This document shows, piece by piece, positions 1-64,000 of a stretch of DNA of 64,000 nucleotides (its first letter is position 1; each line of letters opens with the position of its first letter). The position numbers and the translations under genes are program-made. The notes beneath the pieces are model-generated. The model saw only the letters and a list, made by a program, of their open reading frames with translations, did not search any database and was not told the origin of the DNA. The DNA is from Arthrobacter sp. Leaf337 (GTDB lineage: Bacteria; Actinomycetota; Actinomycetes; Actinomycetales; Micrococcaceae), in the NCBI RefSeq assembly GCF_001423745.1, contig NZ_LMPC01000012.1, positions 493,107-557,106 of the forward strand, given 5' to 3'.

Positions 1-144
1 CTGCTCTGCAGCCATCACCACCACCTGATCCACAAGGAACAGTGGCAGATCCACGTCAAAACCGGGATCCCCTGGTTCATCCCGCCACCCCACATCGACC
101 CACGACAAGAACCCCGACGAAACAACTACTTCCGACGCGAGTGA
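1..144 (+). CDS. DUF222/HNH endonuclease, C-terminal fragment cut by the window edge
   Basis: The open frame enters from the left edge and encodes 47 residues before a TGA. It contains LCSHHHHLIHKEQWQ followed by a Trp/Pro-rich stretch ending near RRNNYFRRE. The Cys plus His-rich run is the end of an HNH nuclease motif, and the tail is typical of the DUF222 (13E12 repeat) family that is abundant in actinobacteria. The N-terminal DUF222 domain lies outside the window. A second, complete member of the family lies at 40206-41693 but has a different C-terminus. The cellular role of these proteins is not established. Confidence 0.75.
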   Translation: MLCSHHHHLIHKEQWQIHVKTGIPWFIPPPHIDPRQEPRRNNYFRRE

Positions 145-177
145 CCCTGCCGTGCTCTGACGGAGTGCCGAAATGTA

Positions 178-192
178 TTTCACTCATTGGAA
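178..192. promoter_or_regulatory. Candidate IclR operator upstream of the quercetinase gene
   Basis: TTTCACTCATTGGAA is a 15-bp inverted repeat of the form TTTCA-N5-TGGAA. It differs by one base from the TTTCA-N5-TGAAA palindrome found upstream of other units of this locus. It ends 81 bases before the ATG of the bicupin gene. The site at 6449-6463 has the same one-base deviation. Confidence 0.5.
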
Positions 193-273
193 AGCCTGAC
201 GCCCCGACCCTTCGTTTGAGGGCATGCTGGTGACCACGCCACGGCGAAGCTCCGGACTGGAAAGAAGGAACCA

Positions 274-1341
274 ATGTCCCTCAGCGTTGAGGAAATGAAC
301 ACACAACTCCCGGTGGCGAACGCGCTGCCCGGCGAGGCTGTCCCCTATTACATGGCTTCCGGCGAGGGCGCCCGATACGAAATCAACGGGCAGCTTGTCA
401 CCGTCATCGCCCGTTCGGCGGACACCGGCGGCATCTTCAGTGCCGCCTACGTCTCGGGCGGGATGGGAGCCGAATCTCCCTTCGTCAGCCACAAGGTGGA
501 GCACAAGACCCTGTACGTCTTCGACGGCATCCTGCACGTCTGGCTGCCCGGCGAAAGCCGCATCCTCACGCCCGGCGACTCCGTAGTCATTCCTCCAGGA
601 ACCCCGCACGCCTACCGCATGGCCAGCCACTACACACGGTTCCTGAACTGGATGACCCCCGGCGGCGCCGAGGCCTACTACGAACGCGTCGGCACCCCCA
701 TCGATTCGCATGTTCCGCCGGTGCGCGCGGGCCACAAACGCAGCGCACAGGAGCAGGCGGAAGTGGGGGCCGAGTTCGGCATCACGTTCCCGGAGGTGCA
801 GCGCGTTGCACCTACCTTCCAGCAGGACGCCGGCCTTCCGCCCACCCAGAGCCCGTACTTCCTCAGCGCGGGCGAAGGCGAACGCCTGGTCAGCTACCAG
901 ACCATGTTCACTTACCTCTCAAGGCCGGCGAACACCGGCTCAAACTACTTCGCAGTGCACACCAAGGGAGCCAAATCGCCCTACATTCCGCTGCACTTCC
1001 ACGCGGAGCACACCGAGAACTTCCTGTGCACGGAGGGCCGGATGTGGCTCTACGCCAACGGCCGCGAGATGCTCCTGACCAAGGGCGACTTCGTGCACGC
1101 GCCGGCCGGAACCGTCCACTCCTTCGCGTTCGACTCCCACAACACCCAGATGGTGGGTTTCCTGACGCCGTCGGTCTTCAACGGCTTCTTTGAGTACTTC
1201 AACAAGCCCACCGAGGACTACATGTACACCGAAGGCGGCACTCCGTACATGGACATGGAAGGCTTCGGCCGCGCCCAGGCGGAAATGGACCTGACCGTCG
1301 TCGGTCCCCCGCCGCAGCGTCGGGCTGCCCTGGACATCTGA
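274..1341 (+). CDS. Bicupin quercetin 2,3-dioxygenase
   Basis: A 355-residue cytosolic protein with two cupin domains and no signal peptide. The second domain carries the full metal-binding set H241-x-H243-x4-E248 and H282, in the order and spacing known from quercetinases. The first has H73, E76/H77 and H112. Quercetinases open the C ring of flavonols with O2, release CO and leave a depside of protocatechuate and 2,4,6-trihydroxybenzoate. The ATG is preceded by GAAGGAA. The gene stands alone on the plus strand and ends in a strong hairpin. The neighbouring rhamnosidases, beta-glucosidase and aromatic enzymes support a flavonol substrate. A pirin-like or other cupin oxygenase is the alternative. 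Confidence 0.82.
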   Translation: MSLSVEEMNTQLPVANALPGEAVPYYMASGEGARYEINGQLVTVIARSADTGGIFSAAYVSGGMGAESPFVSHKVEHKTLYVFDGILHVWLPGESRILTPGDSVVIPPGTPHAYRMASHYTRFLNWMTPGGAEAYYERVGTPIDSHVPPVRAGHKRSAQEQAEVGAEFGITFPEVQRVAPTFQQDAGLPPTQSPYFLSAGEGERLVSYQTMFTYLSRPANTGSNYFAVHTKGAKSPYIPLHFHAEHTENFLCTEGRMWLYANGREMLLTKGDFVHAPAGTVHSFAFDSHNTQMVGFLTPSVFNGFFEYFNKPTEDYMYTEGGTPYMDMEGFGRAQAEMDLTVVGPPPQRRAALDI

Positions 1342-1359
1342 GAAGAACCAACGAACGCC

Positions 1360-1395
1360 AATGGCCCGGACTTCCGAAAGGAGGTCCGGGCCATT
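1360..1395 (+). terminator. Strong intrinsic hairpin after the quercetinase gene
   Basis: AATGGCCCGGAC (1360-1371) pairs perfectly with GTCCGGGCCATT (1384-1395). The stem continues inward to a GAAA tetraloop at 1376-1379, giving about 16 pairs. A modest T-rich stretch (TTCTGGTTT) follows. It sits between two convergent genes and probably ends transcription from the left. It may also work from the right. Confidence 0.8.
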
Positions 1396-1411
1396 TCTGG
1401 TTTCAGGGGGT

Positions 1412-1473
1412 CATCGATTGCTCCGTAGGCGCCCTTTTCGCCCCGGAAAACGGCTGTTACGGAGCAATCGATG
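1412..1473. repeat. 16-bp perfect inverted repeat overlapping the end of the DUF3500 gene
   Basis: CATCGATTGCTCCGTA (1412-1427) is the exact reverse complement of 1458-1473, with a 30-base spacer. The right arm covers the last codons and part of the stop codon of the DUF3500 gene. Together with the hairpin at 1360-1395 it forms a double stem-loop between convergent genes. It may be a terminator for the leftward operon, though no clear T tract follows on that strand. Confidence 0.7.
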
Positions 1474-2701
1474 GGAATTGGCGCACCAGTTCGCGGCCAT
1501 AATCGTTGCCGTTGGGCGTGCGCAGGACCGTGTGCATGTGGAACGGCGCCGGCTCGTCGTTGCTGAGGAAGACCCCCGTGTGGTGGTCCAGCTCCATCAC
1601 CACCACCGGGCTCTGCAGCCGGAAGTAGAAGGCCTCCTGCCCCTCCCAGCCACCGATCCAGCTGAACCAGCTCTCGCCGTAGTGTTCCCGGATCTCCCTG
1701 CGCCGCGCAGCCCTGGGTCCGTCCGGCAGGTAGGCGATGAAATCCTCCACCACGTCATCCAGCACGGCTAGCGCCTCGGGCGGCATCGAGCCGACCGCAA
1801 TGCCCTCGTAGGGAATCACCCGGTTGTCCTGGAAGCAGCCGCCCAGATGGCGTTCGTCCCCGGGATGGATCCGACCCTCGGGCATGGCAGGATCCACCAT
1901 CGCGTCATACACCGTTGCTTCCTTTCGGAGCCTGTCCGGCAGGGCACCCATCAGTTTCCGGGCCAGCGCGATGCGTTCCTTGAAGACCTTGACGCCCCGG
2001 TGCGGGCCGGCGTCGATGACGTCGGGTTCCGCTCCGAGGAACACGGGCGAGATCACCAGCTGCGTGCCCGCGACCAAACAGTTGAGCGCCACGTGGTGGC
2101 CGAAGAGCTGCCAGCCCCAAGGTTCCGCATCGGACGGCTCACCGAACAGGGCGAAGTTGTAGCTGAACTCATTCATCAGCAGCGGAAGCCCCACCAGTTC
2201 ACCCAGGAATCCGTTGATCCGCATGAGGTTCCTGGCCAGTTCGAAACCGGCAGGGCTCAGGCTAGCCTCCACCACGGCCAGCGCGGCATCCCGGACCGGG
2301 GCGTCCAGTTCATCAAGGCGCAGTCCGGTGTCGTGCTGCATGAACTCGGGGTTCGCCCAGCTCTGCCACTCGTGGGCGTCCACGCCGTAGCTCAACCGTG
2401 AGACTTCATCGAGGGTTGCAACAGACAGCAGCTTCCGGCCGGCTGCCACCATCGCCGCCGTGGGCGCTTCTTCCCCGGCCCTGGCCGGGTCGAGCGGATA
2501 GAGCCCCGGGCGGAGGACGCCGTCGTTCGTTACCCCCTTGAAGGGTTCCGGGTAGAGCACCTCCCAGCCCTCGATCATGGGCCCCGCAAACGAATCGGTT
2601 TTGGCAGCCTCGGCGTAGTCACGGGCGCTGAGGCCGCGGATCCCGGCCACCCGCGGATGGTCCGGAGCGAACAGGAATTCACGGAATGACGGCGCTGACA
2701 C
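1457..2701 (-). CDS. DUF3500 protein, candidate phloroglucinol-branch enzyme
   Basis: A 414-residue cytosolic protein that I place in the DUF3500 family, for which I know no established function. The start is the GTG at 2701, preceded by AAAGGGA; it overlaps the end of the upstream hydroxylase gene by 23 bases, so translation is probably coupled. The protein has a histidine-rich pattern that could bind a metal: GWQLFGHH (H202, H203), ELDHHTGVF (D372, H373, H374) and FHMHTVLRTPNGNDYG (H388, H390). It is last in an operon with an FAH-family hydrolase, an FAD aromatic hydroxylase and an esterase. Inferred role: ring fission or C-C cleavage of a hydroxylated phloroglucinol, because no other candidate for that step is encoded nearby. 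The family call is firmer than the function. Confidence 0.7.
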   Translation of the reverse strand: MSAPSFREFLFAPDHPRVAGIRGLSARDYAEAAKTDSFAGPMIEGWEVLYPEPFKGVTNDGVLRPGLYPLDPARAGEEAPTAAMVAAGRKLLSVATLDEVSRLSYGVDAHEWQSWANPEFMQHDTGLRLDELDAPVRDAALAVVEASLSPAGFELARNLMRINGFLGELVGLPLLMNEFSYNFALFGEPSDAEPWGWQLFGHHVALNCLVAGTQLVISPVFLGAEPDVIDAGPHRGVKVFKERIALARKLMGALPDRLRKEATVYDAMVDPAMPEGRIHPGDERHLGGCFQDNRVIPYEGIAVGSMPPEALAVLDDVVEDFIAYLPDGPRAARRREIREHYGESWFSWIGGWEGQEAFYFRLQSPVVVMELDHHTGVFLSNDEPAPFHMHTVLRTPNGNDYGRELVRQFPSIAP

Positions 2702-4511
2702 GGGAGTCCCTTTCGGTGGGTTGCGATGAGATGTGCTGCGCCGGGCTGTTCTGCTCCGGCCTGTGCTCGAACGAATGCCGGGGCGCTGCGCTCCAGCCGG
2801 CGGCCACGGCAAGCGCTGCCGCGGCAGCCTCAGCGGACGCACCGCGCCAGGCAACGTGCTGGTCCGGACGGACCAGCACCGCGTCGGCTCCCCACAGGTC
2901 CGCCATCGGTGTCCCGTCGTCGGAAGGCCCGACGGCGGTGATGGTCACCGGGATGCCCTGCCAGGCCGCAGCATGGACGACCGGCGCAAAAACGTGAACC
3001 TCAGGCACACCGCCCAGGGCGGCGGCGTCGGCCAGGAGGGTGAAGCCGGTGCCAAGGAGGCTGTAAAGGGAGGTTGAGTCATCCAACCAGGCGTGCGGCA
3101 GCAGGGCCCCCGGGCTGGCCGAAGCGACGTACCGGATGGGGTCCTCAGCGGGAACCGGCGAACCGTCAGGCACCACCAGGGGCGAATCCGCGTAGGCGTA
3201 GCCGAGCACAAGTCCCAGCGAATCGAACTCGCTCTGTTTGACCGCGAGCGCCTCGTAAGCCGCCTGCCTGGCCCGGATGCCGTCGCCGCCGGCGCTGCGC
3301 AGGGCCGGATCAGCGAAATGGTAGGCGAGCGCCTCGCCGTTGGTGGCGGCGTCGCGGATGGTCCGCGCCGCCACCGGACGGCGTTCGAGCCCGTAACTGG
3401 CCAGGAGCTCCGGGCCGCCCCACCCTCCCAGGCTGGCCGCGATCTTCCACGCAAGGTTCGCAGCATCGCCGATGCACGTGTTGAAGCCGTGCCCGCCCCA
3501 CGGTGGATTCAGGTGCGCTGCGTCGCCCACCAGGAACACGCCGTCGCGGCCGTAGCCGGGGGCAAGAAGCATGCGGGCGGTCCAGGGATCGGTGGCCACC
3601 ACGTCGACGTCCACCTCTGTGGCCACCAGTTCGCGGACCATGGCGACGGCGGCGTCATCCGCCAGCGCGGCTGCAGCCTCTGCGTCCACGCCCTGCACGA
3701 TCGCCCACCACGTATCGGCCAGGTCCATCCGGCCCACCATTCCCGCGGTTTCCCCGCCCACCACCCAGTACTGGACGGCAGGTGGCAGCGCGATCATGGG
3801 GCCAAGGTCCTTCGAGCGGAACATGATGCTGATGTTGGACAGCTCCGCGGAACCGCCTTCCAGGCGGATGCCCAGGCTGCGGCGCACGGCGGAGGAACCG
3901 CCGTCGGCCCCGACCACAAAGTCGGCGGTGATGGTGCGGGTCCGTCCGGTATCGTCCGCCACCACGACGGCGGTTCCGGTACTGGCGGTTCCGGAAGGAA
4001 CCGGCCCTGAACTACCACTTCCGGAATTAACACTGACGTCCTGCACATGCCACCCGGTCAGCAAGGTAACCAACGGGGCCTCCGCCACGGCCGCGCGGAG
4101 GACCTCCTCCAAAACGGGCTGCGGAACCTGCTGGCCGCATTCAGGCTGCGGCCCGTAGCGGCCCGGCACCAGCTGGAACGCGTGCCGGAACGTCCGGATT
4201 TCATGGGCCGCGGGACCGGCCAGCCCGGTGCAGAAGGTGACGTCCTGGGCGTAGTCCACGGGAAGCGGTGCCGCGGCGCGGAGTGCGTCCGCCAGCCCCA
4301 GCCGGCGGAGGTGCGTCATGGTGCGGGCGTTGGTGGTCTTGGCCCGGGGGCGGGCCGGATCCACGGTGGTCCGCGGCTCGATCACCGTGCTCGGGATACC
4401 GCGGGATGCGAGGTCCAGCGAGAGGAAGAGTCCGCTGGGGCCGCCGCCGGAGATCAGGACCTGCACCTCCTCCGGCAGCGTGTCAGGAGAGGCGGTTGGC
4501 AGGGTGACCAT
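2679..4511 (-). CDS. FAD-dependent aromatic monooxygenase (PheA/TfdB family)
   Basis: A 610-residue class A flavoprotein hydroxylase. It has the N-terminal dinucleotide-binding motif GGGPSG near residue 22. The second FAD motif, GVFLVGDAAHLNPPWGGHG, lies around residues 320-340, and a C-terminal thioredoxin-like domain is typical of phenol-type hydroxylases. Such enzymes use NAD(P)H and O2 to hydroxylate phenols. The ATG overlaps the stop of the upstream FAH-family gene as TGATG, and the 3' end overlaps the DUF3500 gene. In this locus a likely substrate is phloroglucinol or its carboxylate, formed from the A ring of quercetin. That substrate is inferred from context and not visible in the sequence. 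Confidence 0.85.
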   Translation of the reverse strand: MVTLPTASPDTLPEEVQVLISGGGPSGLFLSLDLASRGIPSTVIEPRTTVDPARPRAKTTNARTMTHLRRLGLADALRAAAPLPVDYAQDVTFCTGLAGPAAHEIRTFRHAFQLVPGRYGPQPECGQQVPQPVLEEVLRAAVAEAPLVTLLTGWHVQDVSVNSGSGSSGPVPSGTASTGTAVVVADDTGRTRTITADFVVGADGGSSAVRRSLGIRLEGGSAELSNISIMFRSKDLGPMIALPPAVQYWVVGGETAGMVGRMDLADTWWAIVQGVDAEAAAALADDAAVAMVRELVATEVDVDVVATDPWTARMLLAPGYGRDGVFLVGDAAHLNPPWGGHGFNTCIGDAANLAWKIAASLGGWGGPELLASYGLERRPVAARTIRDAATNGEALAYHFADPALRSAGGDGIRARQAAYEALAVKQSEFDSLGLVLGYAYADSPLVVPDGSPVPAEDPIRYVASASPGALLPHAWLDDSTSLYSLLGTGFTLLADAAALGGVPEVHVFAPVVHAAAWQGIPVTITAVGPSDDGTPMADLWGADAVLVRPDQHVAWRGASAEAAAAALAVAAGWSAAPRHSFEHRPEQNSPAQHISSQPTERDSRVSAVIP

Positions 4512-5398
4512 CAGGCACGGCCACGGAGTGAGATGTCGCCGACGGGAGTGGTGAGCGTGCCGAGGCGGTCGATTTCCACTTCAACGGTGTCGCCCGGCTG
4601 CAGCAGCCACTGCGGTGTGCGGGCGTACCCCACACCCTCCGGGGTTCCGGTGGCGATCACATCGCCGGGATGGAGGGTGAGGGTCTGGCTGATCAGCGAG
4701 ATGATGGCCGGCACGGAGAAGATCATGTCCCGCGTGTTGCCGTTCTGGACCTCGGTGCCGTTCACCCGCGTGCGGACCTGGAGACCGTCACGGAGGTCGC
4801 CCACCTCGTCCCGGCTGACCAGCGGACCCAGCGGTCCGGTGAAGTCGCCGTTCTTGCCCAGGGTCCACTGCGTGGTGAGCTTCTGCGCCCGGCGGGCCGT
4901 GAGGTCGTTGAACGTGGAGTAGCCGAAGACCGCCTCGGCCGCTTCGGCCTCGTCCATGGATTCCACACGCCGGCCGACGTACGCCGCCACTTCGCCTTCC
5001 CAGTCCAGTCCCGCTTCGCCGGAGGGTACGGGCACGGGCACGTTCCCTACTGACAGCGAGGCCGTCCAGCGGCCGAACAGCGTGGGGTACGGAGGCAGTT
5101 CCTGGTCCTTGTAGCTGCCTTCCGCTGCGTGGGCCTTGTAGTTGAGGCCCACACAGATAACGCGGGCCGATGCGGGCACCAGCGGCACTTCGGTAACGCT
5201 GACGCGCTCAAGCCAGCCGCCGTCGTCGGCTGCTGAAGCACCGGATGCTGAGGCGCCAGCAATCAGGGAGACAGACTTGTCTTGCCAGCCGGCGGCGTCC
5301 GCCCAGAACTCGCCTACGGGCGCCAGCGGGAAAACGCGGGAGTCCACCAGGGCCGCTGCCCAGGATTCCCCGCGGTGGTTGATGCCGATGTACTGCAT
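4511..5398 (-). CDS. Fumarylacetoacetate hydrolase-family enzyme
   Basis: A 295-residue protein of the FAH superfamily, which includes acylpyruvate hydrolases, decarboxylases and hydratases of aromatic catabolism. The fold signatures visible are LDWEGEVAAYVGR, with the metal-binding acidic residues, GYSTFNDLTARRAQ and the C-terminal VIATGTPEGVGY. The start is the ATG at 5398, with AAAGG seven bases upstream; the open frame extends further but without family similarity. Its stop overlaps the start of the FAD hydroxylase gene by one base. It probably hydrolyses the acyclic product of ring opening or acts on a related keto acid. The exact substrate cannot be read from sequence. Confidence 0.85.
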   Translation of the reverse strand: MQYIGINHRGESWAAALVDSRVFPLAPVGEFWADAAGWQDKSVSLIAGASASGASAADDGGWLERVSVTEVPLVPASARVICVGLNYKAHAAEGSYKDQELPPYPTLFGRWTASLSVGNVPVPVPSGEAGLDWEGEVAAYVGRRVESMDEAEAAEAVFGYSTFNDLTARRAQKLTTQWTLGKNGDFTGPLGPLVSRDEVGDLRDGLQVRTRVNGTEVQNGNTRDMIFSVPAIISLISQTLTLHPGDVIATGTPEGVGYARTPQWLLQPGDTVEVEIDRLGTLTTPVGDISLRGRA

Positions 5399-5471
5399 GT
5401 GGAGCCTTTCAGGTCTAGCCCGGGCACAAGGAATGCCGGTCAGGCTGGGGTCAAAGTCAGGAGGTGCCGGG

Positions 5472-6353
5472 TCAGGTGACCTGGGCTTGCCTGCGGAAGA
5501 AATCGATGGTGGCGTCCAGGACCTTCTGCGCCGCTGCCGGGCTTTTGTCCGGCAGCAACCACATGTGGTCGGCGCCTTCAATGAGGAGAAGTTCGACGTC
5601 GGCGCCAGCGGCTTCCAGCGCGGCGGCGAACGTGGCGGCCTGGGCTGGCGGGACGAACCGGTCGGCGGTGCCATGGGCCAGGAAGAACGGTGGTGCTTGG
5701 CTGCCCACGTAACTCAGCGGGCTCGCAGCAGCCGCCATGTCCGGGGCATCCGCGGGCTGCACTCCGAGGAGGAGCGCTTCGCGGGAACCGGGGTCGTCCG
5801 CCGTTGCCACGGCATCCGGCAGGGCCTGGCTGCCCATCCGGACAAGGTCGGTGGGCGGGTACCAGGCGGCGACGCCGGCGACAGGTTTCACACCGGACGC
5901 CGGGGCCCCCGCACCGGCGCCGGAACCGTCTGCCCCGAGGCCCACAAGACAGGCCAGATGACCGCCGGCGGAATCCCCCCAGGCAAAAATCCTGCCCGGG
6001 TCCACGTTGAACTCAGCCGAGTGGTTCCCGAGCCAGGCGACGGCGGCTGTGGCATCCTCGAGCTGTGCCGGAAACACGGCCTGCGAGGACAGGCGATAGT
6101 CCGCCGACACCACGGCAAACCCTGCCGCGGCCAGACGCTCGAAGGGTGTCAGCGCAAAGGCGTCGGTCACCGGGCCGAGGGAGGAACGCTCCCCCATGCG
6201 CCAGCCGCCGCCGTGAAAATGTACGACGGCCGGCACCGGACCCCCGGAGCCGGCCCGGGAGGTTCCTGCCGCCGGCAGGTAGAGGTCCAGCAGCAACGGC
6301 AATCCGCCGGGACGTGAAAACTCGATCCCCCTCAGGACTTGTCCAGCAGTCAT
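5472..6353 (-). CDS. Alpha/beta hydrolase, HSL-type esterase (first of three)
   Basis: A 293-residue hormone-sensitive-lipase-type hydrolase. The oxyanion-hole motif HGGGW lies near residue 47, the nucleophile elbow GDSAGGH has Ser128, and Asp231 (TADRF) and His263 (ADHMW) complete the triad. The ATG at 6353 is chosen because GGAG lies six bases upstream; a second ATG at 6365 is possible. It is first in the leftward operon with the FAH-family, hydroxylase and DUF3500 genes and follows an operator-like palindrome at 6449. It is a candidate depside hydrolase splitting the quercetinase product. Assignment to one substrate is a guess, since two similar enzymes are nearby. Confidence 0.82.
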   Translation of the reverse strand: MTAGQVLRGIEFSRPGGLPLLLDLYLPAAGTSRAGSGGPVPAVVHFHGGGWRMGERSSLGPVTDAFALTPFERLAAAGFAVVSADYRLSSQAVFPAQLEDATAAVAWLGNHSAEFNVDPGRIFAWGDSAGGHLACLVGLGADGSGAGAGAPASGVKPVAGVAAWYPPTDLVRMGSQALPDAVATADDPGSREALLLGVQPADAPDMAAAASPLSYVGSQAPPFFLAHGTADRFVPPAQAATFAAALEAAGADVELLLIEGADHMWLLPDKSPAAAQKVLDATIDFFRRQAQVT

Positions 6354-6448
6354 CAATGACTCCATCCGTTGCCGTGGCCGGAATCAGGAACGATCCGGCG
6401 CCTTCTTCCCTAAGCCTGCTGGACGGAAGCCCCGGCGGAAACGGGAAA

Positions 6449-6463
6449 TTCCAATCATTGAAA
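6449..6463. promoter_or_regulatory. Candidate IclR operator before the esterase-hydroxylase operon
   Basis: TTCCAATCATTGAAA has the form TTCCA-N5-TGAAA, one base away from the locus consensus. It lies at the stop codon of the upstream esterase gene, about 95 bases before the next start. It therefore suggests an internal promoter for the four genes 5472-6353 to 1457-2701. Confidence 0.5.
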
Positions 6464-7447
6464 TGGCTTCGCCGACGCCACTTCATCGGCCAGGAACTGC
6501 AGGCCGCGCTGCACGATGCGCAGCCCCGCCGAGTGGTTGAGGTAGCCGTGGGTGGCGCCCGGTTCCACGCGCGCCTCCACGGCGATCCCGGCGGCCCGGA
6601 GACCATCAACGAACAACTCGCCGGAGTAGCGCAGGTCATCGTATTCGCACACCAGAACGGCTGCAGGCGGCAGGCCGGCCGGGTCCGCGTAGCCGGGCAT
6701 TGCGTAGGAGGACGCCATCAGGATCGGACCTCCGATATAGTTCTCCACCATGGCGCGGCAATCGTCCGCCGTGAAGCGGAGGATCCGCGGAAGACCGGCC
6801 ATGGCCGCGGCCCCCGGATCCCCTGGCTCCGGCAGCTCCGCATGCAGGAAGGGGTAGGCAAGCACCAGCTTCGCGGGCAGCCGGCCTCCCGCATCCTTCA
6901 GAAACAGGGCAGCCCCGACGGCAAGGTTGCCGCCGGCGCTGGCTCCGCCCAGGCAGAGGGTCCGGGGGTCAGCCCCCAGCTCCGCGGCGTGTTCCACGGC
7001 CCACAGCCAGGCTGCAAGGACATCCTCGTGCGGCACCGGAAAATGCACACCGTCGCGGGCCAGCCGGTAGTCCACGGACAGCACCATCCCGCCGCTCCTG
7101 GCGGCCACTTCCCGTGCCAGCTGGTCCGCCTCCCGCATGTCCAGGCCGCCTCCGGCGAACCCGCCACCGTGAACCCATACGAGGGCCGGAAGTCCACCGC
7201 CTGCAGCGGCTGGCAAGTCTGCTGAAGAGTCCGACGCCGGCCCGCCGTAGATGCGCACCGGCACCGGGCCGTTGGGGCCCGGCACGTCCACGGTCCGGAC
7301 CGCGACGGCAGGCGCCGCATACGGGGCCTCGCCCGCGCTGAAGGCCTCCAGCCGTTCCATGCCGGAGGGATCGGCAAGGAGCTCGGCGAAGGAACCGGCG
7401 CCGGCCACGTGGTGCATGAGGGCAGCCAGTTCCGGATCCACGCTCAT
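6455..7447 (-). CDS. Alpha/beta hydrolase, HSL-type esterase (second of three)
   Basis: A 330-residue HSL-family esterase without signal peptide. Its motifs are HGGGF (93-97), GGASAGGN with Ser170, Asp270 in CEYDDLR and His300 in GATHGY. The ATG overlaps the stop of the GH78 gene as ATGA, so both are made from one messenger. The large N-terminal helical cap is typical of the group acting on acyl or aryl esters. In this context it may remove acyl groups from flavonoid glycosides or hydrolyse the depside. It is not a close copy of its two neighbours. Confidence 0.82.
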   Translation of the reverse strand: MSVDPELAALMHHVAGAGSFAELLADPSGMERLEAFSAGEAPYAAPAVAVRTVDVPGPNGPVPVRIYGGPASDSSADLPAAAGGGLPALVWVHGGGFAGGGLDMREADQLAREVAARSGGMVLSVDYRLARDGVHFPVPHEDVLAAWLWAVEHAAELGADPRTLCLGGASAGGNLAVGAALFLKDAGGRLPAKLVLAYPFLHAELPEPGDPGAAAMAGLPRILRFTADDCRAMVENYIGGPILMASSYAMPGYADPAGLPPAAVLVCEYDDLRYSGELFVDGLRAAGIAVEARVEPGATHGYLNHSAGLRIVQRGLQFLADEVASAKPFQ

Positions 7448-10071
7448 GGCCGTGCCGCGAGTTCAGGAGCCCTGAGGGCTTCGTCAGCCGGCGTCGCCAC
7501 ACAGCTGAACGAATGCGTTCCGGATCCAACTTCATGGGTGGTCTCGTCAGCATCCGGCAGCACCACCGTTGCGGTGCAAGCCGCCGGCACCGTCACCTCC
7601 AGGGTGAAGTCCGTGCCCGCCAGGTTCCAGCTGACCTCGGCCACACCGTACGGGGTCTCGTGCCTGGCCCGTGCCCAGGCCAGCCGGCCGCCGGGCCGGG
7701 GCCGGACCAGCAGTTTCCGGTAGCCCGGTTCAGCCGGAGCCAGCCCCGCCAGGCTGCGGTGCATCCAATCGGCCACCGCACCCAGGGCGTAGTGGTTGAA
7801 GGAGGTCATTTCACCGTCATTGATGCTCCCGTCCGGAAGCATGGAGTCCCACCGCTCCCAGATCGTGGTGGCACCCATCGTCACGGGGTAGAGCCAGGAC
7901 GGGCATTCCGTCTGGAGCAGGAGTCGGTACGCCGCCGTCGAGTAGCCGTGGTCGGTCAGTGCGTCGCAGACCAGCGGTGTCCCCACGAAACCCGTGGCGA
8001 TCCGGTAGCCGTCGGCTTCCACTGCCTGAGCCAGCCCGTCGGCCGCGGCAGCCCGCTCCCGGCCCTCCAGCAGTCCGAAGCTCAGTGCGACGGCGTAGGC
8101 CGTCTGGGTCGGCGGCATCAGCAGCCCGCCGCGGGAAATATAACGCTCTCGGAATACTTCGGCAGCCCGCTGCGAGAGCTCGTCCAGAGCGGCCGGGTCC
8201 TCCCCCAGCAGCACCGCGGCCTGGCAGGCCACGCGGGCCGAGTACGACAGGTAGGCCTGGGCCACCAGCTGCCACGGCGTCCGGGCAGCGCCCGGTTCGT
8301 TCGGGGGCGCCGCCGGATCCAGCCAGTCACCGAACTGGAAGCCCTGTTCGAACCGCAGCTCCGGTCCGGCGGCCCCGGCAGCAGCCTCCAGCCATGCGAT
8401 CATTCCCGGCAGTTGCCGTCGCAGGAACTCCAGGTCGCCGGTGCGCTGGTAGAGCACCCAGGGAACCAGCACGGCCGCGTCACCCCACGCGGCCATCACC
8501 GGGCGGACAGGAAACGGCGGCTTGTCGAACGTTACTTCGGGGACAACCAGCGGCGGAGGTCCGTCGGTACCTTGCTCGGCGGCCAGGTCCTTCAGCCAGG
8601 ACGCTGTGAAGCCTGGGATCCGGTAGAGGAAGGACGCCGTTGCTGCGAAAATCTGGAAGTCGCCCGTCCAGCCGAGCCGCTCGTTGCGCTGCGGGCAGTC
8701 CGTTGGCACATCAACGAAGTTTCCGCGCATGCCCCACACCACGTTGGAATGGAGCTGGTTCAGCATGGGGTCGGAACATTCGAAGGAACCGGTCCGCGCC
8801 AGGTCTGAGTGAACGACGACGGCGGTGAACGCGTCCGGGTCCAGGTCACCGGGCCAGCCGGTCACCTCCACATATCGGAAGCCGTGGATGGTGAACTCAG
8901 GTTCCCAGATTTCCTCGCGGCCGCCACGCAGGATGTACCGGTCGGTCTGCTTGGCGACCCGCAGTGGCCTGGTGCCGAGTTCTCCGTATTCCAGGACCTC
9001 GGCGTGGCGCAGGACCACCTCCGTGCCGGCCTCTCCGCTAACCCTGATGCGGAGGTGTCCCACCAGGTTCTGGCCGAAGTCCAAAATGGTCTTCCCGGAC
9101 GGCGTGCCCAGCACTGCGGTCACGGGAAGCTCGTCCGTCGCGCGCACCGGCGGACCGTCCGGGGCCACCAGCACCGACGCATCGAAGTCCTCCACGGCTA
9201 CAGGGCCGAGCACGGCGTCCTGGGAGTCTGCCCAGCCGCAGTCCTCCAGTCGGGCGTCATACGTTTCGCCGTTGTAGAGATCGGCGCCGAGCACCGGGCT
9301 CCTGCCAGCCAGCCAGGAGCTGTCGGTTCCGATGACAGTGATCCTGCCGCCGGCGTCGGCGATTTCCAGTTGGGTGATCGCCGACGTGCGGTCACCGTAG
9401 GTGTTGCGCTTGTCCTGGAAGCCCAGGTTGCCGCGCCACCAGCCGTCGGCAAGTTCGAGCCCGATGACATTGGTGCCGGGCTGCAGGTAGTCGGTGACGT
9501 CGTGGGTCTGGTAGCGGAGGCGGTGGTGGTAGCTGGTCCAGCCCGGCGCCAGCCGCTCGCGGCCGACGCGCCGGCCGTTGATCCAGGCCACGTAAACACC
9601 GCGGGCGCTGGCGTAGAGGCGTGCGGAGGCCACGGTGCCCGTGACTTCGAACGTGCGGCTCAGCCGGGAGGCGGGTTCGGTGTCTTCGCTCGTTTCGTCC
9701 CAGGACGGCCGGATCATGGCCGCCTGCCAGTCTGCCGGGTTCAGGAGCCCGGCTTCGACATTGGCCACTGGGCCCCACTCGGAGGGACCGCCGTCGTCGC
9801 TGCCCCACACACGGACCCGGGCGGCAACACGCTGGCGGCTCCGCAGCGGCGGTGCCGGCCACGGCTGGAGGAGCTGCTCGGCGGATTCGGTTCGACCGTA
9901 GCTGACCAGGTGCTCTTCATCAGGGCCGAGCTCGAGTTCGTAGGCGGACTGGACCCAGCCCGGTGTTTCGGAGGTGACCTGCCAGGAGAGCCGCGGCCGC
10001 TCCTCGCCGATACCAAAGGGCTCCTCATGGTGTTCAAAGCGGAGGGCTGAGGGGCTGGATGGTTGAGTCAA
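7444..10071 (-). CDS. GH78 alpha-L-rhamnosidase (first of two)
   Basis: An 875-residue alpha-L-rhamnosidase with the usual multidomain layout: N-terminal beta-sandwich domains, an (alpha/alpha)6 catalytic barrel and a C-terminal beta-domain. The diagnostic segment DCPQRNERLGWTGD, with catalytic acidic residues, is near residues 458-472. The start is a TTG at 10071, with no better in-frame ATG upstream of the conserved region; the Shine-Dalgarno sequence is weak. No signal peptide is visible, so it acts inside the cell on imported rhamnosides. An operator-like palindrome lies 81 bases upstream. It would remove the terminal rhamnose of rutin-like glycosides. Confidence 0.9.
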   Translation of the reverse strand: MTQPSSPSALRFEHHEEPFGIGEERPRLSWQVTSETPGWVQSAYELELGPDEEHLVSYGRTESAEQLLQPWPAPPLRSRQRVAARVRVWGSDDGGPSEWGPVANVEAGLLNPADWQAAMIRPSWDETSEDTEPASRLSRTFEVTGTVASARLYASARGVYVAWINGRRVGRERLAPGWTSYHHRLRYQTHDVTDYLQPGTNVIGLELADGWWRGNLGFQDKRNTYGDRTSAITQLEIADAGGRITVIGTDSSWLAGRSPVLGADLYNGETYDARLEDCGWADSQDAVLGPVAVEDFDASVLVAPDGPPVRATDELPVTAVLGTPSGKTILDFGQNLVGHLRIRVSGEAGTEVVLRHAEVLEYGELGTRPLRVAKQTDRYILRGGREEIWEPEFTIHGFRYVEVTGWPGDLDPDAFTAVVVHSDLARTGSFECSDPMLNQLHSNVVWGMRGNFVDVPTDCPQRNERLGWTGDFQIFAATASFLYRIPGFTASWLKDLAAEQGTDGPPPLVVPEVTFDKPPFPVRPVMAAWGDAAVLVPWVLYQRTGDLEFLRRQLPGMIAWLEAAAGAAGPELRFEQGFQFGDWLDPAAPPNEPGAARTPWQLVAQAYLSYSARVACQAAVLLGEDPAALDELSQRAAEVFRERYISRGGLLMPPTQTAYAVALSFGLLEGRERAAAADGLAQAVEADGYRIATGFVGTPLVCDALTDHGYSTAAYRLLLQTECPSWLYPVTMGATTIWERWDSMLPDGSINDGEMTSFNHYALGAVADWMHRSLAGLAPAEPGYRKLLVRPRPGGRLAWARARHETPYGVAEVSWNLAGTDFTLEVTVPAACTATVVLPDADETTHEVGSGTHSFSCVATPADEALRAPELAARP

Positions 10072-10152
10072 CGTCGGCTCGATTCGTCACGAGGGGGAAG
10101 TTCAAGGGCTTCCCCCAGCGTCCCGGAATCGCCGATGGGCCCGCTAGCGGAG

Positions 10153-10167
10153 TTTCATTGACTGAAA
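10153..10167. promoter_or_regulatory. Candidate IclR operator before the first rhamnosidase gene
   Basis: TTTCATTGACTGAAA has perfect TTTCA/TGAAA half-sites with a 5-base spacer. It lies 81 bases upstream of the rhamnosidase start, within the 102-base gap after the VOC gene. It matches the sites at 20007, 20082 and 21513. Confidence 0.6.
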
Positions 10168-10173
10168 CCAGTG

Positions 10174-10533
10174 TCAGCTCAGGCAGAGGCAGAACGGGTG
10201 GCCGGCCGGGTCCAGGAAGACACGGAAGGTGGTGCCGGGCTGCGTCTCCGCCTTGGTGGCGCCCAACCTGATGGCCTCTTTTTCGCCGCCGTCCAGATCC
10301 GCCACCACCAGGTCCATGTGCATCTGCTGCGGGTGGGTCTGGCCCGGCCACTCGGGCGCCTGGTAGCCCTCCACCTGCTGGAACGCAATGCAGTTGCTGC
10401 CGTCGTCGGGCCGGATCTCGACCCAGCCGTCATCGACCCTTTCGTTCCAGCCGAGCAGGGCACCGTAAAAGCCCGCAAGGGCTCTCGGATCGGGGCAGTC
10501 GATAACAAAGCTTGGGAAGCGTGCGATAGCCAT
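10174..10533 (-). CDS. VOC-family (glyoxalase/bleomycin-resistance-like) protein
   Basis: A 119-residue single-module VOC protein. It starts with the family pattern FVIDCPDPRALAGFYGALLGW, followed by MHMDLVVADLDG and ending with FLDPAGHPFCLCLS. VOC modules usually form dimers with a shared metal or ligand site and include lyases, dioxygenases and binding proteins. It lies between two catabolic operons on the same strand, 52 bases after the third esterase gene, and may be read through from it. At this size it is not a standard two-domain extradiol dioxygenase. A function in the pathway is possible but unsupported. Confidence 0.75.
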   Translation of the reverse strand: MAIARFPSFVIDCPDPRALAGFYGALLGWNERVDDGWVEIRPDDGSNCIAFQQVEGYQAPEWPGQTHPQQMHMDLVVADLDGGEKEAIRLGATKAETQPGTTFRVFLDPAGHPFCLCLS

Positions 10534-10585
10534 AGCGGCATGCTACCGGCCCGCCGTCGGGCCTGTCCTTAAGGCCCGCGGATCC

Positions 10586-11545
10586 CTAAAGCTCGCTGGC
10601 GAAAAATTCAACTGCGGTGTTGAGGATTCCGTCCAACTGGCCCTCGGCACCGAAGAAGCAGTGGTCGGCGCCCTCGATGGTGACGAGTTCGTTGCGGACG
10701 CCGGCGGCCGTCAGCGCCGCGGCCAGCAGCTCGCTTTGGGAAAGCGGGACCAGGCCGTCGCTGTCGCCGTGGATGAGCAGGAACGGTGCCGCGCCGGCGG
10801 TGACGTGGCCCAGCGGGCTGGCCGCCGCCAGAAGGTCCGGATCGGCGGTGCCGCCCACCAGCATCGGCCCCGGCTCCATGGTCATCCCCGGCGGTACGGC
10901 GGCCACGAGGGCGCCGGACACGAGACCGGCAGGTATATCCATCGGCGGCATGTCCGGCAGCGAGGACACGCCGTAGAAGTCCACGACGGCACTGACCGCG
11001 CTGGAGTGACCCGACACTCCGAGCCCGCCTTCCAGGTCCTCCCGCGTCCCCGTGACACCGAGCAGGGCGGCGAGGTGCCCGCCCGCGGACTCGCCCCAGG
11101 CGCCGATGCGGCCCGGGTCGATGCCCAAGACAGCGGCGTGCTCCCGGAGGTACCGGACGGCGGCCTTGAGGTCATGCAGCTGCGCCGGGAAGGGCGCTTC
11201 CAGGGCATGCCGGTAGTCAACTGTGGCGCAGGCGATGCCGGCCTCGTTCAGCAACCGGAAGACCGAGTCCTTGGGAAAGGTGGGCGGCAGCTCGCGGCGG
11301 TCACCAAGCTGGAAGGCTCCGCCGTGGATCCACACCACCACGGGAACAGGTCCTGCGGTTTCGCGCAGCAGCCAGATGTCCATGGCCAGGCGACGGAAGC
11401 CGACGGCAATGGCGTAGCTCACTTCGCGGTGCACGGTGGACACCTCCGACGCCGGCTCAGGAGTTCCCGGCGCGTGGAAGGCCGGGAAGGGAGGCGGCGC
11501 AGGCATCCGTCGTGGGGTTTCAGTGGTGGCGGTTTGGGGGGTCAT
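10586..11545 (-). CDS. Alpha/beta hydrolase, HSL-type esterase (third of three)
   Basis: A 319-residue HSL-type hydrolase with HGGAF (74-78), GESAGGH (Ser153), Asp263 in HGDSDGLVP and His295 in GADHCFF. The ATG overlaps the stop of the second rhamnosidase gene by four bases. It is the last closely coupled gene of the ABC transporter operon. This coupling to uptake and deglycosylation suggests it works on the imported glycoside, for example removing an acyl group, but the true ester substrate is unknown. Confidence 0.82.
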   Translation of the reverse strand: MTPQTATTETPRRMPAPPPFPAFHAPGTPEPASEVSTVHREVSYAIAVGFRRLAMDIWLLRETAGPVPVVVWIHGGAFQLGDRRELPPTFPKDSVFRLLNEAGIACATVDYRHALEAPFPAQLHDLKAAVRYLREHAAVLGIDPGRIGAWGESAGGHLAALLGVTGTREDLEGGLGVSGHSSAVSAVVDFYGVSSLPDMPPMDIPAGLVSGALVAAVPPGMTMEPGPMLVGGTADPDLLAAASPLGHVTAGAAPFLLIHGDSDGLVPLSQSELLAAALTAAGVRNELVTIEGADHCFFGAEGQLDGILNTAVEFFASEL

Positions 11546-14271
11546 TGTGCGCTCCTTGCGAGGTCCGGGTGGGCGTCAGTGCCGCTTGCGGAATCGACGG
11601 CGGGCATTGCGGCGGCAAAGGTATGGGTTCCAGGTCCGACGACGGCGGCCGGTTGTCCGGGCAGGCGGACCTCCGCCGTGGTCCCGGAGGGGACGGTGGA
11701 CGTGAGCGTCAGCACGCCGTCGTCCATGATCCACTCCACTTCGATGAGGCCCTGCGGGCCCCGGTGCGAGGTGTTGGCGGACGTCAGCCCGGCGCCCGGC
11801 CGGGGCTCGATGATGATCCGTTCCCAGCCCGCACTCCCCGGCGCTTGGCGCAGCCCGGCGGTGTAGCGGTGCAGGAACGAGACCACGGCGCCCTTGCTGT
11901 AGTGGTTGAGCGAGCCCGTGGCGCTGCCGTCGGTCCCGATGCCGTTCCAGTCCTCCCACATGGTGGTGGCGCCGCGGTCCACCATCACCAGCCAGGAGGG
12001 CTCCGAGTCCTGCATCAGCAGCTCATAGGCGAGGCCGGGGTGGCCGTTGTCGGCAAGCACCGGTAGCAGGCACGGCGTGGCCAGGAAGCCGGTGCCCAGG
12101 TGGGTGCCCGCCGCCCTGACCAGGCCCGCGAGCTGATCCGCGACGGCGGGGCGGGCAGCGTCCGGCACGAGATCGAAAGCGAGCGCCCGCACGCAATTGG
12201 CCTGGGTGCCGCCGTCGCCTTTTCTATCGGATACTCTTCCGTCAGGCTGCAGGTATTCCTGCTGCCACGCGTCGCGGACCTTCTCGGAGAGGTCCCGGAG
12301 TTCGCGGGCTTCGTCGTCCCGGCCCAGGACGGCGGCAATCCTGGCCATGAGGGCGGACGAGTGCCGGTAGTAGGCGGTGGCCACGATGCCGTTGTCCATG
12401 GACCGGGAAGCGAAAAGGTCCGGCGCCGGGCCGCCCGGTTCCATCCATTCGCCGAAGTGGAAGCCGGTGTCCCAGAGGTAGCGCTCATGCTCCGCGGGGG
12501 TGGGGCGAAGGGCCGACCTGGCCGGGTGCCGATTCCCCTCTGCGGTGCGGCGGATGAAGCCCAGCCACCGGTTCATCGCGTCCCAGTTCTCTTCGAGGAT
12601 GCCGGTGTCTCCGGTGGCGAGGTAAAGCTCCCAGGGCACCATGACGATCGCGTCTCCCCACCCTGCGGACTCGTTGGTGAAGGACATGAATTCGGCGCCG
12701 GTTACGTCAGGTCCGGGCGACGGCGAGATGTTGGCGATCACGCCGTTGTCCCACTGGTCGGCACGGACATCCCTCAGCCATTTGCGGGAGAAACCCGCCA
12801 CGTCGTAGAGGTAGGCGGCGGTGGGCACAAAGAGCTGCCAGTCGCCGGTCCAGCCGGCCTTTTCGCGCTGCGGGCAGTCGGTGGGGACCTCGCAGGCGTT
12901 GCCGCGGAAGCTCCAGTCCACGATCTCGTGCAGCTTGTTCAGGCGGCTGTCGCTGCAGCTGAAGGTGCCCAGGCGTTCCAGGTCGGTATGCACCATGCAT
13001 CCCACGATGTCTCCCGGCTGCAGCGCTTCGGCCAGGCCGCGGACGGAGACGTACCGGAAGCCGTGAGCGGTGTGCCGCGGTTCGAAGACCTCGCCGGGGG
13101 TACCCGAGGCCACCACGGTATCCACTTGCCCGGCATCCAGGAACTGGCCGGGTCTTTTGAAGTCGATGGGGCGGAGGTGGTCCTGGCTGACCTCGCCGTC
13201 GGCCTCGAGGGTTTCGCCGTGGACCAATGTCACCTCGGTGCCCGGGGCGCCCAGCCGGCTGAGCCGTACCCAGCCGTTGATGTTCTGCCCCAGGTCCACG
13301 ATCTGATTGCCGCCGCCCAGTCGCGTGATGGAGACCGGAACGAGCTCCTCCACGACGCGGGTGGGCGGCGCCACCGGGCCGGTCAGAGTGCTGAAGCTGC
13401 CTTCCCGCAGGACGGCGGGCCGGGCGGCCTCACCCTGAACAGTCGCTGTCCGGAGGTCCACGCGCTGGCCTTCCATCAGGTCCGCAGAGAGGATCTCCGT
13501 CGCAGAAACAAGCCACGACCCGTCAGTGCCGATGACAGTCCGTCCTCCCCCGGACTCAATCTCCAACTGCGCCAGGAAAGCAGTCTGCGTTCCGTACAAG
13601 TCGGCGTCGCGCGTGAACCCGAAGGACCCGCGGAACCAGCCGTCCGTCAGGACCGACCGCACGATGTTAGTACCGGGGCGCAGCAGGTGCGCAATGTCGA
13701 ACGTCTGGACCTGCAGGGTGGTGTGGTAGCTCGTGGAGCCGGGGGTCAGCTGCTGGTCCCCCACCCGGTGGCCGTTGAGGAAGAGCTCATAGATGCCGTG
13801 CGCGGTGGCGTAGGCCCGCGCAAAGTCGGGTGCGGCGTCCAGGGTGAAGTCGCGGTGCAGGGCATACCCGGGGCGGCGGCCCGGTGCCGGAATCTCGGAT
13901 TCATCGGGTCCGATCCACCGGGCGCTCCAGTCCGAGGCGTTCACCAGGCCCAGCTCCACGGCCACCGGTTCGGACCAGCCGGACAGCACCTCGGTGCCGT
14001 CCGCGGCCGCGTTCCAGCTCCGGACCCTCCAGTCGAAGCGGTCGCGGGAACCAAGGTCAGGCCCGCCGTAGGGCACGAAGCTGTGCAGGGTGGAGTCCAC
14101 ACGCCCGGTGTCCCAGCCGTTGCCCGTGCTGAGCTGGTAGGCCGTCTGCCGGACCGTGCCGTGCGGCGGCGTCCAGCTGAACCGCGGGGCGGTGTTGGTG
14201 ATGCCGAAGGCCTGGCTCAGATTTTCGGTCCGGAGGCGGGCGGGCTGAGCGGATGCGTGATGTTTAGGCAA
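11542..14271 (-). CDS. GH78 alpha-L-rhamnosidase (second of two)
   Basis: A 909-residue GH78 enzyme with the same architecture as the one at 7444-10071 but divergent in sequence. Its catalytic segment reads DCPQREKAGWTGDWQLF near residue 464. The start is a TTG at 14271, preceded at short distance by GAAAGGGG. A longer frame reaching 14388 would run into the upstream ATPase gene and lacks family similarity. No signal peptide is present. It is encoded inside the ABC importer operon, 11 bases after the ATPase gene, which ties its substrate to what the transporter brings in. Two rhamnosidases may handle different linkages. Confidence 0.9.
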   Translation of the reverse strand: MPKHHASAQPARLRTENLSQAFGITNTAPRFSWTPPHGTVRQTAYQLSTGNGWDTGRVDSTLHSFVPYGGPDLGSRDRFDWRVRSWNAAADGTEVLSGWSEPVAVELGLVNASDWSARWIGPDESEIPAPGRRPGYALHRDFTLDAAPDFARAYATAHGIYELFLNGHRVGDQQLTPGSTSYHTTLQVQTFDIAHLLRPGTNIVRSVLTDGWFRGSFGFTRDADLYGTQTAFLAQLEIESGGGRTVIGTDGSWLVSATEILSADLMEGQRVDLRTATVQGEAARPAVLREGSFSTLTGPVAPPTRVVEELVPVSITRLGGGNQIVDLGQNINGWVRLSRLGAPGTEVTLVHGETLEADGEVSQDHLRPIDFKRPGQFLDAGQVDTVVASGTPGEVFEPRHTAHGFRYVSVRGLAEALQPGDIVGCMVHTDLERLGTFSCSDSRLNKLHEIVDWSFRGNACEVPTDCPQREKAGWTGDWQLFVPTAAYLYDVAGFSRKWLRDVRADQWDNGVIANISPSPGPDVTGAEFMSFTNESAGWGDAIVMVPWELYLATGDTGILEENWDAMNRWLGFIRRTAEGNRHPARSALRPTPAEHERYLWDTGFHFGEWMEPGGPAPDLFASRSMDNGIVATAYYRHSSALMARIAAVLGRDDEARELRDLSEKVRDAWQQEYLQPDGRVSDRKGDGGTQANCVRALAFDLVPDAARPAVADQLAGLVRAAGTHLGTGFLATPCLLPVLADNGHPGLAYELLMQDSEPSWLVMVDRGATTMWEDWNGIGTDGSATGSLNHYSKGAVVSFLHRYTAGLRQAPGSAGWERIIIEPRPGAGLTSANTSHRGPQGLIEVEWIMDDGVLTLTSTVPSGTTAEVRLPGQPAAVVGPGTHTFAAAMPAVDSASGTDAHPDLARSAQ

Positions 14272-14282
14272 CGGTGCCCCTT

Positions 14283-15290
14283 TCAGGCGTAATGGCAGGC
14301 GACGTCGGATGCACCGACGCGGCGGAGCGCGGGCCGTTCGGAGGTGCACAGCTCCGTTGCCAGCGGGCAGCGTTGGCTGAAGGGACATCCGCCCGGCGAC
14401 GCCGACACCGCGGCGGCAGTGCGAACCCCAAGGGCCTCGCGGACAGCCCGCCGGTGGGCCTGTTCGGCAGGTCTCGGCACGGGGGAAGCAGCCACTAGGG
14501 CCTGCGTAAACGGGTGCTTGGGAGCCTCCGTCACGGCAGCCGCAGGGCCGCTCTCCATCACCTGGCCGCGGTAGAGGACCACCACCCGCTGGGCGAGGAA
14601 CTGGACCACCGAAATGTCGTGGGCGATGAACAGGTAGCTCAGGCCGAGTTCGTCCCGGAGGTCTGCCAGCAGGTTGAGCACCTGGGCCTGGGTGGAAAGG
14701 TCCAGGGCGCTGACCGCTTCGTCGCAGACCACCAGCCGGGGGTCGCAGATCAGGGCCCGCGCCACCGCGATGCGCTGGCGCTGGCCGCCGGAGAACTGGC
14801 TGGGATAGCGGTCCACTGCTTCGCGGGGCAGCCCCACGCGTTCCAGCATGGCCTCGGCCTTTTCCCGGGCTTCAGCCGCGGTGACTCCGCGGAGGCGGAG
14901 CGGCTCCGCCAGCGAAGCCCCGATGGTCTGGCGCGGATTCAGCGAGGAATTGGGGTCCTGGAAGACCGCCCGCAGTTCTCCGCCCAGGGCGCGGCGCTCT
15001 GCAGCTCCCGCGCGCGTGACGTCCTTGCCCTGGAAGGTGATGGTGCCGCCGGCACTCTTCTGAAGGCCGAGAATGGCCTTGCCGATGGTGGACTTTCCGG
15101 AACCGGACTCCCCTACCAGGCCCACGGTCTCGCCGGGGAGGATGCTGAAACTCACCCCGTCCACTGCTGCCGGCAGGGCCGCAGCTTTCCGCCCGCGACC
15201 GTAGCGGACCACCAGCTCCTTGACTTCCAGCATGGGCTGCTCCGGCGCAACTGCCGCCGTGTCCTGCCGTTCCACCGTCTTGATGCTCAT
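14283..15290 (-). CDS. Peptide-type ABC transporter ATP-binding protein (DppF-like)
   Basis: A 335-residue ATPase with Walker A GESGSGKST, signature FSGGQRQR and Walker B LVVCDEAVSALD. The C-terminal Cys-containing extension (CPFSQRCPLATELC) is characteristic of the second ATPase of oligopeptide/dipeptide importers. The start overlaps the stop of the fused permease-ATPase gene by four bases. It completes the importer together with that fusion, the permease and the binding protein. The cargo is probably a glycoside, judging by the adjoining rhamnosidase gene. Confidence 0.92.
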   Translation of the reverse strand: MSIKTVERQDTAAVAPEQPMLEVKELVVRYGRGRKAAALPAAVDGVSFSILPGETVGLVGESGSGKSTIGKAILGLQKSAGGTITFQGKDVTRAGAAERRALGGELRAVFQDPNSSLNPRQTIGASLAEPLRLRGVTAAEAREKAEAMLERVGLPREAVDRYPSQFSGGQRQRIAVARALICDPRLVVCDEAVSALDLSTQAQVLNLLADLRDELGLSYLFIAHDISVVQFLAQRVVVLYRGQVMESGPAAAVTEAPKHPFTQALVAASPVPRPAEQAHRRAVREALGVRTAAAVSASPGGCPFSQRCPLATELCTSERPALRRVGASDVACHYA

Positions 15291-17314
15291 GCCAGGTCCC
15301 TTTCAACGATTTTCAGTACTCGGTGGGTGGGCACTTCGGTGGCAAGCCATTCCAGGCCTTCCACGGCCAGTTCGTCGGCCTTGACGCAGCGGACCAGCCC
15401 CTCCTCGGAGCCGGAGGCCAGCAGCGGCACCGGGGCGGCGCACGCCGATCCGGCGAACTGGCAGCGGGCCGCAAAGCGGCAGCCGGTGGGCCAGTCCTTG
15501 GGCTGGGGGACCTGGCCGCTGATGGTGGCCAGCCGGTCAGGCATGTCAGCAGCGGAGTTGGCGTGCGGATCCGCGGCAAGGAGGGCCAGCGTGTAGGGGT
15601 GCCGGGGGTTGTCCAGGATGTTGGCGGTCCGGCCGCTTTCCACCACCTGGCCGGCGTACATGACGGCGACGTTGTCGCAGATGTCCGCCACGACGCCGAG
15701 GTCATGCGTCACCATCACCACCGACATGCCGGTGTCCTTCACCAGCGAGCGGAGCAGGGAAAGGATTTCCGCCTGGACCGTGACATCCAGCGCGGTGGTG
15801 GGCTCATCGGCCACCAGCAGCCGGGGCCGTCCAGAGAGGGCCAGTGCGATGGCCACGCGCTGGGCCATGCCGCCGCTGATCTGGTGCGGGTAGGTCTTGA
15901 GGATGCGTTCAGCGTCCACGATGCCCACCTTTTCCAGCAGGGTGCGGGCTTCCTTCCGGGCGTCCGCCTTGCCCATTTTCCGGAGGCGCCGGATGGCGGA
16001 GGTGAGCTGGTAACCCACGGTGAACATGGGGTCCAGGGCCCGCATGGGTTCCTGCGAGATCAGTGCGATGTCACGGCCGCGGATGGCTTCCATCTCCCGG
16101 TCGGTGGCGGCAGCCAGGTTCTTGCCGTTCCAGAGGATCTGGCCGCCCGTTGCGGCCACCCCGGAGGGCAGCAGGCCGAGCAGCGACAGCGCGGTCATGG
16201 TCTTGCCGCACCCGGATTCCCCCACGAGCCCCAGGACGGTTCCCTGTTCGACGTCGAACGAGACGTCCGTGACCAGGCGAGGACCGCCGTCGACCCCTAC
16301 TGAAAGTCCGCGGACGCTGAGCTGTCCGTTCGCGGGTGCGGCGTCAGAGTCGGCAACCGGATTAGCGGAGGGAGTAGTGGCGGCGCCAACGGCGGCTACG
16401 GCACGAGCCCGCTGGCGGCGGGCTGCCGCCGACGGCAGGTGGGAGGCAGTGGTGTTGGGCGCCTTGCCCAGGGCGTTGCCGATGGCGTTGGCGGCCAGGA
16501 CCGTCAGGGCCAGCACGGCGCCGGTGGGGACCATCAGCCACGGGGCATCGTAGACGTGCTGCGAGGCGCCCTGGATCATGCCGCCCCAGCTGGGCTGCGG
16601 AATGGGCGGGCCGAAACCGATGAACGCCAGGCCCGCCTGGATGAGCATGCCGACGGCGAAAATGAGGGCGGACTGCACCACGATGGTGTTCGTCAGGCCG
16701 GGCAGGACGTGCCGGAGGCTGATGCCCAGCGTGCTGACGCCGTCAACCTTGGCGGCGTCCACGTAGAGCTGGGACTGCAGGGACTTCGCCTGGCCGAGGA
16801 TCACGCGGTAGATTCCGGCGGAGATGAGGATACCCAGGATCGCCATGATCAGCGGAATATTGGTCCCCGCCGCGCCGATGACGGCCAGGATGATCACCGT
16901 GCCGGGCAGGGACATCATGATTTCGGTGACGCGGCTGATGACCGCTTCGACGCGTTCGCCAGCGGCGGCCGCCAGCATGGCTAGGACCGTTCCAAGCCCG
17001 ACGCCGACAATCACCGTGATCAGTGAGGTTCCCAGGGTGCCTGCGGCGGCAGCGAAAATGCGGCTGAGGAGGTCCCGGCCGAGTTCGTCGGTACCGAGCC
17101 AGTGGGCCGCGGTGGGGCCGGACAGGACTGCGGTGAAGTCTTGGTCTTCCGTTTTGTACGGCAGCCACCACTGGGCAGTCAGCGATGCGGCCACCAGGGC
17201 CGCCAGCCAGATAACGCCCGCCACGCCGCCCGGAGAAGCGAAGAGGCGGTGGGCGGAAAACCGGGCCAGGGCGTTCTTGCGCTGGTGCGGGGCGGGGGCG
17301 ACGGAGGGGATCAT
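15287..17314 (-). CDS. Fused ABC permease and ATP-binding protein (DppC-DppD-like)
   Basis: A 675-residue fusion. The first ~290 residues are a DppC-type permease, with [16 protein letters not shown] and about six membrane segments. A linker follows, then a DppD-type ATPase with GESGCGKT, the signature ISGGMAQR, Walker [15 protein letters not shown] and the Cys-rich tail. The start is the ATG at 17314, which overlaps the upstream permease stop by four bases; the longer open frame upstream is a shadow of that gene. Such fusions occur in actinobacterial peptide-type transporters. It keeps membrane and ATPase subunits in fixed stoichiometry. Confidence 0.9.
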
Positions 17315-18252
17315 GAGGCACGCAACTTCGGATCGAGGAACTTGGTGGCGAGTTCCAGCACCAGGTTCACGGCCACCACTACAACCGTGGCGATGACCAC
17401 CACGCCCTGCACGGACGGGGCATCGTGGGTGCTGACGGAGTTCTGGACTGCCTGGCCCAGGCCCGGCATGGCGAACAGTTGCTCCGCGATGACGGAGCCC
17501 CCGAACAGTCCGATGAACTGCAGGGCGATGCCGGCCACGATGGGGAGGCTGGCGTAGCGGAGGGCGTGGATGTAGAGGATCTTCCACGTAGGCGTGGCAG
17601 TGGCGCGGAGCGTACGGATGTGTTCCTGCTGCAACGCCTCAAGCATGGAAGCTCGGGTCTGGCGGGCGATGAACGCCGCACCGCCCACGGCCAGGGTGAT
17701 CACCGGCAGCGCCAGGGACATGGCCCAATCCCGGGGCGAGGCTTCGAAGGGAACGTAGCCGGTGGCGGGAAAGACCGAGGACTGGACGGCGAAGAGGTAC
17801 ACAAAGATGATGCCGATCCAGAAGGCGGGCAGAGCCACAAGCAGCCCGACAAAGCCTCCAATGGCCTGATCCAGGAAGCCGCCGCGCACAGCGGCGGTCA
17901 CGCCGAGGAGGATGCCCAGCAGAGCGCTCAGGACAGTCGCGCCTGCCGCGAGCGACGCGGTCACCGGGAGCCTGTTGGCCAGGTCAGCGGACACGGAGCG
18001 GCCATCGATGAGGGAGACACCGAGATTGCCCTGGACCGCGTCACCCAGCCAGCGGAAGAACTGGACCAGAAGCGGATCGTTCCACCCAAGACGCCGGTTC
18101 ACCTCATCAATCGCATCCTGGGAAGCTCCGGCCCCGAGCGAAACCGCTCCGGGACTGCCGGGCATTGCGTGCACCAGCAGGAATGCCAGCACCGCGACCA
18201 CCAGCACGGTGGCGAGCGCCATCAGCAGGCGCTTGGTAATGAATAGTGCCAT
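17311..18252 (-). CDS. Peptide-type ABC transporter permease (DppB-like)
   Basis: A 313-residue inner-membrane permease starting MALFITKRLLM with an N-terminal membrane segment. It has five further hydrophobic segments and the DppB-family loop LAGATVLSALLG...PAFWIGI. The ATG at 18252 has GGAGG four bases upstream; the ATG at 18264 is less well placed. The gene follows the binding-protein gene after an 88-base gap that holds a stable hairpin, and its stop overlaps the next start. It pairs with the permease half of the downstream fusion. Confidence 0.9.
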   Translation of the reverse strand: MALFITKRLLMALATVLVVAVLAFLLVHAMPGSPGAVSLGAGASQDAIDEVNRRLGWNDPLLVQFFRWLGDAVQGNLGVSLIDGRSVSADLANRLPVTASLAAGATVLSALLGILLGVTAAVRGGFLDQAIGGFVGLLVALPAFWIGIIFVYLFAVQSSVFPATGYVPFEASPRDWAMSLALPVITLAVGGAAFIARQTRASMLEALQQEHIRTLRATATPTWKILYIHALRYASLPIVAGIALQFIGLFGGSVIAEQLFAMPGLGQAVQNSVSTHDAPSVQGVVVIATVVVVAVNLVLELATKFLDPKLRAS

Positions 18253-18273
18253 GGTGACCTCCATCGGTCAGGA

Positions 18274-18316
18274 TCTGCCGGGGTGCCCTCCGTTGCGCGG
18301 CGGCCACCCCGGCAGA
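18274..18316 (-). promoter_or_regulatory. Intercistronic hairpin between binding-protein and permease genes
   Basis: TCTGCCGGGGTG (18274-18285) pairs perfectly with CACCCCGGCAGA (18305-18316), a 12-bp GC-rich stem with a 19-base loop and no T tract. Such structures often stabilise the upstream message or attenuate readthrough, giving an excess of binding protein over membrane subunits. That role is inferred from position. Confidence 0.65.
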
Positions 18317-18340
18317 GCCGGTAATCGGCAGGTTCGGGTG

Positions 18341-19894
18341 TTAGCTGGCCGGTGCGTAGGACGAGAGCAGCGGGTACGCGTTGGTGCCGGCGAACTCCAC
18401 CTGCTTGATTTTCTTGGTGTTATAGCCCTGGTTAGTCAGTGCTTCATAGAGCGGGATCATCCAGCCGGATTCCACCAACCGGGTGTTCAGTTTGGTCAGC
18501 GCAGCCTTGCTCGCGGCATCATCCTTCGCGGCCGCAGCCTCGCCGGTGGCGGCACTCAGCTGGTCGTCGGTGGCCTTCTGCACATTCGTGAATCCGTTGA
18601 GGATCGCTCCGTACATCACGCCCACCGGGTTGTCCCAGTTCAGCGGTGCGTAGCCGAGCGGAGTGGTTGCCACCGCGGCAAACGCTTCATCCGTGGAGGC
18701 GGCCATCTTAACGTTCATGGTGATTCCGACGGCGGCAAGGTCCTTCTGGACTGCCTGCAGGTCCGTCTGGGTCTGGGCGCTGGCGATGATGGTGAATTCG
18801 AACCCGTTCGCAAAGCCGGCTTCGGCCAGCAGGCTCTTGGCCTTCGCCGGATCGTAGGCGAACGCGGTCTCCAGGTCCTGGCTGAAACCTGCGGAATCCT
18901 TGGGCAGGGCATTCCACGCGGGGATATCACCCTTGTGCAGGGCATCCACCAGGGCCTTGCGGTTGATGGCGTGCTGGATGGCCTGGCGCACCTTTTCGCT
19001 GGCGAAGGCCGGGGCGGTCTTGCCGGTCTTGTCGAAGGAAATCATGGTGTTGACCGTGCCGCCGATCTGGGACACCCCAGCACCCTTGGATTTCGCGAAG
19101 TCCACGGTAGATGAGGTCAGCATGGCGACGTCGGCCTGGCCGGAGACGAGGGCGTTGGCACGGGCCTGGGGATCCTGGATGACGCTGAAGGTGACCTTGG
19201 TGAAGGCATATTTCGACGCGTCCGGGCTCTTGTCGTTCTTTACCAGCACGTACTTGTTGCCCTTCACCGTGGAGGGATCCAAGGTGTAGGGACCGGAGCC
19301 GTCCGGGGTTGCGGCCAGGCTCGCGGTGTCGGTGACGCCGGTCTTGCCAACGATCATGCCGGTGGTGGAGGCCAGGTTCTTCTCGAACCCTGGCTGGGCC
19401 TTCGCGAACGTGAGGGAGACCTGCGTGGGGCTAACGACGTCAACGGAAGTGATCTCCTGGGCGCCGCCCTTGGCGACTGCGGAGTATGCGCTCAGCGCGG
19501 GGTCGGACCGGCGGTCCAGGTTTGCCTTGACCAGGTCGGCGTCGAGCTTTGACCCGTCGGTGAACGTCACGCCGTCCTTGAGCGTCAGTGTCAGGACGGT
19601 GTTGTCTGCGTTGTAGCTGAACTCCTTGGCCAGTCCCGGTCCTGCGGAGCCGTCCGGCTGGAGGGTCATCAGGCTGTCGTAGAGGCCCTCGAAGAACTGC
19701 CGCTGGGCCGCTGAAACACGGAGCGGATCAAATCCGAACGATGCAGAGTCGCTATCGATGGCGAGCGTCAGGGTGCTGGTGTCCGCCTTGGCAGTTGCCT
19801 GGCTCGAGCCGCCGCAGGCGGTCAACGATCCCAGGAGGAGCGCTCCCGCCAGAACGGCGGAGCTCCCTCGTACGGTGGAGTTCAGAAGTTTCAT
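18341..19894 (-). CDS. Family 5 extracellular solute-binding lipoprotein
   Basis: A 517-residue lipoprotein of the oligopeptide/nickel-type binding family. The N-terminus has a short basic segment, a hydrophobic core and the lipobox LTAC with Cys27. The family-5 body includes VLTLTLKDGVTFTDGSKLDADLVKANLDR. The ATG at 19894 has AAAGG eight bases upstream and precedes the signal peptide directly. Family 5 proteins bind peptides but also oligosaccharides and glycosides. As first gene of an operon with a rhamnosidase and an esterase, it probably captures a rhamnose-containing glycoside. Its promoter region carries two IclR-type palindromes. Confidence 0.9.
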   Translation of the reverse strand: MKLLNSTVRGSSAVLAGALLLGSLTACGGSSQATAKADTSTLTLAIDSDSASFGFDPLRVSAAQRQFFEGLYDSLMTLQPDGSAGPGLAKEFSYNADNTVLTLTLKDGVTFTDGSKLDADLVKANLDRRSDPALSAYSAVAKGGAQEITSVDVVSPTQVSLTFAKAQPGFEKNLASTTGMIVGKTGVTDTASLAATPDGSGPYTLDPSTVKGNKYVLVKNDKSPDASKYAFTKVTFSVIQDPQARANALVSGQADVAMLTSSTVDFAKSKGAGVSQIGGTVNTMISFDKTGKTAPAFASEKVRQAIQHAINRKALVDALHKGDIPAWNALPKDSAGFSQDLETAFAYDPAKAKSLLAEAGFANGFEFTIIASAQTQTDLQAVQKDLAAVGITMNVKMAASTDEAFAAVATTPLGYAPLNWDNPVGVMYGAILNGFTNVQKATDDQLSAATGEAAAAKDDAASKAALTKLNTRLVESGWMIPLYEALTNQGYNTKKIKQVEFAGTNAYPLLSSYAPAS

Positions 19895-20006
19895 GTAGTG
19901 CGCCTTTGCATTCTGATGTGACAACGGAGGAAGCAGTTATGGGGGCCAGGCAGGTGGCCGGCTCCCCTCAAGCATCAGCGCGCGCTGTTTGATGGAGACA
20001 CGAGGA

Positions 20007-20021
20007 TTTCATTGGTTGAAA
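20007..20021. promoter_or_regulatory. Candidate IclR operator, ABC-operon side of the divergent promoter region
   Basis: TTTCATTGGTTGAAA has perfect TTTCA/TGAAA half-sites and lies 112 bases from the binding-protein start. Its sequence is identical to the reverse complement of the site at 20082-20096. About 20 bases to its right resemble the flank of the site before the IclR gene. Confidence 0.65.
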
Positions 20022-20081
20022 TACTTCTGTGGCGGGCGTCACGACAGGCGCCCGGAAGGCCGGCAGCACCGGCGAGGAGTC

Positions 20082-20096
20082 TTTCAACCAATGAAA
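20082..20096. promoter_or_regulatory. Candidate IclR operator, beta-glucosidase side of the divergent promoter region
   Basis: TTTCAACCAATGAAA is the exact inverted copy of the site at 20007-20021 and lies 88 bases before the beta-glucosidase ATG. The centres of the two sites are 75 bases apart. The rest of the 290-base gap (19895-20184) shows no gene. Confidence 0.65.
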
Positions 20097-20184
20097 TCAA
20101 CTGCCCCTGGCCCGGCATTGAGCGCCGAGGATGGACAGTCAGCCCCCTGCACAGTCGCTTGGGGCTCGCATCGAAAGGAACCAG

Positions 20185-21438
20185 ATGACCGACTCTTTTG
20201 CCTTCCCGCAGGATTTCCTCTGGGGCGTCGCCACCGCAGCCCACCAGGTCGAAGGAAACAACGTCAACAGCGACTGCTGGTTCCTGGAGAGGCTCCCCGG
20301 AACGATCTTCGCCGAGCCGTCCGGGGACGCCGTCGACCACTACCACCGGTACCGCGAGGACATCGCCCTGATCGCCGGCCTGGGGTTCACCAGCTACCGT
20401 TTCTCGCTGGAGTGGGCACGCATCGAGCCCGAGGAAGGCCACTTCTCCGTGGCGGAACTCAACCATTACCGCCGCATGCTGGAAGCCTGCCATGAGCACG
20501 GACTCACCCCGGTGGTCACGTTCCACCACTTCACCTCGCCCCTGTGGCTGCTGGCGGCCGGCGGCTGGGAGGACGCCCGCACCCCCGAACTTTTCGCCCG
20601 CTACTGCGACCGCGCCATGCGGCACCTGGGCGATCTCATCGGCGTCGCCTGCACCCTCAACGAACCCAACCTGCCGTGGCTGCTCAAGGAACTCGGCCTG
20701 GGCGGCGAGGCCCCGGAGCGCCGGGCAGACGTGCCGCTGTGGGCGGCAGCCGCGGACCGGCTCGGCATCGACGCAAGCCGCGTGGCGCCCTTCCAGTTCA
20801 CGGTGTCTGAGGCCGGCTTCGACATCAAGCTCGCGGCCCACCGTGCGGGCACGGCAGCCATCAAGTCGATCCGGCCGGAACTCCCGGTCGGGTGGACCCT
20901 GGCCAACACAGACATCCAGGCAGCCGAAGGAGGCCAGGACCGGGCGGACAGGATCCGCCGCGACGTCAACGAACGGTTCCTCCTGGCATCCCGCGGAGAC
21001 GACTTCGTGGGAATCCAGACGTACGGCCGGACGGTGTTCGGGCCGGACGGCGTCATGCCCGCCCCCGAGGGTGCCGAGACCAACCAGATGGGCGAGGAAA
21101 TCTACCCCGAGGCCCTGGAAGCGACCATCCGCGAGGCGGCCCGCGTCGCAGGCATCCCGGTCATCGTCACGGAGAACGGCCTCGCCACCGACGACGACTC
21201 CCAGCGGCTCGCGTACCTCCGCACTGCTGTAGCCGGCGTGGAGTCCTGCCTGGCCGACGGCATCGACGTCCGCGGCTACATCGCCTGGACGGCCTTCGAC
21301 AACTTCGAGTGGATCTTTGGCTACGGTCCGAAATTTGGCCTCATCGCGGTGGACCGGGCCACACAGGAACGGACGCCAAAGGAGAGCGCCCGGTTCCTCG
21401 GCAGCCTGGCCCGAACCAGCGTCGCGCAGTCCGTCTGA
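20185..21438 (+). CDS. GH1 beta-glucosidase
   Basis: A 417-residue family 1 glycosidase starting MTDSFAFPQDFLWGVATAAHQVEG, a classical GH1 opening. The acid/base is Glu160 in TLNEPN and the nucleophile Glu330 in IVTENG. The ATG at 20185 has GAAAGGAA upstream; an upstream in-frame start is unlikely. There is no signal peptide. It is transcribed divergently from the ABC importer operon and upstream of the IclR gene. In the pathway it would release quercetin from the glucoside left after rhamnose removal. Other aryl beta-glucosides are possible substrates. Confidence 0.9.
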   Translation: MTDSFAFPQDFLWGVATAAHQVEGNNVNSDCWFLERLPGTIFAEPSGDAVDHYHRYREDIALIAGLGFTSYRFSLEWARIEPEEGHFSVAELNHYRRMLEACHEHGLTPVVTFHHFTSPLWLLAAGGWEDARTPELFARYCDRAMRHLGDLIGVACTLNEPNLPWLLKELGLGGEAPERRADVPLWAAAADRLGIDASRVAPFQFTVSEAGFDIKLAAHRAGTAAIKSIRPELPVGWTLANTDIQAAEGGQDRADRIRRDVNERFLLASRGDDFVGIQTYGRTVFGPDGVMPAPEGAETNQMGEEIYPEALEATIREAARVAGIPVIVTENGLATDDDSQRLAYLRTAVAGVESCLADGIDVRGYIAWTAFDNFEWIFGYGPKFGLIAVDRATQERTPKESARFLGSLARTSVAQSV

Positions 21439-21512
21439 ACCGCGTCCGCCTGAAACGGCGCAGGTGACGCCCCACCCGATGAGTGCGGAGACCATGAAGC
21501 ACCGGCTGGGAG

Positions 21513-21527
21513 TTTCATTGGATGAAA
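21513..21527. promoter_or_regulatory. Candidate IclR operator before the iclR-type gene
   Basis: TTTCATTGGATGAAA has perfect half-sites and ends 47 bases before the regulator start, consistent with autoregulation. The bases to its right match the region right of the 20007 site in most positions (about 30 of 36 including the operator). Confidence 0.65.
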
Positions 21528-21574
21528 CACTATTGTGGTGGGGGTCACTGGCGACGAAGAAGGAACGGTGTGAG

Positions 21575-22444
21575 ATGACAGCAGTCCCGGACAGGAATCC
21601 GGACCTCGCCGGGCAGGCTCTCCCCTCTGCTGAGGTCCCGGCTCCCGCCCGCGGCAAGCGGCCGAAGCAGGGCGAACCGGTCATTGACCGGGCCCTCAGC
21701 CTCCTCGCGGTCTTCACTGACCGGCGTCGTGCATTGACGCTTTCCGAAATGGCCAGGTACGCGGACATGCCGGCGCCAACGGCGCTGCGGCTCATCGCCC
21801 GGCTGGTGGCATGGGGTGCGCTGGAAAGGCTCGACGACGGGCGGTACGTGGTGGGCGTGCGGCTCTGGGAAGTCGCGTCATTGTCGCCCCGCGGCCACGG
21901 CGTGCGGGAGATTGCGTTGCCCTATCTTGAGGACCTCTTCGAAGTGACGCGCCACCACGTTTTGCTTGCAGTACGCGACGGGAACGAGGCGGTGCTCATC
22001 GAGCGGCTGTCCTCGAAGGAGGCCACGGAGGTGGCTTACCGGGTGGGCGGCAGGGCGCCGCTCCGATCCACGGCCGTCGGCCTGGTTCTTCTCGCCGGCG
22101 CGGACACGGCCTTCCAGGACGCTGTGATCCGGCAGCCCGCTGACGTGGAGGCCGGCGTGGACGCCATGCCGGAGGGCCAGCTCCGACGCACCCTGTCGGA
22201 CGTGCGCCGCACGGGCGTGGCCATGATCAGGAGGTCGGCGCCGTCCCGGACCGTGTCCGTGGCCTCGCCCATTTTCGACGCCCAGGGGGCCGTTGCCGCC
22301 GCACTTTCCATCGTTGTTCCCGACGGCGCCACTCCCCCGAACGTGCTGGCGCCGGCAGTCCAGGCCACGGCCAGGGCGGTCTCCCGAAACCTCGGGTTCA
22401 AGGCAGAGGCCAGCGCCGGCGTGCGGCATCTGGCCCAGGCGTGA
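21575..22444 (+). CDS. IclR-family transcriptional regulator of the flavonoid locus
   Basis: A 289-residue regulator. After a ~35-residue variable lead, a winged helix-turn-helix (ALTLSEMARYADMPAPTALR) is followed by the IclR effector domain, which ends with a run around VSVASPIFDAQGAVAAALSI. The ATG at 21575 follows AAGGAA at a somewhat long distance; the frame is open further upstream without support. It lies directly downstream of the beta-glucosidase gene, behind its own operator-like palindrome. IclR proteins bind small catabolic intermediates. Here a flavonoid or phenolic effector is likely but unproven. Confidence 0.88.
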   Translation: MTAVPDRNPDLAGQALPSAEVPAPARGKRPKQGEPVIDRALSLLAVFTDRRRALTLSEMARYADMPAPTALRLIARLVAWGALERLDDGRYVVGVRLWEVASLSPRGHGVREIALPYLEDLFEVTRHHVLLAVRDGNEAVLIERLSSKEATEVAYRVGGRAPLRSTAVGLVLLAGADTAFQDAVIRQPADVEAGVDAMPEGQLRRTLSDVRRTGVAMIRRSAPSRTVSVASPIFDAQGAVAAALSIVVPDGATPPNVLAPAVQATARAVSRNLGFKAEASAGVRHLAQA

Positions 22445-22552
22445 CCCTCAGGTGCTGCGCCCGTCCGTCCACGAACGTGGCCAGAACCCGGGCGGCAGCC
22501 AGGACATCCGGCTTCGACTTCGGCCTGGACGTGATCATCGGCGGACTCCGCA

Positions 22553-22586
22553 GGGCAACGCCGGGGCAACACCGTGGGGCAACGCC
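22553..22586. repeat. Three short GGGCAAC(G/A)CC repeats
   Basis: GGGCAACGCC occurs at 22553 and 22577, and GGGCAACACC at 22564, in the 197-base gap between the convergent IclR and Rieske-FAD genes. No gene or clear terminator is visible in the gap. Confidence 0.5.
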
Positions 22587-22641
22587 GTCGGAGGGCGCGT
22601 TCAAGGGCTGGTTCCGCGGCTACGGGTCCGTCGGGCCGGGC

Positions 22642-24135
22642 TCAGCTCAGGTCGGCCGGGGCCGGGCTGGCCGCGAGGTTCCGGGTGGCGGGTCCCTGGA
22701 TCACGGTGCCGTCGGTGCTGAACCGGGAGCCGTGGCACGGGCAGTCCCACGTCACCTCGGCCGCGTTGAACTCGACGGTGCAGCCCAGGTGCGTGCAAAC
22801 GGCCGAAACGGCGCTGACGGCGCCCGCAGGACTGACGTAGACGGCAGTCTTTGCACCCTCCACGTCCACGACCCTTCCTTGACCTGGAGCGATCCCGGAC
22901 GGTACAGCCGGTGCCTTCGGGGGAGTTACCTTCGGCTGCACGGCGCCTTGTGCGCGGACGGCCCTGGTGCTGTCGAACAAAGCCGCCCACGGGTTGGTAC
23001 GGCCGCAGAGAAGGTCCCGGAGGATCAGTGCGGCCGCGGTTCCGTTGGTCAGCCCCCATTTGCGCAGTCCGGTGATCACGTGGACATGCCGGAAGTCCGG
23101 CGACAGGCGCCCGACGTACGGCAGCCCGTCGGCGGGCATGGCGTCCTGGGTGGACCAGCGGAAGGCGATCTCTCCGGCGCCGAGACGGTCCCGCGCAAAG
23201 GCGGCGAGCCTGCCGAAGCGTTGGGCAGAGTCAACCTGCTCCGAGGCGGGGTGCCCTTCGCCGCCGGCCAGAACATAACTGACGCCGTCGACGTCGGTTG
23301 TCAGGATGGAGCGCATCGGCTCGTCCACACTGACGAAAGTGGAATCCAAAGGGGCCGCGCCGCTGCGGGCAGCAACGATGTACGAGCGGTGCGCATAGCA
23401 TCGCTCGGCGAAGAATCCGTTGTCCCCGAACGGCATATTAGTGGCGACAATGATTTCCTTGGCACGGACCGAGCCCCGCTCCGTGTCGACGACGGCCGGC
23501 GTTCCGTCCCGGAAACCCGTCGCGGGTGAGTCCTCGAAGACGAAGCTGCCGTCCCCGTCCACTGCCCGGGCCAAGCCCTGCACGTACCTGAGTGCGTGGA
23601 TTTGCGCCTGATTATCGAAGCGGACCCCGCCCATGACCGCGAACGTCAGCGGCACATCCGTGGTGAAGGACGCGGGAAGGCCCAGCCTGCCGGCGAGCGC
23701 CGCTTCTTTCCGGACCAGGGCGAGGGCATCCTCCGATTCCGCGTAGGTGTAGTTGGAGACCCGCCGGAAGCCGCAGTCGATTCGCTCCGCGCCCACCGTT
23801 CCGGCCACGTGTTCAATCGCGGCTTCGTTGGCTTGCCCGTAAAGGCCGGCCGCCTCGGTGCCGTGACGGCCAGCAAGTTCGGTGTACGCCAGCCGGTGCA
23901 GGGACGTGACCTTGCCGGTGGTGTTCCCGGTGACTCCGGTGCCCACCCGGGCCGCTTCGAGCACGGCCACCGTCTGGCCCGCCTGCTTCAGGGCCAGCGC
24001 AGCGGTGAGGCCCGCGATCCCGCCACCGATCACGGCCACATCGACGTCAATGACCTCATCGAGGGCGTCGTATCTCGTGGATGCACTCGTGGCCGCCCAG
24101 AGGGAGGCGAACTTACCTGCAGGCTGCTCACTCAC
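22642..24135 (-). CDS. FAD-dependent oxidoreductase with C-terminal Rieske domain
   Basis: A 497-residue protein starting at a GTG. The N-terminal DAO-type FAD domain has the motif VIGGGIAGLTAAL near residue 35. The C-terminal ~90 residues form a Rieske [2Fe-2S] domain with CTHLGC and CPCHGS, the two Cys-His pairs needed for the cluster. This architecture is common in actinobacteria and plants, but the substrate is mostly unknown. It is convergent to the IclR gene and does not carry the operator seen in the flavonoid locus, so it is probably unrelated to it. Confidence 0.88.
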   Translation of the reverse strand: MSEQPAGKFASLWAATSASTRYDALDEVIDVDVAVIGGGIAGLTAALALKQAGQTVAVLEAARVGTGVTGNTTGKVTSLHRLAYTELAGRHGTEAAGLYGQANEAAIEHVAGTVGAERIDCGFRRVSNYTYAESEDALALVRKEAALAGRLGLPASFTTDVPLTFAVMGGVRFDNQAQIHALRYVQGLARAVDGDGSFVFEDSPATGFRDGTPAVVDTERGSVRAKEIIVATNMPFGDNGFFAERCYAHRSYIVAARSGAAPLDSTFVSVDEPMRSILTTDVDGVSYVLAGGEGHPASEQVDSAQRFGRLAAFARDRLGAGEIAFRWSTQDAMPADGLPYVGRLSPDFRHVHVITGLRKWGLTNGTAAALILRDLLCGRTNPWAALFDSTRAVRAQGAVQPKVTPPKAPAVPSGIAPGQGRVVDVEGAKTAVYVSPAGAVSAVSAVCTHLGCTVEFNAAEVTWDCPCHGSRFSTDGTVIQGPATRNLAASPAPADLS

Positions 24136-24209
24136 GGTCCCCGCCTCTCACGTAGCTGACTTCCCCACTAGTAGCCTTCCCGGCCTGGAGCCTTACGGCG
24201 CCGTGGCCG

Positions 24210-24794
24210 TCAGTCCCCGGCGGACTTCGCAGCCTTGGCGGCGGCCTTGGCCGCCTGCTTGCTGGCGCGCACCTTGGTCAGCGACTCCGGATCCACGATG
24301 TCGGCCACGGACAGGTACGAGTCCTGCTCGCCGTAGTGTCCGGCAGCCTCGCGCCAGCCTTTTGCCTGGAGTCCGCACTGCTTCCCCAACAGCGCCAGGA
24401 AGATCTTTGCCTTCTGCTCGCCGAATCCCGGCAGGGCCATCAGCCGGCGCAGCACCTCCTGGCCGTCGGGATCGCCCTGCGTCCAGATGGCCGTGGCGTC
24501 CCCGTTCCAGTCCTGGTGCACCGTTTCCGCGAGTGCCTGGACACGCCCGGCCATGGACCCGGGGAACCGGTGGACGGCGGGGCGTTCCTTGAACATCTCG
24601 ACGAAGTCCTGGGGGTTGTACCCGGCGATCGCCGCAGGGTCGATGGAGCCGATGCGCGTCCGGATCTTTTCAGGACCGGCAAATGCCGATTCCATGGTCA
24701 CCTGCTGGTCGAGCAGCATGCCGGTGAGCAGCGCAAACGCGTCGTCGCTGAGTAGTTTGTCCGCCGCGGGGTCCCCTGTGATGTGCAGTTCCAT
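24210..24794 (-). CDS. HhH-GPD-type base excision repair protein
   Basis: A 194-residue protein resembling AlkA/Nth-type DNA glycosylases, with the helix-hairpin-helix LMALPGFGEQKAKIFLALLG around residue 130. The ATG at 24794 begins MELHITGDPAADKLLS, the usual start in actinobacterial homologues. No Cys cluster for an iron-sulfur centre is present. The C-terminus is Ala/Lys-rich (ASKQAAKAAAKAAKS) and may help bind DNA. The gene stands alone. The damaged base recognised is not known. Confidence 0.8.
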   Translation of the reverse strand: MELHITGDPAADKLLSDDAFALLTGMLLDQQVTMESAFAGPEKIRTRIGSIDPAAIAGYNPQDFVEMFKERPAVHRFPGSMAGRVQALAETVHQDWNGDATAIWTQGDPDGQEVLRRLMALPGFGEQKAKIFLALLGKQCGLQAKGWREAAGHYGEQDSYLSVADIVDPESLTKVRASKQAAKAAAKAAKSAGD

Positions 24795-24940
24795 GCGTCC
24801 TATCCTCCCACCCGGTCCTGCCCGCGTCATCGGTCAAACAGCCCCGGTCTCCGAAGACGATCCAGGGTGCTTGTCATCGACTACGGCCAGGTAATACCGT
24901 CCCAAGCAAGCGGTTGCAAACCACAAGCGGAAGGCATTTC

Positions 24941-25747
24941 ATGCTGAAGCAAGTCGCTGCGGGCGTCCTCGTTCAGGAGAGCGGGTTCATCCAGAGCAAT
25001 TCCGTTGTCGTGCAGGGCCGGGACGGCGTGTTGCTCATCGACCCCGGTATAACAGGCGACGAAATGGCGGCCCTCGCGAACGACCTTCGCGAGTTGGGCC
25101 AGCCCGTCGCGGCAGGCTTCTCGACGCATCCTCATTGGGACCACGTGCTCTGGCACGCGAACTTCGGCGGCGCGCCCCGTTACGGTACAGCCCGCTGCGC
25201 GGCCTCCATCCAGGACCTGCTGTCGCACGCGGATTGGGAGGCCCGCGTAGCCGAGGGGCTACCGCCGGAGTACGCCGACGCGATCCCGATGGATATGCTC
25301 GGTCTCATCACCGGTCTGCCCGCCGAAGCTGCGCAAATTCCTTGGGACGGCCCCAAAGTCCGCATCATCGAGCATCGGGCCCACGCCCCGGGCCATGCGG
25401 CGCTGCTGATCGAGGAGAGCCGCGTCCTCGTCGCCGGTGACATGCTTTCTGACACCCTGATGCCGTTCCTCGACCTGGAGGCCGCGAATCCCGTCGAGGA
25501 CTACCTTGCAGCGCTGCGTCTGCTCGAGAGCGTGGCCGACGACGTTGATGCCGTCATCCCCGGTCACGGCTCAGTCGGCGGAGCCGGGCAGCTGCGAGCA
25601 CGAATCGAACAGGACCGCGCCTATATTCAGGACCTGCGGGGCGGTATTACCGACGACCCGCGGGTCGGTCCATCGGCCCCGTTGGATTGGCTGCCCGACG
25701 TGCATCGATGGCAACTACAGCGGCTCGCCCAGAGAGGGCAGGACTAG
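24941..25747 (+). CDS. Metallo-beta-lactamase-fold hydrolase
   Basis: A 268-residue MBL-fold protein with the zinc motif HPHWDH (His63, His65, Asp67, His68). Further metal ligands are in HAPGHAALL and VIPGHGS. The ATG at 24941 follows GGAAGG at six bases. The group covers glyoxalase II-like thioesterases, lactonases and other hydrolases, and the sequence does not narrow it further. It is convergent with, and only five bases from, the end of the nickel permease gene. Confidence 0.82.
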   Translation: MLKQVAAGVLVQESGFIQSNSVVVQGRDGVLLIDPGITGDEMAALANDLRELGQPVAAGFSTHPHWDHVLWHANFGGAPRYGTARCAASIQDLLSHADWEARVAEGLPPEYADAIPMDMLGLITGLPAEAAQIPWDGPKVRIIEHRAHAPGHAALLIEESRVLVAGDMLSDTLMPFLDLEAANPVEDYLAALRLLESVADDVDAVIPGHGSVGGAGQLRARIEQDRAYIQDLRGGITDDPRVGPSAPLDWLPDVHRWQLQRLAQRGQD

Positions 25748-25752
25748 ACGCC

Positions 25753-26805
25753 CTAGGCGGCTAGGGACCGGCCCTTCAACCGCCCCCGCCACGCGGCAAC
25801 GCACCACACAGCCAGCAGCACCGCCACGAGCAACAGGCCGGCCTCACCCAGGTCCACCGCGCCCAGCCAGGTGGTAAGGGGATCCTCCAGGCCAAAGGCC
25901 GCATTGAAGAATCCGCCCAGGGTGATGGCCGAAATGAACAGGGCGGACACGGCGGAGATACCGGTGACCAGGGCGTTGAAACCGAGCTTCCGCTGCGGAT
26001 GGTGGATGGCTGACCGGTACATGCGCATCATGGCCACACCATTGACCGTGTCGCACAGCGTCATGGCAGCCGTGAAGGCCAGCGGCAGCGCCAGCAGGGC
26101 CAGCGGGGAGACCCCGGCGAGGGACGCCGCCGTCGTCATCACCAAAAGCCCGATGGTGGTGGCGGTATCGAAGCCCAGCCCGAACAGGAAGCCGATCACG
26201 TAGATGTTCCGCGGCCGCTGCACCCTGGACAGCGGTTTGGCCAGCAGCCGTGCCACGAATCCCTGGGCCTCAAGGTCTCCGTCCCGCTGCTCTCCGCCGC
26301 CCTGCACGTTCCGGTACGCCCGCGCGGCCCGCAGGAACGCCGAGCCGTTGAACAGGCCCATGGCCAGCAGGAACAGCCCGGAGACGCCGCTGCCGATCAG
26401 CCCCAGGACCAGGTTTCCGGTGGTGCCGTCCTCCATGAACTGGCCCACCATCGCGGCGCCGCACACCACCAGGACTCCGGCCAGGATCACCACCGAGCTG
26501 TGGCCCAGGCTGAAGGCGAACCCCACACTCACCGGATCCTTGTGCTGGGCCACGAACTTCCGCGTCGAATTGTCGATCGCGGCGATATGGTCCCAGTCGT
26601 AGCTGTGCTTGATGCCCGCCAGGTAGGCGGTGAGAACCAGTCCGAGCGCCAGCGGTTGCGCGGCACCCGCCGAACTGACAAGCAACAGGACGACGGCGGC
26701 AAGATGCAAAGCGGCCACCGCACCCAGTGCGAACAGCAGTCGGGTCCGGAGCGGCAGTTGCTCCCGCTCCCGGTACATCGCGGCGAACTCGCTGAGCGTG
26801 GTCAT
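25753..26805 (-). CDS. High-affinity nickel permease (NiCoT family)
   Basis: A 350-residue membrane protein with about eight hydrophobic segments. The metal-recognition motif of the NiCoT family appears as GIKHSYDWDHIAAIDN in the second segment, followed by FSLGHSSVVI. The start overlaps the ureD stop as TGATG, so the gene belongs to the urease operon. It would supply nickel for the urease active site. Cobalt transport is possible for the family, but the operon context favours nickel. Confidence 0.92.
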   Translation of the reverse strand: MTTLSEFAAMYREREQLPLRTRLLFALGAVAALHLAAVVLLLVSSAGAAQPLALGLVLTAYLAGIKHSYDWDHIAAIDNSTRKFVAQHKDPVSVGFAFSLGHSSVVILAGVLVVCGAAMVGQFMEDGTTGNLVLGLIGSGVSGLFLLAMGLFNGSAFLRAARAYRNVQGGGEQRDGDLEAQGFVARLLAKPLSRVQRPRNIYVIGFLFGLGFDTATTIGLLVMTTAASLAGVSPLALLALPLAFTAAMTLCDTVNGVAMMRMYRSAIHHPQRKLGFNALVTGISAVSALFISAITLGGFFNAAFGLEDPLTTWLGAVDLGEAGLLLVAVLLAVWCVAAWRGRLKGRSLAA

Positions 26806-27722
26806 CAGTACTTCCTCAGGTTTAGGGGTGACTGCCCGTACCAGCGTTCACGCAGCAGGGCAGTGCAGGTGCCCAGCAGCCGGTTGAGTTCCTCCGTGGA
26901 GTTGGACAGCGACCGCAGCACCAGGCCGGTGGTCCCGCCCACGCACGCGGTCAGGGACACCCCGGTATAGGCGTCGTGCCCGGCAGTGAGCGCGTGAAAC
27001 TCGTCGGCGAGCGCCTGGTCCACCCGGGCGTCCACCACCACCAGCGAGCCCAGGTGGCTGAAGCCTTCCATGAATCCCATGCCGGTGACGTCGTTGAGGG
27101 GCGGCCGGATCAGCAGGTTGTCGAGCGCCAGCATTGTGGTGCCGGCCGGTGTCTCCACGTTGATCTCGTTGCGGAGCCGCAGTTCCTCGTACCGGAACGA
27201 TGCCCCGTCCGGCGACCATCCCGGCGTCACCACTTCAGCCATGACCAGGCTCGACGTCGGCCGCACGGTGATGTGCGTGTTCTGCCGGTAGCTGGCCTCG
27301 CGGTATGCGATCAGCTGGTCCGGGGCCAGCTCCAGCTGTGCCCCTTCCCCCAGCCGAAGGGTCATGCGCTGCTCGGCGAACGACCCCGGGGTCCGGTAGA
27401 TCTTCGTGGCGGACTGCGTGGTCAGCAGCAGCTTGGCCCCGTCACCCACCTCCACGTCGATGACGTAGAGGTCGGCCCCCAGATACGCCCCGCCAGGGTT
27501 GACCATGACGTAGCAGACCTGCCCCGAGTCATCGAGATAGTGCGGCCGCAAGATCCGCAAGGCGCCCCGATGGTATTGATGCGCGGCCACGGACCGTCCA
27601 CCCCGCACGGCGACGACGAGCTCGAGCTCCCCCATCGGGGTTTCGACGGGCTCAACCGACGGGTTCGGTGATTGAGCCTGTCGGAATCCCGAAGCCGCCG
27701 GCCCCAGGCCAACAGCCGTCAT
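26805..27722 (-). CDS. ureD: Urease accessory protein UreD (UreH)
   Basis: A 305-residue UreD that assembles with UreF and UreG on apo-urease to guide nickel insertion. The family core begins about [21 protein letters not shown] and includes [15 protein letters not shown]. The ATG at 27722 overlaps the ureG stop by four bases. This start adds about 29 residues that include a translated palindromic repeat (27638-27690). An ATG at 27635 would give a 276-residue protein beginning MGELEL, closer to the conserved region. Which start is used cannot be settled from sequence. Confidence 0.88.
27638..27690. repeat. REP-like imperfect palindrome inside the 5' end of ureD
   Basis: GGGTTTCGACGGGCTCAACC on the left pairs imperfectly with GATTGAGCCTGTCGGAATCC on the right. 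The core TTTCGAC..GCTCAACC is the well-known form of an intergenic palindromic repeat in Arthrobacter and Microbacterium genomes. Here it is in frame near the UreD N-terminus and would be translated as [18 protein letters not shown]. Confidence 0.65.
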
Positions 27723-28336
27723 TGGGCCAGGTCGAGCATCAGGACGTCGCGCCGCACCCATTCGATGACTGCATCGAGGCCTTCGTCCGTCTTCAGGTTC
27801 GTGAAGCAGAACGGCTTCTCGCCCCTGAACTCCTTGGAGTCCCGTTCCATCACGGACAAGTCCGCACCGACGTGCGGGGCGAGGTCCGTCTTGTTGATGA
27901 TGAAGAGGTCGGACTTGATCATGCCCTGGCCGGCCTTGCGCGGGATCTTCTCGCCCTGCGCAACATCGATGATGTAGATCGAAAAATCGACGAGCTCCGG
28001 GCTGAACGTGGCCGACAGGTTGTCGCCGCCGGACTCCACGAAGATGACCTGCAGGTCCGGGTGGCGCTTCTTAAGTTCTTCGATGGCCGCGGTGTTCATC
28101 GACGTGTCCTCGCGGATGGCTGTGTGCGGGCAGCCGCCGGTTTCGACTCCGATGATCCGGTCCTCGGGCAGGACGCCGTTGGCGGCCAGGATCTTGGCGT
28201 CCTCGATCGTGTAGATGTCGTTGGTGATGGCGGCCATGGAGATCTCGCGGCTCATGTGGCGGGTGAGCCGCTCCACGAGCTGGGTCTTGCCGGCGCCGAC
28301 CGGTCCGCCGATGCCGATCTTGATGGGTTCAGTCAT
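27719..28336 (-). CDS. ureG: Urease accessory GTPase UreG
   Basis: A 205-residue SIMIBI GTPase with P-loop GPVGAGKT at residues 11-18. It also has the Cys-Pro-His nickel motif ([11 protein letters not shown]), the [10 protein letters not shown] guanine-recognition segment and the FVESGGDN switch region. It hydrolyses GTP to drive nickel delivery into urease. Twelve bases separate it from ureF upstream, and its stop overlaps the ureD start. Length and motifs are standard. Confidence 0.97.
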
Positions 28337-28348
28337 GGTGTCCTCCTG

Positions 28349-29050
28349 CTAGCTCATGAACATACGGGCGCGTTGACGCTCGTGCCGCATCTGCGAAATT
28401 TCCAGTCCGGGGCTGACGGCCCCGAAGTCGTCCGGCGTCAGGCGCCCCACCCGCCCGACGGCGGCAGCAACGTCGTCGGACGCTTTCCGCAGCAGGCGCT
28501 GGCCGGCGTTCTGCCCCAGCGGAATGGCGCGGACGGCGTTCTGGGTCAGTGAGGTGACGGCAGCGAAAAGGTAGGCGGCGATCGCTTCGGTGCGCGGCAC
28601 GCCCAGGGAACGGGCGACGACGGCGAACGCCAGCGGCTGATGGCCGGCGGCCCGGCCGGTGGTCACCAGACTGCGGTACTCTGCCAGCTGGCCTGACGGG
28701 AAGACCTCGGAACCGATCTCCAGGAGCCGGGTGCCCATCTTGGTGCTCGCCTCCCGCAGCTGCCGCGGCAGGAGCTGTGCAGTCAGCAGCGCATCCAGCT
28801 CAGCAACGGGAACGCCGTCATAGAGGAACCTGATGGCCAGGCCGTCGGAGTACGTGAGCTGCTGTTCGATAAATGCGGACAGCCACACCCCGAAGGACGC
28901 CTCATCGTGGACCAGGCCGCGCTCAATGTAGGTCTCGAAGCCGAGCGAGTGCGCAAACGCCCCGGTGGGCAGGGCGGAGTCGGTCAGCTGCTGCAGGGCG
29001 AGCTGATAGCCGCCGGCCACGGCCACCGCGTCAGTGCGAGTGTTCGGCAT
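28349..29050 (-). CDS. ureF: Urease accessory protein UreF
   Basis: A 233-residue, mostly helical UreF, with the typical segment LQQLTDSALPTGAFAHSLGF near residue 20. UreF acts in the UreDFG complex as a regulator of UreG GTPase activity. The ATG at 29050 lies inside ureE, overlapping it by 20 bases, which implies coupled translation. The C-terminus ends RARMFMS, like other UreF proteins whose tail contacts UreD. Confidence 0.93.
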   Translation of the reverse strand: MPNTRTDAVAVAGGYQLALQQLTDSALPTGAFAHSLGFETYIERGLVHDEASFGVWLSAFIEQQLTYSDGLAIRFLYDGVPVAELDALLTAQLLPRQLREASTKMGTRLLEIGSEVFPSGQLAEYRSLVTTGRAAGHQPLAFAVVARSLGVPRTEAIAAYLFAAVTSLTQNAVRAIPLGQNAGQRLLRKASDDVAAAVGRVGRLTPDDFGAVSPGLEISQMRHERQRARMFMS

Positions 29051-29516
29051 GGCGGAAGGGGACGGGCATCACGCGTTCCTGGCGGTCGTAGGGCACTCCG
29101 ACGTGCTTGAGGTAGTCCTCCACGGTGTGGTCGTACTGGCACACCATCACCTCTGCCGCGTACTCGGAGGCGGCGTCGAAGAACTGGGCCTGCAGGTGCC
29201 GGTTGCCGAGCGAGTGCGCCACCACGCCCATTTCGTGGATGGTCCGGGGAGCCACCACCAGGACGTCGGTGGGAAGCACGGACACCACGATCATGTTGGT
29301 TTCGGCCACGTGCAGGATGTCGCCGTCGCGGAGGTCCCCGGAACCGGACGGCAGCCGGATGCCGAGCTCCTTGCCGTGGTCCGTGGTGACGCGCTGGATC
29401 CGCTTGACCAGCTGGGTGCTGGGCAGCACCACCTTCTCCCGGTGCAGCCCGGCGAAGGCCGCGGTTTCAGCGGCAGGGAGGTCGTGCAGGTTGCCGAGGA
29501 TCTTTTCGATAATCAC
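29031..29516 (-). CDS. ureE: Urease nickel metallochaperone UreE
   Basis: A 161-residue UreE starting with GTG (MIIEKILGNL). It has the N-terminal peptide-binding domain and the metal-binding domain with GNRHLQAQF and HVGVPYDRQE. The C-terminus is only mildly histidine-rich (RHAEHSH), so it stores less nickel than His-tailed versions. It lies 23 bases after ureC and overlaps ureF. Confidence 0.93.
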   Translation of the reverse strand: MIIEKILGNLHDLPAAETAAFAGLHREKVVLPSTQLVKRIQRVTTDHGKELGIRLPSGSGDLRDGDILHVAETNMIVVSVLPTDVLVVAPRTIHEMGVVAHSLGNRHLQAQFFDAASEYAAEVMVCQYDHTVEDYLKHVGVPYDRQERVMPVPFRHAEHSH

Positions 29517-29539
29517 GGGGTGCTCCGGTGTTCGGGAGG

Positions 29540-31281
<1,742 letters not shown>

Positions 31282-31285
<4 letters not shown>

Positions 31286-31626
31286 TTGGCGTCCCCCTTT
31301 CCTGCTTCGGGATCAGCGGTGGCCAGCTTGCCGTTCACTGCATTGCTGAGGCCGTACACCTCGCGGCTGCCGGCCAGTCTGATCAGCCGGACGGTCTTGC
31401 TGTCCCCCGGCTCAAACCTGGCCGCAGTGCCGGCCGGGATGTCCAACCGCCGGCCGTAGGCGGCCAGGCGGTCAAACTCAAGGGCGGCATTCGCTTCGGC
31501 GAAGTGGTAGTGCGAGCCCACCTGCACGGGCCGGTCACCGGTGTTAACCACGACGACGTCCACCGCCTCGCGTCCGGCGTTCACCACTACGGGCCCTGAA
31601 CCGAGAACGTACTCACCTGGAATCAT
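31282..31626 (-). CDS. ureB: Urease beta subunit UreB
   Basis: A 114-residue beta subunit beginning [20 protein letters not shown], the standard start of the family. The ATG is at 31626; an upstream extension in frame is not conserved. It contains [21 protein letters not shown]. The gene follows ureA by 10 bases and overlaps ureC. It packs on UreC and UreA to form the urease trimer unit. Confidence 0.97.
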
Positions 31627-31636
31627 CGCCTGCCCC

Positions 31637-31939
31637 TTAGCGGATCGGATCGTGGACGGTGACGAGCTTGGTGCCGTCCGGAAATGTGGCCTCGATCTGG
31701 ACGTCATGGATCATTTCCGGCACGCCCTCCATCACGTCGTCGCGGGTCAGCAGCGTGGTGCCGTAACTCATGAGGTCAGCGACCGTGCGGCCGTCCCGGG
31801 CACCCTCGATCAGTTCGTAACTGATGATCGCCACGGATTCCGGAAAGTTCAGCTTCAGGCCGCGGGCCTGGCGGCGCCGGGCAAGGTCGGCGGCGACCAC
31901 GATCATGAGCTTTTCCTGCTCACGGGGCATCAGGTGCAT
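31637..31939 (-). CDS. ureA: Urease gamma subunit UreA
   Basis: A 100-residue gamma subunit starting [20 protein letters not shown], with the conserved [21 protein letters not shown]. Length and sequence are typical. It is the first gene of the urease operon. The 112-base region upstream (31940-32051) must hold the promoter, but I see no clear elements. Confidence 0.97.
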
Positions 31940-32051
31940 CGGAATCCCTTCAACGTACTGCTTTGTGACAACAGTAGGCCGGTCACGTTTCCGTGAGATT
32001 TCAGGGGCCCGTCTCCCGGTTCAGGGGCAGCGGGAGACGGCGTGGCGGCCC

Positions 32052-32354
32052 TTAGCCTTCGCAATCAACGCAATACGCGTGACCGTTCTTTTCGCGTGCA
32101 ATCTGGGACCGGTGCCGGACCAGGAAGCAGGAGTAGCAGGTGAATTCATCCTGCGCCTGGGGGATGACCTGGACCACCAGTTCCTCGGCGACGAACTCCC
32201 CGCCGGGGACCATGCCGTCGTCCAGTGCGTCGGTCTCATCCAGTTCCCGGACAACGCTTCGCGCGTCGGGTGCGTTGGCGGACTGGAGCGCCTCCAGGGA
32301 GTTCTCCTGGGATTCCTTGACGTCGGATCGTACTTCGTCGTAATCGGTTGCCAC
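32052..32354 (-). CDS. DUF4193 domain protein
   Basis: A 100-residue acidic protein found in nearly all actinobacteria, recognisable from MATDYDEVRSDVKES at the start. The C-terminal zinc-ribbon-like segment has CYSCFLVRH and CVDCEG. The two CxxC pairs probably bind zinc. The function is unknown. The gene stands alone upstream of the urease operon on the same strand. Confidence 0.88.
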   Translation of the reverse strand: MATDYDEVRSDVKESQENSLEALQSANAPDARSVVRELDETDALDDGMVPGGEFVAEELVVQVIPQAQDEFTCYSCFLVRHRSQIAREKNGHAYCVDCEG

Positions 32355-32485
32355 TTTGGGTGTTTCTCTTTTCTGATGTTCTTGCCCTGACGGGAATGCA
32401 ACCTACACCATCGCACCCTTATTCCCGATACACCACAACGAACTAAGTCGAAGTGGTGTAATGTTCGGCACGCTGCGGGAAGAAA

Positions 32486-33523
32486 TCAGCCGGCGGGCGC
32501 TGCCGTGGAGTCCCTGACCACCAGCTGGGTGGCCAGTTCAACATGGGTTGACTCCAGTGCTTCCCCGTTGGCCAGCCGCAGGATGGACCGGAGCGCCGTG
32601 CGCCCCATCTCCTGCAGCGGCTGGGCCACGGATGTCAGTCGTGGCACGGATTGTTCAGTGATGTCGGTCCCGTCGAAGCCCACCAGGCTCAGGTCCCCGG
32701 GGACGCCGATCCCCTGCGCGCGGGCTTCGTCCAGGACGCCCAGGGCTATCGCGTCGTTGCCGGCAAATATGGCGGTGGGCCTGTCCGCAAGGGCGAACAG
32801 GCGGCGTGCACCGGCGACGCCGAAGTAGCGCTGGAACTGGCCGGACACAATGTAGTCCGGATTGGCCGGAATGTTGTTGGCACGCAGGGCCGCCAGGTAG
32901 CCGTGGAGCCGGGCAACGCTGCATTCCGCGGCTTCCGGGCCGCCCAGGAAGGCAATTTTCGTGTGGCCCAGGGCGATCAGGTGCTCTGCGGCTTCCTTGC
33001 CGCCAGCCCAGTTGGTGGCGCCGACGCTGACAAAGCCGGAACGGGGTGGATTAAGCGGGTCGATCACCACTACCGGAATGTTCCGGCGCCGGAAGGATTC
33101 CAGCTGGACGGGAGTGATTTCGGAGGTCACCAGGATGAGGCCTTTGCGGCCGGCGTCGAAAAGCCGCTGGGACCACTGCTCATGGTCCGTGTTCTTGAGT
33201 TTGTCCGGAGTCACGCTGCTCAGGACCACCTCCACGCCTTCCTCCGCGGCGCAGGCCACGATCCCGGACATCACTTCCAGGGAGTACGAACTGTCCAGCC
33301 CGTCAAAGACCAGGTCGACGAGGACAGGGCCGGCGGACCTGGCCCTGCGCTGCATCGGCGACTCGTAGCCAAGCTTCACGAGGGCCTTCTGGACGCGGAC
33401 ACGCGTTGCCTCGGCAACGTCGTCGCGGCCGTTGATGACCTTGGAAACGGTGGGAGCGGACACCCCGGCCAGCGCCGCGACGTCGGCCAGGTTCAGCTTG
33501 GCCTTCGGTGTCTTTGCAGGCAT
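32486..33523 (-). CDS. LacI-family repressor of the adjacent sugar locus
   Basis: A 345-residue LacI-type regulator. The N-terminal helix-turn-helix reads NLADVAALAGVSAPTVSKVIN, followed by a periplasmic-binding-like sugar domain with IFAGNDAIALGVLDEAR and SLVGFDGTD. The ATG at 33523 is chosen; a TTG directly before it is possible. It is divergent from the ABC sugar operon. The gap contains two identical-type palindromes CGAAA-N2-TTTCG, good candidates for its operators. The inducer is presumably the transported sugar or a derivative. Confidence 0.9.
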   Translation of the reverse strand: MPAKTPKAKLNLADVAALAGVSAPTVSKVINGRDDVAEATRVRVQKALVKLGYESPMQRRARSAGPVLVDLVFDGLDSSYSLEVMSGIVACAAEEGVEVVLSSVTPDKLKNTDHEQWSQRLFDAGRKGLILVTSEITPVQLESFRRRNIPVVVIDPLNPPRSGFVSVGATNWAGGKEAAEHLIALGHTKIAFLGGPEAAECSVARLHGYLAALRANNIPANPDYIVSGQFQRYFGVAGARRLFALADRPTAIFAGNDAIALGVLDEARAQGIGVPGDLSLVGFDGTDITEQSVPRLTSVAQPLQEMGRTALRSILRLANGEALESTHVELATQLVVRDSTAAPAG

Positions 33524-33537
33524 CAAAGCAACTTTCT

Positions 33538-33549
33538 CGAAAAATTTCG
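33538..33549. promoter_or_regulatory. Candidate LacI operator near the regulator start
   Basis: CGAAAAATTTCG has perfect CGAAA/TTTCG half-sites and lies 15 bases from the regulator ATG, consistent with autorepression. Confidence 0.6.
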
Positions 33550-33658
33550 GTAGCAGAAGTCTGCACCAGCCGTGGCATGGCCGTCAATATTTGGGCAACA
33601 ACCCTTGACGCTGAGGCGTAAACGGCGCTAACTTCTATCTCAGTCAACGAATTAGTTG

Positions 33659-33670
33659 CGAAATATTTCG
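33659..33670. promoter_or_regulatory. Candidate LacI operator before the sugar ABC operon
   Basis: CGAAATATTTCG is a perfect palindrome, 90 bases before the binding-protein start. It shares half-sites with the site at 33538-33549; the centres are 121 bases apart, close to a whole number of helical turns, so looping is possible. Confidence 0.65.
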
Positions 33671-33759
33671 AAAGCCTCTGTTCATTGCTGGTACCGCCCG
33701 CCCCGGGCGGCACCGCCACCAGCGCCGCAATGCCGCGGCTCTTTTCAATGGAGATCAGA

Positions 33760-35085
33760 ATGGAATCACGTCTTTCCTCACGCAGGTCATTCCTTGCCCT
33801 TGCAGCCCTCACTCCCCTGGCCGCCTGGACGGTGACCGCCTGCGGCACCGCCGGCCCCGGCACGGCACCGGCAGGCGGCGCCACGTTCTGGTCCCTGACC
33901 GGAGAACCCAACGAGTCCATCCGGAAAAAGAGCCTGGATGCTTTCAACGCAGCCAACCCGGATTCCAAGATCGTCGCCACCGTTTTCCAGAACGATGCCT
34001 ACAAGACCAAGATCAAAACGGCCATCGGCGCGGGCCAGGCGCCCACCATCATCTACGGCTGGGGCGGCGGAACGCTGAAGACCTATGCGCAGGCGGGCCA
34101 GGTGGAAGACCTCACCGGCTGGTTCGACGCCAATCCCGACGTCAAGGCCAAGCTGTTCCCGTCCTCCTTCGGCGCGGCCACCGTTGACGGAAAAATCTAC
34201 GCCGTGCCCACGCAGACCGTGGCGCCGATTGTCTTCTACTACAACAAGGAACTCTTCGCGAAGGCCAACGCCCAGCCGCCCAAGACCTGGGACGAGCTGA
34301 TGGCTTTGACCAAGACCTTCAATGACATGGGCGTGGCCCCGTTGTCGCTCGGCGGCCAGTCGCGCTGGACGTCCATGATGTGGCTGGAATACCTGCTGGA
34401 CCGGATCGGCGGCCCGGAAGTCTTCCAGGCGATCTTCGACGGCAAGGCCAAGGCCTGGTCCGATCCGGCAGTGCTGGAAACCTGTGCCAAGATCCAGGAA
34501 CTGGTGTCCGCCAACGGCTTCATCAAGGGCTTCTCCTCCATCACGGCGGACAGCAACGCGGACCAGGCACTCCTGTTCACCGGCAAGGCAGCCATGATGC
34601 TGCACGGGGCCTGGACCTATGGAGGCATGAAGCACGACGGCGGCACGTTCGTGAAGGACGGAAAGCTCGGCTGGTTCGACTTCCCCGCCGTCAGCGGCGG
34701 CAAGGGTGATCCGCTGAACACCGTGGGCAACCCCGCCCAGTACCTGTCCATCTCCGCCAAGGCCAGCGACGCTGAAAAGGACGCCGCCAAGAAGTTCTTC
34801 AAGGACGGCCTGCTGACCACGGACGAGATCACCGCATACATTTCCTCCGGTGCAGTGCCCATCGTGCAGGGCATCGAGGACAAGCTCGCCTCCAGCGAGG
34901 ACAAGGACTTCCTGAAGTACGTGTACACGCTGAGCAAGAACGCGCCCAGCCTGCAGCAGTCCTGGGACCAGGCCCTGAGCCCCACCGCCGCCGAGGCGCT
35001 GCTGAGCAACATCGACCAGCTGTTCCTCAAGTCCATCACCCCGGCGCAGTTCGCCGAAAACATGAATGCGACGCTTGGGAAATGA
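33760..35085 (+). CDS. Sugar ABC transporter binding lipoprotein (family 1)
   Basis: A 441-residue family 1 solute-binding protein. The N-terminus has a twin-arginine-like SSRRSFLALA at residues 6-15 and a lipobox VTAC with Cys28, suggesting Tat export and lipid anchoring. The body shows YNKELFAKANAQPPKTWDEL and GKAAMMLHGAW, typical of the maltose/oligosaccharide group. The ATG at 33760 has GGAG at a good distance; an ATG at 33748 is less likely. It opens an operon with two permeases, two dehydrogenases and a ThuA-like protein. Confidence 0.9.
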   Translation: MESRLSSRRSFLALAALTPLAAWTVTACGTAGPGTAPAGGATFWSLTGEPNESIRKKSLDAFNAANPDSKIVATVFQNDAYKTKIKTAIGAGQAPTIIYGWGGGTLKTYAQAGQVEDLTGWFDANPDVKAKLFPSSFGAATVDGKIYAVPTQTVAPIVFYYNKELFAKANAQPPKTWDELMALTKTFNDMGVAPLSLGGQSRWTSMMWLEYLLDRIGGPEVFQAIFDGKAKAWSDPAVLETCAKIQELVSANGFIKGFSSITADSNADQALLFTGKAAMMLHGAWTYGGMKHDGGTFVKDGKLGWFDFPAVSGGKGDPLNTVGNPAQYLSISAKASDAEKDAAKKFFKDGLLTTDEITAYISSGAVPIVQGIEDKLASSEDKDFLKYVYTLSKNAPSLQQSWDQALSPTAAEALLSNIDQLFLKSITPAQFAENMNATLGK

Positions 35086-36029
35086 GCGCCGGAGCACTCA
35101 CTGCCCGCGAGCCGGCGGAGCAGCAACTTGCCGAGCAACACAGCACCGCAGGCATTAAGGCCCGCCGCGGATCGCTGGGCTGGATGGTCCTGCCCGCCCT
35201 GCTGTTCTTCGCAGTCTTCGCCGTCCTTCCGCTCCTGGGCGTCGTTGCCCTGAGCTTCACCAACTGGGACGGCATCGGCGCGATCAGCGTGGCCGGGATG
35301 GACAACTGGCTCGCCGTCCTGTCCGATCCCGTGATGTACAACGCGGTGTGGCTGACGTTCGTGATCATGGTGGTGTCCTGGCTGGTGCAGACGCCCATCA
35401 GCCTGCTGCTGGGCACCTTCACGGCCGGCAGCCAGAAGTACCGGGCGGTGCTGGCGGTGCTCTACTTCCTGCCGCTGTTGCTCTCCTCCGCAGCCATTGC
35501 CATCGCCTACAAGGCGTTGCTGGACCCCAACTTCGGACTGGCGGAAGGCCTGGGCCTGCCGTTCCTGGCCCAGGACTGGCTGGGACAGCCGCAGCTGGTG
35601 CTGTTCCTGGTGATCTTCGTGATCGCCTGGCAGTTTGTCCCGTTCCACACCCTGATCTACCAGGGCGGTGTGCGGCAGATCCCCAAGTCGCTGTACGAGG
35701 CTGCCGAGATCGACGGCGCCGGCCGGGTCAAGCAGTTCTTCTACATCACCGTGCCGCAGCTGAAATACACCATCATTACCTCCTCCACCCTCATGGTGGT
35801 GGGATCGCTGACCTACTTCGACCTCATCTTCGTGCTCACCGCCGGCGGGCCGGGCAACTCCACCAGGATCCTCGCCCTGGACATGTACCTGACCGGATTC
35901 CGGGCCAACCTGATGGGGCCCGCCAGTGTCATCGCCGTCATCCTGGTGGTGGTGGGACTCGGCCTGGCCCTGCTGCTGCAGCGGCTGGGCGGCAAGAACG
36001 CCGGCGGCAGCCAGCTGGAAGGACTCTGA
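35082..36029 (+). CDS. Sugar ABC transporter permease (MalF-like)
   Basis: A 315-residue permease with six membrane segments and the EAA-type loop IPKSLYEAAEIDGAGRVKQF, which docks the ATPase. The start overlaps the binding-protein stop by four bases. Around residues 100-220 lie the core segments of the carbohydrate uptake transporter 1 family. It forms the channel with the next permease. No ATPase gene accompanies the pair. Confidence 0.92.
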   Translation: MSAGALTAREPAEQQLAEQHSTAGIKARRGSLGWMVLPALLFFAVFAVLPLLGVVALSFTNWDGIGAISVAGMDNWLAVLSDPVMYNAVWLTFVIMVVSWLVQTPISLLLGTFTAGSQKYRAVLAVLYFLPLLLSSAAIAIAYKALLDPNFGLAEGLGLPFLAQDWLGQPQLVLFLVIFVIAWQFVPFHTLIYQGGVRQIPKSLYEAAEIDGAGRVKQFFYITVPQLKYTIITSSTLMVVGSLTYFDLIFVLTAGGPGNSTRILALDMYLTGFRANLMGPASVIAVILVVVGLGLALLLQRLGGKNAGGSQLEGL

Positions 36030-36031
36030 CC

Positions 36032-36925
36032 ATGAGCGCCACCCTCACCAAAGCAACGCCCGCGGCCCTGAAACCCGCGGAGCCGGCGCCCAACCGCGGT
36101 CTCGGCCGCCGGATCCGGAAGCTGAATCTTCCCGGCGGCCTGGCCGGCTGGATCTGGCTCGCCGTCATCATCATTCCGATCTATTACATCGTCATCACCA
36201 GCTTCAAGAGCCAGGCGGGATACTTCAGCGAAAACCCGCTGGCGCCGCCGACGAACCCCACGCTGGACAACTACCGGATGGTGCTGGAAGCCGACTTCGC
36301 GCGGTACTTCCTCAACAGCGCGCTGGTGACGGCGGGGGCCGTGCTGCCCACGGTGCTGTTTTCCTTCATGGCCGCGTTCGCGATTGTCCGAGGCCGCGGG
36401 AAGTTCCTGAAACTCGTCAACGGCCTGTTCCTGATGGGCCTGGCCATTCCGCTGCAGGCCACCATCATTCCGGTGTACCTGCTGATCATCCGGCTGAACC
36501 TCTACGACAGCCTGCTGGCCCTGATCCTGCCGTCCATCGCCTTCGGCATCCCGCTCACGGTGCTGATCCTGGCCAACTTCATCCGGGACGTACCGGACGA
36601 ATTGTTCGAGTCCATGCGGCTGGACGGCTGCAACGAATGGCAGACCATGTGGCGGCTGGCACTGCCGCTGGTGAAGCCCGCGATCGTCACCGTAGCCATC
36701 TACAACGGCGGGGTATGGAACGGCTTCCTGCTTCCGCTGATCCTCACGCAGAGCCCTGAACTGCGCGTGCTTCCGCTAGCGCTCTGGACCTTCCAGGGCC
36801 AATACAGCGTGAACATCCCCGCTGTACTGGCCTCCGTGGTCCTCACCACCCTGCCCATCCTTGTCCTGTACATCGTGGGCCGCCGCCAGCTGCTGAGCGG
36901 CCTCACCGCCGGCTTCAGCAAATGA
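36032..36925 (+). CDS. Sugar ABC transporter permease (MalG-like)
   Basis: A 297-residue permease with six membrane segments. The EAA loop appears as VPDELFESMRLDGCNEWQTMW, and the C-terminus ends SGLTAGFSK, like other MalG-type proteins. The ATG at 36032 has GGAAGGA upstream, two bases after the previous stop; the longer open frame is a shadow of the MalF-like gene. The stop overlaps the next gene by four bases. Confidence 0.92.
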   Translation: MSATLTKATPAALKPAEPAPNRGLGRRIRKLNLPGGLAGWIWLAVIIIPIYYIVITSFKSQAGYFSENPLAPPTNPTLDNYRMVLEADFARYFLNSALVTAGAVLPTVLFSFMAAFAIVRGRGKFLKLVNGLFLMGLAIPLQATIIPVYLLIIRLNLYDSLLALILPSIAFGIPLTVLILANFIRDVPDELFESMRLDGCNEWQTMWRLALPLVKPAIVTVAIYNGGVWNGFLLPLILTQSPELRVLPLALWTFQGQYSVNIPAVLASVVLTTLPILVLYIVGRRQLLSGLTAGFSK

Positions 36926-38181
36926 CCTCAATGGAGAAATTGCACATGGGTACGCCCGAATCGCTTACGGCCACAGATGCCCAGCCGATCCGCATCGGCA
37001 TGGTGGGCCACGCCTTTATGGGCGCCGCGCACTCGCACGCCTGGAGGACCGCGCCGAGATTTTTCGACCTTCCGCTGGTCCCCGAGCTGGGCGTGCTCGC
37101 CGGTAGGGACGCCGATCGGGTCACGGCTGCCGCCCGCCGCCTGGGCTGGGCCGGCACCGAAACGGACTGGCGGGCACTGGTGGAGCGGGACGACATCGAC
37201 CTCGTGGACATCTGCACACCCGGCGACACCCACGCGGAGATAGCCATCGCCGCGCTGCGGGCGGGCAAGCACGTGCTGTGCGAGAAGCCGCTGGCCAACA
37301 GCGTTCCGGAGGCCGAGGAAATGGCGGAGGTTGCCGCCGAGGCCGCAACCCGCGGGGTTTTCGCCATGTGCGGTTACTCCTACCGCCGCACCCCCGCCCT
37401 GGCACTGGCCCGGAACATGGTCCGGGACGGCAAACTCGGAACCATCCGCCAAGTGCGCGCGCAGTACCTGCAGGACTGGTTGTCGGACGAGAACGCTCCG
37501 CTGACCTGGCGCATGGACAAAGCGAAATCGGGGTCCGGCGCCCTCGGCGACATCGGCGCACACAGCATCGACGCCGCCCAGTTCGTCACCGGCCAGGGCA
37601 TCACGGGCGTCTCGGCCATCATGGAGACCTTCACCAAGGAACGTCCCGTGGGCGGCGACTTCGTGGGCCTCGGCGGCAGCGGCGCGGCGGGTGCCGACGT
37701 CGAACGCGGTCCGGTGACCGTGGACGATGCGGTGATCTTCAGTGCACGGTTCGACGGCGGCCCCATCGGCGTTTTCGAGGCAAGCCGGGCGGCGCTCGGC
37801 AGGAAGAACGCCATGCGCCTGGAGGTCAACGGCTCACGCGGGTCGATCGCCTTCGATTTCGAGGACATGAACTACCTGAACTACTACGACGGCGGCAGCG
37901 GCGCCGACCCGGATTCGCTCGGCTTCCGCCGCATTAACGTCACGGAGGCCCACCACCCCTACACCGGGAACTGGTGGCCCGTGGGACACGGGCTCGGCTA
38001 CGAGCACGGCTTCACCCACCAGGTGGTGGACCTGCTGACGGCCATCGGGGCCGGAACCCAGCCCACGCCGTCGTTCTCCGATGCCCTTCAGGTGCAGCGG
38101 GTGCTGACGGCAGTGGAACACAGCGCAGGCATGGATTCCCGCTGGACCTCAGTGGACGGACGAGAAGGACAAAAACGATGA
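36922..38181 (+). CDS. Gfo/Idh/MocA-family dehydrogenase (first of two)
   Basis: A 419-residue NAD(P)-dependent sugar oxidoreductase. The Rossmann start is IRIGMVGHAFMGAAHSHAW, with Gly-rich turn variations common in the family. CEKPLANSVPEAEEM carries the catalytic-region EKP motif, and the GDIGAHSIDAAQFVTG segment contains the active-site Asp/His. It overlaps the permease stop by four bases. Members often oxidise a sugar hydroxyl at C3 or C1. The operon points to oxidation of the imported glycoside. Confidence 0.88.
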   Translation: MTSMEKLHMGTPESLTATDAQPIRIGMVGHAFMGAAHSHAWRTAPRFFDLPLVPELGVLAGRDADRVTAAARRLGWAGTETDWRALVERDDIDLVDICTPGDTHAEIAIAALRAGKHVLCEKPLANSVPEAEEMAEVAAEAATRGVFAMCGYSYRRTPALALARNMVRDGKLGTIRQVRAQYLQDWLSDENAPLTWRMDKAKSGSGALGDIGAHSIDAAQFVTGQGITGVSAIMETFTKERPVGGDFVGLGGSGAAGADVERGPVTVDDAVIFSARFDGGPIGVFEASRAALGRKNAMRLEVNGSRGSIAFDFEDMNYLNYYDGGSGADPDSLGFRRINVTEAHHPYTGNWWPVGHGLGYEHGFTHQVVDLLTAIGAGTQPTPSFSDALQVQRVLTAVEHSAGMDSRWTSVDGREGQKR

Positions 38182-38876
38182 CTGCTACAAGAAACGCCTT
38201 GGTGGTGCGCGGCGGCTGGGACGGACACCAGCCCGTCGAAGCCACGGATCTTTTCATCCCGTTCCTCAGCGAACAGGGCTTCACCGTCCGGGTGGAGGAG
38301 TCGACGGCGGTGTACGCGGACGCCGCGTACATGGCCGGGGTGGAACTGATCGTGCAGTGCAACACCATGACCACCATCGAAAAGGCCGAGTTCGAGGGGC
38401 TCCGCGCCGCGATCGAGGCGGGCACGGGAATGGCCGGCTGGCACGGCGGCATTGCCGATTCCTACCGGAACAATTCGGACTACCTGCACCTGATCGGCGG
38501 CCAGTTCGCCTGCCATCCGGTCAAAGACCACGGCGAGCTGCACGGGGATGCCACGGACAACTTCCGGACGTACACCGTCAACATGCTGCCGGCCGCGGCG
38601 GATCATCCGGTCACTGCGGGGATCGGCGATTTTGAGCTTTTCACCGAGCAGTACTGGGTGCTCTCGGACGACTACATCGACGTGCTGGCCACCACCACGC
38701 TGCCCGGCCGGGACAAGGACGCGTGGCACCGGGACGTGGTCTCGCCGGCGGTATGGACGCGTTCGTGGGGCGAAGGCCGGATCTTCGTGGCCACACCCGG
38801 GCACAGCGTGGAGATCCTCAAGGACAACAACGTCCGCACCATCATCGAAAGGGGCATGCTGTGGGCCAGCCGCTAG
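38178..38876 (+). CDS. ThuA-like protein
   Basis: A 232-residue protein of the ThuA family with a class I glutamine-amidotransferase-like fold. It begins ALVVRGGWDGHQPVEATDLF and includes GMAGWHGGIADSYRNNSDYLHLIGGQF. The ATG at 38178 overlaps the preceding dehydrogenase stop by four bases. ThuA proteins are encoded with Gfo/Idh/MocA dehydrogenases in trehalose and related disaccharide loci, where 3-keto-sugar intermediates are involved. Their exact chemistry was long unclear. A role with a 3-keto-glycoside is inferred here. Confidence 0.85.
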   Translation: MTATRNALVVRGGWDGHQPVEATDLFIPFLSEQGFTVRVEESTAVYADAAYMAGVELIVQCNTMTTIEKAEFEGLRAAIEAGTGMAGWHGGIADSYRNNSDYLHLIGGQFACHPVKDHGELHGDATDNFRTYTVNMLPAAADHPVTAGIGDFELFTEQYWVLSDDYIDVLATTTLPGRDKDAWHRDVVSPAVWTRSWGEGRIFVATPGHSVEILKDNNVRTIIERGMLWASR

Positions 38877-39991
38877 GAACCACCGACTTGGAGTCACCGC
38901 AGGAATCACCGCTGCGGATCGGCGTGGTGGGCTGCGGCAACATCATCGCCGCCTACCTGGCCACGTTTCCGCGGCTGACCACCGTCAAGCTGGTGGCGGT
39001 TGCGGACATCGATCCCTCCCGGGCGGAGGCCGTGGCGGCCGGGCAGCCGGGGGTGCGGGCGCTGGGCGTGGACCAGCTGCTCGCGGACCCGGAAGTTGAC
39101 CTGGTCCTCAACCTGACCATCCCGGCAGCCCACGCGGACATCGCCCTGCGTGCCGTCACCGCCGGCAAGGCGGTCTACGGCGAAAAGCCCCTGGCTGCCA
39201 CGACTGACGAGGCACGCAAGGTGCTGGAGGCAGCGGCGGCGGCGGGCGTCGTCGTCGGCTGCGCACCGGACACGGTTCTGGGAACCGGCATCCAGACCGC
39301 CCGCAAGGCGATCGACGACGGGCTGATCGGGGCGCCGATCTCGGCGACGGCCACGATGGTGACTCCCGGGCATGAGCGCTGGCATCCGCAGCCGGACTTC
39401 TACTACGTTCCCGGCGGCGGGCCGCTGCTGGACATGGGGCCCTACTACGTCTCGGCGCTGGTGACGCTGCTGGGTCCTGTGGTGTCCGTGATCGGGGCGG
39501 CGAGCCACACGCGCGGCACCCGGACCATCGGCACCGGACCGCGCGCCGGCGAGACCGTTCCGGTCAGCACGGACACCCATGTGACGGGGGTGCTGGTGCA
39601 CGAATCCGGCGCGCTGTCCACGCTGGTGATGAGCTTCGACGCCGTGGCCACTCAATCGGCCAATCTGGAGATCCACGGCGAAACGGGGTCGCTGGTGGTG
39701 CCCGACCCCAACCATTTCGACGGCGACGTCAAGCTGCGGAGCCTGGGCGGCGAGGGGTGGGAGGTTCTTCCCGTCTCAGCCGGCTATGTTGGCTCCGCCC
39801 GCGGCTACGGCCTGCACGACCTCGCCCGGACTCCGGCCGGTACGGAGCCCCGGGCCGGCGGGGAGCTGGCCTTCCACGTGCTGGAGGTGATGGAATCCGT
39901 GCTGGAGTCAGCGGCCCTGGGGCAGTCGGTGAAAGTGGCCAGCCGGTGCGAACGGCCCGAGGCGGTGCCGCTGACCGACCTCGGCGGTTAG
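38861..39991 (+). CDS. Gfo/Idh/MocA-family dehydrogenase (second of two)
   Basis: A 376-residue oxidoreductase with Rossmann motif IGVVGCGNIIAAYLATF, the GEKPLAATTDEA segment and DMGPYYVSALVTLLGPV. The start is the GTG at 38861, with AAAGGGG six bases upstream; it overlaps the ThuA-like gene by 16 bases. It is the last gene of the operon. Its stop codon lies in the first unit of a 16-bp tandem repeat. It differs clearly from the first dehydrogenase, so they probably catalyse successive steps. Confidence 0.88.
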   Translation: MGQPLGTTDLESPQESPLRIGVVGCGNIIAAYLATFPRLTTVKLVAVADIDPSRAEAVAAGQPGVRALGVDQLLADPEVDLVLNLTIPAAHADIALRAVTAGKAVYGEKPLAATTDEARKVLEAAAAAGVVVGCAPDTVLGTGIQTARKAIDDGLIGAPISATATMVTPGHERWHPQPDFYYVPGGGPLLDMGPYYVSALVTLLGPVVSVIGAASHTRGTRTIGTGPRAGETVPVSTDTHVTGVLVHESGALSTLVMSFDAVATQSANLEIHGETGSLVVPDPNHFDGDVKLRSLGGEGWEVLPVSAGYVGSARGYGLHDLARTPAGTEPRAGGELAFHVLEVMESVLESAALGQSVKVASRCERPEAVPLTDLGG

Positions 39992-40045
39992 CGGCCCCGG
40001 CAGTTAGCAACCCCGGCGGTTGGCGGCTTCGGCGGTTAGCAGCCC
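39982..40045. repeat. Four tandem 16-bp repeats at the end of the sugar operon
   Basis: Units start at 39982, 39998, 40014 and 40030, with the pattern CGGCGGTTAGCRGCCC and one to four differences per unit. A partial fifth unit follows. The first unit overlaps the last codons and stop (GGCGGTTAG) of the dehydrogenase gene, so the repeat appears to have grown out of the gene's 3' end. Two further units also contain TTAGC. Confidence 0.8.
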
Positions 40046-40157
40046 CGGCGAGGCACCGGCGCATCCGCCAGCCGCCGTCGTACGTGCCAGGTGACCAGGG
40101 CGGCCGCCGCCACTGCGGCGACAACGACGGCGGCGGCGCTGCCGGCAGTGCGCGCCA
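40036..40157 (-). pseudogene. Remnant of a dedA 3' end
   Basis: The minus strand reads LARTAGSAAAVVVAAVAAAALVTWHVRRR before a stop, nearly the same as the C-terminal membrane segment and tail of the intact DedA protein at 41754-42389. The DNA at 40086-40157 matches 41813-41884 at about 66 of 72 bases. No upstream dedA sequence is attached. The two copies lie in the same orientation on either side of the DUF222-HNH gene. Confidence 0.7.
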
Positions 40158-40205
40158 GGGCACCTCTGATGCAGGCCTTTAAATGTCGGTGCCTGCTGAC
40201 ATGCT

Positions 40206-41693
40206 GTGGGTGTGGAAAGCAGTGCGGTTGCGGAGACGTTGGAGGCCATGGCGGCCTCCCTTTCTGCGCTGGCTGCCTGTGCCGGTCGTCTGGATGGAAA
40301 CGCTGCCGGGAACGTGGCCCCGGCCGGTGCTGACCCGCTCCAGGACGAGGCGGACGCGTGCCTGGACGGCCTGGCTGTTGTGGGCAGCCTGGAAGCCAGG
40401 ATGGCCGCGCTGAAGGTGCACTTTGCCGCCGGATACGCCCACGCTGCCGCGGCCTTGGCGGCCCCGGCCGGTTCCCCGCAGGAGTGCACCGCCCAGGAAA
40501 TGGCGGTGACAGCAGAGGTGGCCTGTGTCCTGACGGTGAGTGAACGGTCGGCAGCCGCGCTCCTGGCGGATTCAGCCACCCTGACCGAGGACTTGCCGCT
40601 GACGCTGGCTGCGCTGGGGGCAGGGACCATTTCATGGCAGCACGCTCGGGTGATGTGCGATGAAACATCCGGTCTGGACCCCGCCGCGGCCGCCGCCCTC
40701 GAGGCTCACTTCCTGGACCCCGAGGCCCCCTTTGCGGCGCGTGGCTGCCCGGCCGGGGAGCTGGTGCCGGGCAGGTTCCGGGCTAAAGCGCGCAGCTGGC
40801 GCGAACGGCACCATCCCGTGAGCATCGAAGCCCGCCACCGCAAGGGTGCGAAGGAGCGCCGGCTGGAGCTTGTCCCGGACCGGGACGGCATGGCCTGGCT
40901 CTCCGCCTACGTGACTGCCGATGTGGCGGCGGGTGTCTGGTCCCGTGCCACGGACGCGGCGCGCGCCCTGCAGGGGCCGGCCGAAGCCCGGACCCTGACC
41001 CAGCTCCGTGCCGACGTCGCCACATCCTGGCTGCTTGGAGGCGACGCGGAAGGAATCCCGTCACCCAAAGCGCAGGTCCTGGTGACCGTTCCGGTGTTGT
41101 CGCTTCTCGGGGTAGCGAACGAACCGGCCACGCTGGACGGCTACGGACCTATACCTGCCAGCATGGCCCGCCGGCTTGTCGCGGACGGCGCCACATCGTT
41201 CCTGCGCGTCCTGACGGATCCGCGCAGCGGAGCGCCGCTGGAGATAGGACGCACCAGCTACCCGGTTCCGAAAGCGATGCGCCAGTGGTTGCGGCTTCGG
41301 GATGGCCGCTGCCCTTTCCCCGGCTGCAGCAACCACTCCCTGGACAACGAGGCGGACCACCTCCTGGCATGGTCGGACGGAGGCGGCACCGGAATCTCGA
41401 ACCTTGGCCAGCCATGCCGCAAACACCACCGCCTGAAACACAGCTCACGCTGGAAACCTGTTGGCGCCACCAAGGATCAGCCGCCCGGCTGGATCTCACC
41501 TTCAGGACGCTCATATCCCAGCGAACAACAGGACTGGGAACCACCACACTGGCCGGACCACCCCGGCCACACGGGCGAAGATCCGGAGAGGGAGCCGCCC
41601 ACAGGGCCGGACGGACTTCCCGGTGCCCCCGGTCCCGGGCCACCATTACCGATGGATCCCTTCCCTGACTGGGCACTCTTCATCGCGGCCTAG
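40206..41693 (+). CDS. DUF222/HNH endonuclease-domain protein
   Basis: A 495-residue protein of the 13E12-repeat/DUF222 family. The helical DUF222 domain covers roughly residues 30-340, and the C-terminal HNH motif reads CPFPGC, EADHLLAWSDGG and CRKHHRLKH around residues 375-420. The start is one of two GTG codons, at 40206 or 40212. Such genes occur in many copies in Arthrobacter and Mycobacterium and behave like dispersed elements. This copy sits between a dedA remnant and intact dedA. Nuclease activity and biological role are unproven. The fragment at 1-144 is another family member. Confidence 0.85.
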   Translation: MGVESSAVAETLEAMAASLSALAACAGRLDGNAAGNVAPAGADPLQDEADACLDGLAVVGSLEARMAALKVHFAAGYAHAAAALAAPAGSPQECTAQEMAVTAEVACVLTVSERSAAALLADSATLTEDLPLTLAALGAGTISWQHARVMCDETSGLDPAAAAALEAHFLDPEAPFAARGCPAGELVPGRFRAKARSWRERHHPVSIEARHRKGAKERRLELVPDRDGMAWLSAYVTADVAAGVWSRATDAARALQGPAEARTLTQLRADVATSWLLGGDAEGIPSPKAQVLVTVPVLSLLGVANEPATLDGYGPIPASMARRLVADGATSFLRVLTDPRSGAPLEIGRTSYPVPKAMRQWLRLRDGRCPFPGCSNHSLDNEADHLLAWSDGGGTGISNLGQPCRKHHRLKHSSRWKPVGATKDQPPGWISPSGRSYPSEQQDWEPPHWPDHPGHTGEDPEREPPTGPDGLPGAPGPGPPLPMDPFPDWALFIAA

Positions 41694-41753
41694 GATCACC
41701 CGCGACTCTGCTGCTGCCCGGTCACCCTTGGTGAGCAGTCTCTGCCCTGGGGG

Positions 41754-42389
41754 TCACCGTTGCGGACGCGCGCTGCTGTCTGCAGCCGTCGCCTGCCGGT
41801 GCCGGCGGATCCGCCAGGTGACCAGAACGCCGACCGCCACTGCTGCGACAACGACGGCGGCGGCGCTGCCGGCAGTGCGCGCCACCTCGTCGTAGAGGTT
41901 CCCGGCCAGGTACCCGAGGGTTACGAAGAGGCTCCCCCAGAGCACGCCGCCGGTGATGTTCCAGAGTGCGAAGCGCCGGTACGGCATGCCGCTGAGTCCG
42001 GCCAGTGCCGGCATCACGGCGCGGAAGAAGGCGGTGAAGCGGCCCAGGAAAACGGCCGGGCCTCCCCGCCGTCTGAGGAACTCCCGGGCTTTCTCGAGTT
42101 GGGGCCGCTTCCGGTCAAAGATCTTTCGGGTAACCAGCCGGGGGCCCAGGTGTTTGCCGATTTCGTAGCCCACCGTGTCTCCCAGGATCGCGGCGGAAAC
42201 CACCACGGCAATCATGGCTGGCAGCGGGAAGCCTCCCTTTCCGGCGATCACCCCGCCCACCACGGCGGCGGTTTCGCCCGGAATGACGAAGCCGATGAAG
42301 AGGGCGTCCTCGGCGAAGACCAGGGCGAACACAACACAGGCCACCAGCAGCGGGCTGGCGTTGAGGAGTCCGTCGAAGAATGCCTGCAT
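41754..42389 (-). CDS. DedA-family membrane protein
   Basis: A 211-residue membrane protein with the DedA/VTT core: FIGFVIPGETAAVVGG, GDTVGYEIGKHLG and FLGRFTAFFRAVMPALAG. A last membrane segment lies near residues 170-195. DedA proteins are implicated in lipid flipping and membrane homeostasis. The gene is convergent with the DUF222-HNH gene, and its 3' 72 bases are duplicated at 40086-40157. Confidence 0.9.
   Translation of the reverse strand: MQAFFDGLLNASPLLVACVVFALVFAEDALFIGFVIPGETAAVVGGVIAGKGGFPLPAMIAVVVSAAILGDTVGYEIGKHLGPRLVTRKIFDRKRPQLEKAREFLRRRGGPAVFLGRFTAFFRAVMPALAGLSGMPYRRFALWNITGGVLWGSLFVTLGYLAGNLYDEVARTAGSAAAVVVAAVAVGVLVTWRIRRHRQATAADSSARPQR
41813..41884. repeat. Direct repeat flanking the DUF222-HNH gene (copy inside dedA)
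   Basis: These 72 bases inside the dedA 3' end match 40086-40157 in the same orientation, with six differences. Together the two copies bracket the DUF222-HNH gene and about 1.66 kb of DNA. Confidence 0.75.
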
Positions 42390-42447
42390 CAGGAACAGTG
42401 TGGCAGTTGAGGCGGGCGGGCGTCAGCCTGCCCGCCTCAATAAGTTG

Positions 42448-44322
42448 TTAGATGCGCTCCAACAACGACACGTCCCGGACGGCACCCCTGTCTGCGGAGG
42501 TGGCCATCGCGGCGTAGGCGCGCAGCGCCGCGGAAACCTGGCGCTCCCGGTCCTTGGGCTTGAACCCGCCGTTGACCAGCAGTTTCTCACGGCGTTCGGC
42601 GAGGACCTCGTCGGAGACCTCCAGATGCAGGGAGCGCTGACTGATGTTGATGCTGATGATGTCGCCGTCCTCCACCAGGGCGATGGTGCCGCCGGAGGCA
42701 GCTTCCGGGGAGATGTGCCCGATCGACAGGCCGGAGGTGCCGCCGGAGAAGCGGCCGTCCGTGATGAGGGCGCACTTCTTGCCGAGGCCGCGGCCCTTGA
42801 GGAACGACGTCGGGTAGAGCATCTCCTGCATGCCCGGACCGCCCTTGGGGCCTTCGTAGCGGATGACCACCACATCGCCTTCCGTGACGCCCTTGTTCAG
42901 GATCTTCTCCACGGCTTCATCCTGGGACTCGCACACGACGGCCGGGCCTGAGAAGGTCCAAATGGACTCGTCCACCCCGGCGGTCTTCACCACGGCGCCG
43001 TCCAGTGCCACGTTTCCGCGGAGCACGGCCAGTCCGCCGTCCTTGGAGTAGGCGTGCTCCACGGAGCGGATGCAGCCTTCCGCAGCGTCGGTGTCCAGGG
43101 AGGTCCACTCGTTCGACTGGGAGAACGCGGTGGAGGAGCGGACGCCGCCGGGAGCCGCGTGCCACAGGGCCTGCGCCTCTTCGGTGGCCTTGCCGCCCCG
43201 GATGTCCCAGTCATCGAGCCAGCCGTCCAGGTCACCGGAGTGCACGGAATGGACGTCCTTGTGCAGGAGACCGCCCCGGTTCAGCTCGCCCAGCAGGGCG
43301 GGGATGCCGCCGGCGCGGTGAACGTCCTCCATGTAGTAGGTCTTGTCCTTGGCGACGTTTGGGGCCACCTTTGCCAGGCAGGGCACCTGGCGGGACTTGG
43401 CGTCCATCTCGGCCAGGCCGTAGTCCACGCCCGCCTCCTGGGCCGCGGCCAACAGGTGCAGGATGGTGTTGGTGGAGCCGCCCATGGAGATGTCCAGGGC
43501 CATGGCGTTGTCGAAGGCCTTCGCAGTGGCGATGGAGCGCGGCAGCACGCAGTCGTCGTCGCCGTCGTAATAGCGCTTCACGAGATCGACGACGGTGGCG
43601 CCGGCCTTCTCGTACAGCGCCTTGCGGGCGGTGTGGGTCGCGAGCACGGAGCCGTTGCCCGGCAGGGCCAGGCCGATGGCCTCGGCCAGGCAGTTCATGG
43701 AGTTGGCGGTGAACATACCCGAGCAGGAACCGCAGGTGGGGCAGGCGTTCTCTTCAATGAGGTTGATGTCCTCGTCGGAGATGGACTCGTCCACGGCGTC
43801 GGCGATCGCGTTCACCAGGTCCAGGGAGCGCACGGAGCCGTCGGTCAGGGTCACGCGGCCGGCCTCCATGGGACCGCCGGAGACGAACACAACCGGGATG
43901 TTGAGGCGCAGCGCGGCCATGAGCATGCCCGGGGTGATCTTGTCGCAGTTGGAGATGCAGACCAAAGCGTCGGCACAGTGGGCGTTGACCATGTACTCCA
44001 CGGAGTCGGCGATCAGGTCGCGGGACGGCAGGGAGTAGAGCATGCCGGAGTGGCCCATGGCGATGCCGTCGTCCACGGCAATGGTGTTGAACTCGCGCGG
44101 CACGGCGCCGGCGGCGAGGATCGCGTCGGAGACGATCCGGCCCACGGGGGCGAGGTGGGTGTGGCCAGGAACGAACTCGGTGAAGGAGTTGGCCACGGCG
44201 ATGATCGGCTTGCCGATGTCCGAGTTGGCGACGCCGGAGGCGCGCAGCAGTGCGCGGGCGCCGGCCATGTTGCGGCCATGGGTGACAGTACGTGAACGAA
44301 GAGGAGGCATGGTACCGATCAT
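42448..44322 (-). CDS. ilvD: Dihydroxy-acid dehydratase IlvD
   Basis: A 624-residue IlvD catalysing dehydration of dihydroxy acids in valine, leucine and isoleucine synthesis. Cluster cysteines are visible in [12 protein letters not shown] (C122, C126) and [19 protein letters not shown], and the Mg-binding lysine region follows at [24 protein letters not shown] near residue 520 is typical. Length is usual for the actinobacterial type. It stands alone, divergent from the MmyB-type regulator gene, with a palindrome in between. Confidence 0.95.
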
Positions 44323-44358
44323 GCCGTCCCGGGCCGCACGGCGGAAGACAGTACTGAT

Positions 44359-44387
44359 ACTAGTAGTAGGAGTACCAGACTACTAGT
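44359..44387. promoter_or_regulatory. Inverted repeat in the ilvD-regulator intergenic region
   Basis: ACTAGTAG (44359-44366) and CTACTAGT (44380-44387) form a perfect 8-bp inverted repeat with a 13-base spacer. It touches the possible GTG starts of the regulator gene, so it may be its operator. Confidence 0.5.
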
Positions 44388-45237
44388 GTTGGTGACTGTG
44401 AAAGAGGCAGGCGAGAGGCGCAAGGAACTGGGACTCTACCTGCGGGCACGCCGCGAGCAGGCGCTGCGGTCGGAGTACGGACTTCCGCCGGTGGCGCGCC
44501 GGCGTGAACGCGGACTGCGGCGGGAAGAGATTGCCTTCCTTTCCGGGGTCAGCGTCACCTGGTACACATGGCTGGAGCAGGGACGGGACATCCGGCCCTC
44601 GCGGGAAGTGCTTGAGGCTGTGGCCCGCACCCTGCACCTCTCAGAGGCCGGCCGCTCCTATGTCCTGTCACTGGGCGGCTATTCCGTACCGGTGTCGGCC
44701 GGCCCGGCGGCCGTTGATGCGCCGGCCCACATCCAGCGGCTCCTCGACGCACTGGGCCCCAACCCCGCCTTCGCGCTGGCCCCCGACTGGAGCGTCACGG
44801 GCTGGAACCGGGCCTACGCCGCGCTGTATCCCAATATTGCGAACGTGGCCGCAGCGGAGCGGAACCTGCTGTGGCTGGTCTTTACCGATCCCTACGTGAA
44901 GGAACTGCTGCCCGACTGGGACGTCACCAGCAGGCGCTTCCTGGCAGAATTCCGGGCAGAAGCCGGGCAGCGGCTGGGCGATCCGGACGTGGCCTACCAG
45001 GTGGAGCGGCTCAGGGAAACGAGTCCCGGGTTCAAGGAGGGCTGGGACCGGTACGACATCCTCGGCTTCGAATCCCGCGAACGGCTGTTCCGCCACCCGG
45101 CGGTGGGCGTCCTGAGGCTGGAGCACCATCAGGTCTCACCGTCGGACCGGCCGGACCTCCATATTGTGGTCTACACTCCGGTACCGGGCAGCGATGCCGC
45201 GGAGCAAATCGAGCGGTTGCTGGCCGCCGGCCGTTAG
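44386..45237 (+). CDS. XRE-type regulator with MmyB-like ligand domain
   Basis: A protein of up to 283 residues. The N-terminal helix-turn-helix has the actinobacterial pattern ELGLYLRARREQAL, then RRRERGLRREEIAFLSGVSVTWYTWLEQGRDI. The rest is an MmyB-like PAS-type ligand domain ending HIVVYTPVPGSDAAEQIERLL. The start is uncertain: GTG at 44386, TTG at 44389, and GTG at 44392 or 44398 lie in frame without a clear ribosome site. Target genes are unknown; autoregulation through the palindrome is plausible. Confidence 0.85.
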   Translation: MLVTVKEAGERRKELGLYLRARREQALRSEYGLPPVARRRERGLRREEIAFLSGVSVTWYTWLEQGRDIRPSREVLEAVARTLHLSEAGRSYVLSLGGYSVPVSAGPAAVDAPAHIQRLLDALGPNPAFALAPDWSVTGWNRAYAALYPNIANVAAAERNLLWLVFTDPYVKELLPDWDVTSRRFLAEFRAEAGQRLGDPDVAYQVERLRETSPGFKEGWDRYDILGFESRERLFRHPAVGVLRLEHHQVSPSDRPDLHIVVYTPVPGSDAAEQIERLLAAGR

Positions 45238-45298
45238 CTGCCCCGGATCTCAGGCCACGCTGCGGGCAGGTGCCCGGCCAGGCCCCTACTGAAGACGT

Positions 45299-45332
45299 GA
45301 GGCGGCGGAACCCCGAACGGTTCCGCCGCCTC
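45299..45332 (+). terminator. 14-bp hairpin between the regulator and pfkB-type genes
   Basis: GAGGCGGCGGAACC pairs perfectly with GGTTCCGCCGCCTC around a 6-base loop. The T tract after it is poor. It ends 13 bases before the kinase ATG, so it could act as a terminator of the regulator gene or mask the kinase ribosome site. Confidence 0.65.
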
Positions 45333-45345
45333 CTATGCTTGGGCC

Positions 45346-46308
45346 ATGGAAGCCGCACAGCAGTTGGGCAGCAAGCCGATACTCACCCTGACGGTGAACC
45401 CGGCGTTGGACATCAGCACCTCGACCGAACAGGTCAGCAGCGGCCACAAGCTCAGGTGCGGCGCGAGCCGGCTCGACCCGGGCGGCGGAGGCGTCAACGT
45501 GGCAAGGGTCATCCAGCGCCTCGGCGGCCACACCTTGGCCGTGTACACCGCAGGCGGGCCGACCGGTGAGGCCTACCGCCGGCTCATCGAAGCGGAGCGC
45601 ATCCCGACGCTGGCCGTACCGATCCAAGGAAGCACACGCCAGGACTTCACCGTTGATGAGACGTCCACCGGGAAACAGTTCCGGTTCGTCCTTCAGGGCC
45701 CGGAGCTCTCGGAACCGGAGTGGCAGGCCTGCCTGGACCGTGTTGCCGGGGCGATGCCGGTGGGCGGCTACGTGGTGGCCAGCGGCAGTCTCCCGCCCGG
45801 GGTGCCGGATGATTTTTATGCGAGGGTTGCCCGGCTGGCGCGGCAGTCCGGTGCCCACTGCATCGTTGATGCCTCCGGACCGGCCCTCACCGAGGCGCTT
45901 GCCGAGGGCGTGTTCCTGGTTAAACCAAGCCTCCGCGAACTGGGGGCGCATTTCGGCGCGGCCCTCGACAGCGAGCAGAGCCAGGTGGACGCTGCCTCGG
46001 CCCTCGTGGCTGACGGGGCCGCGGAACACGTCGCACTGACGCTCGGCGAGGCTGGAGCCTTGCTCGCGTCGAAGTCGGGCCTGATCCGGTTGGCCGTGCC
46101 GGACGTGCCGGTGGTCAGCACGGTCGGGGCCGGCGACAGTTTTCTTGGCGCTTTTGTGCTCCGGCTCGCGCAGGGCCGCCCGCTTGAAGCGGCGTTCCGG
46201 GCTGCCGTGGCCGCCGGAAGTGCCACGGTCATGACGCCTGCCACCGAACTTTGCCACCGCGCCGACGTCGAACGCCTGGAGGCTGAGCTCTCCAGCGCAG
46301 TGCCCTGA
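45346..46308 (+). CDS. PfkB-family sugar-phosphate kinase (1-phosphofructokinase/PfkB-like)
   Basis: A 320-residue ribokinase-superfamily enzyme of the phosphofructokinase subgroup. LTLTVNPALDISTSTEQV at the start and LDPGGGGVNVARVIQRLGG bind the sugar phosphate. The catalytic Asp is in VSTVGAGDSFLGAF. Related enzymes are 6-phosphofructokinase II, 1-phosphofructokinase and tagatose-6-phosphate kinase, and sequence alone does not separate them. No Shine-Dalgarno sequence is obvious; the ATG lies just after a strong hairpin. Confidence 0.85.
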   Translation: MEAAQQLGSKPILTLTVNPALDISTSTEQVSSGHKLRCGASRLDPGGGGVNVARVIQRLGGHTLAVYTAGGPTGEAYRRLIEAERIPTLAVPIQGSTRQDFTVDETSTGKQFRFVLQGPELSEPEWQACLDRVAGAMPVGGYVVASGSLPPGVPDDFYARVARLARQSGAHCIVDASGPALTEALAEGVFLVKPSLRELGAHFGAALDSEQSQVDAASALVADGAAEHVALTLGEAGALLASKSGLIRLAVPDVPVVSTVGAGDSFLGAFVLRLAQGRPLEAAFRAAVAAGSATVMTPATELCHRADVERLEAELSSAVP

Positions 46309-46346
46309 CCGACCGCAGCGGCTTCCGGCAGGGACACCCAGTCTGC

Positions 46347-46780
46347 CTACCGTGCCTCGAGAACGGCCTTCAGCATCCGGAGCTGGGCAACCTCGCCCTG
46401 CATGGTTTTGGTGACGAGCCCGTCCAGGACTTTCATGAGACCCGGGAGCTTTAGGTCCAGGACAAAGCGGACGGTGGTGCGGCCGTCGGCTTCGCTCAGG
46501 ATGTACTCGCCGTGTGGCCGTGCCGGACCGGCGACCACGTCGAAAGCCAGCAGACGTCCGGGCTCCGCCGCCGTGATCCGGTAGTCCCCTGGATCGGCTT
46601 TCCCCTGGGTCCGGTGAGCGTCTGGCTGTAGACAGCCCCGAGCTGGCCGGCGTCGCCGCTGGCCAGCCCGATGTCCTTGACGCCGCTGCGCCAGGCCGTG
46701 TTATTCAGCCCGTCGGCCAGGAAGTCATAGACTTCCGCGGCGGTTCGGTCGATGGTGATCTCGTTTTCGGCGTGGGCCAT
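46347..46780 (-). pseudogene. Frameshifted SRPBCC-family gene
   Basis: The start region encodes MAHAENEITIDRTAAEVYDFLADGLNN, a typical SRPBCC/polyketide-cyclase opening, up to PRGKPIQG. The protein then continues in another frame as YRITAAEPGRLLAFDVVAGP to the end ...LRMLKAVLEAR. One added base in the run of four C at 46586-46589 (plus strand) would restore a single ~144-residue protein. So it is either a recent single-base deletion or a sequencing error. It is the last gene of the ArsR-led operon. Confidence 0.75.
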
Positions 46781-46822
46781 TCAGTGCCTCTCGTGGTGCT
46801 CCCGGAAGGCGGGGGCAACTTA

Positions 46823-47152
46823 CTACATCTGCATATCGGCGAGCTCGAAGATCTCGAGCCTGAACTTACCACTGCCTTCGGACAGGAATGGGTGGCCGTC
46901 CGCGAGCGCCTTCGCTCCGTCGAGGTTTTCGGCTTCCACAATTGAGTAGCCGTTCAGGTCGGAGGCCTCCGCGGCGGATCCGTCGTCCACCATCGAGGTG
47001 CCTGCGGCGAACGGTGCGCCGGCGTCCAGCAATGCCGGGCCCAGCTTCTCCATCCAGGCACCCCAGGCGGCCATTTGTTCAGCGGACTGCTCCGGCGTGA
47101 ACTGGTCCATGGGCGTGGCCGGTCCCTTGTAGAGGTAAATGAACTTGCTCAT
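46823..47152 (-). CDS. YCII/DGPF-domain protein
   Basis: A 109-residue protein of the YCII-related family, with MSKFIYLYKGPATPMDQFTPEQ at the start. NGYSIVEAENLDGAKALADGHPFL forms the ferredoxin-like half. Members are small dimeric proteins, some with dehydrochlorinase-like activity, often encoded with SRPBCC proteins and sigma factors. It overlaps the upstream SRPBCC gene by four bases. No specific substrate can be assigned. Confidence 0.85.
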   Translation of the reverse strand: MSKFIYLYKGPATPMDQFTPEQSAEQMAAWGAWMEKLGPALLDAGAPFAAGTSMVDDGSAAEASDLNGYSIVEAENLDGAKALADGHPFLSEGSGKFRLEIFELADMQM

Positions 47153-47631
47153 GACTTGTCCTTTCGTTGTGTTTTTTCCTCTGTGGCCCGCGATCCGTCC
47201 CCTTCGAGCAGGGACTTCAGCTTCGCGAGGTCCTTCCGCATGGCCCGGCGCATCATCGGGGCCATGACGATGCCGGCAACTGCGGAGAAGCCGGCCGGTG
47301 CGCCGGCGTTGCGCAGGGTCATCCGGGTGTAACCGGCGTCGGCCGCCGACCAGGTGTAGGTGGTCTGCATGGGGAACGGCCCCTGGGCCGTGCGCATTAC
47401 CAGCCTCCTGCCAGGGTCCAGCTCGGTAAATTCGTAGACGTATTCCAAGGTCCGTCCGAGAAACTGTGCCTTGAACGCCACCTTGGAGCCCACGGCCAGC
47501 GGCGGGGCCGTTTCCCAGCTGACTGCCTTGATGTTGCTGTACCAGGCCGGCGCATTATCCGGGTTGGCCGCGTAAGCGTAGACAGCTTCGGGCGGTCGGC
47601 GGATCTCTGTTTCCGTCACCACATCAACCAT
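47149..47631 (-). CDS. SRPBCC-family protein
   Basis: A 160-residue START-like protein, with VTETEIRRPPEAVYAYAANPDNAPAWY at the N-terminus and the amphipathic C-terminal helix of the fold near the end (MMRRAMRKDLAKLKSLL). The ATG at 47631 has GGAAGG nine bases upstream; the longer open frame overlaps the neighbour. Such proteins bind hydrophobic ligands. Its stop overlaps the YCII gene start. Function within the operon is unknown. Confidence 0.85.
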   Translation of the reverse strand: MVDVVTETEIRRPPEAVYAYAANPDNAPAWYSNIKAVSWETAPPLAVGSKVAFKAQFLGRTLEYVYEFTELDPGRRLVMRTAQGPFPMQTTYTWSAADAGYTRMTLRNAGAPAGFSAVAGIVMAPMMRRAMRKDLAKLKSLLEGDGSRATEEKTQRKDKS

Positions 47632-47671
47632 TTCCGGCACCTTCCCCGGGTCTCGTTCTCTCTCGACGACG

Positions 47672-48649
47672 CTAGAGCCCGGCAACCTGCCGGCCGGTGA
47701 AGGCAACCAGGCGTTCCAGGCTTGCCGCCGATTCATCAACAAGGGTTTCCTCGGCAAAGCTCTTGCCGCGCATCTGCGGGCTGATGGTGTTCCGGGCGAG
47801 GCCGAGGACGTAGTCGGAAAGGACCGGCGAGACGCTCAGCTCCTGGCCGGTTGCCCGGGCGAAGTCCCACGCGTGGACCAGCAGTTCCAGGTTCAGGATG
47901 TTGGCAACGATGGTTGCCGGCAGTTCGGCGAAGCCCATGTCCAGGCTGCCCTGAGTACCACGGGCGCGGAATGCCTCCAGGGTGGTCTGCGCAGCATCCG
48001 CAATCCGGACCTCCGGCGTCGCAGCCGGCTGGTCAGGCACGGTCACACCGAGGGCCTTGCCGATCGATGCGATCGAACCAAAGAGATGGTCCAGGAGGGC
48101 GTCAACGGTGAAGTCCTCGCACGGCGTCGGTGAACCCAGGTCTGATTTCCCCACCCCGCGGAGGACCCGCTGGGCAACAGCCAAGGCCGCCTCGGCGCTG
48201 GAAAGTTCGTCGATGGGGTCCGGAGCTGCAGCCCATTCGTCCGGGCCGGCATCTCCGCTCGCGGCAAGCTGCACGAGCCTCTCAAGGAAATGGTTCCAGC
48301 CTTCGGCGTGGCCCACCTCCTGCTGTTCCGTCAGTCCCTCGTGAATGAGCTGGACCGTGGTTCCGCCTTCGACAGCCTCCAGGTTCACGGTCACAGTCGA
48401 CGCTCCCGGCGGCAGCCCGGCGTCGCCCTCCCATCCCCAGGTGTAGACGATCCGCTTTCCCGGCTCGATTTCGGTGAAACTTCCCATCGCCGAGTGCCCC
48501 GGCGTAATGGTCCAGCGGTATTCCCCGCCCACGCGGAGGTCCACCCGCGCCGCCACGGTCTTCCAGCGCCGCAACCGCTCCGGTTGCGTGATGAGCTCGA
48601 AGGCGGCGTCCGGGTCAACCGGAATGAATACTGTCTTATTGAATGTCAT
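47672..48649 (-). CDS. AHSA1/SRPBCC domain fused to a TIGR03086-type domain
   Basis: A 325-residue fusion. Residues 1-135 form an AHSA1-type SRPBCC domain (VFIPVDPDAAFELITQPERLRRW, GSFTEIEPGKRIVYTWGWEG). Residues ~145-325 resemble the TIGR03086/mycothiol-dependent DinB-like group, with TPCEDFTVDALLDHLFGSI and LLVHAWDFARATG. The ATG at 48649 overlaps the ArsR stop by 14 bases. This pairing with an ArsR repressor is common for AHSA1 proteins; the DinB-type half suggests metal- or thiol-linked chemistry, which is inferred. Confidence 0.82.
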   Translation of the reverse strand: MTFNKTVFIPVDPDAAFELITQPERLRRWKTVAARVDLRVGGEYRWTITPGHSAMGSFTEIEPGKRIVYTWGWEGDAGLPPGASTVTVNLEAVEGGTTVQLIHEGLTEQQEVGHAEGWNHFLERLVQLAASGDAGPDEWAAAPDPIDELSSAEAALAVAQRVLRGVGKSDLGSPTPCEDFTVDALLDHLFGSIASIGKALGVTVPDQPAATPEVRIADAAQTTLEAFRARGTQGSLDMGFAELPATIVANILNLELLVHAWDFARATGQELSVSPVLSDYVLGLARNTISPQMRGKSFAEETLVDESAASLERLVAFTGRQVAGL

Positions 48650-48968
48650 CAGAATTCCCTTGCGATGGTTGCTGGCCCAGCCGGCCGGCGTCGGCCACCA
48701 GCAGGTCCAGTTCGGTTGTCCAGAAAGCCTCGAATTGTTCACGCAGCCGGACCATCCCGGCGCCGTCCAGGCGGTAGTACCTGTTCCGGCCGTCTTTACG
48801 GGCGGTCACCAGGCCTACTTCCGAGAGAAGCAGCAGGTGCTGGGAAATGGCCGACCTGCTGACCGGAAAATGGCCGGACAGCTCGGTGACCGTCTTCTCC
48901 CCCTCCGCCAGCAGCCGAAGCAGCGCCCGCCTGTTGGGCTCCGTCGCGACTTCCAGAAGATCAGGCAC
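48636..48968 (-). CDS. ArsR-family repressor
   Basis: A ~110-residue winged-helix repressor with LLEVATEPNRRALLRLLAEGEKTVTELSGHFPVSRSAISQHL, typical of the SRPBCC-linked ArsR group without metal cysteines. The start is taken as the GTG at 48968. This places the palindrome CGTTAGT-N4-ACTAACG immediately upstream, and no Shine-Dalgarno sequence is seen, so the transcript may be leaderless. An in-frame TTG at 49004 would put the palindrome inside the gene. It heads the operon down to 46347. Confidence 0.85.
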   Translation of the reverse strand: MPDLLEVATEPNRRALLRLLAEGEKTVTELSGHFPVSRSAISQHLLLLSEVGLVTARKDGRNRYYRLDGAGMVRLREQFEAFWTTELDLLVADAGRLGQQPSQGNSDDIQ

Positions 48969-48976
48969 AGAAAATA

Positions 48977-48994
48977 CGTTAGTCGCCACTAACG
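48977..48994. promoter_or_regulatory. Candidate ArsR operator
   Basis: CGTTAGT-CGCC-ACTAACG is a perfect 7-bp inverted repeat nine bases before the proposed start. TTAGT-N4-ACTAA palindromes are typical for this regulator class. It probably overlaps the operon promoter. Confidence 0.65.
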
Positions 48995-49026
48995 CATTAA
49001 GCAAGGGGTAGGCCGGGCATGGAAAA

Positions 49027-49060
49027 GGGCGGCGGCAACCCTTCCGGGTCGCCGCCGCCC
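49027..49060 (-). terminator. Intrinsic terminator of the MFS gene
   Basis: GGGCGGCGGC pairs with GCCGCCGCCC, with an inner ACCC/GGGT stem and a TTCC loop. On the minus strand TTTTCC follows directly. It lies nine bases after the transporter stop. Confidence 0.75.
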
Positions 49061-49068
49061 ACTTGCAG

Positions 49069-50409
49069 TTATGCGACCGCTACGGGCTCTTTGACCTTCA
49101 AGGGTTCAATCTTGCCCATCACGAACAGGTAGTTGGCAGCGCCCACGAGCGAGACAGCTCCGATGACTGCCAGCGGCGCCACGAAGGAACCGGTCTGATC
49201 CACCAGCACGCCGATCAGGATCGGAGTGAAGATCCCGGCCAGGTTGGAGGCGAAGTTCTGCAGTCCGCCGATGGATCCGACATGCCTGGAGCTCGGCGCG
49301 ACGTCCGCGGGCAACGACCAGATGCCGGTTGCGGCGACGGTGAGGCTTGAGTAGGCGACGGAAAGCAGCGCCAAGGCCATCCAGGCTTCCGGCACGAGGG
49401 CGGCGAACATGATGACGGAGCCGCCCGCGAGGCCGCCGGCGATGGCGGTCTTGCGGACCCTGGTGACGGATGCCCCGGCCCGTACTGCGCGGTCGGCCAG
49501 GTATCCGCCCAGCCAGCCGCACAGCACCGCGCAGATGCCGGGAATGGCACCGAAGAAGCCCAGCTTGAGCAGGTCGAATCCGCGTTCCTTGACGAGGTAG
49601 CTGGGGAAGAAGGTGATGAAGAAGTAGATGGCGCTGTTGAGGCAGAAGAAGCCGAACATCATGCTCAGGATGGTGCGGTACTTGAAGAGTGAGCGCCAGG
49701 GCAGCTTGGCTGCGTCGGCGTCGTCGCTGCCTTCGCCGCGGGCACCGCCTTCTTCGATGTAGGCCACTTCGGCGGCGTTCGCGCCGGGGTGCTCCTGGGG
49801 GCTGCGGTACACCTTCCACCAGACGGCGGCCCAGATAAGGCCGGCGACGCCGATGATGATGAACACTGCATGCCATGAGGTCAGCGCCACGATCAGGGTA
49901 ACGATGGGCAACGCGATCACGGCCCCCACGCGGGATCCCGAGTCCCAGATGCTGGTGGCGAATGCCCGTTCACGGACCGGGAACCACGTGGCCACCACTT
50001 TCGCCGCAGTGCTGGGCGCAGGGCTTTCGCCGACACCCAGGAGGAAGCGCGCTGCGAACAGGGACCAGAAGTTCGTCGCCGCAGCGGTCACCATCGTGAA
50101 GATGGACCACCAGACAGCCGCCAGCGAGAACGACCTGCGCGGCCCCACCTTGTCCACGTACCAGCCGGCCGCCAGCTGGCAGAAGTCGTAGGCCCAGAAG
50201 AAGGCGGCAAAGATCAGGCCCTGCTGGGTGGCGGTCAGCTCGAAGTCCTTGCCCATGAACGGCAAGGCAACGCTCAGGCTGGAGCGGTCAAGGTAATTGA
50301 TGCTCAGCCCGATGAAAGCAAGCCAAATGATGACCCAGCGCTTCCGGGTCATTATTCGGGGATTTTTGGTCGATGTCGTACTGGCAACTTTACTTCCGAG
50401 CGCAGTCAT
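49069..50409 (-). CDS. MFS transporter of the anion:cation symporter (sugar acid) type
   Basis: A 446-residue transporter with 12 membrane segments. The early motif INYLDRSSLSVALPFM and WAYDFCQLAAGWYVDKVGPRRSF place it in the ACS family, which takes up hexuronates, galactonate, glucarate and similar sugar acids. The ATG at 50409 has AAGGAG upstream. Its promoter is nearly identical to that of the dehydratase gene at 51516 and lies beside the GntR gene. It probably imports the sugar acid degraded by 51516-55545. Confidence 0.88.
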   Translation of the reverse strand: MTALGSKVASTTSTKNPRIMTRKRWVIIWLAFIGLSINYLDRSSLSVALPFMGKDFELTATQQGLIFAAFFWAYDFCQLAAGWYVDKVGPRRSFSLAAVWWSIFTMVTAAATNFWSLFAARFLLGVGESPAPSTAAKVVATWFPVRERAFATSIWDSGSRVGAVIALPIVTLIVALTSWHAVFIIIGVAGLIWAAVWWKVYRSPQEHPGANAAEVAYIEEGGARGEGSDDADAAKLPWRSLFKYRTILSMMFGFFCLNSAIYFFITFFPSYLVKERGFDLLKLGFFGAIPGICAVLCGWLGGYLADRAVRAGASVTRVRKTAIAGGLAGGSVIMFAALVPEAWMALALLSVAYSSLTVAATGIWSLPADVAPSSRHVGSIGGLQNFASNLAGIFTPILIGVLVDQTGSFVAPLAVIGAVSLVGAANYLFVMGKIEPLKVKEPVAVA

Positions 50410-50483
50410 GTGGTCTCCTTCGACGTGAACATGGCTTCGGGCGCCTGTGGCGCCGGGGGAAGACACCGAAGATATCGATGCCA

Positions 50484-50532
50484 AATCATATAGGAATCTG
50501 GTTAATCATATAGAAAATGTGATCCGGATCAA
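50484..50532 (-). promoter_or_regulatory. Promoter and paired operators of the MFS gene
   Basis: On the minus strand TTGATC (50532-50527) and TATGAT (50510-50505) form -35 and -10 boxes 16 bases apart. TCATATA repeats start at 50486 and 50506, 20 bases apart, one overlapping the -10 box. TGATCCGGATCA (50520-50531) is a palindrome over the -35 region. The whole block matches 51428-51475 at about 37 of 47 positions. Confidence 0.65.
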
Positions 50533-50652
50533 GCCCCCCTGAAAAATCGCCCCCAGCAGCCCCCTCCGGGGCGGCTGAAGGTCCGGTGGAATATGATTCC
50601 CCCAGCGACTCCAACCCGGACACCACCCCAACCAGCACTAAGAGGTCAGCGC

Positions 50653-51381
50653 GTGCCCCCACGTCAGTCTTCCGATATCTCCCGAGGCAAAGCCGCCGTC
50701 AGCGATGTGTATGCATCGATGCGCGCCTCCATCCTCGAAGGTGAGATCGCGCCCGGCACCAGGATCAACATCGACGCCGTTTCGCGAAGTTTGGGCGTTT
50801 CGCAGACACCGGTGCGTGAGGTGCTGCAGCGGCTGGAAGGCGACAACCTGGTGGTCTACAACCCCGGCAAGGGCTACAGCACCACTCCCCTGCTGGACCT
50901 GGCCGAACTGCGCTCCCTCTTTGAATTCCGGCTGCTGGTGGAACCCTGGGCAGCGCGGTCTGCGGCCGTAGACCGGTTAGCCAACCCGGCCGCGGCCCTC
51001 GAGAAGGAAATTAAGGCGTTCCGCGGGGCCATGAAGTCCGAAGGCGACCTGCGGCAGGACCTGGTGGCCCATGACACCAGATTCCATGACACCATCCTCG
51101 CCGCCGCCGGCAATACCGTGGTCCGCCACGCCTTCGCCCAGACGCACTGCCACCTGCACACCTTCCGCCTCTACCCGGCCGACGTCGACGGCGCCATCAC
51201 CGTCGCGGAACACTCGGCCGTCCGCGAGGCCATCCATGCCTGCCAGCCGGAACAGGCCGAAGCAGCCATGGCGGAGCACATCCGAAACTCCTTTACCCGC
51301 TTCGCCCAGGCCTTCGAGGGACACGCCGACCTCGCGCCGCTGGAGGACAGCGGGCCACCCAGGCGGCACATCGTGGATTAG
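50653..51381 (+). CDS. GntR-family (FadR/FCD) regulator of the sugar-acid locus
   Basis: A 242-residue regulator with an N-terminal winged helix (GTRINIDAVSRSLGVSQTPVREVLQRLEGD) and a C-terminal all-helical FCD ligand domain. The FCD domain carries the metal-binding pattern D..H (AHDTRFHDTI), H and H (AEHSAVREAIHA). The GTG at 50653 has GAGG seven bases upstream; an ATG at 50593 would add 20 Pro-rich residues. It lies between two genes with twin promoters containing TCATATA repeats, its likely targets. A sugar acid is the probable inducer. Confidence 0.87.
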   Translation: MPPRQSSDISRGKAAVSDVYASMRASILEGEIAPGTRINIDAVSRSLGVSQTPVREVLQRLEGDNLVVYNPGKGYSTTPLLDLAELRSLFEFRLLVEPWAARSAAVDRLANPAAALEKEIKAFRGAMKSEGDLRQDLVAHDTRFHDTILAAAGNTVVRHAFAQTHCHLHTFRLYPADVDGAITVAEHSAVREAIHACQPEQAEAAMAEHIRNSFTRFAQAFEGHADLAPLEDSGPPRRHIVD

Positions 51382-51386
51382 AACCC

Positions 51387-51418
51387 AACCCCGGCCCCGC
51401 GGCCGGGGTTTTCTTTTT
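51387..51418 (+). terminator. Intrinsic terminator of the gntR-type gene
   Basis: AACCCCGGCC pairs with GGCCGGGGTT around CCGC, and the T-rich tail TTTTCTTTTT follows. It is the clearest rho-independent terminator in the window, six bases after the stop. Confidence 0.92.
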
Positions 51419-51427
51419 GCCACGGAC

Positions 51428-51475
51428 TTGATCTGGATCACGTTTCATATATGATTACTGAAATTCATATAGGAA
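51428..51475 (+). promoter_or_regulatory. Promoter and paired operators of the dehydratase operon
   Basis: TTGATC (51428-51433) and TATGAT (51450-51455) with a 16-base spacer are good -35 and -10 boxes. TCATATA repeats start at 51445 and 51465, again 20 bases apart, and TGATCTGGATCA (51429-51440) covers the -35 side. Layout and sequence mirror the MFS promoter at 50484-50532. Confidence 0.68.
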
Positions 51476-51515
51476 ATCATGCCCACCTTCCACAGCAATC
51501 CGAGAGAAGAGATCC

Positions 51516-52862
51516 ATGCCTTCCATCACTTCCATCACCACCCAGGACGTCCGCTTTCCCACGTCGCTGGAACTCGATGGCTCCGACGCGGTCAACGTTG
51601 ACCCCGACTACTCCGCCGCCTACGTCGTCATCCGCACCGACGCGGGCGACGAAGGCCACGGCTTCGTGTTCAGCTGCGGCCGCGGCAGCGAGATCCTCAC
51701 TGCGGCCATCGAGTCCTACGCGGGGCTTCTGCGGGGCCGGGACATCGACGAACTGATCTACGACCTGGGCAACGCTTCCAAGCGCCTCATCCACGACTCG
51801 CAGCTCCGCTGGCTCGGCCCGGAAAAGGGCGTCACGCAGATGGCCGCCGGCGCGCTGGTCAGCGCCCTCTGGGACATCCGCGCCCGGCGCGAGAACAAGC
51901 CGCTCTGGCTGCTCCTGAGCGAAATGTCCCCGGAGGAGATCGTGGACGTTGTGGACTTCACCCACATCCGCGACGCCCTGAACCCGCAGCAGGCATTGGA
52001 AATCCTCCGCGCGGGCCAGGACGGCAAGGCGGACCGCATCGCCAGCCTCCGGGCTGACGGCTACCCCGCGTACACCACCTCACCCGGATGGCTGGGCTAC
52101 AGCGACGAAAAACTGGTCCGGCTCAGCAAGGAAGCGGCGACAGCGGGTTTCTCGATGATCAAGCTCAAGGTGGGCGGCGACATCGCTGACGACCGCCGCC
52201 GCATGGGCCTCGCACGGCAGGCCGTGGGAAACCTCCCCATCGCCATAGACGCCAACCAGCGCTGGGAGGTGTCCGAAGCGATCGAATGGGTCAACCAGCT
52301 CGCAGAGTTCAACCCGTACTGGATCGAAGAGCCCACCAGCACTGACGACATCCTCGGGCATGCGGAGATCCGGAAGGGAGTCGCTCCGGTCCGCGTCGCC
52401 ACCGGCGAGGCCGTGGCCAGCCGGATTGTTTTCAAGCAGCTGCTGCAGGCAAGGGCCATCGACGTCCTGCAGCTCGACTCCACCCGTGTGGGCGGGGTCA
52501 ATGAGAACATCGCCAACCTGCTTCTGGCCGCCAAGTTCGGCGTCCCGGTCTGCCCCCACGCCGGCGGCGTTGGCTTGTGCGAGCTTGTCCAGCATTTCTC
52601 CTTCTTCGACTTTGCCGCCATCACCGGAAGCCAGGACGGCCGCATGATCGAATACGTGGACCACCTCCACGAGCACTTCGCCGAACCGGTCCGGATCGTT
52701 GGCGGACGCTATGCCGCTCCGGAACGCCCTGGCACAGGGGCGGAAATGCTCAGCGCCTCCCGGACGCGCTGGGAGTTCCCGTCCGGTGCGGGCTGGCTTG
52801 AAGTGGGCAACCGTGCGGCCGTTACCGGCGGCAGCCTTGCACCCGCGGGAGCCGGCCGATGA
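51516..52862 (+). CDS. L-fuconate dehydratase-like enolase-superfamily enzyme
   Basis: A 448-residue enolase-superfamily sugar-acid dehydratase most like L-fuconate dehydratase. The barrel residues appear in order: K216/K218 in MIKLKVGG, D245 in IDANQRW, E271 in WIEEPTS, E298 in ATGEAVAS and H348 in [15 protein letters not shown]. The enzyme removes water from a C2-C3 diol of an aldonate. L-fuconate and D-arabinonate share the relevant stereochemistry. The downstream genes make 2-ketoglutarate from a pentonate, so D-arabinonate or a related pentonate is the more coherent substrate here. The stop overlaps the next gene by four bases. Confidence 0.85.
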
Positions 52863-54331
52863 ACAGCACCGCAGCCGAGCTGGACGCATCCGTCGAGGCC
52901 GCCCACGCGGCCTTCGAAAAGGCCCGGCTGGCAGGTCCCGGAACCCGGGCAACCTGGCTCGAGGCGGTAGCCGCCGGCCTGGAAAACGACGCCGCGGCCC
53001 TTGTTGATCTTGCGGTCACCGAAACCCATCTCGCGGAACCGCGCCTCCAGGGCGAGCTGAAGCGCACCGTCTTCCAGCTCCGGCTTTTCGCTGACGAAAT
53101 CCGCCGCGGCGAGCACTTCGACGCGACGATCGACCATGACGATGCCGCCTGGGGCATGGGGCCGCGGCCCGACCTTCGCCGGTACAACGTTCCGCTCGGC
53201 GTCGTCGGGGTCTTCGGGGCGTCCAACTTCCCCTTCGCCTTCAGCGTGATGGGCGGCGATTCCGCGTCGGCACTGGCGGCCGGCTGCGCCGTCGTTCACA
53301 AGGCACACGACGGCCACCGGGAGCTCGCGGTCCGCACCGCCGAAACGGTGACCGCCGCACTGGAGTCCGCCGGGGCGCCGTCGGGCCTCTTCTCCCTGGT
53401 CACCGGCCGCCCGGCTGCGGAAGCGCTGGTTGACCACCCGCTGGTGAAGGCCATCGGTTTCACGGGTTCGACGGCGGGCGGCCGGGCATTGTTCGACCGT
53501 GCGGCCGCGCGGCCGGAACCGATCCCCTTCTTCGGGGAACTGGGCGGCATCAATGCCGTCTTTGTCACCGGCAACGCCTGGGCTGCGCGCCGGGAGGAGA
53601 TCCTCACTGGCTATGCCGGCTCCTTCACCCTGGGCATGGGGCAGTTCTGCACCAAACCCGGCGTGCTGTTCGTCCCTGCCGGGCAAACGGACGAGGTCCG
53701 GGACAATCTCCGGAATGCCCTCGAGGACTTCGCTCCGGCGCAGCTGCTCAGCGCACGGCTGCACGAAGGGTTCCGGCAGGCAGTCGCAGGGCTGCGGGAC
53801 ACGGCGGGCGTCCGGGTGCTGCTCGACGGCGACGTCGCCGAGGCTCCGGCACCCACCGTCCTGCTGACCACCTCCGAAGCGGTCCGCAGCGACCCCGGAA
53901 TCCTCCGCCAGGAGATGTTCGGGCCCGCAAGCCTGGTGGTGGAGTACAGCGATGAATCCGAGCTCACTGCCTTGGCCGGGCTCCTGGAAGGCCAGCTGAC
54001 CACCACCTTGCAGGCGGAAGCCGAGGACGACGTCGCGGAGCTTGCCGGCAGGCTCGCGGACATCAGTGGGCGTCTGCTCTGGAACGGCTGGCCCACGGGA
54101 GTGACCGTCAGTTACGCCCAGCACCACGGCGGCCCCTATCCGGCCACGACGTCGGGCACCACCTCTGTGGGGACGGCCGCCATCCGGCGGTTCCTGCGGC
54201 CGGTGGCCTTCCAGTCCTTCCCGCAGCCGCGGCTGCCGGAGCCGCTGCAGGATGCGAACCCGTGGAACGTTCCGCAAAGGGTCGACGGCGTCTGGCGGCG
54301 CCCGTCCGCACAGCCGGAGGGTCGGCTGTGA
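52859..54331 (+). CDS. Aldehyde dehydrogenase, 2-ketoglutarate-semialdehyde type
   Basis: A 490-residue ALDH with Asn123 in [13 protein letters not shown], Glu227 in FFGELGG and the catalytic Cys264 in [35 protein letters not shown] is the hallmark of 2-ketoglutarate-semialdehyde (2,5-dioxovalerate) dehydrogenases. It would oxidise the last intermediate of the pentonate route to 2-ketoglutarate with NAD(P)+. The gene overlaps both neighbours by four bases, so the three enzymes are co-translated. Confidence 0.88.
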
Positions 54332-55545
54332 CGGCGCTGCCGGTGTCGGTCGCGGCCGTGCTCCCGAAGGACGCGGAGGACGCCCTGCTCATTGGCCGTC
54401 TCTGGGACGTGGAAACCTCCGGTCCCCGGGTTGTGGCGGTTCAGGGCGGGGACGTGTTCGACCTGCAGCACCTCGCCGCCACAGTGTCGGAACTGCTGGA
54501 ACGTTCGGACCCCGCTGCAGACGTCCGTTCCGCCATGACTGTGCCGCGTTGGAAGACGGCGGACGTCGTCGAAGCGTCCCTGGCGCAGGACACTTCCCTT
54601 CCGCACTTGCTGGCGCCCGTTGACCTCCAGGTCATCAAGGCCTGCGGCGTGACTTTCGTGGACAGTATGATCGAGCGCGTCATCGAGGAGCGCTGTGGCG
54701 GAGATGCCGGCAGGGCCACTGAAATGCGTGAACTCGTAGGCAGGGCACTCGGCGGCAGCATCGGCGACGTACGTCCGGGCTCGCCCGAGGCTGCCGAGGC
54801 CAAGCGGGTGCTCATCGCCGAAGGGCTGTGGTCGCAGTACCTTGAGGTGGGCATCGGACCGGACCCCGAGGTCTTCACCAAGGCACCTGTGCTGTCCTCG
54901 GTAGGCCTGGGTGCTGGCGTCGGGATTCCCGCGTTCAGTTCCTGGAACAACCCGGAACCGGAACTCGTCCTGATTGTCACGTCCGCCGGCAAAGTTGTGG
55001 GCGCCACACTCGGCAACGACGTCAACCTCCGCGACGTCGAAGGGCGGAGCGCCCTGCTGCTGGGCAAAGCCAAGGACAACAACGCATCCAGCGCGCTGGG
55101 GCCGCTGATCCGGCTGTTCGACGGCGACTTCACCCTTGAGACCCTGCGGCAGGAGGAGATCCTGCTCCGGGTGGAAGGATCAGGCGGGTACCTGCTGGAG
55201 GGCCGGAACACCGTGGCACGGATCAGCCGCCCGTTCGAGGAGCTGGTGGCGGCTACCTTCGGCAAGCACCACCAGTACCCGGACGGCTTCGCGCTGTTTA
55301 CCGGCACGCTGTTCGCACCCACGCAGGACCGGGACGAACAGGGCCAGGGCTTCACCCACAAAATGGGGGACGTCGTCACCATCCGCAGCCGCCACCTCGG
55401 CGCCCTGGTCAACACCGTGGGTGCCGCCGAGGAGCTGCCGCCGTGGCGTTTCGGGCTGCGTCAGCTGTTCACCTACCTTGCAGTGCAGGAGCGGTCCGTT
55501 TCAGTCGTGGGCGCAGCAGTTGTGGGCGCGGCCAGCCTCAGCTGA
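54328..55545 (+). CDS. FAH-family dehydratase, 2-keto-3-deoxy-pentonate type (AraD1-like)
   Basis: A 405-residue FAH-superfamily protein of the long type, with ACGVTFVDSMIERVIEERC, an acidic metal site in PEPELVLIVTSAGKVVGATLGNDVNLRDVEG, and DGFALFTGTLFAPTQDRDEQGQGF. This subgroup includes L-2-keto-3-deoxyarabonate dehydratase, which gives 2-ketoglutarate semialdehyde. The GTG at 54328 has GGAGGG upstream and overlaps the ALDH stop. The operon of dehydratase, this enzyme and the semialdehyde dehydrogenase supports a Weimberg-like route. The gene ends convergently, overlapping the efeB 3' end by eight bases. Confidence 0.82.
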   Translation: MTALPVSVAAVLPKDAEDALLIGRLWDVETSGPRVVAVQGGDVFDLQHLAATVSELLERSDPAADVRSAMTVPRWKTADVVEASLAQDTSLPHLLAPVDLQVIKACGVTFVDSMIERVIEERCGGDAGRATEMRELVGRALGGSIGDVRPGSPEAAEAKRVLIAEGLWSQYLEVGIGPDPEVFTKAPVLSSVGLGAGVGIPAFSSWNNPEPELVLIVTSAGKVVGATLGNDVNLRDVEGRSALLLGKAKDNNASSALGPLIRLFDGDFTLETLRQEEILLRVEGSGGYLLEGRNTVARISRPFEELVAATFGKHHQYPDGFALFTGTLFAPTQDRDEQGQGFTHKMGDVVTIRSRHLGALVNTVGAAEELPPWRFGLRQLFTYLAVQERSVSVVGAAVVGAASLS

Positions 55546-56938
55546 ACAGTCCCTCGCCGATGTAGCCGCCGGGTTTGGTGCCCGGCGGCACAGCGGCCAG
55601 GGCGGAGCCGGTGTGCTTGAGGTACTCCACGGCCAAGGTGTCCTGCTTGGCCATGGCCATCTGCATCGGCACGTAGTGCGTGCGCGGGTCCTTGACGAAG
55701 GCGATGAAGAACAGGCCGGCGTCGAGGTGCCCCAGCCCGTCGGAACCGTCCGTGTAGTTGTACCCGCGGCGCAGCATACGGACACCGCCGTTCTGGTCGG
55801 CGTGGGCAAGCCGGACATGTGAATCCATGCCCATCAGCGGCTCGCCGTCCTTGCCCTTGATGGTGAAATCCGGGGCCGTGAATTCCTTGCCGCCGGACAG
55901 CGGAGCGCCCTCGGCCTTGGTCCGGCCAATCAGGGCTTCCTGCTCGCCCAGCGACGTCCGGTCCCAGATTTCGATATGCATGCGGATCCGGCGGGCCACC
56001 AGGTAGCTGCCGCCCTCCATCCAGGCTTCACCGGCCCCGGCGCCCTTCTCAGCCCAGACGTGGTTCTCCAGGAGGTCCGTGTCTTCGGCCTTGAGGTTGT
56101 TGGTGCCGTCCTTGAAACCGAAAAGGTTGCGGGGCGTCTGCTGTGCCCGGGACGTGGAGGCGGTGCGCCCGAAGCCCAGCTGGGACCAGCGGACGCGGAC
56201 TTTCCCGAACCCCAGCCGTGCGAGGTTGCGGATGGCGTGAACAGCAACCTGGGGGTCGTCCGCGCAGGCCTGCACAATGATGTCGCCGCCGCTGCGCCCG
56301 GCCTGAAGGTCGTCGCCCGGGAAGTGCGGCAGGTCGATCAGGGCCTCAGGCCGGCGTCCCTCGAGCCCGAAGCGTGCCTTCCCGTCCTTTTCGAACAGGC
56401 TGGCACCGAAGCCGAACGTCACGGTGAGCTTGCCGGCGCTGAGGCCCATGGCTTCGCCGGTGTCCTGCGGCGGCGCGTCATAGGAGCCGCCGGTAGCGCC
56501 GGTTTCGCCGGCTTCCCGGCCCTGGGTCATCGCCTCCGCGGCGGCCGTCCAGTCTTTGAGGAGCCTGATCAGCTCGGTGCGGTCCTCGGTGATGAGATCG
56601 AAGGCGGCCATGTGCAGCCGGTCCTGCGCCGCCGTCGTAATTCCCGCCTGGCGTTCCCCGTGGAACGGGACGGTGTCATTGGCCGGTGCATCGTCGGCAG
56701 GTACTGCCGCGACGACGGCGTCGCGTGCCCACAGGCCGGCGGCGAGGCCGGCGAGCGCTCCCGCGCCCCCGACCCCGGCGAAGGAGAGCAGGCCGCGGCG
56801 CGAAACACCGCGCGTGGCAACCGGGCTGGCCTGTGACGTGTCCTGCGACGCGCCCGGCCGGGCGCCGTCCCGGCTCCCGCCGTCGTGGCCGCCGCTATCC
56901 TGGCCGTCCCGGCCCCCGCCGAAAGGGCAGCCGGTCAC
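55538..56938 (-). CDS. efeB: Dyp-type heme peroxidase EfeB
   Basis: A 466-residue Dyp-type peroxidase with a twin-arginine signal (SRRGLLSFAGVGGAGALAGLAAG, around residues 47-70). The Dyp motif FGFKDGTNNL carries the GxxDG acid. EfeB works outside the membrane with EfeO and EfeU in uptake of iron and was proposed to oxidise ferrous iron or take iron from heme. The start overlaps the efeO stop by four bases. Its 3' end overlaps the convergent AraD1-like gene. Confidence 0.93.
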   Translation of the reverse strand: MTGCPFGGGRDGQDSGGHDGGSRDGARPGASQDTSQASPVATRGVSRRGLLSFAGVGGAGALAGLAAGLWARDAVVAAVPADDAPANDTVPFHGERQAGITTAAQDRLHMAAFDLITEDRTELIRLLKDWTAAAEAMTQGREAGETGATGGSYDAPPQDTGEAMGLSAGKLTVTFGFGASLFEKDGKARFGLEGRRPEALIDLPHFPGDDLQAGRSGGDIIVQACADDPQVAVHAIRNLARLGFGKVRVRWSQLGFGRTASTSRAQQTPRNLFGFKDGTNNLKAEDTDLLENHVWAEKGAGAGEAWMEGGSYLVARRIRMHIEIWDRTSLGEQEALIGRTKAEGAPLSGGKEFTAPDFTIKGKDGEPLMGMDSHVRLAHADQNGGVRMLRRGYNYTDGSDGLGHLDAGLFFIAFVKDPRTHYVPMQMAMAKQDTLAVEYLKHTGSALAAVPPGTKPGGYIGEGLFS

Positions 56939-58164
56939 AGCACGACTGCCGCAGTGAGGTTGGACAACGGCTCGCCGAGGGAATCCACCAGGGCGGCGAG
57001 GCGCTGGACCTGCTCAGGGCTCAGCTCGTTGTAGTAGGCAAACCCGTCGCCCCGGGCGTGGGTCTTCAGTTCGGCCTGCAGCGCGGCGAACTTGGTGTCC
57101 AGGCTCTTGGCAAGCTCCGGGTCCTTCTGCTCCAGCACGGGCTTGAGGTTTTCGAAGGCGATCCGGGCACCGTCCACGTTGGCCTGGAAGTCCCAGAGGT
57201 CGGTGTGGGACCAGATTTCCTCTTCGCCCGTGACCTTGCCGGTGGCCACCTCGTCCAGCAGTTCCTTGGCACCGTTGCCCAGCTTGTCTGCCGTGAGCTC
57301 TACTGTCCGAGTGCGCTTGGCCAGCTCTTCGGTGTCGGCCACCAGCTGGGCCGCGAGCTTTTCGCGGTCCGCTGCGCCCAGCGGCTGGAACCCGGCCGGC
57401 GGGAACAGGTCCTTTTCGGCGCGGTGCCAGCCGGTCCATTCCTCACCCTCGGCCAGGTCCGCCTCGCGGGCGTCCAGCTTGGGGTCGAGGTCGCCGAAGG
57501 ACTCGGCCACCGGTTCAATTCGTTCCCAGTGCATGCGCGTTGCGGCGTAGAGCTCCTTGGCGGTGGCAGCATCGCCGGCGGCGTACGCCTCGGCGAACTT
57601 CTTGGTACCGGCCAGAAGCTGCTCCGTCTGGTCCTTGACGTAGGCCACGTACTGGGTGGTCCCCTGGTCGGTGAGCGCTTTCAGGTCGCTGTCCACCGCG
57701 GGCTTGCTGCCGGAGTCGACTACGTCAAAACCCGCCCGGATGCCGTCGCCCACCATGCCGGGCTTGCAGGCTGTGTTGTATTTCCCCGCAGGGACCGTGA
57801 CCACAAGGTTCCGCGTCAGGCCGGGCCCGATGTTTTCCACCTCACCCAGGATCCGCAGCCCGTCTTCCGCCAGCAGGTAGAACTCGGTGACCTGATCGCC
57901 GTCGTTCTGGACGGCGAACGTAAGGTTGCCGCTCTTCGCGGACGCCGTGGACACCTTGCAGGCGTCGCTGGTACTGGCGACCTGGATGGGGCCATCGGCC
58001 CCTGCCGGGGACGACGGCGCAGCGTTGTCCGTGCAGGCAACAAGCATCAGGGGCAGGACGGCGACGGCGGCTGCGGCACTCAGGCGGCCGGCAGTCCCAC
58101 GCCGGCGGTCCGGGGTGCGTACTGCTGCTGAGGGGGCGGAATTGGGCAGGCTGGGGCTGGGCAT
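56935..58164 (-). CDS. efeO: Iron uptake lipoprotein EfeO
   Basis: A 409-residue exported protein with a hydrophobic signal ending in the lipobox LVAC. A cupredoxin-like domain follows (LTFAVQNDGDQVTEFYLLAEDG), then the M75 peptidase-like imelysin domain with the metal motif HxxE in GWHRAEKDLFPP. The ATG at 58164 has AAGGA eight bases upstream. It is the periplasm-side iron-binding component between efeU and efeB. Confidence 0.93.
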   Translation of the reverse strand: MPSPSLPNSAPSAAVRTPDRRRGTAGRLSAAAAVAVLPLMLVACTDNAAPSSPAGADGPIQVASTSDACKVSTASAKSGNLTFAVQNDGDQVTEFYLLAEDGLRILGEVENIGPGLTRNLVVTVPAGKYNTACKPGMVGDGIRAGFDVVDSGSKPAVDSDLKALTDQGTTQYVAYVKDQTEQLLAGTKKFAEAYAAGDAATAKELYAATRMHWERIEPVAESFGDLDPKLDAREADLAEGEEWTGWHRAEKDLFPPAGFQPLGAADREKLAAQLVADTEELAKRTRTVELTADKLGNGAKELLDEVATGKVTGEEEIWSHTDLWDFQANVDGARIAFENLKPVLEQKDPELAKSLDTKFAALQAELKTHARGDGFAYYNELSPEQVQRLAALVDSLGEPLSNLTAAVVL

Positions 58165-58198
58165 GGAGTTAGTCCTTGGGGGTGCGGGAGTGGGCGGG

Positions 58199-59053
58199 TC
58201 AGGATGCCGCGACGGTTGCCCGGGCAGCTGTGTCCGGACGGGATGATGCGCGGGCACGGCGGTTGGAACGGAGGTAGAAGAACAGCACGGCCGGGACGTA
58301 CAGCAGCCAGGCCGCAGCTTCCAGCCACGTGGTGGCAGGCGAGAAGTTCAGCGTGCCTTTGAGCAGGGTGCCGTACCAGGACGACGGCGGGATCGCCGCC
58401 GACACGTCAAAGGCCAGGCTGTGGAGTCCGGGGAGGATCCCGGCCTCCTGGAAGTCGTGGACAGCATAGGCAAGCACGCCTCCGGCGATTATGATTAGCG
58501 CGGCGCCACTCCAGGTGAAGAACGCGCCGAGGTTGATCTTGAGGACTCCCCGGTGCAGCAGGAAGCCGAGCAGGACGGCGGTGGCCAGCCCCAGCAAAGC
58601 GCCAAACAGCGGCGTTGCCGACTGCCCCGTGGCCTGGGCAGCCGCCCACAGGAAGAGCGCGGTTTCAAGCCCTTCCCGGCCCACGGCCAGTGCGGCGACG
58701 GCGGCGAGCCCCCACCCGGCGCCACCTGCAGCCCGGTCCACCTGCGAGCGGAGTCCGGTGCCGAGGGTACGGGCCGTGCGGGCCATCCAGAAAACCATCC
58801 ACGTCACCAGCGCCACGGCCACCACGGAAAGGCTCCCGCCGATGGCTTCCTGCGCCTCGAACGTGAGCCCGCGCGGACCGAAGGTGAGCAGCGCACCGAA
58901 CCCTGCCGACACGGCGACGGCGAATCCGACGCCCGCCCACAGCCTGGGCAGCAGGTGCTGCCTCCCGGTTTTGAGGAGGTATGCCATCAGGAGCACAACA
59001 ACGAGTGTCGCCTCAAGGCCTTCGCGCAGGCCGATCAAATAGTTTGCTGTCAT
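58199..59053 (-). CDS. efeU: Iron permease EfeU (FTR1 family)
   Basis: A 284-residue membrane permease with seven predicted segments. The two REGLE iron-binding motifs characteristic of the FTR1/EfeU family are LREGLEATLVV near residue 10 and VGREGLETALFL in the middle. The ATG at 59053 directly precedes the first motif. It is the first gene of the efeUOB operon and lies behind a DtxR-type iron box. Confidence 0.95.
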   Translation of the reverse strand: MTANYLIGLREGLEATLVVVLLMAYLLKTGRQHLLPRLWAGVGFAVAVSAGFGALLTFGPRGLTFEAQEAIGGSLSVVAVALVTWMVFWMARTARTLGTGLRSQVDRAAGGAGWGLAAVAALAVGREGLETALFLWAAAQATGQSATPLFGALLGLATAVLLGFLLHRGVLKINLGAFFTWSGAALIIIAGGVLAYAVHDFQEAGILPGLHSLAFDVSAAIPPSSWYGTLLKGTLNFSPATTWLEAAAWLLYVPAVLFFYLRSNRRARASSRPDTAARATVAAS

Positions 59054-59077
59054 TCGTGGAGCCTCAGATATCGCAGC

Positions 59078-59096
59078 CAAGGTTAGGCTTGCCTTA
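59078..59096. promoter_or_regulatory. Candidate DtxR/IdeR iron box before efeU
   Basis: CAAGGTTAGGCTTGCCTTA matches the 19-bp DtxR/IdeR operator, with the central GGTTAGGCT and a CCT arm, at about 14 of 19 positions. It lies 24 bases upstream of the efeU start, so the operon is probably repressed by iron. Confidence 0.7.
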
Positions 59097-59186
59097 TAAG
59101 AGGATCATCCACGTGCCTGAATTAAGCAAACCAAACGTGAGGTAATTGGCAGTACATTACGCCGGGCTCCCCGGCGAAGTCGGAAC

Positions 59187-60191
59187 TTAGGGCGCCGAGT
59201 CCCGCACCTTCAGTTCGAAGCCCGCCTCCACATGGAGCCCGGCGGCTGCCCGCTCCACACCTTCGATCCGGTCAATAAGCAGCTTGATGGACCGCTCGGC
59301 TATTTCCTCCATGCCGGGCGACACCGTAGTCAGGGACGGCGATGCGAAACGGGCCTCGTCGATGTCGTCGAAGCCTGCCACTGCCACGTCGTCCGGCACT
59401 TTGATGCCGCGGATCAGCAGTTCGTGCATTGCACCCAGGGCAATTGCGTCATTCAGGCCAAAGACGGCGTCGAACGGGACGCCGCTTTCGGCCAGGCCGA
59501 CGACGGCGGAGGCCCCGCCGTCGCGGCGCCACTCGCACTGCACCACCAGGGCGGGATCGAACTCCACTCCCGCAACTTCCAGCGCCTGCCGGTAACCATT
59601 AAGGCGCAGTCCAGGGCTGTCCGTCGTGTCCCCCGCCGCCGCGCCCAAGACGGCAATCCGGCGCCGGCCGGCTGCGAGGAGATGGGCGGTGATCGACGCC
59701 GCGGCCTCGGAATTCTTCATGGTCACCAGATCGAAGCGCGGGTCCGCGATGTGCTCCCCCAGCATGACGATCGGCTTGGTGCCCTGGCGTGCGGCGATAG
59801 TCCCCGCGTCGAGGGCTAGCGGGGTAAATAGCAGACCGTCCGTCAGCTGGCGGAACGGACCCTGGAGCGCGCTCAACTCGTGTGCCGCCTCCGCCCCGGA
59901 CTGCTCCACCAGGACCCGATAGCCCCGACCGGCGGCGATGCTCATCAGCCGGGAGGCCAGCTCCGCGTAGTAGGGCACGGAGAGATCGGACAGCACCAGC
60001 CCCAGCATGCGGGTTTTCCCGGAGCGCAGGCTGCGTGCCGTCAGGTTGGCTTCGTACCCCAATTCCGCAATGGCATCGAGCACCTTCTGCTTGGTGGCTG
60101 GACGGATGAACTCGTAATCGTTGAGCACATTGGACACGGTCTTCAACGAGACGCCGGCGGCGCGCGCAACGTCATTCATGGTCACAGCCAC
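59187..60191 (-). CDS. LacI-family regulator of the arabinoside locus
   Basis: A 334-residue LacI-type regulator with the helix-turn-helix MNDVARAAGVSLKTVSNVLN and the sugar-binding domain ending VAVAGFDDIDEARFASPSL. The start is the GTG at 60191 with AGGGA eight bases upstream; an ATG at 60179 is an alternative. It is divergent from a GH43-like gene. TACAACGTTATA occurs in this gap and again before the GH51 gene at 62929, which suggests that both are its targets. Confidence 0.9.
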   Translation of the reverse strand: MAVTMNDVARAAGVSLKTVSNVLNDYEFIRPATKQKVLDAIAELGYEANLTARSLRSGKTRMLGLVLSDLSVPYYAELASRLMSIAAGRGYRVLVEQSGAEAAHELSALQGPFRQLTDGLLFTPLALDAGTIAARQGTKPIVMLGEHIADPRFDLVTMKNSEAAASITAHLLAAGRRRIAVLGAAAGDTTDSPGLRLNGYRQALEVAGVEFDPALVVQCEWRRDGGASAVVGLAESGVPFDAVFGLNDAIALGAMHELLIRGIKVPDDVAVAGFDDIDEARFASPSLTTVSPGMEEIAERSIKLLIDRIEGVERAAAGLHVEAGFELKVRDSAP

Positions 60192-60268
60192 AGGTGATTC
60201 CCTTCCCCGGCAACACTTTCAGCTACATCGTTGCAGACCGGCCCCGGATTTGCCCTGTCCGCACTGTA

Positions 60269-60280
60269 TACAACGTTATA
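60269..60280. promoter_or_regulatory. Candidate LacI operator in the regulator-GH43 gap
   Basis: TACAACGTTATA centres on the palindrome AACGTT and is identical to 62929-62940. A weaker relative, TACATCGTTGCA, lies at 60224-60235. Confidence 0.65.
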
Positions 60281-60338
60281 GGGTTGGCGGGTCAGCATCC
60301 GAGCCGGCCCGGGTCCGGCACGCATCGAAGGAACAGCA

Positions 60339-61337
60339 ATGCCGCCTGCCCCGTCGCCCCTCTTCCGCTGCCCCGTGTTCGACGGCGCCGCCGATCCCGC
60401 TGTTATCCATCGCCGCGGCACCGCCGAGTGGTGGATGTTCTACACGGCCCGCCGCGCCACGCTCACCACTGCCGGCGTGGACTGGATTACCGGCACCAGG
60501 ATTGGAATCGCCGTCTCTACGGACGCCGGGGCCACCTGGCAATACCGCGGCGTGGCGGAGGGGCTCGATCCCCGGGATTGCCCTGGTCTGAACACCCACT
60601 GGGCGCCGGAAGTGGTGTGGCAGGACGGCAAATACCACATGTTCCTGACCTGGGGCGAGGGCGCTCCGGGCAGCTGGGCCGAGCAGACCCGGCGCCGGCT
60701 GGTGCACTTCACGAGCCCCGATCTGGAGCGGTGGGAGTTCGCAGGCCGGGTGGACGTCGGTTCCGAGAACGTCATTGACGCCGCGTTCGCCGTCGTCTCG
60801 GACGGCCGTGCGCGCCTCTGGTTCAAGGACGAGGTAGACGGCTCCACCACATGGTCCGCCGTCCGGGAAGGTGCCCTGGAAGGGGCGGACGGTCGCTGGC
60901 GGGCCGAGGGTCAGGTGATCGGGCTGCCCGCGCACGAAGGTCCCAACGTGTTCCGGCTGGGCGGCTGGTACTGGATGGTGGTGGACGAGTGGCGCGGCCA
61001 GGCGGTGCACCGCTCGGCCGACGGCCTGGCCTGGACCCGGCAGGAGGCCAACAACGGCCTCATCCTGGACGCCCCCGGCGCGGGAGCGGACGACGCCACT
61101 TACGGGCGGCACGCCGATGTGGTGACCCAGGGCGATCACGCCTACATCTTCTATTTCACGCATCCGGAATGGCAGGACACCGAAATGGTGAGCGGCCTGG
61201 CGGACCCGGTCCGGGCGGTCCGTGAACAGCGCACCAGCATCCATGCGGCTCGGCTGCACGCGGAAGGGGACGCCCTGGTCTGCACACGCGACCTGGACGC
61301 CCCCGTTCACCTTGATCCGGCTCTGCTGGAGAGCTAG
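60339..61337 (+). CDS. GH43-like glycoside hydrolase
   Basis: A 332-residue five-bladed beta-propeller glycosidase without signal peptide. The three acidic positions of GH43 enzymes can be placed at Asp19 (GAADPAVIH), Asp147 (SENVIDAAF) and Glu200 (HEGPNVFRLGGWYW), with WAPEVVW at residue 88. Overall similarity to classical GH43 is moderate, so another family of the clan is possible. The ATG has GAAGGA upstream. It shares its operator with the GH51 gene, pointing to intracellular arabino-oligosaccharides. Confidence 0.78.
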   Translation: MPPAPSPLFRCPVFDGAADPAVIHRRGTAEWWMFYTARRATLTTAGVDWITGTRIGIAVSTDAGATWQYRGVAEGLDPRDCPGLNTHWAPEVVWQDGKYHMFLTWGEGAPGSWAEQTRRRLVHFTSPDLERWEFAGRVDVGSENVIDAAFAVVSDGRARLWFKDEVDGSTTWSAVREGALEGADGRWRAEGQVIGLPAHEGPNVFRLGGWYWMVVDEWRGQAVHRSADGLAWTRQEANNGLILDAPGAGADDATYGRHADVVTQGDHAYIFYFTHPEWQDTEMVSGLADPVRAVREQRTSIHAARLHAEGDALVCTRDLDAPVHLDPALLES

Positions 61338-61354
61338 TTCCGCTCGTATTCTGC

Positions 61355-62902
61355 CTAGCCTGCAGCTCCGTCAACGGCCAGGCGGATCATGCTCCAGGAA
61401 ACGGCGGGGAGCTCGGCGGTGAGCCGGCCGCCGTCGAGCTTCGCACTGACGTTTTCGACGGGCAGCACCGAGGTGGAGTCGTCCGCCGTCGCCTGCCAGT
61501 AAGGGTCCTTGTTGGCGAAGGTGACCGCTTCAACAACCTTGACGCTCCCGAGCCCGGCGACGGCGGCGCTCAGCGTGAGCGAGTCCGCGGCCGAGCGGTT
61601 CACGGCAAACACCACGGCTTCCCCTGACGCCTCATCGAAGGTGGCCACGGCTGACAGTGCGGCGAAGTCCGTGGTCTTGCCGCCGCTGAGCAGCGGGGAT
61701 TCGACGGCGAGCTGCAGCACCGTGCCTTTGGCGTGATCCGACGTCAGGGCGAACGGGTGGAAGGTGGTCTGCTTCCAGGCACGGCCGCCGGGTTCGGTCA
61801 TGATCGGGGCAATGACGTTGACCAGCTGCGCCAGGCTGGCGGAGTGGACACGGTCGGTGTTACGGAGCAGCGTGATGAGCAGGTCGCCCACCACCACGGC
61901 GTCCGCCACGGTGTACCGGTCCTCGAGCAGCACCGGGGCCACGGGCCAGTCCTTGCCGGTGGGCGCCTTGGATTCGTCGCGGCTCATGTGCCAGACATTC
62001 CACTCGTCGAAGGAGATGTTCACCTGCTTGGTGGACTTCTTGACCGACTTCACATGGTCGATATGCGCCACGATGTCCTTGATGAACGCCTCCATCCGGT
62101 GCCCCGAGGAGAGGTGTTCCTGAAGGTCGCCGAAGTCCTCAAAGTATTGGTGTGCCGAGATCAGATCCACCAGTTCGTAGGTCTCGGTGAGGACCACCCG
62201 CTCCCACTCGCCGAAGGTGGGCATGCCGGGGGCCGAGCTGCCGCAGGCCACGAGTTCCAGGTCAGGCTCCACCATCCGCATGGCGCGGGCAGTGTCCGCC
62301 GCCAGCCGGCCGTATTCGGTGGCGTTCTTGTGGCCGATCTGCCAGAAGCCGTCCATCTCGTTTCCCAGGCACCACATTTTGATGCCGTAACCGTTTTCGG
62401 CCCCGTTGGCCCGGCGCTGGTCGGAGAAGGCCGTGCCGGCGTCGATGTTGCAGTATTCCAGCAGGTCGAGGGCTTCCTGCGTCCCGCGGGTGCCCAGGTT
62501 CACGGCCATCATCGGTTCGACGCCGGCCTTGGCGGACCATTTGGCGAACTCGTCCACGCCCACATGGTTGGGGTCGGTGGAGTGCCAGGCCAGGTCGAGG
62601 CGCGCCGGGCGCTGTTCCACCGGCCCCACGCCGTCCTCCCAGCGGTAGCCGGAGACGAAGTTCCCGCCGGGGTAACGCACTGTGGACACGCCCAGTTCGC
62701 GGGTAAGTTCCAGGACGTCAGTCCGGAAGCCGTCCTCGTCAGCCTTGGGATGGCCCGGCTCGAAAATGCCGGTGTAGACGCAGCGGCCAAGGTGCTCCAC
62801 GAAAGCGCCGAAGGTGCGGCGCCGGACGGGTCCCACGGCGAAGGCGGGGTCCAGGGTGATTTTGGCGGTCATCTTGCCTGCGGCAGGTTCGGTTGTGCTC
62901 AC
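61355..62902 (-). CDS. GH51 alpha-L-arabinofuranosidase
   Basis: A 515-residue intracellular GH51 enzyme. Acid/base Glu182 is in WCLGNEMDGFWQ and nucleophile Glu299 in ISFDEWNVW; FGAFVEHLGRCVYTGIFEPG at residue 31 is typical. The GTG start has GAGGA eight bases upstream. It is convergent with the GH43-like gene, 17 bases apart, and its promoter region carries the same TACAACGTTATA site. It releases terminal arabinofuranose from arabinan or arabinoxylan fragments. Confidence 0.92.
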   Translation of the reverse strand: MSTTEPAAGKMTAKITLDPAFAVGPVRRRTFGAFVEHLGRCVYTGIFEPGHPKADEDGFRTDVLELTRELGVSTVRYPGGNFVSGYRWEDGVGPVEQRPARLDLAWHSTDPNHVGVDEFAKWSAKAGVEPMMAVNLGTRGTQEALDLLEYCNIDAGTAFSDQRRANGAENGYGIKMWCLGNEMDGFWQIGHKNATEYGRLAADTARAMRMVEPDLELVACGSSAPGMPTFGEWERVVLTETYELVDLISAHQYFEDFGDLQEHLSSGHRMEAFIKDIVAHIDHVKSVKKSTKQVNISFDEWNVWHMSRDESKAPTGKDWPVAPVLLEDRYTVADAVVVGDLLITLLRNTDRVHSASLAQLVNVIAPIMTEPGGRAWKQTTFHPFALTSDHAKGTVLQLAVESPLLSGGKTTDFAALSAVATFDEASGEAVVFAVNRSAADSLTLSAAVAGLGSVKVVEAVTFANKDPYWQATADDSTSVLPVENVSAKLDGGRLTAELPAVSWSMIRLAVDGAAG

Positions 62903-62928
62903 GTAAACATCCTCGTTTTCTCGGTCTC

Positions 62929-62940
62929 TACAACGTTATA
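62929..62940. promoter_or_regulatory. Candidate LacI operator before the GH51 gene
   Basis: TACAACGTTATA is identical to 60269-60280 and lies 26 bases upstream of the GH51 start. It is also about 93 bases upstream of the divergent protease gene. Confidence 0.65.
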
Positions 62941-63033
62941 GAAATCTATTCTTGGTGGTGAAGGCGCTGCCGTCAAGGGACGGCCGGGGACGGGCCGGTT
63001 CCGTCGACCCCAAGACGAACGAAAGGCAGCCTG

Positions 63034-64000
63034 ATGATGATCTGGAATACGGGAACGCGCGGTGCCGCGCAGCGGGCCCTGGCCCTGGCAGCTGTTCTTG
63101 GACTGGCGCTGTCCGGCTGCACGGCGAGTCCGCCGCCGGGCCAGCGCCCCGCGTCCGCCGCCAGCACCCCGGTGCAGCCCGCGCAGCAGACAGCCCAGCC
63201 GGGTGCCACGCAGACGGCCCAGCCGGGCACCCCGCAGACGGCCGCGGACATTCCGTCCATCGTGGAGAACGTCCAGCCGTCCGTTGTCACGATCCTGACC
63301 GACGGCGGAGTGGGCAGCGGCGTGGTCTTCGCGGCGGAGGGACTGATCCTCACCAACGAGCATGTGGTGCGTGGCAGCACCGACGTGGAGGTCGCCTTTG
63401 CCGACGGCCAGCGGGTGGCCGGGACAGTCAAGGCCACGGACGCCATTTCGGACCTGGCACTCGTGGAGGCCAAGCGCACCGGGCTTCCGGCGGCGAAGTT
63501 CCAGTCCGACCTTCCGCGGGTGGGTGAACTGGCCATCGTGATCGGCTCGCCGCTGGGCTTCGAGAACACGGCGACGGCGGGCATCATCTCCGGGCTGCAC
63601 CGCGAGATTCCCGGCTCGGCGGCCAGCAGCCAGTCGCTGGTGGACCTGATCCAGACCGATGCCGCCATCAGCCCCGGAAACTCGGGCGGCGCCGTCGTCA
63701 ATTCCCGGGGCGAGGTGATCGGCATCAGCGAGGCCTACATTCCGCCGCAGTCCGGCGCCGTGGCACTGGGCTTCGCTATCCCCGCGGCAACAGCCGTCCG
63801 GGTGGCAGAACAGCTGCGCGAGGACGGCACCGCGGACCACGCTTTCATCGGCCTCCGCCCCGGCGGGATCACCTCACAGATTGCCGACCAGCTGGGGCTG
63901 CCGAACACCCGCGGCGCCCTGGTGCTCTCGGTGGTCAGCGACGGACCGGCGGACCGTGCCGGCATCCGGCCCGGCGATGTCCTCACCGCCCTGGACGGCC
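63034..64000 (+). CDS. HtrA/DegP-like serine protease, cut by the window edge
   Basis: The first 322 residues of a trypsin-like protease. The N-terminus is a lipoprotein signal with LALSGC (Cys29), followed by a Pro/Gln/Thr-rich linker with repeated QTAQPG. The triad is His110 (TNEHVV), Asp140 (SDLALVE) and Ser217 (SPGNSGGA). A PDZ domain starts around residue 285 and is still open at the last base. The ATG at 63034 (or the adjacent one at 63037) has AAAGG upstream. It probably acts in protein quality control at the outer face of the membrane. Confidence 0.9.
   Translation, partial: MMIWNTGTRGAAQRALALAAVLGLALSGCTASPPPGQRPASAASTPVQPAQQTAQPGATQTAQPGTPQTAADIPSIVENVQPSVVTILTDGGVGSGVVFAAEGLILTNEHVVRGSTDVEVAFADGQRVAGTVKATDAISDLALVEAKRTGLPAAKFQSDLPRVGELAIVIGSPLGFENTATAGIISGLHREIPGSAASSQSLVDLIQTDAAISPGNSGGAVVNSRGEVIGISEAYIPPQSGAVALGFAIPAATAVRVAEQLREDGTADHAFIGLRPGGITSQIADQLGLPNTRGALVLSVVSDGPADRAGIRPGDVLTALDG

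Follow-up and report, generated by a model that had tools for sequence, protein, structure and literature searches.

To our knowledge, the genes by which aerobic bacteria open the phloroglucinol-type ring of flavonoids are not settled. For fungi, an Aspergillus nidulans cluster attributed to Martins et al. 2024 reportedly comprises genes for a monooxygenase, an FAH-like protein, a DUF3500 protein and a short protein, with 2,4,6-trihydroxybenzoate said to be named there as a related substrate, and the short conserved protein of the fungal pathway is said to act on 5-hydroxydienelactone. In the accessible part of a 2025 review, the A. nidulans DUF3500 protein AN10530 is proposed, as a putative dioxygenase, to convert 1,2,3,5-tetrahydroxybenzene to 5-hydroxydienelactone; the ring-opening idea has therefore already been put forward for fungi. 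A Cupriavidus paper describes growth on phloroglucinol and, in its accessible portion, does not name the ring-opening gene, an R. palustris paper mentions tetrahydroxybenzene, in the portion available, in its reference list only, and the available part of a Rhodococcus qingshengii genome paper gives nearby locus tags to a hydroxylase, an MFS transporter, a DUF3500 protein and an FCD regulator. No test of the function of a bacterial DUF3500 protein was found in the partly accessible literature searched, subscription journals and bioRxiv lying outside the search, and prior publication is possible. An initial annotation of the locus described here stated that no function is established for the family, which holds for tests of bacterial members in that literature but not for the family as a whole, since a fungal function has been proposed and a distant member is titled a dehydratase.

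The locus lies in a window of 64,000 nucleotides from Arthrobacter sp. Leaf337, whose genome measures 5.2 Mb. At the end of a minus-strand operon, a DUF3500 gene (1457..2701) begins with GTG and encodes 414 amino acids with no internal stop. Residues 78-403 of the protein match positions 2-297 of the 297-position PF12006 (DUF3500) profile with 327.3 bits against a gathering cut-off of 27.2 (E 1.4e-97), and DUF3500 is the sole Pfam family found at E <= 0.001, the intradiol family PF00775 giving no match. The closest relatives found, with 92% and 91% identity, are both from Arthrobacter. In the genus, 35 of the 101 genomes sampled carry DUF3500 matches, a few of these being broken, and a sample of 296 genomes from the phylum contains 21 with a match; the trait described below, if real, would thus be fairly common in these bacteria. 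In some genomes of the genus (G305, G326 and G352) the match is in pieces or carries internal stops, which suggests decay or sequence errors. An inverted repeat identified by eye at 1413-1472 (ATCGATTGCTCCGTA at 1413-1427 and TACGGAGCAATCGAT at 1458-1472) lies between the DUF3500 gene and a convergent cupin gene and overlaps the DUF3500 stop codon; it is perhaps a terminator common to both genes.

The DUF3500 gene overlaps by 23 nt the gene of an FAD-dependent aromatic hydroxylase with FAD_binding_3 and Rng_hyd_C domains (2679..4511), whose nearest solved chains are RebC, 2,4-dichlorophenol 6-monooxygenase and 2-hydroxybiphenyl 3-monooxygenase. The ATG of the hydroxylase in turn has one base, 4511, in common with the end of the gene of an FAH-family hydrolase (4511..5398; motifs GLNYKAHAAE, DWEGE, NDLTAR and TGTPEG). 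The coupling of these three genes claimed by the initial annotation is thereby borne out, and the length of the DUF3500/hydroxylase overlap, corrected for matches that start at residue 3 or 5, is equal in 37 of 37 Arthrobacter-group loci. Further minus-strand genes, assigned like the others by Pfam, encode a BD-FAE type esterase proposed as a depside esterase or lactonase (5472..6365), an alpha/beta hydrolase of the Abhydrolase_3 family (6455..7447), a first alpha-L-rhamnosidase (7444..10071), a Glyoxalase_6 domain protein (10174..10533), another BD-FAE type esterase (10586..11545), a second alpha-L-rhamnosidase (11542..14388), and an oligopeptide/dipeptide-type ABC transporter with an SBP_bac_5 binding protein (14283..19924) that possibly serves glycoside uptake. 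Adjoining the transporter genes is an ORF of 606 aa (19975-21795, minus strand) with no Pfam match at E 0.001. On the plus strand, convergent with the operon, lies the bicupin gene (274..1341), whose Pfam assignment is joined by phmmer matches to the quercetin 2,3-dioxygenase YxaG of Bacillus subtilis (E 4e-65 over residues 15-318 and 7e-65 over 16-318), a likeness drawn by sequence comparison alone. From the family names of the rhamnosidases, esterases, FAH hydrolase and quercetinase-like cupin, the cluster reads as one for rutin or quercetin catabolism. Except for this cupin, no Pfam family of ring-fission dioxygenases was matched among the window ORFs scanned (274-21795). The earlier view that a ring-fission oxygenase is otherwise absent stands for Pfam families in these ORFs, the cupin apart; elsewhere the genome has four matches to the intradiol family PF00775.

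What accompanies DUF3500 in related genomes was surveyed by blastp of the window proteins against ORFs of at least 90 aa in 80 loci, the best 80 of 114 confirmed relatives; these represent the near branch of the family only, and several end at contig ends. In 78 of the 80 actinobacterial loci, DUF3500 has an FAH gene at most 3 kb away; the two exceptions are L009, which is at a contig end, and L071. The chance expectation, calculated from 13 FAH-family matches in 5.2 Mb, is roughly 2%, a figure to be read with the relatedness of the 80 loci in mind, as they are not independent trials. The DUF3500-linked FAH proteins of 42 non-Arthrobacter loci are 51-69% identical to that of the window, and the other 11 FAH matches in the window's own genome reach at most 42%, so that the FAH beside DUF3500 is apparently a dedicated orthologue. 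Its closest known matches are L-2,4-diketo-3-deoxyrhamnonate hydrolase (E 3e-41) and the acylpyruvase FAHD1 (E 3e-25), both of which act on 2,4-dioxo acids; the window FAH is classed as neither, because its best NCBIfam score is 161.8 bits against an equivalog cut-off of 500.

The cupin is a less regular companion, and the survey thereby bears on whether it, rather than DUF3500, opens the flavonoid A-ring. Cupins include ring-cleaving dioxygenases, and some distant DUF3500 genes adjoin HupE/UreJ or NicO metal permease genes, as might be expected if the bicupin were the A-ring oxygenase and DUF3500 an accessory protein such as a metal donor. We consider this arrangement very improbable. The cupin matches quercetinase across most of its length, and a cupin relative is found in 52 of the 80 loci (within 3 kb in 43), leaving 28 in which the stretch covered holds DUF3500 with no cupin and in which, with one exception, FAH is still present. 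In 25 non-Arthrobacter loci without a cupin, no ring-cleavage dioxygenase occurs among the 25 most frequent Pfam families near DUF3500, a check that covered 82 neighbours within three genes, that leaves out 44 rarer families and neighbours labelled FAH, FCD, CoA-transferase, carboxyltransferase, SnoaL, MFS or IclR, and in which a rare dioxygenase could hide. A ring-opening role for DUF3500 itself, between the hydroxylase and the FAH hydrolase, is on the other hand well supported by context.

A relative of the window hydroxylase is present somewhere in the locus in 66 of the 80, and outside the Arthrobacter group the nearest match reaches at least 45% identity in 20 of 43 loci, a count that rises to 22 when every match in the locus is considered; FAH is thus the constant partner of DUF3500 and the hydroxylase is not. 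The 14 loci with no blastp match to the hydroxylase in the stretch covered (one of which, L041, ends inside an FAD_binding_3 gene), together with several more in which the only relative is 26-34% identical, would suit a DUF3500-FAH pair that opens the ring of some other polyphenol, for instance a gallate-derived, hydroxyquinol-like or methylated compound, with flavonoid genes as one of several suppliers. Proteobacterial relatives point the same way, L102 having a Rieske gene and L101 an HpaD gene with a flavin monooxygenase. Yet 36 of the 37 loci in the group to which the window belongs have both a cupin and a hydroxylase gene, and a PhlG-like gene (DAPG_hydrolase, PF18089), which we take as a pointer to phloroglucinol compounds, lies about 1.3 kb from DUF3500 in three of the 80 loci (L046, L048 and L080). 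Such genes were present in 4 of 24 genomes searched and in 0 of 14 controls; L048 has two copies encoding an identical protein. Another polyphenol as the true substrate is accordingly improbable, and would alter the generality of the reading more than the role of DUF3500 in the window. The initial annotation had named DUF3500 as the ring-opening enzyme for phloroglucinol. The role gains from the FAH gene in 78 of 80 loci and from the fungal proposal, as far as the review could be consulted, but 1,2,3,5-tetrahydroxybenzene is a likelier substrate than phloroglucinol as such.

The histidines to which a metal site had been attributed are where they were placed, at 202/203, 373/374 and 388/390, and all six are invariant in an alignment of 47 near sequences (the window protein with 46 of its 80 near relatives, whose identities are 55-92%). 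The conservation claimed for them holds across the family only in part. In a wider alignment of 77 sequences (47 near, 9 intermediate and 21 distant; L094, with no phmmer match, was left out), H202, H203, E370, H388 and H390 are kept in 77, 77, 76, 76 and 76 sequences, respectively, the lone exception at the last three positions being the partial sequence L111_4206. By contrast, the nine intermediate sequences keep H374 in seven cases and H373 in four, and the 21 distant ones keep H374 in none and H373 in one; H285 and D282 are each found in six of the nine and in none of the 21. The distant sequences are split from the rest with a FastTree support of 1.0 (21 versus 56 tips), and the genetic setting divides in a similar manner. 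Six of the seven intermediate members with H374 have FAH in the stretch read, at 2.7 kb in L103 and 4.3 kb in L115, and the seventh, L104, does not; nor do the two intermediate members that lack H374. Association with aromatic genes, which the initial annotation would have had surveyed across the family, is thus a property of the near branch but not of the distant one, where, within the stretch read, FAH was found in one of 14 loci with context (L121, 4.6 kb away). Distant loci have neighbours of their own: a hypothetical gene of about 180 aa downstream of DUF3500 in L106, L108 and L109 (with no Pfam match in L106 and L108), a HupE/UreJ permease gene in L108 and L111, and a NicO-like permease gene in L119. 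Such a setting suggests a metal-related role for the distant branch.

Taken together, these gene orders, orthologies, patterns of conservation and co-occurrences are what was observed, and from them we infer the chemistry, that is, all the reactions, the metal and the involvement of O2. The DUF3500 protein probably opens the ring in a pathway for the flavonoid A-ring in which 1,2,3,5-tetrahydroxybenzene and O2 would give 2,4-dioxoadipate. In this pathway, the rhamnosidases would trim a flavonoid glycoside, the bicupin would open quercetin, and the esterase would split the resulting depside to protocatechuate and 2,4,6-trihydroxybenzoate. The flavin hydroxylase would then form 1,2,3,5-tetrahydroxybenzene, starting either from phloroglucinol or, with release of CO2, from trihydroxybenzoate. 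At a putative metal held by H202/H203, E370 and H388/H390, DUF3500 would use O2 to cleave this ring between two adjacent hydroxyls, yielding 2,4-dioxoadipate, of which 5-hydroxydienelactone would be the enol-lactone. Some FAH-family hydrolases split 2,4-dioxo acids, and the FAH hydrolase of the operon may likewise convert 2,4-dioxoadipate to pyruvate and malonate. Finally, malonate would be taken to acetyl-CoA by a CoA-transferase of family III together with an AccD/AccA-like decarboxylase, the genes of which adjoin DUF3500 in some relatives and lie at another place in the window's own genome. The atoms balance as C6H6O4 + O2 = C6H6O6, and because C6H6O6 minus H2O is C6H4O5, oxidative cleavage also balances with the fungal product.

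Whether O2 takes part is the least secure element of this scheme, and the doubt stems chiefly from the title of the sole solved relative. An AlphaFold2 model of the DUF3500 protein built from the 47 near-branch sequences (mean pLDDT 85.4, pTM 0.89) has one clear fold match, PDB 9x86 (Foldseek E 1.1e-17; Z 21.0, rmsd 3.3, 255 residues), which is Amc20/ApmL, titled a dehydratase of amipurimycin biosynthesis. The two proteins are alike in core fold and in aligned GHH, E and HxH residues, and since 9x86 keeps these residues in the alignment, the motif is no proof of an oxygenase. DUF3500 might instead open or reshape the ring with no need of O2, being a metal-dependent hydrolase, hydratase or dehydratase whose substrate would be tetrahydroxybenzene or phloroglucinol in its keto form, with FAH splitting the diketo acid that results. 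A hydrolytic route of this kind could likewise give malonate, so that the malonate genes described below do not discriminate against it. The solved relative is, however, just 23-27% identical, its 297-residue chain aligns from window residue 80 or later with no match to residues 1-79, its setting is biosynthetic, and its dehydration activity is stated in the PDB title; no literature on ApmL or Amc20 was found, and the cispentacin and nucleoside papers, in their accessible parts, name neither ApmL nor a DUF. Moreover, the fungal product 5-hydroxydienelactone, as given in the part of the review available, is more oxidised than the hydrolysis product of tetrahydroxybenzene. A reaction independent of O2 is for these reasons unlikely, though it is the foremost competitor of oxidative cleavage. 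No cupin or VOC ring-cleavage dioxygenase was among the five chains with Z >= 2 when 997 solved chains, a set that may lack families, were aligned with the model. Held more tentatively than the pathway itself, and at somewhat less than an even chance, is the broader proposal that the catabolic DUF3500 branch constitutes a structurally new class of ring-fission dioxygenases, unrelated to the intradiol, LigB, VOC and cupin types, whose GHH...E...HxH metal site sits on a scaffold that a dehydratase shares, and that it is the core of a full bacterial pathway leading from rutin by way of tetrahydroxybenzene and 2,4-dioxoadipate to pyruvate and malonyl-CoA, a pathway of which no description was found in the literature searched.

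The fate of malonate offers a further line of evidence. A family III CoA-transferase match occurs in 15 of the 80 loci, an AccD/AccA-like carboxyltransferase match in 15, and both in 13; within the 13, the carboxyltransferase match falls on an ORF of at least 490 aa in 11, on a 105-aa ORF in L058 and on three pieces in L062. In L071 a carboxyltransferase match falls on a short ORF and comes without a CoA-transferase. In L032, L038 and L044, all of which also have hydroxylase and cupin, the two genes directly follow DUF3500, abutting or overlapping. Two of the carboxyltransferases, scanned with NCBIfam, come close to AccD/AccA and show a weak likeness to malonate decarboxylase subunits, with every score below its cut-off. 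The window's own cluster does not contain the pair, and 67 of the 80 loci do not have the two genes together. Elsewhere in the same genome, however, a probable malonate-use operon (L126, C29:203500-222500, at 4679-9737) encodes an FCD/GntR regulator, a MatC_N carrier (PF07158, E 6e-59) and, after it, a family III CoA-transferase and a fused AccD/AccA-like protein 56% identical to the carboxyltransferase of L032. If the CoA-transferase/carboxyltransferase pair handles malonate, as its company suggests, the DUF3500/FAH route would yield malonate. The MCD family of malonyl-CoA decarboxylases had no match in the genome and none in any control either, and is uninformative. A second locus of the genome with FAH and CoA-transferase genes (L112) was considered as a parallel pathway and set aside; Iso_dh, an HpcH/HpaI aldolase and a thiolase are present there, and DUF3500 is not.

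The fungal tetrahydroxybenzene pathway, as far as the accessible sources describe it, is the closest parallel, with the DUF3500 protein AN10530 as the proposed ring-cleaving enzyme. No counterpart of the fungal short protein was identified in the window, and no lactone-opening enzyme. In 10 of the 80 loci (L055, L073, L081 and seven others, none of them among the 37 of the Arthrobacter group), a SnoaL-like match does lie no more than 300 bp from DUF3500; in seven of the ten it falls on a clear short ORF of 128-143 aa, and this protein could be the bacterial counterpart. The remaining fungal set, a DUF3500 protein, an FAH-family protein and a flavin monooxygenase, is clustered in the window as adjacent, overlapping genes. 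If correct, the reading provides a testable bacterial pathway with named genes and a function for a bacterial branch of an uncharacterised family, and it would be a case of an oxygenase and a dehydratase built on a single fold. Compared with the fungal pathway, the window is bacterial and combines these genes with rhamnosidases and a quercetinase-like gene, and some of its relatives carry a probable malonate module. What the locus adds to the fungal proposal is thus a bacterial flavonoid setting, a dedicated FAH orthologue, a probable malonate module and the division of the DUF3500 family into branches.
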